A stretch of DNA of 35,387 nucleotides from Ignavibacteria bacterium (lineage in GTDB: Bacteria; Bacteroidota; Ignavibacteria; Ch128b), in NCBI GenBank assembly GCA_026415235.1, contig JAOAHM010000036.1, positions 1 through 35,387 of the forward strand, written 5' to 3'. Position numbers and translations under genes: made by a program. This document shows positions 1-35,387 of this stretch, one piece after another. How positions within the stretch are numbered: position 1 is the stretch's first letter; each line of letters opens with the position of its first letter. Under the pieces are notes generated by a model. That model worked only from the letters and a program-made list of their open reading frames with translations, had not been told where the DNA came from and made no database searches.

Positions 1-519
1 GTAAGTGGTGTGTTAGTTTTAGCAGTTAACATAAACGGAACAGTAGTAGCTTATACAAGCACTCTTAACGATGGTTCATATTCATTTGATAATTTAACTG
101 GTGGTGAGTATCAAATTATTGCTGAAGCAACTGAGTATGAAAACACTGCTGAAAATGGTTCAGTTATCTTAGACTATGGAACAAATTCCTCGAAGACAAA
201 AGATTTGTATCTAACACCTGCATCAGCTACAAAAGTTGAAAGTGGTTCAACACCAAATTCTTATGCTCTATTCCAGAATTATCCAAACCCATTCAATCCA
301 TCTACAACAATTCGTTTCATTCTTCCTGAAAAGTCAAAAGTTTCACTTGAAGTTTATAATTTAATTGGACAAAAAGTTGCAACTTTGATTAATAGCGAGC
401 TTAATGCTGGTGAATATAATGTTGAATTCAATGGAAGTAATCTTTCATCAGGAATTTATCTCTATAAACTTCAAGCGGGAAACTTCACAAGTACTAAGAA
501 GATGTTGTTAATTAAATAA
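1..519 (+). CDS. Secreted protein C-terminus with type IX secretion (Por) sorting domain, partial
   Basis: The reading frame is open to the left edge, so only the last ~172 residues are visible; the GTG at 10 is an internal Val codon, not a convincing start. The first ~70 residues look like a carboxypeptidase-regulatory-like (CarboxypepD_reg) beta sandwich, with GSYSFDNLTGGEYQIIAEA as the typical strand pattern. The last ~85 residues are a T9SS C-terminal sorting domain: NYPNPFNPSTTIRF, then LEVYNLIGQKVATL, then a GIYLYKL strand and a final KKMLLIK. In this family the domain directs export through the Por system and is then removed or anchored at the cell surface. The catalytic or binding part of the protein lies outside the window, so its function is unknown. 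A strong terminator follows. Confidence 0.9.
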   Translation, partial: VSGVLVLAVNINGTVVAYTSTLNDGSYSFDNLTGGEYQIIAEATEYENTAENGSVILDYGTNSSKTKDLYLTPASATKVESGSTPNSYALFQNYPNPFNPSTTIRFILPEKSKVSLEVYNLIGQKVATLINSELNAGEYNVEFNGSNLSSGIYLYKLQAGNFTSTKKMLLIK

Positions 520-540
520 TCTCTCTCTCCGAATATCTAA

Positions 541-580
541 AGTGCTGCTTCTTTAACAAGAGGCAGCACTTTTTTATTTT
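541..580 (+). terminator. Rho-independent terminator after the T9SS cargo gene
   Basis: AGTGCTGC at 541-548 pairs with GCAGCACT at 563-570, and the inner TTCTT/AAGAG extends the stem to about 13 pairs with one G-U. The stem is followed at once by TTTTTTATTTT. It lies 21 bases after the stop codon at 519. Confidence 0.9.
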
Positions 581-602
581 AAATTCAAATCTCAAAGGAA
601 AC

Positions 603-1460
603 ATGTCAGAATACATTAGAAAAGTAAAACGACAGATTGAAATAATCGGCAAAGCATTGTCAAGTGATGAAAGATTCACTATAACCGATTTAGCTGTTGA
701 GCATAATGTTGAAGAATTAACAATTAAACGTGACCTTGCAGAGTTGCGTTCAAGAGGAATAAGTATTCACTCACTGAAGAAAGAGGGAATAAAAATTCTT
801 CAACCATTAAAGAAAGATTTATTAAAAGAATTTATTCTCGAATTCATTAGTTTTTCTTATTCAGAAGATTATCCCGATAAATCTACAATGGTTTTAATTC
901 AAAAACTTGGTGAAAAAGCTCTTCTTTACATCGTCAAACTACAAAAAGCAATTGAAAATAATTTAATTACGGTAATTGACTATAGAGCTACTGCAAATAC
1001 ATTGAAGACAAATATTTTTATTCAGCCACTTAGAATTTTTCAAGCACAAGGTGAGTGGCGTTTACTTGCATTAAATCAGAATCTCATCAAACAATATTTC
1101 ATATCGAAGATTGAAGATATAAGATTGACTTCTGATAAATTCAAACCTTATCCGAAAGAAAAAATTGATTCTCTCTTTGCATCGTCTTTAAAGAGTTGGA
1201 TTGGAACTGAGCAATTTCCAATTAAAATAATTTTCGATAAAAATTGGTCAGCAGTTATTAAAAGCAAAACTTATCTACTCAATCAAAAAATTTCTGATTA
1301 TGAAAATGGTTCAGTACTTTTTGAAGGCATTGTAAACTCTCTCGACGAAGCAGCAACATGGGTTTTATCATTTGGCAAAGGTGTCAAGGTTCTCGAACCT
1401 GAAGAATTGAAAGTGAAAGTAATTCAATTAGCAAAAGATGTTTTAGCAAATTATGAGTGA
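603..1460 (+). CDS. WYL-domain transcriptional regulator (DeoR-type HTH)
   Basis: 285 residues. Residues ~8-65 form a winged helix-turn-helix of the HTH_11/DeoR type (FTITDLAVEHNVEELTIKRD, then a wing ending KEGIKIL). Residues ~112-182 are a WYL domain with the family pattern VIDYRA, QPLRIF, EWRLLALN and KIEDIRLT; residues ~200-285 match the WYL C-terminal extension. Family members bind DNA and sense ligands, often nucleic acid or nucleotide, through the WYL pocket. AAGGA lies 7 bases before the ATG. The gene begins only ~22 bases after the terminator T-tract, so its promoter must overlap the terminator or read-through must occur. No target operon is evident; the next gene is an unrecognised protein 200 bases downstream. 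Confidence 0.85.
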   Translation: MSEYIRKVKRQIEIIGKALSSDERFTITDLAVEHNVEELTIKRDLAELRSRGISIHSLKKEGIKILQPLKKDLLKEFILEFISFSYSEDYPDKSTMVLIQKLGEKALLYIVKLQKAIENNLITVIDYRATANTLKTNIFIQPLRIFQAQGEWRLLALNQNLIKQYFISKIEDIRLTSDKFKPYPKEKIDSLFASSLKSWIGTEQFPIKIIFDKNWSAVIKSKTYLLNQKISDYENGSVLFEGIVNSLDEAATWVLSFGKGVKVLEPEELKVKVIQLAKDVLANYE

Positions 1461-1589
1461 AATGACTGACTTTATCTCATTTAAGTAAATCCATTGAATT
1501 AATCTAATCTTTTCTTGATTAATTCACCGCCTTCAGATTTCTTTTCGAATAAATCTCCAAAAAATTTAAGATTGAGTGCTTATTAAAAA

Positions 1590-1639
1590 AGTATCATTCT
1601 TTGATACTCTTCTTTCTCAACTGAAAATTATGTTAGAAT
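1590..1639 (+). promoter_or_regulatory. Candidate promoter with upstream palindrome before the 1661 gene
   Basis: A perfect inverted repeat, AGTATCA (1590-1596), TTCTT, TGATACT (1602-1608), sits upstream of an extended -10 box, TGTTAGAAT (1631-1639). That box would start transcription near 1646, just ahead of the AAGGAG ribosome site. No good -35 box is visible, which fits an extended -10 or activator-dependent promoter. The palindrome could be an operator. On the minus strand it is followed by a T-run and would also resemble a weak terminator. Confidence 0.3.
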
Positions 1640-1660
1640 AAAAATTGAAGGAGAAAGAAG

Positions 1661-2440
1661 ATGAAAATCAATCAAATATCTCAACTACTCGGTTTGAATG
1701 TTTCAAATCAAAATAAGAAAGAAGCTCTGGAGATTTGTAATAACCTATTATTAAAAATTATTCAACTTTTTAGAAGTCAGCCATTTGGAATTTTGACTTT
1801 CTACGGAATTAATACAAAAAATATGAGAGAGCATTCTACATTTCTTGAAAATGTAGAAAGTTATCTTTCAACTCATAATTTTAATTTTATCAAAATTTCT
1901 GTTCAATGGAATATTAAATTCAAAGATGTGCTGAACTTTACAGAAATTGGTTATTTCATCATCAATCCAACTTTTGAAGATATGATTCTTATGGCAAAAA
2001 AATTTGACCAAAGTTTATTTGTTTATTCTAAGGAAAGTAATACCAATGTTTATTATTCAGATGGAACTAAGATTCAACTTGAAAAAGATACTTACAAGTT
2101 TGGTGAAATTGCCAGTAATGCATTGATATTGAACTTTGTTGATTTCAAATTATTTATTGACAAAGTGTTAGATTATCGTTTCAATTTCCTTAAACAAGAT
2201 GAAATAAATATTGATGATCGAATTGTTGTGTTTTCAAAGAGTAAGTTTACATTTGATACATATCTTACCGTAATTGATGTTCACGATATTCGACAAAATG
2301 GTATTATCTCATTCGAAAGGTCAAAGAAGAGCCCTGCTATCTCGCCAAAGGTTTTCCACTTTGACGAAATTGTATGGGCAATTAAACTAACTTCAATCAA
2401 AGTAAACAATAACCTAACTCAATACAAGAATGTCGTATGA
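1661..2440 (+). CDS. Hypothetical protein, possibly DUF3293-like
   Basis: 259 residues, not confidently recognised. It is soluble, with no signal peptide or membrane segment. The middle part (FGILTFYG, then an N-K-N-M-R-E-H-S run, then GYFIINPTFEDMILMAKKFDQSLFVY) loosely recalls DUF3293-type proteins, which have an N-R-x-x-N-like motif early and a conserved F-x-Q-x-A/S-x-x-x-x near an E-x-x-F/L-I segment. This is a pattern resemblance only. AAGGAG lies 6-11 bases before the ATG. The gene stands alone between the WYL regulator and the two-component genes, with a palindrome in its upstream region. Function unknown. Confidence 0.6.
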   Translation: MKINQISQLLGLNVSNQNKKEALEICNNLLLKIIQLFRSQPFGILTFYGINTKNMREHSTFLENVESYLSTHNFNFIKISVQWNIKFKDVLNFTEIGYFIINPTFEDMILMAKKFDQSLFVYSKESNTNVYYSDGTKIQLEKDTYKFGEIASNALILNFVDFKLFIDKVLDYRFNFLKQDEINIDDRIVVFSKSKFTFDTYLTVIDVHDIRQNGIISFERSKKSPAISPKVFHFDEIVWAIKLTSIKVNNNLTQYKNVV

Positions 2441-2792
2441 AATTTTGATTTGTTAATAATAATTCGATGAAATACTGAGCTAAATTTTTTTGAATGTCGT
2501 AGGACATTCCATGAAATTGTTTTAAGATTCATAAAAACTTTGATTTAGTTTAGAACAAAATAAAGCGTGAATCTCAATCGATAAAATATTTTTTTCGGAC
2601 GATTAAAAAATTTTTATTGAAAGAAATTTAGCTACAAAATAATCTTTTTCATTCCACTGAATATTTTATGAATAATTGTTTTGGGCATCGAAAGCTTTCA
2701 TAAATTTTCAGTTTAAAAAAATCACACTTAAAAATTTCAAATTTCACATCGAAAAAATTTTTATATTTAAGGAGAAAAAAATAGGATGTAAT
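2441..2792. other. 352-base non-coding gap with a small hairpin and short direct repeat
   Basis: The gap is very AT-rich. It contains a perfect 7-bp hairpin, GAATGTC (2492-2498), GTAG, GACATTC (2503-2509), with no T-tract. The ten bases GAATGTCGTA that begin it also occur at 2428-2437, across the end of the upstream gene. TTGAAA (2617-2622) could be a -35 box for the response regulator, but the -10 that should follow is poor. A TTG-initiated in-frame extension of the downstream gene runs back to 2676, but its sequence (many Phe, Lys, Ile) looks like translated non-coding DNA. Confidence 0.5.
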
Positions 2793-4160
2793 GTGGAGAA
2801 AGGAAAGATTTTAATTTGTGATGATGATCAAATGCTATCGCAAATGTTAAGTGAAGAGTTAACAAGTGAAAATTTCTTATGTAAGGTTACAAATTCTGGA
2901 CGAGAAGCTCTTGAAGAATTAAAAGTCAATTACTTCGATGTAGTTTTATTAGATTTGAATCTACCTGATTTTAAAGGTATAGAAATTCTCCGTTATGCAA
3001 CTGCCAACCTTCCATTCACACAAGTGATTATGTTAACTGGCTCATCTGATATTGAAGATGCTGTCGAAAGTATGAAACTGGGTGCCTACGATTTTATTAC
3101 CAAACCTTACGATTTCAATGAGCTACTTCAAGTTATTTTGAAAGCAATCGAAAAGAAAAATCTTATTACAAATAATATTGCCCTTTCAAAAGAATTAGAT
3201 CAAGTTCTTGGATTTGAAATAATTGGTGAGAGTAAATCATTTAAAGAATTACTCGCATTAGCAACTCGTGCTGCCCAATCAGACTCTCCGATTCTAATTC
3301 AAGGTGAAACTGGAACTGGTAAAGAAATTTTAGCAAAATATATTCATTCAATTAGTCCAAGAAGTTCAAAACCAATCGTTACACTAAATTGTGCATCCTT
3401 ACCTGATACATTATTTGAAAGCGAATTATTCGGACATGAAAAAGGTTCATTTACCGACGCAAAGCAAACTAAACTTGGTTTGGTAGAAATTGCAAATGAA
3501 GGTTCTTTGTTCTTAGACGAAATTGGCGAGCTTTCTTTAGCTATTCAACCGAAACTTTTACGATTTTTAGAAACTGGTGAATTTAGAAGAGTTGGAGGTT
3601 TAAATAATCGCAAATCAAATGTTCGCTTAATTGCAGCAACTAATAAAAATCTTATTAACGAAGTTAGAGAGAAAAGATTTCGAGAAGATTTACTCTTTCG
3701 GTTAAATGTCATTCCTCTGACAATTCCGCCACTAAGAAATCGTCGAGAAGATATAATTCCTCTTGCTGAACATTTTTTGAAGATTAAGAACAAATCGAAA
3801 AAAGCAAAGGTACTTTCAGATGAAGCGAAAGAATTTTTATTGAGATACGACTTCCCTGGAAATGTGAGAGAACTTGAACACTTAATAGAAAGAAGTTTAA
3901 TCTTTTGTGATGATGAAGTAATTTATCCAAAACATTTTAATCTCATGATGTCATCGCTCTACACAAATCTTGAAGTGAAAGAAGAGATTGAAAGATTTAG
4001 TGAAAAACCTTTGCACAAATCTTCCATCGAAGAAGTTGAAAAAATACATATCAAAGCAGTTCTCGAAGCAAACAATTGGAATAGAGAAGAATCAGCACGA
4101 ATACTTGGCATAAGCGTCAAAACACTTTACACAAAAATCAAAAAATACAATTTACAATGA
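2793..4160 (+). CDS. Sigma54-dependent response regulator, NtrC family
   Basis: 455 residues from the GTG at 2793. I chose this start because the receiver begins just after it (KGKILICDDD) and the upstream in-frame stretch is not family-like; spacing to the ribosome site is imperfect, so the exact start is uncertain. Domains: receiver ~1-120 with DDD acidic pocket, phospho-acceptor Asp54 (VVLLDLNLP) and the KPYD lysine; AAA+ domain ~140-365 with Walker A GETGTGKE (171-178), Walker B SLFLDE (238-243) and arginine-finger region FREDLLFRLNV; Fis-type HTH ~414-452. The sigma54-contact loop reads GSFTDA instead of GAFTGA. It would activate sigma54 promoters when phosphorylated. It overlaps the next gene by ATGA, so the hybrid kinase is its probable partner. 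In kind it resembles PilR, and it faces the end of the pilus operon. Confidence 0.9.
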   Translation: MEKGKILICDDDQMLSQMLSEELTSENFLCKVTNSGREALEELKVNYFDVVLLDLNLPDFKGIEILRYATANLPFTQVIMLTGSSDIEDAVESMKLGAYDFITKPYDFNELLQVILKAIEKKNLITNNIALSKELDQVLGFEIIGESKSFKELLALATRAAQSDSPILIQGETGTGKEILAKYIHSISPRSSKPIVTLNCASLPDTLFESELFGHEKGSFTDAKQTKLGLVEIANEGSLFLDEIGELSLAIQPKLLRFLETGEFRRVGGLNNRKSNVRLIAATNKNLINEVREKRFREDLLFRLNVIPLTIPPLRNRREDIIPLAEHFLKIKNKSKKAKVLSDEAKEFLLRYDFPGNVRELEHLIERSLIFCDDEVIYPKHFNLMMSSLYTNLEVKEEIERFSEKPLHKSSIEEVEKIHIKAVLEANNWNREESARILGISVKTLYTKIKKYNLQ

Positions 4161-6544
4161 TTGAAAAACTTCTTTCTCAACTTTCAAATAACTATTTAGA
4201 ATTATTGACAAAATTTGGTTATGGTTTATGTATTTGCGATGACAAGTTGAATGTTCTATGGTTCAATGAGAATTTTTTATCGTGGTTCTCGCCGAAAGAA
4301 AATCAAACACTCCATTCTTTAATTGAAGAAAAAGAAAAAATTGAAAATTCAATTATTTACAATTCAATCAATCTTGAAAATCTTAATCGAATTGAAGTAC
4401 AAAAACCGTCATCAAGAAAATGGTTTATGTTGAATGTGAGTGAATTGACCTCAGAAGAAACGGGCAATAAATATTTATTCTTTTTGTTAGATGATACAAC
4501 TGAACGAAAACAAGTTTTCGAAAATTTCATTTCTCAACTCGAAATTTTGGATAATGTAGAAGACGGAATTTACTCTACTGATTTTGATAATAAAATAATC
4601 TATTGGAATAAAGGTGCTGAAAAAATTTATGGATATTCTTCACAAGAAGTAAGTGGAAAAATTGTTAATAAAGACTTCATACTTTATGAACCTCTTGATG
4701 CAGAAACACAAATTCAAATTGTTCAAGAACTTGAAAAATATAGAACATATTATTTTAGAAGAAAAGAATTTCGGAAAGATGGCTATGAAATTTGGATTGA
4801 AGGTAACGTTACTCTTATTAGCGATACAGGTGATAAACCAATTGGTTTAATATACATAGTTAGAGATATAACAGGAAAATTAATTTCTGAAACACTAAAC
4901 ACTCTTAACGCAAATCTTCAAAAATCGTTACGAGAAATTACCGCTAATCTTTTAGCCGATACAAACTTTTCAGATATTTTATTGCAATTCACAAAAAAAT
5001 GTAAAGAGTTAACTGAGAGTTCCGTTTGTGCTGTTATTAAATCTACCGAACATAAATCAGAGATTATTGAAGTTCAATCAGATAAAAGTCTAAGTGAAGA
5101 CGAATTAATCAACTTAATTTCAAATGCCTTTGCAATTCGAAGTTGGCTTGAACTCAACAAAACAAATTTAGTTAGCTTTGAGAATTCGGCACCAGAAATT
5201 ATTGAAATGGTTAAGAGAATTTTTAAAGTAAGAGAATTTATTATTGCACCAGTAATCATTAAAAACAATATTGATTATTTTATCATCATAGGTTCAGATA
5301 ACTATCTCCTGACAAAATATAAAACAGAGATTCTTAATTCATTTGCATCTTTGCTTTCTTTTATTATTTCATATTTTGATAAAAAAATTCTTCAAGAAAC
5401 ACTCGAAGATAAAATAAAGCAAATTCAAAAATTCGAGTTAACGAGCAATTTAATTACTGGTATAGTTCACGACTTCAAAAATCTTCTAAATGGAATACAA
5501 ACAATTGTAGATTTAATCAAAACCAAACATTCAGATTCAATTCCACAAAAACTTATCGAAGAGTTAGAAGTTTTACTGACACATGGATTAGAATTATCAA
5601 AGAGTTTACTCGAAATTGGAAAACCACTCAAACCAGCAAAAACAAAATTTAAACTTCAAAAACTTCTGAACGAGATTTATAATCTTGCTATCAGAATTTG
5701 TCCTCCCAATATAAAAATCGAAAAAGATTATGACGATTTACCTGAAGTTTATGCTGATTATTCTCAACTACATCAAGTTTTTATGAATTTAATTGTCAAT
5801 GCAAGAGATGCTATGCCAGACGGAGGTACAATTAAAATTTACACCGAATTAATTCTTGTAACCGAAAAGGATTTCATCATAAATCCCAAAATTAAACCTG
5901 GGACATATATTGTAATAAACATTTCCGATACAGGTATAGGCATACCAAAAGAAAACATCCAGAAAATTTTTGAACCATATTTCACAACAAAAGACACAAA
6001 AAGTGGAACTGGATTAGGACTTTTTATTTCTCAAAACATTATCAACAGACATAACGGATTTATTGATGTAGAAAGCGAAATTGGGAAAGGAACAACCTTC
6101 AAAGTGCATTTGCCAATTTCTTTTGAAGAAGATACAATCAAAGATGTTGAAGTTCATCAAGTGATAAAATCAAAACCGACTATTTTACTTGTTGACGATG
6201 AAGTTTCAATTCGTAGTCTCCTTTCGGAAATGCTCAGCTTTCAAAATTTCGATGTACTGGAAGCTGCTTCTTGCGACGAAGCAATAAATTTATTTGAAAA
6301 ACATAAAGACGAGATTGATTTAATAGTAATGGATTATTTCTTAAAAGACTCTACAAGTGTTGATGCAATTCGTTGGGTGAAAGATAAGAATCCTAATCTT
6401 CCAATCTTTGTAGCTACTGGATTATTAGAAGAAAAATTGATTGAAAAATTAAATGAATTGAAAGTTGATAAGATAATTGAAAAACCCTATGAATTTGATA
6501 CACTTCTGACAAGTATAAATAACTACATTAAAATTGCCACTTAA
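4157..6544 (+). CDS. Hybrid sensor histidine kinase (PAS-PAS-GAF-HisKA-HATPase-REC)
   Basis: 795 residues with no membrane segment, so probably a cytoplasmic sensor. Residues ~10-115 look like a degenerate PAS. ~125-240 is a clear PAS (GIYSTDFDNKIIYWNKGAEK, later RDITG). ~265-405 is GAF-like. The H-box is IVHDFKNLLNGI with His438; the N-box is FMNLIVNARDAMPDGG (Asn547); the G-boxes are DTGIGIP (591-597) and GTGLGLFIS (617-625). A C-terminal receiver (~673-790) has phospho-acceptor Asp726 (IVMDYF) and the KPYEF lysine. It starts inside the stop region of the sigma54 regulator, so the two are co-translated. It ends overlapping by four bases with the oppositely oriented REC-DHp gene. The signal is unknown; the GAF and PAS domains suggest a small internal ligand. 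Confidence 0.9.
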   Translation: MIEKLLSQLSNNYLELLTKFGYGLCICDDKLNVLWFNENFLSWFSPKENQTLHSLIEEKEKIENSIIYNSINLENLNRIEVQKPSSRKWFMLNVSELTSEETGNKYLFFLLDDTTERKQVFENFISQLEILDNVEDGIYSTDFDNKIIYWNKGAEKIYGYSSQEVSGKIVNKDFILYEPLDAETQIQIVQELEKYRTYYFRRKEFRKDGYEIWIEGNVTLISDTGDKPIGLIYIVRDITGKLISETLNTLNANLQKSLREITANLLADTNFSDILLQFTKKCKELTESSVCAVIKSTEHKSEIIEVQSDKSLSEDELINLISNAFAIRSWLELNKTNLVSFENSAPEIIEMVKRIFKVREFIIAPVIIKNNIDYFIIIGSDNYLLTKYKTEILNSFASLLSFIISYFDKKILQETLEDKIKQIQKFELTSNLITGIVHDFKNLLNGIQTIVDLIKTKHSDSIPQKLIEELEVLLTHGLELSKSLLEIGKPLKPAKTKFKLQKLLNEIYNLAIRICPPNIKIEKDYDDLPEVYADYSQLHQVFMNLIVNARDAMPDGGTIKIYTELILVTEKDFIINPKIKPGTYIVINISDTGIGIPKENIQKIFEPYFTTKDTKSGTGLGLFISQNIINRHNGFIDVESEIGKGTTFKVHLPISFEEDTIKDVEVHQVIKSKPTILLVDDEVSIRSLLSEMLSFQNFDVLEAASCDEAINLFEKHKDEIDLIVMDYFLKDSTSVDAIRWVKDKNPNLPIFVATGLLEEKLIEKLNELKVDKIIEKPYEFDTLLTSINNYIKIAT

Positions 6545-7245
6545 CTATCAAAAATTTCTTTTTTCAAATCATCAAAACTTACCATACGAACATCTTTCTC
6601 TTTGTCATACTCCTCTTTACCTTCTGTATGTTTGATTGCATTTAGTTTATTAAGGACATTTGTGATTTTCTTAATTCCTTCTTCAATATAGTTTAATTTT
6701 TCTGATATAAGTTCTTTATTCAAATCTTGTTTTTGAAGTTCTCGCTTGATTGCATTAACAGCAAGAGACATTATTGTGAGAGGTTGTTTAATCTCATGAT
6801 TAGCTGTAAAAACAGTTGCTTCGAAGATTTGATATTTTTCATGCTGAATTGCTTTCTTCTTCATTTCAGAGTAGCGTAGTGCTGAATTAACTCTTGCAAT
6901 CAATTCCATTTTATCAAAGGGCTTTTTGATATAATCAAAGGCTCCCACTCTCAAACCTTCTGCTACATCTCGTCCATCAACTTTTGCAGTTACAAGAATT
7001 ATAGGTATATCTTTAGTATCTTCATCATTGGTTAAAATTTTACACACTTCATAACCATCCATTCCTGGCATCATTATATCTAAAAGAATTAAATCAGGCT
7101 TTTCAGCTTTAGCTTTTTCAATTCCTTCAGGTCCAGAAAATGCTGTTAAGACAAGAAATTTTTCAGCTTGTAATCTTGATTGTAAATAATAAACATTATC
7201 TGGCCTATCGTCTATAACCAAAATTCTATATGCATCTTTAACCAT
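6541..7245 (-). CDS. Response regulator with receiver and DHp-like domain, no kinase ATPase domain
   Basis: 234 residues. Residues 1-125 are a canonical receiver: IDDRPDN, phospho-acceptor Asp56 (LILLDIMMPGMDGYEV), Thr86 and Lys108 (KKPFDK). Residues ~138-205 resemble a histidine-kinase dimerisation helix pair with an H-box (TANHEIKQPLTIM, His150), but the chain stops after a short charged tail at 234 and there is no N- or G-box ATPase domain. Such REC-DHp proteins can act as phosphotransfer or dimeric scaffolds, similar in principle to Spo0B/Hpt-like proteins; that role is inferred. It is the last gene of the pilus operon, 10 bases after the CheY-like gene, and it overlaps the hybrid kinase stop codon by four bases head to head. 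It may connect that kinase with the pilus machinery. Confidence 0.85.
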   Translation of the reverse strand: MVKDAYRILVIDDRPDNVYYLQSRLQAEKFLVLTAFSGPEGIEKAKAEKPDLILLDIMMPGMDGYEVCKILTNDEDTKDIPIILVTAKVDGRDVAEGLRVGAFDYIKKPFDKMELIARVNSALRYSEMKKKAIQHEKYQIFEATVFTANHEIKQPLTIMSLAVNAIKRELQKQDLNKELISEKLNYIEEGIKKITNVLNKLNAIKHTEGKEEYDKEKDVRMVSFDDLKKEIFDS

Positions 7246-7255
7246 AGTTTATTTC

Positions 7256-7624
7256 CTATGAGTGAAGAACTTTTTGAATTGTGATTAATAACTCATCAAG
7301 GTCATAAGGTTTTGGTAGAAAGTCATTGGCTCCTAATTTTTTGGCTAGTACAGCATTTTCAACATTAGCATTAGCAGTCAATACAATTATTTTTCCAGGA
7401 TATTCTTTGCTTCTTAACTCTTTCAAAATTTCAAAACCATCCACTTCAGGCATTTTCAAATCAAGTAAAATCAAATCATAAAATTCGTTTTGTAGTCGTG
7501 TTGCTGCTTCGCGACTATCATTTATCACTTCAACTTCATATCCCACAGAACTTAGTTCTTCTCTCAAAATTTTTGTGAGAGCAATATCATCATCAATGAT
7601 TAGAATTGATTCCAACTTTGGCAC
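7256..7624 (-). CDS. Single-domain response regulator (CheY-like)
   Basis: 122 residues, a receiver domain only. Acidic pocket IIDDDIA, phospho-acceptor Asp55 (LILLDLKMP), conserved Thr83 (IVLTANA) and Lys105 (LPKPYD) are all present, so it should be phosphorylated. With no output domain it is expected to act by protein-protein contact or as a phosphorelay intermediate, as PilG/PilH do in twitching motility. It lies 12 bases after the secretin gene and 10 bases before the REC-DHp gene, within the pilus operon. Its closest in-window kin are the receivers of the sigma54 regulator and of the neighbouring REC-DHp protein. Confidence 0.9.
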   Translation of the reverse strand: MPKLESILIIDDDIALTKILREELSSVGYEVEVINDSREAATRLQNEFYDLILLDLKMPEVDGFEILKELRSKEYPGKIIVLTANANVENAVLAKKLGANDFLPKPYDLDELLITIQKVLHS

Positions 7625-7636
7625 AAAAATACCCTT

Positions 7637-8866
7637 TCATTTTTCTTCAACTGGATTCATTTGATAAATTTTAATTTGATTGTGATAATTTTCTCGAGTT
7701 TGTTCAATTAGATTTAAATTATTCTTTCTCGTAGTAAATCTTTCTTTGAGTGGTGGAACAAGTTTCGCCTTCAAAACAATAATCAACTCTTTTTTAGAAT
7801 AAGTTTTTTTATCAAAACCTGTTAGATAACGAATACCAAATACCCACCAAGGTAAATCTTTAAGAATTGGTATTCCACTTCGCTCAACTTTTTCCTCAGT
7901 AATATACAAACCACCGATAACAGTTTCTTCACCATCAACAAGTAAAACATCTGTTTTAGCTTTTGTTTTCTTTATCTCTGTTGAAATTTGTCCTGGGATT
8001 GCATTACTACGCTCAGCTTCTAAATCAATTAAAATGTAATTCTTTCCATCCTCTTCAAATACATAAGGAGTAACTCTAATTATTGTACCTGTAGAATAAA
8101 ATCTTTCAACAGTATTTCCAGCAAAATCTTTTTCTCGTGTTGAAAAGTCGGCACCAACTTGGATTTCACCACGAACTCTATCTCGAACAGTAATTTGTGG
8201 ACTTGCAATCACTTCACCTAATTGATTCTGTTCGAAGAAATTAAATAAGAAGGTTGCTCTTCCTAAGAAGTCACCCATTTGACTTTGAGCATAAAGACCT
8301 AAATTAAAATTCTTTGTCTGATCAGTAGTTTGTTGCGGATTTAAATTAAAAATGTTTGGGTCAACTTGACCAAGTTGACCAGCAAGGTCTACATCTTTAC
8401 TTGAAAGTAACCACTTCCAATTCATTCCCAGCTCTTTTGATTTAGCCACATCAAGTTCAAAGAATATAGCCGATATATTTACTTCTCGAGTAGATAAATC
8501 AACTCCTTTCATTGCATCAGGAACTGGAGGTTTCTCTGCTTTTCTTGGTAAAATTTTTATGTACTCTTCTGTCTCAGTGAATTCGAGATTATTGTATTTT
8601 AAAATCAGCATTAATGCTCTATACCAATTCATTTGAATGATATCAATTCCAATAGGATCTGTAATATCTTCACTTAAAACTATTATCTTGTTAATAAACT
8701 GTTTACTCATCTTGCTTAGCATTTGCATAGCTTGATTGAAAGGCATCGAACCTGAAATCGAAACAAGTTCCTCAGGTGAACTCGAAAGCATTTTTTGAAA
8801 TTCTCTTTGACTTTGTGCTGAACACAAACTTAGAGTAATTATGAGAATGAAAATTAATTTCTTCAT
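7637..8866 (-). CDS. Secretin of a type IV pilus / type II secretion-like system
   Basis: 409 residues with a Sec signal peptide (MKKLIFILIITLSLCSA). Residues ~40-110 look like an N0/STN domain (IDIIQMNWYRALMLILK, then EYIKILP). From ~126 onward is the secretin core: the ASPQITVRD segment (221-229), strands around VTPYVF, and the signature VLLVDGEETVIGGLY followed by GIPILKDLPWW and ELIIVLKAKLV. It would form the outer-membrane ring through which the fibre or substrate passes. It is short compared with PilQ/GspD, with only one clear periplasmic N-domain besides the secretin domain, and it has no AMIN domain. The start ATG overlaps the previous stop (ATGA), with AAGGAG 8 bases upstream. No separate pilotin gene is visible. 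Confidence 0.9.
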   Translation of the reverse strand: MKKLIFILIITLSLCSAQSQREFQKMLSSSPEELVSISGSMPFNQAMQMLSKMSKQFINKIIVLSEDITDPIGIDIIQMNWYRALMLILKYNNLEFTETEEYIKILPRKAEKPPVPDAMKGVDLSTREVNISAIFFELDVAKSKELGMNWKWLLSSKDVDLAGQLGQVDPNIFNLNPQQTTDQTKNFNLGLYAQSQMGDFLGRATFLFNFFEQNQLGEVIASPQITVRDRVRGEIQVGADFSTREKDFAGNTVERFYSTGTIIRVTPYVFEEDGKNYILIDLEAERSNAIPGQISTEIKKTKAKTDVLLVDGEETVIGGLYITEEKVERSGIPILKDLPWWVFGIRYLTGFDKKTYSKKELIIVLKAKLVPPLKERFTTRKNNLNLIEQTRENYHNQIKIYQMNPVEEK

Positions 8867-9756
8867 TTTTTAAACTCCTTAATATTTGCAGCTTTAAGTT
8901 TGAGTGAAACTCTTTCAATAATACCTCCTCGGTTAAGAAGAAATTCACATTGCTGACGCTCATAATCAATTTTTGTAAGATAACCAAGATAAACTGGATC
9001 ACCCTCTGATAATGTATAGGAATTTCCATTTTTATCCATGATAAAAACTGCATCAGGAATAATTGCAAGTAAAGTTGCACCATCCACTTCCAACAAAGCA
9101 TCGTAGTTTGGTGGAATGTCTGGTTGGATTAATGGATAGAAAAGGTCGCTAACAAATTTAATTTCTTTTGGTTTTATTTGTTCATAGTTGAGGGCAAGAT
9201 TAGAATCGGCGGTGAAATATGATTCCAGATTTATATCAAATTCAACTTGATATCGTATCTCACCTTTACCAGTTGTAAGAGTTGCATTTCTTAAATTAAG
9301 AGAAGTTATTTTGTAAAGTTTTTTAGATTTCTCGAGTTCATAAATTAATTTGAAAACATCAATAAATTCACCTTGACCACTTATGGAGAAATAATCAACC
9401 GAAGCAGCACCAAAATTTTCTGTTTTGTCGTATTCAATATCAACTCTTGTATATTTTGAGAAACTCTTTGTTATGTTGAGTATATCGTTATATGTATCTG
9501 TGATTGATTGCCTAAATGGAATAGCCTTTGCCATGTTATAAAGAATTGAGTCAATTTTTTCAGATTCTTTCTGTAACGAGTCATACATGGCAGTAAGAGT
9601 TGAAACATCTAAGAATTGTTTGTTGAGATTTTCCAGCTCCAGTTGTTTTCTTTTTATTTGCTTCGGTTGGTAACCGATAACATAATAACCTCCTGCAGAA
9701 ATCAACAAAATTAAGAATAGGAGGAGTATGAGAGCATTGCGAGTTGTATTACTCAT
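8863..9756 (-). CDS. PilO-like inner-membrane protein fused to a PilP-like domain
   Basis: 297 residues: a short cytoplasmic tail, one membrane helix (~8-27), a coiled-coil segment (~30-75) and a ferredoxin-like PilO domain (~85-182, with ISGQGEFIDVFKLIYELEK and ITSLNLRNATL as typical strands). After a linker, residues ~200-290 carry a second beta-rich domain (LLAIIPDAVFIMDKNGNSYT, EGDPVYLGYL, FLLNRGGIIERVSLKL) that resembles the PilP/GspC homology region, which docks on the secretin. In standard systems PilO and PilP are separate proteins. Position between PilM-PilN and the secretin matches the pilMNOPQ order. It begins immediately after the PilM-PilN stop codon. The PilO part is confident; the PilP assignment is from pattern and position. 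Confidence 0.75.
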   Translation of the reverse strand: MSNTTRNALILLLFLILLISAGGYYVIGYQPKQIKRKQLELENLNKQFLDVSTLTAMYDSLQKESEKIDSILYNMAKAIPFRQSITDTYNDILNITKSFSKYTRVDIEYDKTENFGAASVDYFSISGQGEFIDVFKLIYELEKSKKLYKITSLNLRNATLTTGKGEIRYQVEFDINLESYFTADSNLALNYEQIKPKEIKFVSDLFYPLIQPDIPPNYDALLEVDGATLLAIIPDAVFIMDKNGNSYTLSEGDPVYLGYLTKIDYERQQCEFLLNRGGIIERVSLKLKAANIKEFKK

Positions 9757-11289
9757 TTATTGTACTCCTCTATAACCGTATTTATCTGGTTTAAGATTTA
9801 TTTCGAACCGATTGACCTCTCTTTCTCGTAACTCCTGACTAATCATACTTTTTAGCAAAGCTTTATCAAGATGATCTGAAAAATCTGGTATTGTGTATTT
9901 GTTAATACCAATTCCAAAAATTTTAACTCCTTCATTACTTGCAGCAATACTTGTTAACCAAATTCTCCTTCGTTGTGGTTGAAACTCTTGTATTTTCATT
10001 AAAATTTCAGTCCATCTCTCAGCACCTAAAATTAAAGTATCTATAGTTTGTTGGATTCTTCTTCCTGCTTCAATTCTATTCGAAAGTTGAGTTACTCTAT
10101 TTACAAGTTCGGCATTTTCGGCTATCAGAAGTTGTTTACTTTGAATTTCTGTTTGTAGTACTTGTAACTTTTTATGATTTGTTATATACCTCTGAGTGAA
10201 GAAGGCAACTGTGAGAAAGATTAAAATTAACAATACATATCCAACAGGATCGAGTTTGAAAATTTTTTGCGCTTCGATTACATCCAAAGGAAGTAGATTA
10301 ACAACTGGGGTTTTTGATTTGTCTTTTAATAAGAAGAAAAATATTGGTGCAATGCAAAAAGCATAAACAGGAATTTGATTCTTTTTATCTTCGCTTAATT
10401 CTGAAAGATCAAGTTCATCAAATTTAATTACTTCTAAATCAGCAAGTGGAAAACTACCATAGAAAGTTAATTGAACAGTCGATTCAGTTACTTCACCAGC
10501 AAGAAAAATTTTATCAATCTCAGAAATTTGTGCAACATCCATTTCGAGATTTATCTTACTTATGATAATATCATGAAAACCAACAGTTTGAACTCCAATA
10601 CCAAGATAACTCGATATATGTTTGATTGTTTTATTTGATATGAAAATTATTCTACTTGAATCGATTCCAACATGAAGAATTAAATAGTTTTTATCTTCCT
10701 GAATATTGTATTTATTCAAAACATAACCAGCAAGACACAAATCGCCAGCAGAGATGAATGGTATTCGAGGCATTCTCATTTTCCAGAATCGTGCAAATTG
10801 ACGAATCTGGTCTAACACAGGAAATTCTTCATTAATATAAGCACTTAGATAAGTGTCATTATAATATTTATAGTAGCGTAAATTCTTTTCGTCAATGGAA
10901 GCAAGTTTGGTTTCAAGCCATTTATCTATGATAAATTGTTTTACTTCTTTATCCTTACCTTTGGGCACATTCGGGATAAGTAAATAAGAAACTTGTGGCT
11001 CAGTTACTACTGGCACAAATACGATGTCCTTGACATTTTTAACTTTATTAATAAGGACATTTGATAACATTGGTTCTTCAAGGACATCTTCGGTCTCTTC
11101 AGTGGGCTCAAAGAGTATTGTGTCAGAATCAATATCAAGTTCGGATTTTTCCTGACCAAAGAATTGATATGGTGAACCTTTTAAACCATAAGTCACAACA
11201 TCTTCTAACTTCAATCCTTTAGAAGTTTTAGAAATGATTGCGACTTTGGTTTCGGGTCCATCAACGAAGATTCCAACATATTTTTTCAT
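9757..11289 (-). CDS. PilM-PilN fusion protein (GspL-like layout)
   Basis: 510 residues. The first ~325 form an actin-like PilM/GspL-type ATPase fold: YVGIFVDGPETKVAII resembles the phosphate-1 segment, ILHVGIDSSRIIFI (204-217) phosphate-2, and IDKIFLAGEV an adenosine-like segment. At 330-341 the chain runs straight into VNLLPLDVIEAQ, which is the N-terminal INLLP motif by which PilN normally binds PilM. Then comes one membrane helix (~349-366), a coiled coil (~370-415) and a PilN-like ferredoxin domain (WLTSIAASNEGVKIFGIG). Together these give the layout of GspL: cytoplasmic actin-like part, membrane helix, periplasmic domain. It would link the assembly ATPases to the PilO-PilP protein and the secretin. 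The start overlaps the PilT stop by four bases. Confidence 0.85.
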   Translation of the reverse strand: MKKYVGIFVDGPETKVAIISKTSKGLKLEDVVTYGLKGSPYQFFGQEKSELDIDSDTILFEPTEETEDVLEEPMLSNVLINKVKNVKDIVFVPVVTEPQVSYLLIPNVPKGKDKEVKQFIIDKWLETKLASIDEKNLRYYKYYNDTYLSAYINEEFPVLDQIRQFARFWKMRMPRIPFISAGDLCLAGYVLNKYNIQEDKNYLILHVGIDSSRIIFISNKTIKHISSYLGIGVQTVGFHDIIISKINLEMDVAQISEIDKIFLAGEVTESTVQLTFYGSFPLADLEVIKFDELDLSELSEDKKNQIPVYAFCIAPIFFFLLKDKSKTPVVNLLPLDVIEAQKIFKLDPVGYVLLILIFLTVAFFTQRYITNHKKLQVLQTEIQSKQLLIAENAELVNRVTQLSNRIEAGRRIQQTIDTLILGAERWTEILMKIQEFQPQRRRIWLTSIAASNEGVKIFGIGINKYTIPDFSDHLDKALLKSMISQELREREVNRFEINLKPDKYGYRGVQ

Positions 11290-12554
11290 ATTTTACTCGT
11301 TAATAGTTGTTGGATCCTTGCTTTGTTGTTCGCAAAAGCAATTGCAGTTTCGTAAGTGATTTTTCTTAATTTGAATAGTCGTGCTAAATCCTGTTCCATT
11401 GTATGCATACCGAACTCGCTTCCTTGATGAATCATTTGATAAATTTCACTTGTATTGTTGTTTTTGATTGCAGCTCTCACTGAAGGTGTGACTACTAAAA
11501 CTTCTTTGGCAAGTGTTCTCTTTCCATCTACTGTAGGAACTAACTTTTGCGAAACAATGCATCTCAAAACATCTGCTAAACGCATTCTAACTCTTTCTTG
11601 CTCGTGCACATCTGTTTCACCAATTATTCTATCTATTGTCTCAACTGCTGATGATGTATGAAGTGTTGAAAATACTTTGTGACCACTATCTGTAACATCA
11701 AGAGCAGCTACGATTGTCTCTGGATCTCTTAACTCTCCAATTACAATGATGTCGGGATCTTGTCTTAATGCTTGTATTGTTCCTTCTTTGAAAGATAAAA
11801 CATCTCTTCCAACTTCTCGATGCCTGACCAAACATCTTTTCGATTGATGAACATATTCAACCGGTGAAGAGATGATAATGATGTGTGCATCACAAGTTCG
11901 ATTATTTTCATCAATGATTGCATCAAGCGTAGTAGATTTACCTGAACCAGTTATACCTGTAATCAGAATCAATCCTTCTTTCATGTAGTTTAGATTCATC
12001 AGTTGCGTCACATATGGATGAAAACCAAGTTCTGCAAATGGTCGTAGTTGAGATAAAATTGCTCTGCAGTTTAAGGAAAGTTCATCAAGCTCAAAGTATG
12101 CATCAGCACGATAGCGATAAACTCTTAAATATGGGTGTGTTTCTTTTATTTCAATGGAAAAGTCTAAATTTCTTTTTGTAATTAAAAATTCAATTTGTTT
12201 TTCGCTTAAGATGTTAAGAATAAGAATGCTTGCTTCTGTTGAATTGAATTCTGGTAAATTAGGGATTGGTTTTTTGTTACCATGAATTCTCATCCAAAAA
12301 CGATTTAAACTTCCTGGCCCACCAAAATCCAAATCCGATGCTTCAACTTTATGCATTTCAAAAAGCAAACTCTCCAAAAAATTTCTCATTGCTTCTCGTT
12401 TCTTGTTATCCAATCCTTCAACAAAACTTTTTAGATATAATACTTTATCTATTCCCTTAATGTATTCTGGAACTAATTTGAGTCCTTCACCTGTAATTTC
12501 TTTTACTTGTTTTGTTAGTGAAGAGAATGCGTCTGAATTAATATCTATGAACAT
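11286..12554 (-). CDS. PilT-like ATPase (type IV pilus retraction family)
   Basis: 422 residues. The C-terminal RecA core has Walker A GITGSGKST (200-208), a His box STLHTSS (296-302) and Walker B IIVIGELRD (269-277). The following region (RMRLADVLRCIVSQKLV, GMHTMEQDLARLF) is PilT-specific. The Asp box that reads EDPIEF in PilT is SSPVEY here (229-234), and the AIRNLIRE motif is degenerate (VRAAIKNN). The GspE-like neighbour keeps EDPVEY, so the loss is specific. The N-terminal ~150 residues are longer than in PilT. PilT powers fibre retraction; with these changes the protein may be a slower, regulatory or PilU-like subunit. It lies 2 bases after gspE and overlaps the next gene by ATGA. Confidence 0.85.
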   Translation of the reverse strand: MFIDINSDAFSSLTKQVKEITGEGLKLVPEYIKGIDKVLYLKSFVEGLDNKKREAMRNFLESLLFEMHKVEASDLDFGGPGSLNRFWMRIHGNKKPIPNLPEFNSTEASILILNILSEKQIEFLITKRNLDFSIEIKETHPYLRVYRYRADAYFELDELSLNCRAILSQLRPFAELGFHPYVTQLMNLNYMKEGLILITGITGSGKSTTLDAIIDENNRTCDAHIIIISSPVEYVHQSKRCLVRHREVGRDVLSFKEGTIQALRQDPDIIVIGELRDPETIVAALDVTDSGHKVFSTLHTSSAVETIDRIIGETDVHEQERVRMRLADVLRCIVSQKLVPTVDGKRTLAKEVLVVTPSVRAAIKNNNTSEIYQMIHQGSEFGMHTMEQDLARLFKLRKITYETAIAFANNKARIQQLLTSKI

Positions 12555-12556
12555 AA

Positions 12557-14344
12557 TTAGTCTTCCGTTGTTGATGCAACTACTTCTTCAATTGTTGTTA
12601 ATCCAGCTTTTACTCGTAAAAAGCCAGATTCTCTTAGAGTCAACATTCCTTCTTTTTTAGCTTGCATTCGAATTGCTTCTTCATCAATTTCAGTTCCTGA
12701 TTTGACTATCAATCTTCTAATATCTCTACTGAAATACAAAGCTTCGTGAATTGCCATTCTACCTTTGTAACCAGTATTTGAACAAGCAGGACAACCAACA
12801 GCTTCATAAAAAGTTGTTTCTTTTACATCCTTTTCGCTCATACCTGCAGCCAAAGCAATCTCCTTATCAAAATTTTTTGCAACTCTTTTACATTTCTCAC
12901 ACAACTTTCTAATCAATCTTTGAGCTACAATAATGTTAATTGCATAAGCTATTAGGAATGGTTCTACACCCATTTTGAATAATCGTGAAATTGCGCTTGG
13001 TGCGTCATTTGTGTGAAGCGTTGAAAATGTTAAGTGTCCTGTATTTGCAAGTTTTATAGCGATTTCAGCTGTTTCTTTATCACGCATCTCACCAACGAGA
13101 ACAATATCAGGGTCATGTCGGAGAATTGCACGAAGTGCTTGTTCAAAATCCATCTTCGGTCCAATTTTCAATTGTCGAGCACCTTTAATAACATACTCAA
13201 CTGGATCTTCTACAGTTAAAACATTAACAGTAGGATCAATAACTTGATAAAGTGCAGCTATTAATGTTGTACTTTTTCCTGAACCTGTAGGACCTGTTAA
13301 TATAACCATTCCTTGCGGTTTAGAAATTGCTTTCATGAAAGCGTCATAAGCTGGACCATCAAAACCAATTTTTCTTATATCTGTAATAACTTTTCTATCA
13401 TCAAGAATTCGAATTACACATGATTCAAATTTTGAACTCAACTCAGTTCCAACCATTGGAAGAATAGAAACACGAAAACGAATTATATGTCCATCAATAT
13501 TTCTTTGAATGAATCCATCTTGCGCTTTTTCTCTCTCAAAACGATCTAATCCTCTTGCTCTATCTTTAATAACAGAAAGTACTGCTTCAGGATATGTATT
13601 TTCTTGAACATACCAGAGGGTTAGATTACCATCAATCCTAAAATGAATTTCTGTTCTCATTCCACTCTGAGGAACAAAATGAATATCACTGGCACCCCTT
13701 CTTACACCTTCAACCAATGCACCTTCAACTAAATTTATTAATGTACTTTTTTGGATCTCTGCCTCAAGTGCAGCTTCATCTATTCCTGCTTCTTGAGTTG
13801 TTTCAACTTGTAATTGTTCAGGAACTTCCTCTAACATTTTTAGGAAAATATTTTCTGGAGGAAGTATCTTATTTAGAACTTCATCAAAATCTTTTTTCTT
13901 GATGAAGATGACTTCGTATTTTCTGAATCCAAGACTTGCCGGAAGTTGATGTGTTAAACGATTTGTAGGATCAATTGCTGCAATTATAATTTTATCTTTT
14001 TGATTTGGATCAAATTTTATTGGTACAATCTTAGCTTCAATACAAAGATTTTTAACTTCTTCTGGTGATTTGTTAAGTAACTCTCTAATCTTTTCAGTTT
14101 CTGTCTCAGTCAATGGATATTTTTCTGGTGTATAGATATCAAAACGATAAACTGCAGCAACTTCTTCAAAAATCGTATCGTGATCAAACTTAAAATCCTG
14201 AACTAAAATTTGCGCAAGGTTTCGTCTTGCTCTATCATTCTTTTTAATCTGTAAAGCTTTTTCTAAGGTATTTATATCTATCAAACCTTTTCTAAGTAAC
14301 CAATATCCTACTTTATCAGTTTGTTCTAATGACTCAATTGCCAT
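12557..14344 (-). CDS. GspE/PilB-family assembly ATPase
   Basis: 595 residues, the usual length. Residues ~10-160 are the MshEN/T2SSE N-terminal domain (GYWLLRKGLIDINTLEKAL), which in relatives can bind cyclic di-GMP. The core has GASDIHF (217-223), Walker A GPTGSGKSTT (351-360), Asp box EDPVEY (379-384), Walker B DIVLVGEMRD (413-422), His box STLHTND (441-447) and a zinc tetracysteine C482-x2-C485 plus C518-x2-C521. All catalytic motifs are intact, so this is the likely motor for fibre extension or secretion, acting on the cytoplasmic face of the GspF platform. It is one base downstream of gspF and two bases upstream of the PilT-like gene. Confidence 0.95.
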   Translation of the reverse strand: MAIESLEQTDKVGYWLLRKGLIDINTLEKALQIKKNDRARRNLAQILVQDFKFDHDTIFEEVAAVYRFDIYTPEKYPLTETETEKIRELLNKSPEEVKNLCIEAKIVPIKFDPNQKDKIIIAAIDPTNRLTHQLPASLGFRKYEVIFIKKKDFDEVLNKILPPENIFLKMLEEVPEQLQVETTQEAGIDEAALEAEIQKSTLINLVEGALVEGVRRGASDIHFVPQSGMRTEIHFRIDGNLTLWYVQENTYPEAVLSVIKDRARGLDRFEREKAQDGFIQRNIDGHIIRFRVSILPMVGTELSSKFESCVIRILDDRKVITDIRKIGFDGPAYDAFMKAISKPQGMVILTGPTGSGKSTTLIAALYQVIDPTVNVLTVEDPVEYVIKGARQLKIGPKMDFEQALRAILRHDPDIVLVGEMRDKETAEIAIKLANTGHLTFSTLHTNDAPSAISRLFKMGVEPFLIAYAINIIVAQRLIRKLCEKCKRVAKNFDKEIALAAGMSEKDVKETTFYEAVGCPACSNTGYKGRMAIHEALYFSRDIRRLIVKSGTEIDEEAIRMQAKKEGMLTLRESGFLRVKAGLTTIEEVVASTTED

Positions 14345-14345
14345 A

Positions 14346-15719
14346 TCAGAATAACCCTTGAATTAAATTAATGAATGACATCCCAGGATATTTCGGACGA
14401 ATTGTTGCTGTTTCAGCTGAGATGAGCGTAAGTGCAGTTATAACTATCATGATGAACATAGCAATTGCTAACTGAATCGCTTCAATCAAAAATTTAAGTT
14501 TATGAGTTGTCTCGCTTTCATAATAATTAGCAATTTGCAATGCAACATTTTTCACCGTTCCTGTTTCTTCACCAGAATGAAATCTCGATATAGCTGTTTT
14601 AGTAAAAACACCAGCAGCTTCAAAAGCATCGGTCAATCCTTTACCCTCACGAATCATTATCGGAATAGCTACATTTTTAATTCTATCTTCAAAATATTTA
14701 TTACCTGTTGCTTCAGCAGCAATTCGTATTGGTTCAATATTTTCAGCAGAACCTGTATAGAGCGAATAAAATACTCGACAAAAAATTTCAATGATAGATT
14801 TATGAATTAAATTTCCAATTACAGGAAGTTTCAATAAATATTTATGAAGATTAACTTTTCCTTTCGGTGTTTGATAATAATAGAATAATAATACCACAGG
14901 AATTGCCATTAATAAGAGTATGAACAGAAAATTATTTTGTAAGAAATAACTTAGCTTTAATGTTGCTGCGGTTAACGGTGGAAGTTCAATATCGAATCTC
15001 AAAAACAATTCAGCAGTTGCTGGAAATACTTTTGCAACATAATAAATAACAGTCAAGATTAAAGCAATAACTGTTATGGTCGGAGTAACTAATGCACTTC
15101 TAAGATTTTTTCTAAATTCTTGATTTCTCTCTAAAAATTTTGCCGTTGCAGAATAAATTTCTGCCATATTACCACTTTTAGAAGCAAGTCCTAACATATA
15201 AGCTGTAAATTTTCCTAAAACATGTTCATATCTTCTGAATACTTTTTCACTGTCCTCACCTCGTTTTAAATCATTATTAATTTCTTTTAATGCGTCTCTT
15301 AATGCTTTATTTGTTACATCATTTATCATTAGCTGAAGTATTTCACCATAGGACATTTTCTCTCTTAATAAATCAGCGCTTATTCTAACGAAAGAAACAA
15401 TTTCAGAAGTTGGTGGTTTGGTTTGTAAGTCAAATAATTTTTTTCGTACATAAATTACTTCATAACCGAGTTTAATTAATGCTTGTTCAACTTCAGAAGA
15501 TGCATAAGCTTTCTGTTCACCGACAATTGGTTTACTCAATCCAGGTTTTCTTGCTTTATAAATAAATGTAGATTTTTTTTCAATTGAACGTAGTCTTAAT
15601 TTATTCTTCTCAACAATCTCTTTAATTTTTTGTCTTGCAGCGATGATGTTACTCGAATGAACAATCCCAATAACTGTCTTTCCCGTTGGTGATATTGCGT
15701 TAAATCTATACTCAGGCAT
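14346..15719 (-). CDS. GspF/PilC inner-membrane platform protein
   Basis: 457 residues. Two GspF (T2SSF) helical bundles, ~104-200 (KMSYGEILQL, ANDLKRGE-like NNDLKRGEDSEKVF, LASKSGNMAEIY) and ~305-400 (REGKGLTDAFEAAGVFTKTA, GEETGTVKNVALQIANYYE), alternate with membrane helices at ~209-229, 262-282 and 414-434. Residues 1-47 are the usual N-terminal YRFNAISPTGK module. An extra segment (~68-95, ASSEVEQALIKLGYEVIYV) looks like a partial second copy of that module. The protein is the platform that the assembly ATPase turns to add pilins. It is the first gene of the eight-gene machinery operon and has its own promoter. Confidence 0.95.
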   Translation of the reverse strand: MPEYRFNAISPTGKTVIGIVHSSNIIAARQKIKEIVEKNKLRLRSIEKKSTFIYKARKPGLSKPIVGEQKAYASSEVEQALIKLGYEVIYVRKKLFDLQTKPPTSEIVSFVRISADLLREKMSYGEILQLMINDVTNKALRDALKEINNDLKRGEDSEKVFRRYEHVLGKFTAYMLGLASKSGNMAEIYSATAKFLERNQEFRKNLRSALVTPTITVIALILTVIYYVAKVFPATAELFLRFDIELPPLTAATLKLSYFLQNNFLFILLLMAIPVVLLFYYYQTPKGKVNLHKYLLKLPVIGNLIHKSIIEIFCRVFYSLYTGSAENIEPIRIAAEATGNKYFEDRIKNVAIPIMIREGKGLTDAFEAAGVFTKTAISRFHSGEETGTVKNVALQIANYYESETTHKLKFLIEAIQLAIAMFIMIVITALTLISAETATIRPKYPGMSFINLIQGLF

Positions 15720-15757
15720 ATCTATATTCCGAGTTAAATAGGCTACACTTTAATCAT

Positions 15758-15786
15758 ATTATATGGAAAATAAATGAGTTATGCAA
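15758..15786 (-). promoter_or_regulatory. Promoter for the gspF-to-REC machinery operon
   Basis: On the minus strand TTGCAT (15781-15786), 17 bases, then TATAAT (15758-15763), a perfect -10 box with a three-of-six -35. Transcription would start near 15751, ~32 bases before the gspF ATG. The preceding pilin gene is closed by a terminator, so an independent promoter is expected here. No other gene lies in the 222-base gap. Confidence 0.55.
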
Positions 15787-15891
15787 ATCTTTTAAACCGA
15801 TTTTCTAAATGCAATTATATAAATTTTTGGAATAAAAAAAAGATATTTTATTAACAATTTAACTTCTAAATACCCCAGAAATTTGTTTTAA

Positions 15892-15925
15892 AATAAAAAA
15901 GCCGTCAAAATTGACGGCTTTTTTG
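15892..15925 (-). terminator. Bidirectional-looking terminator after pilin copy 1
   Basis: GCCGTCAA pairs with TTGACGGC within 15901-15918. On the minus strand the stem is followed by TTTTTTATTT, closing the pilin gene at 15942; on the plus strand a T6 run also follows. It separates pilin mRNA from the machinery operon. Confidence 0.9.
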
Positions 15926-15941
15926 TTGAGTATTCTTCAAC

Positions 15942-16325
15942 TTAGTTATTAATTGTCACAGTAATATTGTCAGGTGTAACAACAGCGGTTGCTCTTACTT
16001 TATTCGTTCCATCGTTACCGGTTTCATTTCCAGTTCCAACAATTGTCACAACAGTAGCTCCAACAGTAGCAGTGTATGTTCCGTTACCAGTTTTAGTTAA
16101 TGATGGTGGAATTGTGAAGCCAGTAAATGAATTACCACCGCCACCAAGAGCAGTTGGTTTACGATAATATTGTTGAGCAAAAGCTCCAATGTTATTTAAA
16201 TCGGCAATGACAGCATCTCTATTTGCACTTTGTGCACTGGTGCTGGCAAGATTAATGCCGACCACTATTGCAATACCAACAATAATTACTCCAATGACGA
16301 TTAATAGAAGTTGTTGTTGACCCAT
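15942..16325 (-). CDS. Small type IV pilin-like protein, copy 1
   Basis: 127 residues. It starts MGQQQ and goes straight into a hydrophobic helix (LLLIVIGVIIVGIAIVVGI, 6-24), followed by an amphipathic stretch (ASTSAQSANRDAVIADLNNI) as in the alpha-1 spine of type IV pilins, the QQYYRKP segment, a GGGG turn (61-64) and a Thr/Asn/Gly/Val-rich beta domain. No Cys is present. There is essentially no leader: at most Met-Gly precedes the possible mature residue, and Glu5 is absent. Its twin at 16524-16907 is identical at 118 of 127 residues. A good ribosome site (AAAGGAG) precedes the ATG. Likely the major fibre subunit with its twin; inferred from size, tandem copies, strong ribosome sites and private terminators. 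Confidence 0.75.
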   Translation of the reverse strand: MGQQQLLLIVIGVIIVGIAIVVGINLASTSAQSANRDAVIADLNNIGAFAQQYYRKPTALGGGGNSFTGFTIPPSLTKTGNGTYTATVGATVVTIVGTGNETGNDGTNKVRATAVVTPDNITVTINN

Positions 16326-16366
16326 AGTTGTACTCCTTTATTTTTTTCATTTTCTGTTTTTTTGTT

Positions 16367-16387
16367 GAGAATTCTACTGGAATTCTC
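16367..16387 (-). promoter_or_regulatory. Perfect inverted repeat in the leader of pilin copy 1
   Basis: GAGAATTC (16367-16374), TACTG, GAATTCTC (16380-16387): 8-bp arms, 5-base loop, ~40 bases before the pilin ATG. It could be an mRNA 5' stabilising hairpin or an operator. No convincing promoter boxes are seen nearby; transcription may start further upstream or continue through the terminator of copy 2. Confidence 0.35.
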
Positions 16388-16490
16388 TCTCATGTGCAAA
16401 ATTGCAAAATATAAATATAAAATCAAATATTTTTTAAGGAAAATTTTAATTTAAGTTAAAACTCAAGATTAAACTTTTTTAAAATTAAGA

Positions 16491-16513
16491 ATAAAAAACC
16501 CCTCAAAGAGGGG
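16491..16513 (-). terminator. Terminator after pilin copy 2
   Basis: CCCCTC (16499-16504), AAA, GAGGGG (16508-16513); read on the minus strand the stem is followed by TTTTTTAT. It lies 10 bases after the stop of the gene ending at 16524. Confidence 0.9.
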
Positions 16514-16523
16514 TTTTGAGAAT

Positions 16524-16907
16524 TTAATTAAGAATTGTAACAGTAATATTTGTAGGTGTAACAACAGCTTGGGCACGAACTTTATTAGTTCCATCATTTC
16601 CTGTTTCATTACCAGTTCCAATAATTGTAACGACGGTTGCTCCAACAGTAGCAGTGTAGGTACCATTACCTGTTTTAGTTAAACTTGGTGGAATAGTCCA
16701 TCCCGTGAAAGAATTACCTCCACCACCCATTGTTGTTGGTTTTCGATAGTACTGTTGGGCGTATGCACCAATATTATTTAGGTCTGCAATTACGGCGTCT
16801 CTATTTGCACTTTGAGCGCTGGTGCTTGCTAATTGAATTCCCACAACAATAGCAATACCAACGATAATGACGCCAATTACGATTAAAAGAAGTTGTTGTT
16901 GACCCAT
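16524..16907 (-). CDS. Small type IV pilin-like protein, copy 2
   Basis: 127 residues, a twin of the gene at 15942-16325 with nine amino-acid differences (positions 25, 49, 59, 60, 70, 96, 113, 119, 126), most of them in the globular part or conservative. It has the same near-absent leader (MGQQQ), hydrophobic helix 6-24 and GGGG turn. The DNA of the two genes differs at many synonymous positions, including Ser codons of different families (AGT versus TCA in TIPPSL), so this is an old pair kept similar by selection, not a fresh duplication. It has the strongest ribosome site in the locus (AAAGGAGG) and the best promoter, so high expression is likely. Probably a major fibre subunit. Confidence 0.75.
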   Translation of the reverse strand: MGQQQLLLIVIGVIIVGIAIVVGIQLASTSAQSANRDAVIADLNNIGAYAQQYYRKPTTMGGGGNSFTGWTIPPSLTKTGNGTYTATVGATVVTIIGTGNETGNDGTNKVRAQAVVTPTNITVTILN

Positions 16908-16947
16908 AATTTCCTCCTTTCTGATTTAGATTTTCTTTTTCTTACGC

Positions 16948-16976
16948 AATATAATCTGTTACAGAAATTAAGTCAA
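16948..16976 (-). promoter_or_regulatory. Strong promoter for pilin copy 2
   Basis: On the minus strand TTGACT (16971-16976), exactly 17 bases, TATATT (16948-16953): five of six at both boxes. The -35 lies just after the stop of the upstream minor-pilin gene (16979). Transcription would start near 16941, ~34 bases before the ATG. Confidence 0.7.
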
Positions 16977-16978
16977 TG

Positions 16979-18106
16979 CTACTCATAAAAATGCAAGGTT
17001 TTCACTTGAACTATATTACCCGAAGTACTTACTGGCCAAGCTTGTTTTGCTAAAAGTTCATTTGCTGGTTTATAATAAACAGTTACATTACCATTCATTT
17101 GAACTGAGTTTTTTGAAACTACATTACCATAAATTCTATTATTACCATTCAATACAACATTACCATTTGCGTACAACTGAGCATTCAATGTCACATTACC
17201 GTTTACAATTAAATCATTTTTTGAGTAAATACCAATATTACTAACTGTTGGATCTGGTGAATTTATAGTTACATTACCACTGATTATTACATTGCCTAAG
17301 CTTACAAAAATCCCGTATCCTGTTACATTTCCACTTATTGAAAGGTCACCAGTAACATAAATTATTTTTGGATTTTCTTTCGTTCCAAGAGTAATATTTC
17401 CACTGAACGATTTATTTCCATAATAAATATCCGTGGCTTTGTTTTTTATATCATTTGGATCTATGTCTGGAATATTAACTTGTTGAGTTTGAAAATGAAC
17501 AGGTAGATTAGTTGGATTTGAAACTGGAGTAATTCTCGTGTTAAGAGCATTAGCTGGATTTGATTGTGCCGAGCCGGTGTAAGTTAAAAAACCATCAATA
17601 TCATTATTACCATTCATTGAGAAGTTACCGTTGACATGTACATTAGCATTTAATCCATTGCCAGCATTTGTTATTGTCACCCCACCATTCAAATTTAAAT
17701 TTCTACCACTTAAAACAGCATATCTCATAAAAGGTGGCAATCCTCCGCTTCCCATTTTTTCAATACTAAAATAAGCTTCCGAAATTTTTGTAACCCCTTC
17801 ATACCTTGCTATCACCTCCGCTTTTACAAAAGGAGCTGAATTAATAAAGGTATCAATTAATCTATAACTTGCTATCCCACCCATCACATTTTCAGTTATT
17901 TGGTTTATCACTCTATATGTTGTATCAGAAAGCAATTTTATCTTTAAAACATCAATCATAGAATTTGCAATATTTTTTGCATAAACATCTCTATAATAAT
18001 TTGAAGTTGATGTTCCAGCATCTGAAGTAGAACGGTTAATCTGAATTGAAACTATACCAAAAGTTAAAATTGCTGAGAATAATATTATTAAAATTGTTCT
18101 TCCCAT
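16979..18106 (-). CDS. PilX-like minor pilin with a glycine-asparagine beta-helix head
   Basis: 375 residues. A membrane helix begins at residue 4 (MGRTILIILFSAILTFGIV) with no leader. Residues ~25-115 form a PilX-like region shared with the next gene (YR, KNIANSMIDVLKIKLLSDTTYRVIN, MGG). Residues ~130-355 contain about ten N/S-G-N motifs (VNGNFSMNGNND, SISGNVTG, IVNGNVTLN, YANGNVVLNGNN, MNGNVTVY) at irregular intervals of ~10-25 residues. This is the pattern of a right-handed beta-helix or bactofilin-like fold, known in some large pilus-tip or PilX-like proteins. Likely a minor subunit carrying a rod-like head, perhaps at the fibre tip. AAAGGAG overlaps the 12-base gap from the upstream paralogue. 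Confidence 0.65.
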   Translation of the reverse strand: MGRTILIILFSAILTFGIVSIQINRSTSDAGTSTSNYYRDVYAKNIANSMIDVLKIKLLSDTTYRVINQITENVMGGIASYRLIDTFINSAPFVKAEVIARYEGVTKISEAYFSIEKMGSGGLPPFMRYAVLSGRNLNLNGGVTITNAGNGLNANVHVNGNFSMNGNNDIDGFLTYTGSAQSNPANALNTRITPVSNPTNLPVHFQTQQVNIPDIDPNDIKNKATDIYYGNKSFSGNITLGTKENPKIIYVTGDLSISGNVTGYGIFVSLGNVIISGNVTINSPDPTVSNIGIYSKNDLIVNGNVTLNAQLYANGNVVLNGNNRIYGNVVSKNSVQMNGNVTVYYKPANELLAKQAWPVSTSGNIVQVKTLHFYE

Positions 18107-18118
18107 TTTTAACTCCTT

Positions 18119-19234
18119 TCATTCATAGATATACAATAGGTTAAGGCTTCTTTTACCTCCTCCAATTCCACTTGAACCACCGTATTGAGAGGCAAAGAAA
18201 GTCGCTTCTTTGACCGCTGCAGAAGAATAATATATCTTATGATCATTATTTCCTTTACATTCTTTCACCATTTCTAAATTAGGTGAAAGTAATATCAATC
18301 CACCATAAATATCAAGATGAAGATGAAACATATAATCACCAATTATCAAACCCTTAAACGGTCTTGTTGCTCTCAATTGAATTACACGAGTATTACCAGC
18401 TGGATTATGAACTACAAAAATACCCGAACTCTCTAATCCACCTAAATTAATTTTTACTTCGTCATCATTTGGAAGTTCTAAATATGTTACTCCACGGAGT
18501 GGAAGTTTTATTTTGTTATCATCAGTAACATATTGACTTCCATTAACACCACTTTGAGCAATCTTTTTCAATGTCCCTTCTGGAAATCCAAGGATTTTGT
18601 CGGGACTATCGGGAAATTTTCCGCCCCAATTATAATTTTGCTCAACCACTATTGGATTTTCTGGAAACTTTGGAGGATAATCTACCCCATTAACGGTTCC
18701 ACCTATCATTGCACCTTGAAGATTTGTAAATGAAGTTCCAGATGAAACACCATAAATCCCCTTATTCGGAATTACATTTCCGTTCAAGTCATGATCTCGT
18801 CCATCAATTATCATATCGCTTATTGTCTTGTTCAAACTCGCGTTTGCAGTTACTGCTCCACGCAAGGTTGGTGGAACAAATCCACCTGTAAATTTAACAT
18901 AAGCTATAGTTTCTTTGTTTAGTCCTTCATATGTGGAATTAATTCTTATTTGAATAACGCTATCTTTACCAATCACAGTATCCTTGATAGTAAATTTCGA
19001 AGTTCCACCCATCAAGCTAAGAGTTTGTTCATTTAAAACACGATAACTTGTACTATCAGCCAATCGAGACATTAAAATATCCAAAGTGCTTAACGAAATG
19101 TTTCGAACATAACTAATTCTGTAATTTTTAACTGCTTCAGTTTCACTATGTCTTGATGAACTCATCGTAGAGACAGAATAGATTCCAAAAATGATTAAAG
19201 CACCAGATAAAATTATGATAACTGCACGTCCCAA
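18119..19234 (-). CDS. PilX-like minor pilin, paralogue of the beta-helix gene
   Basis: 371 residues. The N-terminus (MGRAVIIILSGALIIFGIY) and the next ~110 residues match the downstream paralogue in layout: YRISYVRNISLSTLDILMSRLADSTSYRVLNE, then MGG and an ETIAYVKF strand. The C-terminal ~250 residues differ: no regular NGN repeats, but Gly/Asn-rich segments (IIDGRDHDLNGNVIPNKGIY, GVTYLELPNDDEVKINLGG, FKGLIIGDYMF) suggest an irregular beta structure like that of DUF-type 'pilus assembly PilX' C-terminal domains. Both paralogues end in a Tyr-Glu (LLYIYE and LHFYE). It is 11 bases after the PilW-like gene. Probable minor pilin with a specialised head; partner unknown. Confidence 0.6.
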   Translation of the reverse strand: MGRAVIIILSGALIIFGIYSVSTMSSSRHSETEAVKNYRISYVRNISLSTLDILMSRLADSTSYRVLNEQTLSLMGGTSKFTIKDTVIGKDSVIQIRINSTYEGLNKETIAYVKFTGGFVPPTLRGAVTANASLNKTISDMIIDGRDHDLNGNVIPNKGIYGVSSGTSFTNLQGAMIGGTVNGVDYPPKFPENPIVVEQNYNWGGKFPDSPDKILGFPEGTLKKIAQSGVNGSQYVTDDNKIKLPLRGVTYLELPNDDEVKINLGGLESSGIFVVHNPAGNTRVIQLRATRPFKGLIIGDYMFHLHLDIYGGLILLSPNLEMVKECKGNNDHKIYYSSAAVKEATFFASQYGGSSGIGGGKRSLNLLYIYE

Positions 19235-19245
19235 ATTAGCATCTC

Positions 19246-19818
19246 CTATAAATTTTTTGGTCTAATTATCTTTTTTATTTCAGCACCAGGATAATAACCT
19301 TCTATTGGATAAATCGATTCAACTCTTATGTAATATCCTATTGATTTGATTCTATCTCTTTGTGTTTGGCTTGAAAGAGAAGCATAATTCATCGTCGTGT
19401 TTGCTGAATCAAGATAAGTAAATTTAAAATCAACTACACCAAGATTCGAGCCTCGACGTGGTTGGTTATTAAGAACTCTATACAAAATTCTGTCTCTTGG
19501 ATTTGGAGTAGAGGTTAACTCACTCGTTGGACCAAGGACATATTCTAAGGTATCAACCTTTCCATTATTATCTAAATCGCTTTGAAAAACTAATCTTGTT
19601 GAGTCAGCGAAAAGAATTTTTGAGCCCGATACTCGATACCCTACCTTGTATAAATCATAGTCTAAAACTTCGGCAATTTCTTTAACATTCATCTGAGCAA
19701 TATTTGCATTAGTAATTTCTCTTGAAGAGCTCTGGATATAAAAAGTTATTCCGATTATCATTAATATCAAAATTGCTCCGATGAATGTTGCTGTGATAAT
19801 ATCTAATAATGTCGACAT
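19246..19818 (-). CDS. PilW/GspJ-like minor pilin
   Basis: 190 residues. It begins MSTLLDIITATFIGAILILMI: after loss of the initiator Met, S-T-L-L-D aligns with the mature pilin start F-T-L-I-E, with Asp replacing Glu5. The body resembles PilW/GspJ minor pilins: MNVKEIAEVLDYDLYKVGYRVSG, then a calcium-type DLDNNGKVDTL segment (81-91; D-x-D/N-x-D/G pattern) followed by a beta-rich C-terminal part that describes a GVVDFKFTYLD strand. There is no Sec or type IV leader. It begins 3 bases after the preceding stop, so translation is coupled. Probably a part of the priming/tip complex. Confidence 0.65.
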   Translation of the reverse strand: MSTLLDIITATFIGAILILMIIGITFYIQSSSREITNANIAQMNVKEIAEVLDYDLYKVGYRVSGSKILFADSTRLVFQSDLDNNGKVDTLEYVLGPTSELTSTPNPRDRILYRVLNNQPRRGSNLGVVDFKFTYLDSANTTMNYASLSSQTQRDRIKSIGYYIRVESIYPIEGYYPGAEIKKIIRPKNL

Positions 19819-19821
19819 AGT

Positions 19822-20307
19822 TTAATAAGTAACTACTCTGTACATTTTAATTGTGTCTGTGATGAAATTGTTTCTAACAAAGACTTCTATTCTTTTAGCA
19901 AAAGTTCGAGTATTACTTGTAATATCAGGATTATTTACATTTACATAAAACACTCTCACTGACGAAATAAAGTTTCCAAGTCTTGAAAGATTTTCACTTC
20001 TTTGATAACCATTGTAATCGTCAATATCATCATATTTTGTATAATCATTTTCGCCAAGATCAGGTCCTAATAAATTAACTGGTGTTAAAGAATCAGGTGT
20101 AGAGATAACATTTCCAATAGATTTTTCATCAAAATCTTTAATTGTAATTTCATCAATTAGTGATTGAGCTATTGCACTTCCAGTAAGTAGAGCTTCGTTT
20201 GCAACAGCTAAAGCAAATCGTGAAGTAGTTGACCTATATACAGTTAAGATAAATATTGTAAAAAGTAATAAGCCAACTGTTACAAGTAATGTTTGTCCAG
20301 TATTCAT
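19822..20307 (-). CDS. PilV/GspI-like minor pilin
   Basis: 161 residues. The hydrophobic helix starts at ~7 (MNTGQTLLVTVGLLLFTIFILTVYRS). It is followed by a helix rich in small residues (ALAVANEALLTGSAIAQSLIDEI), like the alpha-1 C half of PilV-type proteins, and a small beta domain with FISSVRVFYV and AKRIEVFVRN strands. There is no leader, no Glu5 and no Cys. It is the first gene of the four minor-pilin genes (20307 to 16979), all 3-12 bases apart. Assignment as PilV-like rests on order and shape; sequence similarity by eye is weak. Confidence 0.55.
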   Translation of the reverse strand: MNTGQTLLVTVGLLLFTIFILTVYRSTTSRFALAVANEALLTGSAIAQSLIDEITIKDFDEKSIGNVISTPDSLTPVNLLGPDLGENDYTKYDDIDDYNGYQRSENLSRLGNFISSVRVFYVNVNNPDITSNTRTFAKRIEVFVRNNFITDTIKMYRVVTY

Positions 20308-20350
20308 ATTCGATTTTTTTATTAAATTATTTTCGATTTTTTACAAATGA

Positions 20351-20379
20351 ATTTTAATAACTTTAAGAGAATAAAACAA
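20351..20379 (-). promoter_or_regulatory. Candidate promoter for the minor-pilin operon
   Basis: On the minus strand TTGTTT (20374-20379), 17 bases, TAAAAT (20351-20356). Transcription would start near 20344, ~37 bases before the first minor-pilin ATG. It sits in the short divergent gap with the NUDIX gene. Confidence 0.4.
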
Positions 20380-20390
20380 TGAGGTTGAGA

Positions 20391-20849
20391 ATGAAATTAG
20401 CTACACTATGTTATGTTTTTGATGGTGAAAGAGTTTTGATGATTAATCGAAATAAACGTGAGAATGATATTCATCTTGGGAAATGGAATGGATTGGGTGG
20501 AAAATTTAATCCTGGCGAAACACCTGAAGAATGTGTAATAAGGGAAGTTTTCGAAGAGAGCGGATTACTTATTAAGGAACCTGTTCTTAAAGGATTTCTG
20601 ACTTTTCCAGCTTTCGATGATGAAGAAGATTGGTATGTTTTTGTTTTTACTGCACATGAATTTTCAGGAAAGATAAAAGAGTCTGATGAAGGTGAATTAA
20701 GTTGGATTGAGTGGGAGAAAATTTTTTCTCTCCCACTCTGGGAAGGTGATAAGTATTTTCTTGAATGGTTAAAACAAGACAGATTTTTTTCGGCTAAGTT
20801 TATCTACAAAAATTCAAAGTATATTACACATTCAGTTATTTTTTATTGA
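20391..20849 (+). CDS. NUDIX hydrolase, MutT-like (8-oxo-dGTP diphosphatase family)
   Basis: 152 residues from ATG 20391. I prefer this start because GAGG lies six bases before it and MKLATLCYV is the typical beginning of this subfamily; ATG 20379 is an alternative that adds four residues. The Nudix box is perfect, G-x5-E-x7-RE-V-x-EE-x-GL, at residues 37-59. The preceding KWNGLGG and the C-terminal FSAKFIY are as in MutT-type proteins of this group. It would remove oxidised or other non-standard nucleotides by pyrophosphohydrolysis; the substrate cannot be set from sequence. Its stop overlaps the 3' end of the phosphorylase gene by seven bases in convergent orientation, with no terminator between. 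Confidence 0.9.
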   Translation: MKLATLCYVFDGERVLMINRNKRENDIHLGKWNGLGGKFNPGETPEECVIREVFEESGLLIKEPVLKGFLTFPAFDDEEDWYVFVFTAHEFSGKIKESDEGELSWIEWEKIFSLPLWEGDKYFLEWLKQDRFFSAKFIYKNSKYITHSVIFY

Positions 20850-23398
20850 ACCCAATAAATTAAACCCATTTCGAATTTATTTGTGAACATTTTATGATTT
20901 GGTAAGATTCGGATTGTATAACCTTTAAGACCTGTTAAGAGATTTGGTATCTCACCTTCATATATAAAGTAGGAATCGACTTTTTTAACTGCTTTCATTT
21001 CAGAAATCTCACCCGATTCAAGAGTATCAGAGCCGTTTAATTTTCCATAAAATATTTCAACTAAAACATCTTCTGGAGTAAGACTACCAAGATATACTTT
21101 TGCTTGAATTTTTACATTCTCACCGACAAATACACCGCTCTTACACTTGCAATCGATCTCTTCGATTCGAACTGAACTCCAATTTTCTTTCACAAATTTT
21201 TTCCATTGAATAAATTCTTTAATACTTCTAAAGTCATTTGAGCAACAATCCATTTTACTCTTGGCACCTGGTAAATAAAATTTTTGTAAATATTCTTTCA
21301 TCATTCTATGAGTGTTAAATTCCACTGGTAATTGCTTTAAAGAATTTTTCATCATTTGTACCCATTCACGTGGAATATCGTCTTGTGTTCTTTTGTAGAA
21401 TAATGGTATGATTTCATTTTCAAGCATTTGATAAATTAAATTTGCTTCAACTTCATCCTGATACTTCAAGTCTTGATATTCTTCACCAAGTCCAATTGCC
21501 CAACCTAATTCTGGCTTATAACCTTCACACCACCATCCATCCAAAATACTAAAATTAAGACATGCATTTACTGCCGATTTCATTCCACTTGTTCCACTTG
21601 CTTCCAAAGGTCTGCGAGGAGTATTCAACCAAACATCACATCCTTGAACAAGATAACGAGCAATGTTCAAATCATAATTTTCGAGAAAGACAATTTTTCT
21701 TCTGAACTCTGGAAGTTTACTGAGTTGATTAATTTCTTTAATTAACTTTTTTCCTTCTTCATCTTGTGGATGAGCTTTACCAGAAAAAATTATTTGAACA
21801 GGAAATTCATCATTAGTTAAAATCTTTTTCAATCTGTCAATATTCTTAAATATTAAAGTTGCTCTTTTGTATGTTGCAAATCTTCTTGCAAAACCAATTG
21901 TCAATGCTTTTGGGTCTAAGACTTCACCCGCTTTTTCAATTTCACCAATTGATGCACCTTGACGAATTAATTGGTTTTTTAAGTTTTGTCGAGCAAATGC
22001 AACCAATCGCTCTCTTCTTCTCTCATGTGTTCTCCAAAGTTCAAGGTCGGGAATCTTATCAACTTTGTTCCAAAGATTTTGATCATCTAAATTATCAATC
22101 CAATCTTCACCGAGATAGCGATTGAAAAGAGTAATCATCTCGTGAGATAAATGAGATTGAAGATGTACACCATTTGTAATTGAATGAATTGGAATTTCAT
22201 CTTTTGGAACTCCTTTCCAACCAAAAGCCCACATATTTTTAGAAACTTGACTATGAAGTTTACTAACACCATTGATGTGACCACTCATTCTCATTGCAAG
22301 GTGAGCCATATTGAATGTGTCTTTCTTCTCATCATCTAAATTTCCAAGTCTCATAAAATCATCATAAGAAAGATGTAATTCCTCTCGAATATGTTTGAAA
22401 TATTTTTCGATTAATTCACCAGAAAAAATATCAAATCCTGCTGGCACTGGTGTATGAGTTGTGAAAATATTAGTCATGTAACCAACTTGCATTGCTTCTT
22501 CGAAAGAAAGACCATTTTCTCTCATTAAAATTCTAATCTTTTCAATTGAAAGAAAAGCACTGTGTCCCTCGTTCATGTGACATACTTCTGGACAATAACC
22601 CATCGCTCGTAATGCTCTTATTCCACCAATTCCAAGGATTATTTCTTGTTGAATTCTTGTTTCAATTGTTCCACGATAGAGTCCATTAGTAATTGCTCTA
22701 TAATCTTCTGGATTTTCAGGAACATTGGCATCTAACATAAAAAGTGGTACTCTTCCTACTTGAATTTTCCAGATTTGAACGAATAATTCTCGACCTGGAA
22801 AATCAATTGAAATTTTTAATGGCTCATCTTTTTCATTTCTAACTAAAGTCATTGGAAGGTTATAAAAATCATTAATTGGATAAGTTTCTTGCTGCCAACC
22901 TTCAGAATTTAAATATTGTTGAAAGTACCCTTCCTTATAAGCAATGCCAACACCAACAAGAGGTAATCCCAAATCACTTGAAGATTTCAATGTGTCTCCT
23001 GAAAGAACTCCAAGTCCGCCAGAGTAAAACTTCAAGCAATCTGTTAAACCATATTCCATTGAAAAGTAAGCATAGACATGCTTGTTATTCACACCAAATT
23101 TTTTCTTAAACCAAGTTTCTTCCATTAAATATTCATTTAATCTATTCAACGCTCTTGAATAGTGAGAGATAAAGCCTGAGTCTTCAGCAAGCTCATTTAA
23201 TCTTTTTTGAGAAATTTGACCAAGCATTAAGATTGGATTGTGATGAGTTGCATCCCACAAATCTTCATCCATTCTTCGGAATAAATCCATAATATCTGGA
23301 TTCCAAGTCCAGTAGAGATTATAGGCTAAATATTTGAGACCACGAATTTTTTCAGGGATAACAGGTAAAACTTGATAAGTTCCGATTACTTTAGGCAT
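20843..23398 (-). CDS. glgP: Alpha-glucan (glycogen/maltodextrin) phosphorylase, GT35
   Basis: 851 residues. It phosphorolyses alpha-1,4-glucan ends to glucose 1-phosphate using PLP. It belongs to the alternative 'alpha-glucan phosphorylase' subfamily: the N-terminus (IPEKIRGLKYLAYNLYWTWN) has the DUF3417-type extension and the PLP lysine lies in EASGTSGMKSAVNACLN, where the classical enzyme has GTGNMK. Other landmarks are YFSMEYGL, SGGLGVLSGD, MNEGHSAFLS, TNIFTTHTPVPAGFD and FARRFATYKRATLI. The ATG at 23398 is chosen because GAGGAG lies just upstream; the TTG at 23410 would contain that site. The C-terminal ~110 residues form a beta-rich extension. It stands alone, without glgC/glgA in the window. 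Confidence 0.95.
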   Translation of the reverse strand: MPKVIGTYQVLPVIPEKIRGLKYLAYNLYWTWNPDIMDLFRRMDEDLWDATHHNPILMLGQISQKRLNELAEDSGFISHYSRALNRLNEYLMEETWFKKKFGVNNKHVYAYFSMEYGLTDCLKFYSGGLGVLSGDTLKSSSDLGLPLVGVGIAYKEGYFQQYLNSEGWQQETYPINDFYNLPMTLVRNEKDEPLKISIDFPGRELFVQIWKIQVGRVPLFMLDANVPENPEDYRAITNGLYRGTIETRIQQEIILGIGGIRALRAMGYCPEVCHMNEGHSAFLSIEKIRILMRENGLSFEEAMQVGYMTNIFTTHTPVPAGFDIFSGELIEKYFKHIREELHLSYDDFMRLGNLDDEKKDTFNMAHLAMRMSGHINGVSKLHSQVSKNMWAFGWKGVPKDEIPIHSITNGVHLQSHLSHEMITLFNRYLGEDWIDNLDDQNLWNKVDKIPDLELWRTHERRRERLVAFARQNLKNQLIRQGASIGEIEKAGEVLDPKALTIGFARRFATYKRATLIFKNIDRLKKILTNDEFPVQIIFSGKAHPQDEEGKKLIKEINQLSKLPEFRRKIVFLENYDLNIARYLVQGCDVWLNTPRRPLEASGTSGMKSAVNACLNFSILDGWWCEGYKPELGWAIGLGEEYQDLKYQDEVEANLIYQMLENEIIPLFYKRTQDDIPREWVQMMKNSLKQLPVEFNTHRMMKEYLQKFYLPGAKSKMDCCSNDFRSIKEFIQWKKFVKENWSSVRIEEIDCKCKSGVFVGENVKIQAKVYLGSLTPEDVLVEIFYGKLNGSDTLESGEISEMKAVKKVDSYFIYEGEIPNLLTGLKGYTIRILPNHKMFTNKFEMGLIYWVQ

Positions 23399-23570
23399 AT
23401 AACTCCTCAATTTTTTTCAAATTCATAAGCTCAATATAAAAAATAGGGAGGAAAGATTTTTTAGTTACTTTCATTCTTAAAAATATTCTTTCATCTCACT
23501 TAGAGATTTTTTCGTACAAATCTTATCCCTTCCATTTTTCTTAAATTAGAATAATAAATATGGAGAAATA

Positions 23571-24617
23571 ATGAGAGTAATTTTTGTATTCACAATACTT
23601 ATTCAATTAGTCTTTGCTCAACAGACAAAATTTTCTTCAGACGACCCATATAGATTTCCTGAAGAAAAACATTTGAAAAACATACGCATGCTTACAAATG
23701 GCGGTGAGAACGCTGAAGCTTACCTTTCTTTTGATGAGAAGAAACTCATTTTCCAGTCAACAAGAGGTGATTTGCAGTGCGACCAAATTTTTATGATGAA
23801 TATTGACGGAACAGAACAAAAAATGGTTTCAACTGGACTTGGTAGAACAACCTGTGCTTATTTTCTGCCAGGTGATACTTTGATTTTGTATGCGTCTACC
23901 CACCATTACAATAAAAACTGTCCTCCACCTCCAGACCGTTCAAAAGGATATGTTTGGAAACTTTACGAATCATTCGATTTATTTCTTGCCGATACAAGTG
24001 GAAATATTTTGAAGCAATTAACTTGCGAACATGGATACGATGCAGAAGCAACTGTCTCACCAAAAGGTGATAAAATTGTCTTCACCTCAACTCGAACTGG
24101 TGACCCAGAACTTTATACTATGAATATTGACGGTACTGATTTGAAAAGAATTACCTTCGAAAAAGGTTACGATGGTGGTGCTTTCTTTTCTTGGGATGGA
24201 AGCAAAATTGTTTTTCGTGCAAGTCGTCCAAAAACTGAAAAAGAATTAAAAGATTATGAAGAGCTTGTAAAATATGGTTATGTGAGACCAACAAACTTAG
24301 AAATTTTTGTTTGCGATGCAGATGGAAGTAACCTTCGACAAGTTACAAATAATGGTGCAGCTAACTTTGCTCCTTTCTTTCATCCAGATGGTAAACGAAT
24401 AATCTTTTGTTCTAATGTAAACAGCAAAGATAAACGCAACTTCGACCTTTACATAATTAACATTGACGGTACTGGATTAGAACAAATTACTTTCAACGAG
24501 ACTTTTGACGGATTTCCAATGTTTACTCGTGATGGTAAGAAATTAATTTTCTGTTCAAATCGTTTTAATAATAAACCAAATGAGACCAATGTCTTCATTG
24601 CCGATTGGATAGATTAA
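23571..24617 (+). CDS. Secreted TolB-like / PD40 beta-propeller protein
   Basis: 348 residues. Signal peptide 1-16 (MRVIFVFTILIQLVFA). The rest is a six-bladed-type propeller of PD40/WD40-like repeats with the usual blade signature: EKKLIFQSTRGDLQ, MNIDGTEQKMV, GDKIVFTSTRTGDPELYTMN, IDGTDLKRITF, DGKRIIFCSN, IDGTGLEQITF, DGKKLIFCSNR. There is no TolB N-terminal domain, so it is not TolB itself. Two cysteine-containing loops (CDQIF and NCPPPP) lie outside the repeats. GGAG lies 6 bases before the ATG. It lies 18 bases before the M28 peptidase gene in the same direction, so the two are probably co-transcribed; propeller domains often accompany peptidases in this group. Confidence 0.85.
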   Translation: MRVIFVFTILIQLVFAQQTKFSSDDPYRFPEEKHLKNIRMLTNGGENAEAYLSFDEKKLIFQSTRGDLQCDQIFMMNIDGTEQKMVSTGLGRTTCAYFLPGDTLILYASTHHYNKNCPPPPDRSKGYVWKLYESFDLFLADTSGNILKQLTCEHGYDAEATVSPKGDKIVFTSTRTGDPELYTMNIDGTDLKRITFEKGYDGGAFFSWDGSKIVFRASRPKTEKELKDYEELVKYGYVRPTNLEIFVCDADGSNLRQVTNNGAANFAPFFHPDGKRIIFCSNVNSKDKRNFDLYIINIDGTGLEQITFNETFDGFPMFTRDGKKLIFCSNRFNNKPNETNVFIADWID

Positions 24618-24635
24618 AATTGAAGGAGTTATAAA

Positions 24636-26438
24636 ATGAAATTGTCTAAAAATCTTCTTTATTTTTTATTACTAATTTTTATTTCTTGCTCTTCAGTTAA
24701 AATTCCAGAAACAAGTTCGAAGATTGACCAATCAGATTTGTTCAAACATTTAAGCTTTTTAGCATCTGATGATTTGAAAGGTCGTGGAACAGGCACACCA
24801 GAGATAGACAAAGCTGCAGATTATTTAGCAAAATATTTCAAGTCAATTGGACTTCAACCGAAAGGTTCTTCAGGATATTTTCAAACTTTCAAAGTTACTA
24901 CAGATCTTGAGCTCTTAAAACAAAATTCACTAATAGTTGATGTAAATAATCAACCTGTAACATTTGAGCTTAGAAAAGATTATCAACCGACAGGATTTTC
25001 AGCAAATGGATTAGCTGAAGGTAATGTAGTTTTTGCTGGATATGGAATTGAAGCAGAAGATTTAGGTTACAATGATTATGCTAATATTGATGTGAAAGAT
25101 AAAATTGTTTTGATGATGCGTTACTCTCCAGAAGGTGATAAACCAGATACAAAATTTGGATTCAAAGTTCAATCAAACTTTAAAGTTTCTACAGCAAAGA
25201 GTAAAGGAGCAAAGGCAGTAATTTTATTCACTGGACCTAACACTGTTGAAAATGATCGATTAATTTCGTTGGTGCCAGATCCTGCAGCGATGAATGCTGG
25301 AATTCCTGTAGTCTCAATTTCAACTGAGAAAGCAAAAGAGATTTTTGAAAAAGCAGGTAAGAATTTATTAGATATCCAAAAACAAATTGACTCAACTCAA
25401 TCATCAAAATCATTCGAATTCGAAAATGTAAAAGCGAAACTTCAAGTTGATTTAAAACCAATTGTGAAAGAGACAAGAAATGTGATTGCATTTTTAGAAG
25501 GTAATGATCCTGAACTAAAAAATGAAATAATAGTTATTGGAGCTCATTACGATCATCTTGGAATGGGCGGAAGAGGTTCATTAGCTGCATCAAAAGAACC
25601 ACAAGTTCACAATGGTGCTGATGATAATGCATCAGGTACAACTGGTTTGCTCGAACTTGCAGAATATTTTGCATCAAAGAAATCAGAATTAAAGCGAAGT
25701 ATTTTATTCATTGCATTTTCTGGAGAAGAACTTGGACTTCTTGGCTCAAAACATTTTGTTGATAATCCAACTGTTCCTCTCGAAAAAATAAAAGCTATGA
25801 TTAATATGGATATGATTGGAAGAATGAATGAAAATAAATTAACAGTTTATGGAACTGGAACATCACCGAAATGGAAACCTTTACTTAACAAGTTGAATTC
25901 CGACTCTTCCTTCAAGTTAAATTTCATTGATGGTGGATTTGGTCCAAGCGACCATTCTTCTTTTTATGCGAAGAATATTCCTGTTCTATTTTTCTTCACA
26001 GGAACACATCAAGATTATCATAAACCAAGTGATGATTTTGATAAAATAAATTATCCTGGAATGGAAAAAGTTTTGAGTTTAGTTTCGAATGTTGTTTATG
26101 ATTTAACCACTAATCCTGAGAAGATTGAATTCACAAAAGTGCAAGGTGAGCAGCAACAAGGTCGAAGAATGAATGTGCGCGTTTATGTCGGAACAATTCC
26201 CGATTACTCTGAGCAAGTTGAAGGATTTAAAATTGCCGGTGTGAATGATGGTAGTCCTGCTGAAAAAGCTGGATTAAAAGCTGGCGATATCATTATCAAA
26301 TTTGGAGATAAAACAGTTAAGAATGTTTATGATTACATGTATGCAATGCAAGGTTATAAAGCAGGTGATGAAGTTGAAGTTGTTGTTTTAAGAAACGGTC
26401 AGGAAATGAAATTTAAGGTTGTTCTTGGTTCAAGATAA
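24636..26438 (+). CDS. M28-family zinc aminopeptidase lipoprotein with PA and PDZ domains
   Basis: 600 residues. Lipoprotein signal with lipobox FISC (Cys18). A PA-like domain (~120-275, AGYGIEAEDLGYNDY and GAKAVILF) interrupts the catalytic domain. Zinc ligands of M28 are all in place: His304 (GAHYDHLG), Asp329 (GADDNASG), Glu364/365 (SGEELGLLG), Asp392 (NMDMIGR) and His461 (HQDYHKPSD). A PDZ domain closes the chain (~515-598, AGVNDGSPAEKAGLKAGDII). It would remove N-terminal residues from peptides at the cell envelope. AAGGAG lies 8 bases upstream of the ATG. Probably in one transcript with the propeller gene; the strong terminator at 26513 follows. Confidence 0.95.
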   Translation: MKLSKNLLYFLLLIFISCSSVKIPETSSKIDQSDLFKHLSFLASDDLKGRGTGTPEIDKAADYLAKYFKSIGLQPKGSSGYFQTFKVTTDLELLKQNSLIVDVNNQPVTFELRKDYQPTGFSANGLAEGNVVFAGYGIEAEDLGYNDYANIDVKDKIVLMMRYSPEGDKPDTKFGFKVQSNFKVSTAKSKGAKAVILFTGPNTVENDRLISLVPDPAAMNAGIPVVSISTEKAKEIFEKAGKNLLDIQKQIDSTQSSKSFEFENVKAKLQVDLKPIVKETRNVIAFLEGNDPELKNEIIVIGAHYDHLGMGGRGSLAASKEPQVHNGADDNASGTTGLLELAEYFASKKSELKRSILFIAFSGEELGLLGSKHFVDNPTVPLEKIKAMINMDMIGRMNENKLTVYGTGTSPKWKPLLNKLNSDSSFKLNFIDGGFGPSDHSSFYAKNIPVLFFFTGTHQDYHKPSDDFDKINYPGMEKVLSLVSNVVYDLTTNPEKIEFTKVQGEQQQGRRMNVRVYVGTIPDYSEQVEGFKIAGVNDGSPAEKAGLKAGDIIIKFGDKTVKNVYDYMYAMQGYKAGDEVEVVVLRNGQEMKFKVVLGSR

Positions 26439-26512
26439 AAAGTTTAAGTAACGAATTTTTTTAATAGTAAAGTGTTAAAAAAATTCTGAAGTTTTTTTGA
26501 AATCATTAAAAT

Positions 26513-26541
26513 AAAAAAGCCCCAAAATTTGGGGCTTTTTT
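26513..26541. terminator. Bidirectional terminator between the peptidase and nuoF
   Basis: GCCCCAAA and TTTGGGGC form an 8-bp stem within 26519-26535, flanked by A6 (26513-26518) and T6 (26536-26541), so it can stop transcription from both convergent genes. Confidence 0.95.
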
Positions 26542-26558
26542 GTATTGAATTAATTGAA

Positions 26559-27893
26559 TTATTGAAAATCTATCTTGATTTCTGTGAGAGGTATTTGAGT
26601 TCTTCGCATTGAGTGAACTTTATTTGGAATATCAATCTTAATTGAGCGTTTGACTCTTGCTTCAAACTCATCTCTAAATCTTTCAATCATATACTTAACA
26701 GGCCAGGCAGCTGCATCACCTAATGCACAAATTGTGTGTCCTTCAATGTTATTAGCAACATCAATTAAAAGATCTAAATCTTTTGAAGTACCATTACCAT
26801 CTAAAATTCGGTTTAAAATTTTGAGCATCCATCCTGTACCTTCTCGACATGGAGTACATTGACCACATGACTCATGCCAGTAAAACTTTGTAATTCTTGC
26901 AAGCACTTTTACTAAATCAGTATCTTCATCCATTACTATTATTCCACCAGTTCCAATTGCTGAACCAACTTCTTTAAGCGATTCAGCATCCATCTTCAAA
27001 CCTTCGATTTGGTCACCACGAATTGGAGGCATGGAAGTTCCACCAGGAATTATGCATTTTATTTTCTTATTGCCTGGAACTCCACCTGCATATTTATAAA
27101 TGATATCTGTTAATAAAGTACCTGTTGGTAATTCATAAACTCCTGGCTTATTAACATGACCACTAACTCCGAAGAGTAAAGTCCCTGGATGTTTTGGCTC
27201 GCCAATGCTTGCAAACCACTCACCACCATTCTCGATTATTGGTGGAATGTTTGCAATTGTCTCAACATTATTTATCGTTGTTGGATAACCCCATAAACCA
27301 CACTGAGCTGGGAATGGTGGCTTCACTCTTGGATAACCACGCTTACCTTCAATTGAATTCATTAAAGCTGATTCTTCACCGCAAATGTAAGCACCAGCAC
27401 CACGATGAATGTAAATATTTGTGTAAAAATCTGTTCCAAAAGTTTCTTTCATTTTTTCGCCAACGAACCCTGCCTCATAAGCATCGTCTAATGCTTTTTG
27501 CATCAATCTAATCCATTTGACATATTCACCACGAATGTAAATGTAACAGGTTTGCGCACCAATGGCGTATGCTGAGATTAAAATTCCTTCAATCAGTTGA
27601 TGAGGGTTGAATTCAAAAATCTGTCTATCTTTAAATGAACCAGGTTCACTCTCATCACCATTAATGCATAAGAACTTTGGAATGTTTTTATCTTTGGGCA
27701 TAAAACTCCATTTCAATCCAGTAGGAAAGCAAGCACCACCTCGACCACGCAAACCAGATTTCTTTACTTCTTCGATAATTTCATCAGGAGATTTTTGTAA
27801 AGCTTTACGAATTACTTCGTAACCACCGTGTTGACGATAAACTTCTATTTTATGGTAATCGGGAATATCTTTAAGTAAAATTTTTATGCTCAT
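26559..27893 (-). CDS. nuoF: NADH-quinone oxidoreductase subunit F
   Basis: 444 residues. This is the NADH- and FMN-binding subunit of complex I. Motifs: [16 protein letters not shown] (47-62, NADH/FMN loop), NGDESEPG and [14 protein letters not shown] (164-177), and the N3 [4Fe-4S] ligands C343-x2-C346-x2-C349 ([12 protein letters not shown]) plus C389. It starts two bases after the nuoE stop. It is the last gene of the nuoABCDEF cluster; a terminator follows directly, so nuoG-nuoN must be elsewhere. Confidence 0.97.
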
Positions 27894-27895
27894 AA

Positions 27896-28393
27896 TTACT
27901 TATTCTTTAATTCTGAAATAATTTGAACTAACTTTTCTTCGTTCAAGTCTTCGTAATAATCTTCATTAATCTGAATAGTTGGTGCTGTTCCACAACTTCC
28001 AAGACATTCAACTTCAGAAATTGTGAACAACCCATCTGGAGTAGTTTCTCCTTTTTTAATCTTCAATTCAGCTTCCAATTTCTTTAGTAAATCATAGGCA
28101 CCACGCAACATACACGAAACATTTGTACACACTTGCAAATGATACTTTCCAATTGGTTTAGTATTGAACATGGAATAAAAAGTCACTACACCAAGAACTT
28201 GTTCTTCAGTCATTCCCAACAAATCGGCAGCGTATTTCATACCTTCACGGGAAATGTATCCATATTTTTCCTGAAGTAAGTAAAGAACTTCTAAAATTAC
28301 TGAGTCAGGTTTTAAATATCTCGATTTAAGATTTTCAATTTTTTGTAATTCTTGATCAGTAAATTGAATTTCCACGGTTGTCTCCATTTTCAT
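27896..28393 (-). CDS. nuoE: NADH-quinone oxidoreductase subunit E
   Basis: 165 residues. Thioredoxin-like [2Fe-2S] subunit (cluster N1a) of the NADH dehydrogenase module. Ligands: C89 and C94 (CTNVSC), C130 and C134 (CLGSC). The N-terminal helical part has the family segment VLYLLQEKYGYISREGMKY. It overlaps the nuoD stop by ATGA. A second ATG two codons in is an alternative start. Ends with a Lys-rich tail. Confidence 0.96.
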   Translation of the reverse strand: MKMETTVEIQFTDQELQKIENLKSRYLKPDSVILEVLYLLQEKYGYISREGMKYAADLLGMTEEQVLGVVTFYSMFNTKPIGKYHLQVCTNVSCMLRGAYDLLKKLEAELKIKKGETTPDGLFTISEVECLGSCGTAPTIQINEDYYEDLNEEKLVQIISELKNK

Positions 28394-29646
28394 TTATCCG
28401 CCTCTCCCATCACTGGATCAATGCTTCCAATGACGGCAACAATATCAGAAACCATGTGGCCTTTAATTAGTAATGGTAGGCTTTGAAGATTAACAAAAGA
28501 TGGCGAGCGAATTTTTAATCGCCATGGGTGACCTGTTCCATCGCTTACTATGTAAAATCCTAACTCACCTTTTGGATTCTCAACACTGGAATAAATTTCA
28601 CCAACAGGAGGATTCAAACCAAAATTCACGAGCATGAAATCATGGATTAGTTCTTCCATTTTAGTGTAAACATCAAATTTTTTTGGAAGAACATTTTTAG
28701 GATCATGAGCTAAAATTTCACCTTCTGGCATTTTCTCCAAACATTGTCTTAAAATTTTTGCGCTCTCTCGCATTTCATCACATCGAACCCAATAACGAGC
28801 AAGTGAATCACCTTCTGTGTAAGTTATCACATTGAAATCAATGTTTTCGTAATCAAGATATGGGAAAGCACGACGGACATCGTAATCGACACCAGTTGCT
28901 CGTAGATTCGGTCCAGTCAATCCCATTGCAATTGCTTGTTCTTTTGATATAACACCAATTCCTTCAGTTCTTTCGAGAAAAATTCTATTCGTATTAAGTA
29001 GTCTTTCAATCTCATCAAGATTTTCGTCAAAGTGTTCAAGAAAATCTTTGAGCATTGCAGTGCATTGAGGTGTCCAATCCGAAGCAACTCCACCAATTCG
29101 AGTATAACTTGTCGTAAATCTTGCACCAGTGAGTAAATCCATTATGTCTTGCAATTTTTCTCTTTCTCTAAAAGCCCAGAGCAAAACAGTTAATGCACCA
29201 ACATCCATTGCCATCGTTCCAATTGCAACTAAATGCGAAGCAATACGAGCCATTTCAGAAATAATCATTCTGATATATTTAGCCCGTTTTGGAATTTCAA
29301 TACCTGCTAATTTTTCGACGGCAAGAGCAAAAGCTGTATTGTTGCTAAGTGGAGCAAGATAATCGAGTCGATCTGTATGTGGAATGAACTCGTGATAGGT
29401 TGAATTCTCAGCAATTTTTTCGTAGCCACGATGTAAATATCCAAGTTCAGGAACACATCCGATTACAGTTTCTCCATCAATATGGATTAAAAGTCTTAAC
29501 ACTCCATGAGTTGCTGGATGCTGTGGTCCCATATTTAGGACCATACCATTTTCGAGTGTGTCTTCAATAATTACATCAGTGGCTTTAGTGAGAAGTGTTT
29601 CTAAAATCTTGCTTTTATACTGTGAATGTTCTTGTGGTGTATTCAT
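28390..29646 (-). CDS. nuoD: NADH-quinone oxidoreductase subunit D
   Basis: 418 residues, the 49-kDa subunit that shapes the quinone-binding pocket next to cluster N2. Family landmarks: NMGPQHPATHGVLRL, ELGYLHRGYEKIAE, PHTDRLDYL (quinone-site His and Asp region), FTTSYTRIGGV, GPNLRATGVDYDVRR and the C-terminal SSVENPKGELGFY. It starts one base after the nuoC stop. A ~30-residue N-terminal leader (to about residue 34) precedes the conserved part. Confidence 0.97.
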   Translation of the reverse strand: MNTPQEHSQYKSKILETLLTKATDVIIEDTLENGMVLNMGPQHPATHGVLRLLIHIDGETVIGCVPELGYLHRGYEKIAENSTYHEFIPHTDRLDYLAPLSNNTAFALAVEKLAGIEIPKRAKYIRMIISEMARIASHLVAIGTMAMDVGALTVLLWAFREREKLQDIMDLLTGARFTTSYTRIGGVASDWTPQCTAMLKDFLEHFDENLDEIERLLNTNRIFLERTEGIGVISKEQAIAMGLTGPNLRATGVDYDVRRAFPYLDYENIDFNVITYTEGDSLARYWVRCDEMRESAKILRQCLEKMPEGEILAHDPKNVLPKKFDVYTKMEELIHDFMLVNFGLNPPVGEIYSSVENPKGELGFYIVSDGTGHPWRLKIRSPSFVNLQSLPLLIKGHMVSDIVAVIGSIDPVMGEADK

Positions 29647-29647
29647 A

Positions 29648-30130
29648 TTATCTCTTTGGTAGTTGTAATGAACCTGGAATTCCCATTAATGGAAAATCTT
29701 TTCTAAGTGGATAGTATTCAAATTCTTCTGGCATGTACATTCTTCTTAAATCAGGATGATTTCTAAAAGTAATTCCGAACATGTCGTATGTTTCGCGTTC
29801 ATGCCAGTTTGCAGTTGGATAAACTGAAGTAACAGAATCAACAACGCAATCTTTTTCATCAACTCTGACTTTTAATCGAACTCGATATCTGTTTTTCAAA
29901 CTCACAATGTGATAAACAACTTCAAATCTATCTTTCCTCTTTGCTCTATCTACTCCACACAAATCAACAAGTAAATCAAAAGATAATTCTTCATCATCTC
30001 GTAAGAACTTGCAGATTTCTACAATCGAATTTTTGTCAACTAAAAAAGTTAAGTCACCTCTGAAATCATTTACTTCTAAAATTGCGTTGGGGAATTTTTC
30101 ACGAAGTTTTGATTCAATTTTTTCTTTCAT
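29648..30130 (-). CDS. nuoC: NADH-quinone oxidoreductase subunit C
   Basis: 160 residues from ATG 30130. I chose this start over the TTG at 30148, which overlaps nuoB further and adds residues without family support. It is the 30-kDa subunit of the peripheral arm; signature [31 protein letters not shown] and [19 protein letters not shown]. It overlaps the nuoB stop by 17 bases, with no Shine-Dalgarno, so translation is probably coupled. Confidence 0.95.
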
Positions 30131-30638
30131 TGATAACCGGAAGTTCAATTAGTGGTTGATCTGTGAATTCGAGTACACTTGTTTTGCCAATTTTCTTTTG
30201 AATTTCCATTACAGCGTATAATAAATTTTCAGGTCTTGGTGGACAACCGGCAACATAAACATCAACAGGTACAAATTGGTCAATTCCCTGAACTACGGAA
30301 TATGAACGAAACATTCCACCACTCGATGCACATGCACCCATTGATATAACCCATTTCGGGTCAGGCATCTGGTCGTAAATTTTTCGAACAACTTTAGCCA
30401 TTTTGTAAGTAACTGTTCCTGCAACGATTAGCAAATCACATTGTCTTGGAGTAAATCGCATAACTTCGCTTCCGAAACGGGCAATATCAAATCTTGGGTC
30501 AGCAGCTGCCATCATTTCTATTGCACAGCAAGATATCCCAAGAGGCATGGGCCAGACAGAATTCTTTCTTGCCCAACTTACTACTGCATCAATTGTGGTG
30601 GTAATAAACGACTGACCAAATTTAGATTCTAATCCCAT
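30114..30638 (-). CDS. nuoB: NADH-quinone oxidoreductase subunit B
   Basis: 174 residues. It binds cluster N2, the last electron donor to quinone. Ligands: tandem C37-C38 ([10 protein letters not shown]), C103 (GACASSGG) and C132 (GCPPRPE). It overlaps nuoA by 10 bases upstream and nuoC downstream. Length and motifs are normal for the family. Confidence 0.97.
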
Positions 30639-30997
30639 TTTAATGCTCCTTTCTTTAGCAGATAAAAATAACCTGCTAAGAGTATTATTATGAAAATGAA
30701 CATCTCAGCAATTATAAAAAATCCCATTGATTGACTGAGACTTTTCAAATTGATAGCCCAGGGATATAGAAAAACCACTTCAATATCAAACACAATAAAA
30801 ACCATTGCAATAATGTAAAACTTTACACTAAACCTTTCTCGAGCTGTCCTGACGGGCTCCATTCCACTTTCATAAGTCGAAAGTTTCTCAGGATTTGGCC
30901 TTTGCGGACCAAACCATGAAGAAGCCTTCAACAAAAACAATGAAAATAATAAAGCTATAACTATTGCAAGTATGAGTGGTATGTATTGTTCAATCAT
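30629..30997 (-). CDS. nuoA: NADH-quinone oxidoreductase subunit A
   Basis: 122 residues from ATG 30997 (a TTG at 31003 is the alternative). Small membrane subunit with three helices (~6-27, ~60-82, ~88-110 region) and the family loop [20 protein letters not shown], followed by [15 protein letters not shown]. First gene of the operon. No strong promoter is clear upstream, and no clean ribosome site. Confidence 0.96.
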
Positions 30998-31295
30998 ATC
31001 CAAATTTTTTTCAAAAATAGATATAGATGTGAGTAAAAATCAATTTATAAAAAATTACCTTTTCAAAAGATTTTTATCTTATTCAGGAATTTGAAACAAA
31101 TTGAACTAATGCTTTCGTGATAAATTCAAGTATTTTCAACAATTTTTAGAAAGAACATCTACATCAAATTAATGTGAAAACTATCTTAAAAATTTGTCTT
31201 CTATCTAAATCAAACAACAGTTAAATCAAAATGCCGACAGAAAAAAGTATATTTAATGATTGAATTCAATTCTATAAAAAATCATCTCCGTTTAT
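30998..31295. other. AT-rich gap between cusA and nuoA
   Basis: 298 bases holding the nuo operon control region. The best candidate promoter on the minus strand is TTGTTT, 17 bases, TAAAAA, within about 31070-31100, and it is weak. A 12-base palindrome ATTGAATTCAAT lies at 31259-31270, 26 bases from the cusA stop. No terminator for cusA and no gene are recognisable. Confidence 0.4.
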
Positions 31296-34200
31296 TTAAT
31301 CCGATTTCATTTGCGATTTTTTTAATTCTCTTTCTTTCATTAAAAAATAAATTGCCGGATAAATTACTAATTCCATAATCATGCTTGTGAAAATTCCACC
31401 GACCATTGGTGCTGCAATTCGTTTCATTACATCTGAACCTGTTCCAACACCAAGTATAATTGGGAATAATCCAAACAAAGTGGTAAAAACTGTCATCATC
31501 TTTGGACGAATTCTCTTCACTGCACCTTCAAATATTACATTCTTTAAATCATCAAGAGAGTTTAACCTTCCTTCCTGTTTAAATTTTTTATAAGCAATAT
31601 CTAAATAAAGAAGCATAACAACACTTGTTTCAGCATCAACTCCAATCAATGCAATTATACCAACCCAAACTGCAACTGAAAAATTATAACCTGCAAAAAA
31701 TAAATACCACACAGCTCCAACAACTGAAAATGATAAAGTTGAAAAAATAAGCGTCGTTCTTCCAACCGATTTTGTATTGAGATAAAGTAAAATGAAAACA
31801 ATAAGTAATGTGAGTGGAATTACAAATGAAAGATGTTTCGATGCTCTCTCCATATATTCGTATTGACCGCTCCAAACAATCGAATAACCTTCTGGTAAAT
31901 GAAAATTTTTTGCGAAAAGCTGTTTTGCATTTTTGATGTATGTTCCAATATCATAACCTTCTTTCAAATCAATATAAACCCAAGTGTTAGGTCGTGCATT
32001 TTCAGATTTAATCATTGCTGGACCTTTTCGAATTTTCAACTCTCCAAGTTGCTCGAGCGGAACGCTACCACCATTTGGTAATGGAACTAAAACTCTTTTT
32101 ATTGCTTCAAGATTTTCTCTAAAGTCTCTTTGATATCTTAAATTGATTGGATATCTCTCTAAACCTTCAATAGTTTTTGAGATATTCATTCCACCAATAG
32201 CTGTCATAAAAACTTCTTGAACTTCTTCAATTGTCAAACCATAACGAGCGATTGATAAACGATCTATTTCAAAATCAACATAATTACCACCAGTAGTTCT
32301 TTCAGCGTAAGCTGAACGTGTTCCAGGAACTTGCTTGATTAAATTCTCTGCTTTCTCTCCTAACTCTTCAAGGACATTTAAATCTGGTCCTGATATTTTT
32401 ATACCAACAGGAGTTTTAATTCCAGTTGATAACATATCTATTCGAGTTCGAATTGGCATGGTCCATGAATTTGTAAGTCCTGGAATTTGAATTGCACGGT
32501 CTAATTCTTCTATTAATTTTTCAGGTGTCATTCCATCGCGCCATTCCGATTGTGGTTTAAGTCGGATTGTTGTTTCAATCATTTCGAGTGGAGCTGGGTC
32601 AGTTGCCGTTTCAGCTCTTCCAATTTTTCCAAAAACACTTTCAACTTCTGGAAAAGATTTTATGATTTTATCAGTTTGTTGTAGAATTTCTTTTGCTTTG
32701 GTAATTGAAATTCCAGGAAGAGTTGTAGGCATGTAAAGTAAATCACCTTCATAAAGTGGAGGCATGAATTCTGAGCCAAGTTTTGTAAATGGTATGATTG
32801 TGATTAAAACAATCAAAATCGCAATAGCAATCACGAGAACTCTTTTCTTCAAAACAAAATCAACAACTGGATGATAAAGTTTAATCAAAAACTTTGTTAA
32901 TGGATTTTCTTCTTCCTTCCGAATTTTGCCTTTAACAAAATATCCAATTAAAACAGGAACAATTGTTACAGCAAGAATAGCAGCACCAGCCATCGAATAT
33001 GTTTTAGTAAATGCAAGTGGACGGAAAAGTCTTCCTTCTTGTTGTTCGAGTGTAAAAACTGGTAGGAATGAAATTGTTATTACAAGCAACGAATAAAAAA
33101 TTGACGGACCAACTTCTTTTGATGATTGAAGAATTACTTCCCAGTGTGGTCTTCGCAAATGTTCTGGTTTTTCTTTTTCAAGTGCTAGATAAGTTGCAGC
33201 GCTTTCAACCATAACAATTGAAGCATCCACCATCGCACCAATTGCAATTGCAATTCCACCCAAAGACATAATGTTCGCATTAATTCCCTGAAGTTTCATA
33301 ATTAAAAAAGAAATTAGTACTGCCGTTGGGAGAGTGAAGATTGCAACAAATGAACTTCTTATGTGAAGAAGAAAAGCAATAATCACAAGAGCTACAATTA
33401 AAGTTTCTTGGAATAATGTTTCCTTCAAATTATCAATTGCTCTTTCAATTAGAGATGAACGGTCGTAAGCAATTTCAATTTTTACATCTTCAGGTAAAGA
33501 TTTTTTCAATTCATTTAATCGCTCTTTCACTTTATTAATAACCGATAACGCATTTTCACCATAACGAATAACAACAATTCCACCAACAGTTTCACCTTCA
33601 CCATTCCACTCTGCAATTCCTCTTCGAAGTTCAGGTCCAACTTGAATGACCGAAATATCTTTCAAATAAATTGGAGTACCCGAGCTTTCATTTACATCAA
33701 CAACAATATTTTCTAAATCTTCTTTCGATTTAATGTAACCCAATGCACGGACCATATATTCTGCTTCAGCCATTTCAATTACATTTCCACCAACATCGTT
33801 GTTGCTTTTTTGAATTGCACTCTTCACTTTATCGAGTGAAATTCCGAAAGAAGCGAGTTTAAGAGGATCAATCTGAACTTGATATTGTTTTACAAATCCA
33901 CCAACACTTGCAACTTCTGCAACACCAGGAATTGAAGAGAGTTCATACTTCAAAAAGTAATCTTGAATTGAACGAAGCTCTTGCAAATCTCTTTTATCTG
34001 AATTCAAAACATATTGAAAAACCCAACCAAGTCCTGTTGCATCTGGACCAAGTTGTGGAGTTACACCTTCTGGTAGTTGATCTTTCATTCCACTTAAAAA
34101 TTCAAGAACACGAGACCTTGCCCAGTAAATGTCTGTTCCATCTTCAAAAATTACATACACCATCGAATAGCCAAACATTGAATAACCACGCACATCTTTC

Positions 34201-34466
34201 GCAAATGGAACGGAAAGCATTTTTGTCGTTATAGGATAAGTTACTTGGTCTTCAACAATTTGTGGACTCTGACCTGGATAATCAGTCACAATTATCACTT
34301 GAACATCACTCAAATCTGGAATTGCATCAACTTTAGTTTCACTAATTGCCCAAATCCCAAGAAATATTAACGCAATAGTAAATATGATTACCAAAATTTT
34401 ATTTTCAATTGACCATTCGATTAATCTTGAAATAAAATTTTCTTTCGGTTGATTAGTTGTTTCCAT
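31296..34466 (-). CDS. cusA: Copper/silver efflux RND transporter, CusA type (HME-RND)
   Basis: 1056 residues from ATG 34466. I chose this over the TTG at 34487 because AGAAGGAG lies 6 bases before the ATG and inside the longer frame. It is the inner-membrane proton-driven pump of a CusABC-type complex. Landmarks: PDLSDVQVIIVTDYPGQ near the start, the proton-relay segment AIAIGAMVDASIVMVE (Asp414), and SENARPNTWVYIDL. A Met triad aligns with E. coli CusA M573/M623/M672: Met579 (GDLLYM), Met629 (PLEM) and Met678 (RIDM), with the same spacing of 50 and 49 residues. This favours Cu(I)/Ag(I) over zinc or cobalt. It lies 63 bases after the adaptor gene, probably in one operon. Confidence 0.95.
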   Translation of the reverse strand: METTNQPKENFISRLIEWSIENKILVIIFTIALIFLGIWAISETKVDAIPDLSDVQVIIVTDYPGQSPQIVEDQVTYPITTKMLSVPFAKDVRGYSMFGYSMVYVIFEDGTDIYWARSRVLEFLSGMKDQLPEGVTPQLGPDATGLGWVFQYVLNSDKRDLQELRSIQDYFLKYELSSIPGVAEVASVGGFVKQYQVQIDPLKLASFGISLDKVKSAIQKSNNDVGGNVIEMAEAEYMVRALGYIKSKEDLENIVVDVNESSGTPIYLKDISVIQVGPELRRGIAEWNGEGETVGGIVVIRYGENALSVINKVKERLNELKKSLPEDVKIEIAYDRSSLIERAIDNLKETLFQETLIVALVIIAFLLHIRSSFVAIFTLPTAVLISFLIMKLQGINANIMSLGGIAIAIGAMVDASIVMVESAATYLALEKEKPEHLRRPHWEVILQSSKEVGPSIFYSLLVITISFLPVFTLEQQEGRLFRPLAFTKTYSMAGAAILAVTIVPVLIGYFVKGKIRKEEENPLTKFLIKLYHPVVDFVLKKRVLVIAIAILIVLITIIPFTKLGSEFMPPLYEGDLLYMPTTLPGISITKAKEILQQTDKIIKSFPEVESVFGKIGRAETATDPAPLEMIETTIRLKPQSEWRDGMTPEKLIEELDRAIQIPGLTNSWTMPIRTRIDMLSTGIKTPVGIKISGPDLNVLEELGEKAENLIKQVPGTRSAYAERTTGGNYVDFEIDRLSIARYGLTIEEVQEVFMTAIGGMNISKTIEGLERYPINLRYQRDFRENLEAIKRVLVPLPNGGSVPLEQLGELKIRKGPAMIKSENARPNTWVYIDLKEGYDIGTYIKNAKQLFAKNFHLPEGYSIVWSGQYEYMERASKHLSFVIPLTLLIVFILLYLNTKSVGRTTLIFSTLSFSVVGAVWYLFFAGYNFSVAVWVGIIALIGVDAETSVVMLLYLDIAYKKFKQEGRLNSLDDLKNVIFEGAVKRIRPKMMTVFTTLFGLFPIILGVGTGSDVMKRIAAPMVGGIFTSMIMELVIYPAIYFLMKERELKKSQMKSD

Positions 34467-34529
34467 TTCAAAACTCCTTCTTTTCAAACTGATATTTCTT
34501 GAAAGAAAAAATTCTCATCAAGATCAATT

Positions 34530-35387
34530 TCACTCTTTGTATTTGAAGCCGTGCTTATCGAGATTTTCTTTTACTTGATTGATAGAAAATTCAGTTAATC
34601 TCATTTCACAAATTGGACATCTTTCATTTACATCAGAAATAACATTCCACTCCATTGTGCATTGCCAAAGTTTTCCATCTCTGTTTTTGTCAATTTCTTT
34701 AAGATTAATTATTCCCTTCCGAACGATTGAAGTTTTATCACTTTGATTTAATCGCCCATTTTCATTTGATTTTGAACTGGAAGATTTTTCGTCTGAACGA
34801 TTAATTGATTTATTAACTCCATCATCTGAATTTGAACTTTGAAATTTTTGAATAACTTGTCGAAGGTTACTTTCAGCATCAATCATGAATTGAGCAGAGG
34901 CAACTACAACATTCCCTTCAATCAATCCGTCAAGAACTTGATAATAACCGTCAGAGTAAATTCCAAGTTTTACTTCGTGAGGTTTGAATTTCCCGTTACC
35001 AAGAGAGATAATGACAAAATCTTTTAATCCCGTTCGAATTACAGAATTCTCAGGAACGACAATAGTTTTACCAATTGATTTACCTTCAATCGTTACATTT
35101 GCAAACATTGATGGTTTCAGTTCTCCTGAATTTGGCAAATCAATTCTAACTTTAACAGTTCGACTTTTCTCATCCAATGTTGGATAAATAAAAGAAACCT
35201 TTCCTTCATAAATTTTTCCTGGGAAAAATTTGAAAGTAATAAATGCTCGTGAGCCAACTGAAATTTTTTGAATTTCATACTCATAGACATTTGCAACCAA
35301 CCATAAATTTGAAAGGTCAGCAATTTTAAGTAGAGGCATTCCTGCCATAATCTTTTCACCTTCAATGACATTTTTTTCAAGTACAGT
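34530..35387 (-). CDS. cusB: RND efflux periplasmic adaptor, CusB type, C-terminal part
   Basis: Cut by the right edge; the frame stays open to 35387, so the N-terminal half is missing. The visible part shows the end of the lipoyl/barrel region (KNVIEGEKIMAGMPLLKIAD, LWLVANVYEYEI), the beta-barrel (GSRAFITFKFFPGKIYEGKV, TVKVRIDLPN) and the membrane-proximal domain (VVPENSVIRTG, LDGLIEGNVVVASAQFMID). A Ser/Asn/Lys-rich linker follows, then a small C-terminal domain with CTMEWNVISD and CPICEMRL. This is a heavy-metal-binding domain variant: the CPMHP-like half is CTMEW here, while the CPxC-x-M half is kept. The protein would hand Cu(I)/Ag(I) from the periplasm to CusA. Confidence 0.92.
   Translation of the reverse strand, partial: TVLEKNVIEGEKIMAGMPLLKIADLSNLWLVANVYEYEIQKISVGSRAFITFKFFPGKIYEGKVSFIYPTLDEKSRTVKVRIDLPNSGELKPSMFANVTIEGKSIGKTIVVPENSVIRTGLKDFVIISLGNGKFKPHEVKLGIYSDGYYQVLDGLIEGNVVVASAQFMIDAESNLRQVIQKFQSSNSDDGVNKSINRSDEKSSSSKSNENGRLNQSDKTSIVRKGIINLKEIDKNRDGKLWQCTMEWNVISDVNERCPICEMRLTEFSINQVKENLDKHGFKYKE

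Follow-up and report, generated by a model that had tools for sequence, protein, structure and literature searches.

A compact type IV filament cluster with six pilin-like genes

The window, a stretch of 35,387 nucleotides, is one whole contig of a 2.14-Mb draft genome whose assembly is 89% complete. A compact type IV filament cluster lies on its minus strand, from position 20307 down to 7637. Read along that strand, six pilin-like genes are followed by genes for PilC, PilB, a PilT-family ATPase, a PilM/N-like protein, a PilO/P-like protein and a secretin. The six pilin-like genes belong to four families (MGQ, MGR, MST and MNT). The features are as follows.

MNT: 19822..20307, minus strand, leaderless minor pilin candidate in the GspI/PilV position; M1 and Q5 invariant in the aligned set
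MST: 19246..19818, minus strand, leaderless minor pilin candidate in the GspJ/PilW position; Asp6 conserved
MGR2: 18119..19234, minus strand, MGR1 paralogue with a TTG start
MGR1: 16979..18106, minus strand, large leaderless minor pilin candidate in the GspK position
MGQ2: 16524..16907, minus strand, second MGQ copy, 93% identical to MGQ1
MGQ1: 15942..16325, minus strand, leaderless major pilin candidate of 127 aa, beginning MGQQQLLLIVIG
PilC/GspF inner-membrane platform: 14346..15719, minus strand (PF00482, E = 2e-28; NF052607, E = 2e-40)
PilB/GspE extension ATPase: 12557..14344, minus strand (PF00437, E = 3e-103; TIGR02538, 437.6 bits)
PilT-family retraction ATPase: 11286..12554, minus strand (TIGR01420, 321.3 bits, exceeding the cut-off of 319.1)
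PilM/PilN-like (GspL-like) protein: 9757..11289, minus strand, syntenic family
PilO/PilP-like single-span protein: 8863..9756, minus strand, inferred from synteny and position only
Secretin of the PilQ/GspD type: 7637..8866, minus strand (PF00263, E = 7e-24; TIGR02515, E = 1e-26)
Response regulator adjoining the cluster: 7256..7624, minus strand, kept in the family; pilus link inferred
Second response regulator: 6541..7245, minus strand, kept in the family; pilus link inferred

A sequence-only reading had given the positions and N-termini of the six candidates correctly and had placed all other core parts of the machine beside them. Pfam and NCBIfam models bore this out for the ATPase, the platform and the secretin; the alignment proteins (PilM/N and PilO/P) were assigned by position and distant similarity only. 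The name given to 9757..11289 is an inference of this kind, and a homologue on a second cassette matched PilN (PF05137, E = 3e-5). The GspK role of MGR1 was inferred from gene order and size, and its C-terminal region showed a weak likeness to bactofilin/DUF2572. Among the criteria for the type IV filament superfamily, the cluster met those of a PilB/GspE-family extension ATPase, a PilC/GspF platform and a secretin, and the type IVa criterion of a PilT retraction ATPase was also met (TIGR01420, 321.3 versus 319.1). The criterion for a type II secretion system (T2SS) was not met, all curated GspD, GspE and GspF equivalog scores lying below the cut-off.

The subunit genes leave no room for a class III leader

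In known systems, class III leaders comprise 6 to 26 residues and end in Gly (PMC4471445). The subunits of the cluster do not meet this class III signal peptide criterion. The number of codons between the short start and the upstream in-frame stop was 4 for MGQ1, 6 for MGQ2, 4 for MGR1, 9 for MGR2, 1 for MST and 11 for MNT, and no ATG, GTG or TTG was found in this interval in any of the six genes. Thus, a classical leader of 6 to 26 residues cannot be encoded from a normal start. A GGAG-type ribosome-binding site was present at the short start in four of the six genes, and 3 bases separate the stop of MNT from the start of MST.

A search with MGQ1 was positive for 24 of 41 related genomes, and almost all of the matches aligned from query residue 1 or 2. 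Nearly all began M-G-[QTS]-Q-Q and were preceded by a Shine-Dalgarno motif; a stop usually lay a short distance upstream. One contig scan was seeded with the pattern MG[QTS]QQ and by itself is no proof of N-terminal conservation; the whole-genome searches were not biased in this way. M1, G2, Q4 and Q5 were invariant in an alignment of 59 diverse MGQ members; among 180 MGQ genes, residue 2 was Gly in 175, residue 5 was Gln in 176, and an in-frame stop lay at most 10 codons upstream in 161. The N-termini of the three minor families (about 28 members each) were equally short: M1 and Q5 were invariant in the MNT alignment, the M-G start was conserved in MGR, and MST retained an acidic residue, mostly Asp at position 6. 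The criterion of a Glu5 within the hydrophobic stretch was not met, MGQ and MNT carrying Gln5 and MST its Asp mostly at position 6. Small, duplicated MGQ genes adjoined PilC in most loci, the I-J-K-like gene order recurred among loci, and the operon recurred in further families of the phylum, beyond the class.

The claim that the six candidates lack a classical prepilin leader was therefore confirmed and extended to about 180 MGQ genes and some 28 members of each minor family. Upstream in-frame starts giving a normal leader, which would have refuted it, are impossible in the window and few among the homologues, whose apparent longer open reading frames contain an internal start for the short form. 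Also confirmed was the remark that, of the six, the 190-residue protein (MST) alone can be aligned to F-T-L-I-E; the acidic residue there proved to be conserved.

No prepilin peptidase is detectable

The sequence-only reading had noted the lack of a prepilin peptidase nearby. This observation held and was extended to the whole genome: PF01478, PF06750 and a phylum-specific PilD profile gave no match in the window's genome (89% complete), which does not meet the prepilin peptidase (A24) criterion of the superfamily. No match to PF01478 or PF06750 was found in two congeners (99% and 100% complete), nor in nearly all relatives. As a positive control, PF01478 gave matches in 12 of 14 control genomes. 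The profile built from the phylum recovered the same eight PilD-bearing genomes of the class at E values below 1e-50; six further class genomes gave only short, weak matches, mostly to a Cys-rich segment and not to the catalytic part. A PilD overlooked by Pfam was rejected on the basis of PF06750 and this profile. A substitute peptidase encoded in the operon was also considered and rejected, since no conserved multi-span membrane protein besides PilC was found in 25 loci.

The leaderless genes co-occur with the motor and are separate from canonical PilD loci

Among 197 genomes of the class, MGQ and PilC each occurred in 105 and together in 102 (Fisher, 3e-48). PilD was found in 8, all of which also carried MGQ, and N_methyl prepilins were found in 13. 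MGQ and PilC were present without PilD in 94 genomes, 91 of which also lacked any N_methyl prepilin. Restricting the set to high-quality genomes gave MGQ in 95 and PilD in 7 of 178. Of 248 genomes sampled across the phylum, 87 carried MGQ, 35 carried PilD and 10 carried both. Most of the surveyed genomes are metagenome-assembled, many being rated over 95% complete and some being single contigs.

The few genomes with PilD constitute an internal control. Canonical N_methyl prepilins were present in all eight PilD genomes of the class but in only 5 of the remaining 189 (Fisher, 3e-11). In eight MGQ-bearing genomes whose PilD locus was read, that locus was separate from the MGQ loci. Canonical prepilins of the type ...GFSLTELMVVLVIIGIL... 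(...GFS[LM]TEL) adjoined PilD in seven of the eight, usually together with another PilB; at the eighth locus (G371), the motif scan flagged no prepilin. MGQ loci from genomes of this group (L048 in G023, L055 in G017 and L158 in G371) were leaderless, and no PilD match lay within any of the three. In a PilB tree, the eight PilBs of the PilD loci formed one clade (support 99) apart from the PilBs of MGQ loci. The tree has limits: two extra paralogues from f12 genomes were unsurely placed, and a single origin of the MGQ-locus PilBs received a support of 55. These loci indicate that leaders are gained and lost along with PilD and that the MGQ system uses neither.

Predicted structures resemble pilins without a significant fold match

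AlphaFold2 predicted a single helix (residues 3 to 55) followed by four strands for MGQ1 (mean pLDDT, 90) and a single helix (residues 2 to 57) followed by a beta-sheet for MST (pLDDT, 89). Both predicted layouts match the type IV pilin lollipop, a long N-terminal helix plus a beta-sheet. However, Foldseek searches against the PDB found no significant match for either protein: the top hit of MGQ1 was a truncated PilA (E = 1.4), and no pilin was at the top for MST. The MGQ profile had seven matches among PDB sequences, most of them pilins (geopilin, PilE1 and GspG), at E values of 0.035 to 1.1, and MST gave a weak profile match to the Thermus type IV-like pilin TTHA1219 (E = 0.015). Against profiles of the phylum's canonical prepilins, MGQ, MNT and MGR gave no significant similarity and MST a weak one (P = 0.0009; probability, 23%). 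Alignment of the hydrophobic helix to mature pilins left 1 to 3 residues to spare, with the exact register ambiguous; the coded protein thus begins near the mature N-terminus. The pilin identity of the six proteins is therefore an inference, drawn chiefly from synteny, co-occurrence and predicted topology.

A conserved PilD-free filament system is the preferred explanation

We consider it likely (probability of about 0.74) that the cluster encodes a conserved PilD-free type IV filament system whose pilins are translated essentially mature and assembled without PilD; data on mature N-termini or filaments are not available. The absence of leaders, the lack of a detectable PilD, the conservation of the arrangement and its co-occurrence with the motor are shown by the results above. 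Under this reading, a retractile type IVa pilus is the nearest counterpart of the cluster, the minor subunits being GspI/J/K-like. The sequence-only reading had judged the system functional rather than decayed, and the genome comparisons support the conservation of a system without PilD, filament assembly itself being inferred. It had left two options, cleavage of a very short Met-Gly leader or removal of Met alone. The evidence favors the absence of PilD-type cleavage, because there is no A24 peptidase, no conserved multi-span membrane protein at the locus besides PilC and no consistent Gly at position -1 in the minor families.

Three other explanations were weighed. An unrecognized peptidase might have replaced PilD and cut a very short leader, Met-Gly or M-x-x-G. 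Gly2 is invariant in the MGQ alignment and common in MGR, several MNT proteins have Gly at position 4, the ungapped helix register to GspG allows up to three extra residues, and a protease outside the A24 family could still be encoded elsewhere in the genome. Nevertheless, we regard this possibility as unlikely: a fixed Gly at -1 is missing in many MST and MNT homologues (MQFLLD, MNHLLD, MNSSQ and MHSNQ), and the 25 loci have no conserved multi-span membrane protein except PilC. Gly at position 2 is also what methionine aminopeptidase prefers.

The 89% completeness of the window's genome leaves room for the argument that a PilD/TadV-type peptidase exists but has diverged beyond recognition, or was lost in assembly gaps. 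This explanation is largely refuted and can be all but excluded, given that the congeners at 99% and 100% completeness also lack PilD, that two Pfam models and the phylum-specific profile agree (with PF01478 positive in 12 of 14 controls) and that the pattern is common to 94 genomes. It is also conceivable that the six proteins are single-span envelope proteins accompanying the motor and that the true pilins lie unrecognized elsewhere; in favor of this, neither sequence comparison nor Foldseek linked them significantly to known pilins. We hold it to be very improbable: the AlphaFold2 topology of MGQ and MST is a helix plus a beta-sheet, duplicated small MGQ genes lie beside PilC in most loci (with co-occurrence of MGQ and PilC in 102 of 105), the I-J-K-like gene order is repeated across loci, and nearly all these genomes lack N_methyl prepilins.

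Under the preferred PilD-free reading, the pilins would lack a charged leader and would enter the inner membrane as signal anchors in the N-in orientation. The most that would be trimmed is Met1, by methionine aminopeptidase in those subunits, such as MGQ, that have a small residue 2; the fate of Met1, like the surface exposure of the filament, is inferred. PilB and PilC would draw the unprocessed subunits straight into the filament, which the I-J-K-like MNT-MST-MGR set may prime, and the presence of PilT suggests retraction, again by inference. No PilD-family cleavage would take place. In canonical systems, PilD also N-methylates the pilins; this modification should thus be absent here as well. 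The Gln5 of MGQ and MNT, which stands in the place of Glu5 when Met1 is counted, could reflect another solution to the contact between the N-terminus and Glu5, although this is speculative. A bolder version holds that, in a lineage extending beyond one class, filament subunits never undergo proteolysis, removal of Met1 apart, or N-methylation by PilD, and have a conserved Gln for Glu5; the balance of evidence tips in its favor.

Comparison with known systems

The cluster resembles a type IVa pilus in its PilB and PilT ATPases, platform, secretin, PilM/N-like protein and small major subunit, whose N-terminal helix is long, but it differs in having no leader, no PilD, a major pilin with Gln5 instead of Glu5 and no N_methyl signature. 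It shares with the T2SS a GspL-like PilM/N fusion, a GspI/J/K-like order of minor subunits and a secretin; however, a PilT-family ATPase is present, leader and GspO are absent, and the secretin scores higher with PilQ than with GspD. The mitochondrial system (miT2SS) of jakobids and relatives also lacks GspO and is the sole such system in the literature searched (PMC10128026). Its GspG has a long N-terminal extension that is probably cut by another protease, and its minor pilins are absent (PMC10128026), whereas the system described here is bacterial, has minor pilins and has no presequence. The miT2SS review called GspO activity essential in bacteria and archaea (PMC10128026). Cytophaga hutchinsonii, from a related phylum, has a T2SS-like cluster with divergent T2SS and type IV pilus genes but possesses a Peptidase_A24 gene, CHU_3197 (PMC5553014). 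MSH loci without a prepilin peptidase are known, but there the genome encodes one with another system (PMC6668835); the window's genome, in contrast, has no detectable peptidase with any other system. No earlier report of a bacterial leaderless, PilD-free pilin system was found in the open-access PMC literature searched.

Both the class III leader and PilD count as defining features, and as indispensable ones, of type IV pili, T2SS, competence pili and archaella; annotation tools identify pilins via the leader. If the PilD-free reading is correct, leader cleavage, held to be essential for filament assembly, is dispensable. A widespread system of this kind would demonstrate that, in principle, subunits can enter the membrane and their assembly can be gated without the leader, and it would supply an evolutionary "after" state for comparison with canonical systems. 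Leaderless pilins would also explain the apparent lack of pilin genes in Ignavibacteria-type genomes. For Melioribacter roseus, pilT, pilQ, pilB and pilC were reported without pilA or pilD; the authors judged the set incomplete, leaderless pilins having gone unrecognized (PMC3534657). These genes very likely represent the same system as that of the window. The leaderless-pilin reading is directly testable in cultured relatives, one of which, Stygiobacter electus 09-Me, has the locus (L075). The window's bacterium and about a hundred checked relatives share the leaderless, PilD-free machine.

A second pilin cassette in the same genome

The genome that contains the window carries a second pilin cassette and a further copy of MGQ, the leaderless major pilin candidate, located apart from both pilin clusters:

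L061 (G000:C33), 9797-15890: second pilin cassette, with homologues of MGQ, PilM/N, PilO/P, the secretin and the minor pilin candidates MNT, MST and MGR
L062 (G000:C22), 3954-4340: a diverged fourth paralogue of MGQ that begins MGQTQ and shares 59% identity with MGQ1

The second cassette lacks its own PilB (extension ATPase) and PilC (platform). Since only one PilC was found in the genome, the two filament cassettes appear to share a single motor. The same arrangement is present in relatives (L042, L044, L045 and L047).

Features of the pilin-like proteins

Gln5 is near-invariant in MGQ (window 15942-16325) and MNT (19822-20307), two families that look unrelated; if Met1 is counted, it occupies the place of the canonical Glu5. 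Part of MGR1 (16979-18106) is a repeat region rich in Gly and Asn that weakly resembles bactofilin, DUF2572 and MinC_C; this region could be a beta-solenoid tip domain carried by a GspK-like subunit.

A canonical GFSLTEL prepilin was observed in genome G035 (L067, G035:C6, 9518-9955). No PilD match was found in that 99% complete genome, and the prepilin may be an orphan or a relic. Separately, the C-terminal tail of the window's 10-519 open reading frame (...SGIYLYKLQAGNFTSTKKMLLIK) resembles, by eye, the C-terminal sorting domains of type IX secretion.

What the first reader, a model, noticed from the sequence alone, without database searches (positions are those of the whole stretch)
15942..16907. 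Ancient tandem twin pilins kept 118/127 identical despite diverged codons
The two proteins differ at only nine positions, yet synonymous sites differ often, including AGT versus TCA serine codons, so the similarity is not due to a recent duplication. Each has its own terminator, and copy 2 has its own strong promoter. This suggests two separately tuned doses of almost the same subunit, or a heteropolymer in which both surfaces must match.
Basis: seen in the sequence. Interest (0 to 1): 0.6.

Follow-up and report, generated by a model that had tools for sequence, protein, structure and literature searches.

The report
Leaderless twin pilins, no prepilin peptidase
Two near-identical neighbouring genes encode the main building block of a type IV pilus-like fibre whose subunits appear to be made without the N-terminal leader, and in genomes without the leader-cutting enzyme, that such fibres normally require, which may explain why this bacterial group was thought to lack a complete pilus.

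Summary
Two 127-aa ORFs on the minus strand differ at 9 residues, with 54 of 118 shared residues using different codons (dS about 1.2). The duplication is old: in a tree of 15 pilins from the order the copies fall on opposite sides of a split (support 94/75/74), each with the same-position copy of a congener.

The larger finding is the pilin itself. It and the minor pilins beside it lack the class III leader and Glu5. In 125 of 125 intact relatives a start codon (109 ATG, 11 TTG, 5 GTG) directly precedes GQQQLLL-type sequence. AlphaFold gives a type IV pilin fold. Of 79 Ignavibacteria genomes with this pilin and PilC, 71 lack prepilin peptidase; the eight exceptions carry ordinary G|FxxxE prepilins near it.

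Best reading: a type IV pilus variant that dispensed with leader and peptidase. It would explain a published puzzle, Melioribacter roseus with pilB/C/T/Q but no pilA or pilD found (PMC3534657). N-terminal chemistry is untested.

The parts
16524..16907 (-). major-pilin copy 2 (upstream twin; T-M-W-T type), leaderless MGQQQLLLIVIG...
   Evidence: ORF; pilin fold, pLDDT 89.8; family in 82 of 149 class genomes
15942..16325 (-). major-pilin copy 1 (downstream twin; A-L-F-D type), leaderless
   Evidence: ORF; 118 of 127 identical to copy 2
16495..16517 (-). intrinsic terminator after copy 2
15892..15927 (-). terminator-like palindrome after copy 1 (T run on both strands; listed by the scan on +)
16948..16976 (-). 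sigma-70-like site upstream of copy 2 (weak evidence)
   Evidence: no minus-strand match at the same place in G002
16979..18106 (-). leaderless minor-pilin-like protein A (MGRTILIIL...), long domain with beta-helix-like hits
   Evidence: relative in G002 66%
18119..19234 (-). leaderless minor-pilin-like protein B (MGRAVIIIL...)
19246..19818 (-). leaderless minor-pilin-like protein C (MSTLLDIITATFIGA...)
19822..20307 (-). leaderless minor pilin D (MNTGQTLL...), GspI/XcpV-like fold
   Evidence: AlphaFold pLDDT 92.9; top six VIA-align rows are GspI-type pseudopilins and Thermus type IV-like pilins
14346..15719 (-). PilC/GspF platform protein
   Evidence: Pfam T2SSF, 2e-28
12557..14344 (-). PilB extension ATPase
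   Evidence: NCBIfam type_IV_pilB 6.9e-131, below its equivalog cut-off
11286..12554 (-). PilT-type ATPase
   Evidence: NCBIfam pilT_fam 321 bits, cut-off 319
9757..11289 (-). PilM/PilN-like protein (name inferred from position and a sub-threshold hit)
   Evidence: Amuc_1101_fam E 0.012
8863..9756 (-). PilO-like protein (name inferred from position and shape)
7637..8866 (-). PilQ-like secretin
   Evidence: NCBIfam IV_pilus_PilQ 9.7e-27, below cut-off

Best explanation
The twins are two anciently duplicated major-pilin genes of a type IV pilus-like machine found in about half of the sampled Ignavibacteria and also in Calditrichota, KSB1 and Cloacimonadota genomes. Its subunits, major and minor, are translated without a class III leader. 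The protein starts at M-G and goes straight into the long hydrophobic helix, without Glu5. Inferred mechanism: the helix itself acts as an uncleaved signal anchor (N-terminus in the cytoplasm), Met is perhaps trimmed because residue 2 is Gly, PilC/PilB polymerise the subunits as in type IV pili, PilT retracts them, and the fibre leaves through the secretin. No prepilin peptidase is needed, so it is absent from most of these genomes. The two copies stay nearly identical because purifying selection on this pilin is very strong everywhere. Two residue types at positions 59, 60, 70 and 119 suggest that they are co-subunits or alternative subunits rather than mere dose. Shown by computation: the N-terminus, peptidase absence, predicted fold, synteny and age. 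Inferred: membrane topology, processing, polymerisation, retraction and division of labour.
For: (1) Start codon: in 125 of 125 motif-bearing pilin ORFs from 78 named loci (126 ORFs found; one cut off by the contig end) the codon before GQQQ-type sequence is ATG 109, TTG 11 or GTG 5; in 99 of the 125 an AGGAGG-like site with at least 4 of 6 matches lies 4-8 bases before it. (2) Minor pilins at the same loci also begin with the helix within a few residues of Met. (3) Peptidase: PF01478 is in 8 of 149 class genomes against pilin in 82 and PilC in 81; 79 have both, of which 71 have no PF01478. PF06750 scores in 11 of 149, three of them weakly. A ten-sequence PilD profile gives matches below E 1e-20 only in the same 8 of 149. 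The genomes without it include the single-contig G034, G112 and G118. (4) The peptidase tracks a separate ordinary system: 7 of 8 PilD genomes have a high-scoring T2SSF against 3 of 141 others (Fisher 3e-9). G|FxxxE prepilins lie in 6 of 6 wide stretches fetched around PilD, from six genomes, and in 6 of 8 short ones, together covering all 8 genomes; the 3 pattern hits in 78 leaderless loci (1.23 Mb) are not prepilin N-termini by eye. (5) Fold: copy 2 pLDDT 89.8, helix 3-55 plus four strands. The top 17 VIA-align rows are all type IV pilins, e.g. PilV Z 9.1, rmsd 2.7, 86 aligned; full-length PAK pilin Z 7.5, rmsd 3.1, 115 aligned. Minor pilin D pLDDT 92.9, top row GspI-type XcpV Z 8.2, rmsd 2.2, 81 aligned. 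(6) Own genome: one PilB, one PilT, no PilD. (7) Age of the twins.
Against: No filament, N-terminal sequence or expression has been seen. G2 is invariant, and in minor pilin D the residue before the conserved Gln is mostly G, A or S, which looks like a cleavage site, so an unknown peptidase is not excluded. Of 21 genomes reached through named loci, 15 had PF01478; the six without it are four Ignavibacteria-type records, Kryptonium and BMS3Abin04, so outside the class the system usually coexists with a peptidase, although in 0 of 12 fetched peptidase stretches was a leaderless pilin seen, and ordinary prepilins were recognised in only 2 of those 12. The window's own genome is 88.8% complete. 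Foldseek alone gave no PDB match at E 0.001 or better.
Confidence: 0.72

Rival explanations
1. The M-G start is an ultra-short leader that is cut after Gly by a peptidase unrelated to family A24, so the pilins are processed after all.
For: G2 is invariant in 88 of 88 aligned pilins; minor pilin D mostly keeps G/A/S before Gln; outgroup genomes usually have PilD somewhere (15 of 21).
Against: No gene for a membrane protease was seen in the window's operon or in the syntenic operons inspected; most class genomes with the pilin lack A24; a one- or two-residue leader without Lys/Arg is unlike a type IV prepilin leader (recalled).
Confidence: 0.17
2. Prepilin peptidase is present but missed because genomes are incomplete or the enzyme has diverged.
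For: Many genomes are MAGs; the own genome is 88.8% complete.
Against: Single-contig and 98-100% complete genomes lack it; two Pfam profiles and a tailored profile agree on the same 8 genomes; the Pfam control rings in 12 of 14 known genomes.
Confidence: 0.06
3. The twins are a recent duplicate, or are homogenised by gene conversion.
For: Seven of 45 tandem pairs at named loci are 84-98% identical, some with low synonymous divergence, so recent duplication does occur in the family; the operon-2 pilin of G002 has a 12-codon identical run with its copy-1 type (P 0.026, one of 12 pairs tested).
Against: For the window pair dS is 1.16, no conversion run is seen, and the copies group across genomes rather than within the genome.
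Confidence: 0.05

Closest known systems
Type IVa pilus (PilA, PilB, PilC, PilT, PilQ, PilD)
   Same: Extension ATPase, PilT-type ATPase, platform, secretin, predicted pilin fold and minor pilins in one operon.
   Different: Pilins without class III leader and Glu5; no prepilin peptidase in 71 of 79 class genomes with pilin and PilC.
Type II secretion minor pseudopilin GspI (XcpV, EpsI)
   Same: Predicted fold of minor pilin D: Z 8.2, rmsd 2.2, 81 aligned to XcpV.
   Different: No leader; the operon has a PilT-type ATPase, which T2SS lacks (recalled).
MSHA pilus loci without their own prepilin peptidase
   Same: Locus lacks the peptidase gene (PMC6668835, passage seen).
   Different: MSH genomes always carry another system that has a peptidase (same passage); most genomes here carry none.
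Melioribacter roseus pil genes (PMC3534657)
   Same: Same class; pilT, pilQ, pilB, pilC reported and pilA and pilD not found (passages).
   Different: Pilin genes of the present family do occur in a MAG named M. roseus (L058) with no PilD; the authors concluded that the pilus set was probably incomplete.

Membership tests
Type IV pilus / type IV filament | Extension ATPase (PilB/GspE) | tested here: met
   12557-14344, type_IV_pilB 6.9e-131; T2SSE 347 bits
Type IV pilus / type IV filament | Platform protein (PilC/GspF) | tested here: met
   T2SSF 2e-28
Type IV pilus / type IV filament | Outer-membrane secretin (diderms) | tested here: met
   PilQ-like 9.7e-27
Type IV pilus / type IV filament | Pilin fold: long N-terminal helix and beta sheet | tested here: met
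   predicted model
Type IV pilus / type IV filament | Class III leader peptide before the helix | tested here: not met
   start codon directly before GQQQ-type sequence in 125 of 125
Type IV pilus / type IV filament | Glu5 of the mature pilin | tested here: not met
   no Glu in M1-G23 of the consensus of 88; L6, L7 and L8 conserved
Type IV pilus / type IV filament | Prepilin peptidase in the genome | tested here: not met
   own genome 0; 71 of 79 class genomes with pilin and PilC lack it
Type IV pilus / type IV filament | Fibre on the cell surface | not testable with these tools
   needs microscopy
Type II secretion system | No retraction ATPase | tested here: not met
   PilT-type ATPase above its family cut-off

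The most novel reading that the evidence does not exclude
A whole branch of bacteria (Ignavibacteria and sister phyla) builds type IV pilus-like fibres from subunits that never carry a leader, so that prepilin processing and N-methylation by PilD, thought universal for these machines, are dispensable. The near-identical twin pilins are two subunit types of that fibre.
Probability: 0.65. Interest if true: 0.82.

Novelty: new variant of a known kind. Interest (0 to 1): 0.68.

Why it matters
Processing by prepilin peptidase is treated as a defining, essential step of type IV filament assembly (recalled). A machine of this superfamily that works without leader and peptidase would show which features of the pilin N-terminus are really needed for membrane extraction and packing. 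It would explain why a published annotation reported no pilA and no pilD in an Ignavibacteria isolate, and it gives a concrete gene to knock out in a cultured strain.

Tried and rejected
Pfam and NCBIfam give no family above cut-off for the pilin; 15 of 88 relatives give weak ComP_DUS (minor pilin) hits, best 1e-4. A profile search of PDB sequences found nothing relevant (best E 0.34; a geopilin at 0.98). Foldseek gave no E of 0.001 or better. Codon-model branch lengths are saturated and only the topology is used; the ML estimate of dS (12.9) and the YN00/LWL85 failures are not used. dS values of -1 mean saturation.

Paper searches listed no paper whose title or abstract start reports leaderless type IV pilins or a peptidase-free system; one search was wasted by a whole-word setting and repeated. 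Only open-licence PMC papers are held, so absence from print is not claimed beyond these searches. Papers opened: PMC6668835 (passages), PMC3534657 (passages), PMC10540074 (passages; a lead on Akkermansia dropped because an A24 peptidase is reported there), PMC7399161 (passages). The last reports e-pilin candidates in one Ignavibacteriales genome, found with Geobacter PilA as query, so some members do have ordinary pilins. The Ignavibacterium album genome paper could not be read.

Rows dropped: one cut-off ORF; three pattern hits judged by eye not to be prepilins. In one search most 'mpA' rows are the pilin family itself, because the profile spread to it; those rows are not counted as minor pilins.

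Full report
Check of the observation. In the direction of transcription the order is four minor-pilin-like genes (20307 down to 16979), copy 2 (16907-16524), a terminator, copy 1 (16325-15942), a second terminator, and then pilC, pilB, pilT, PilM/N-like, PilO-like and secretin genes.

Age of the twins. NG86 gives dN 0.074 and dS 1.16. Identical codons are only slightly above a within-gene shuffle (63 of 117 against 54.8 +/- 4.2), and the longest identical-codon run is what chance gives, so there is no sign of conversion. Fifteen pilins from six genomes of the order were put in trees from protein, nucleotide and codon data. Copy 2 falls with the upstream copy of same-genus genome G002 and the pilins of G004/G005. 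Copy 1 falls with the downstream copy of G002 and the rest. That split has support 75 (protein), 94 (nucleotide) and 74 (codon); many inner branches are weak. Positions 59, 60, 70 and 119 read T-M-W-T in copy 2 and A-L-F-D in copy 1, and G002 keeps the same contrast. The duplication therefore most likely predates the split of these species. The same trend (protein kept, synonymous sites saturated) holds between species, e.g. copy 1 and the downstream copy of G002 are 97% identical with 66 of 123 shared codons changed, so the twins need no twin-specific constraint.

Tandem copies in general. Of 78 named loci, 39 have tandem pairs, 45 pairs in all. Seven pairs are 84-98% identical and 38 are 40-64%. 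Near-identical twins are thus a minority form of a common arrangement. In the own genome and in G002 a further pilin, 95-98% identical to copy 1, belongs to a second operon with its own secretin, PilM/N-like, PilO-like and minor-pilin genes but no pilB/pilC in the fetched stretch; its PilM/N-like protein is only 27-28% identical to that of the main operon. The own genome has a single PilB and a single PilT, so both operons probably share one motor (inference).

What the pilin is. The N-terminus MG(Q/T/S)QQ(L/I)LL runs straight into a hydrophobic helix. There is no basic leader and no Glu5. In 125 of 125 intact relatives the preceding codon is ATG (109), TTG (11) or GTG (5), and in 99 of the 125 a ribosome-binding-like site lies 4-8 bases upstream, which fixes the translation start. 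AlphaFold predicts a helix 3-55 and a four-stranded sheet, and the best 17 structural matches are all type IV pilins. Minor pilin D is predicted as GspI-like. The other minor-pilin-like genes also begin within a few residues of the helix, in Ignavibacteria and in sister phyla.

No prepilin peptidase. The own genome has none. In 149 genomes of the class (drawn evenly from a larger group), 82 have the pilin, 81 have T2SSF, 79 have both, and 8 have Peptidase_A24. PF06750 scores in 11 genomes, three of them weakly. A tailored profile gives matches below 1e-20 in the same 8 only, plus weak fragments in four others. Peptidase genomes carry an additional, higher-scoring T2SSF in 7 of 8 cases, against 3 of 141 others. 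Ordinary G|FxxxE prepilins lie in 6 of 6 wide stretches around the peptidase and in 6 of 8 short ones; together these cover all eight genomes, though in G123 the prepilin found lies about 15 kb from the peptidase. Among 21 genomes reached through named loci, 15 had the peptidase; these are mostly outside Ignavibacteria. Of 16 more named genomes chosen from the list (one already searched), 3 had it, and by their identical coordinates those three are G057, G105 and G133 again. In 12 peptidase stretches from the outgroup genomes none held a leaderless pilin, 11 held PilB or PilC relatives only distantly like the window's (17-41% identity), and 2 held recognisable ordinary prepilins.

Link to print. 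Kadnikov et al. 2013 (PMC3534657, passages seen; author name recalled) found pilT, pilQ, pilB and pilC in Melioribacter roseus but neither pilA nor pilD, and judged the set probably incomplete. A MAG named M. roseus holds tandem pilins of the present family (L058) and no A24 peptidase (G170). The missing pilA is therefore probably this leaderless gene, invisible to searches that expect a leader, and the missing pilD is probably not needed.

Verdict. By its machinery it is a type IV pilus relative, but three features usually taken as defining (leader, Glu5, peptidase) were tested and not met, so it is filed as a variant that works like a type IV pilus. Main doubt: an unknown peptidase could still cut after Gly2.

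Noticed in passing
own genome C33 13797-14177 (L143 8798-14891); G002 C1 (L142 3319-9423): Second pilus operon with its own secretin, PilM/N-like, PilO-like, minor pilins and a pilin 95-98% identical to copy 1, but no pilB/pilC in the stretch; PilM/N-like only 27-28% identical to the main operon.
   Followed up: partly
own genome C22 3957-4340 (L144): Orphan diverged pilin (MGQTQILL, 57% identical to copy 2) with no other pilus gene recognised on its 10.4-kb contig.
   Followed up: no
16979-18106: Minor-pilin-like protein A has DUF2572 and bactofilin/MinC_C-like beta-helix hits, a possible tip adhesin.
   Followed up: no
L089, L101, L080, L082, L074, L055: Other near-identical tandem pilins (84-98%), including a triple array in L089, some with much lower synonymous divergence, so recent duplication also occurs in the family.
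   Followed up: partly
L106 (record titled Deltaproteobacteria N074bin48): Leaderless pilin genes in a record labelled Deltaproteobacteria; possibly a mislabelled or mixed bin.
   Followed up: no
10-519: C-terminal type IX secretion-like sorting domain (judged by eye from the translation).
   Followed up: no
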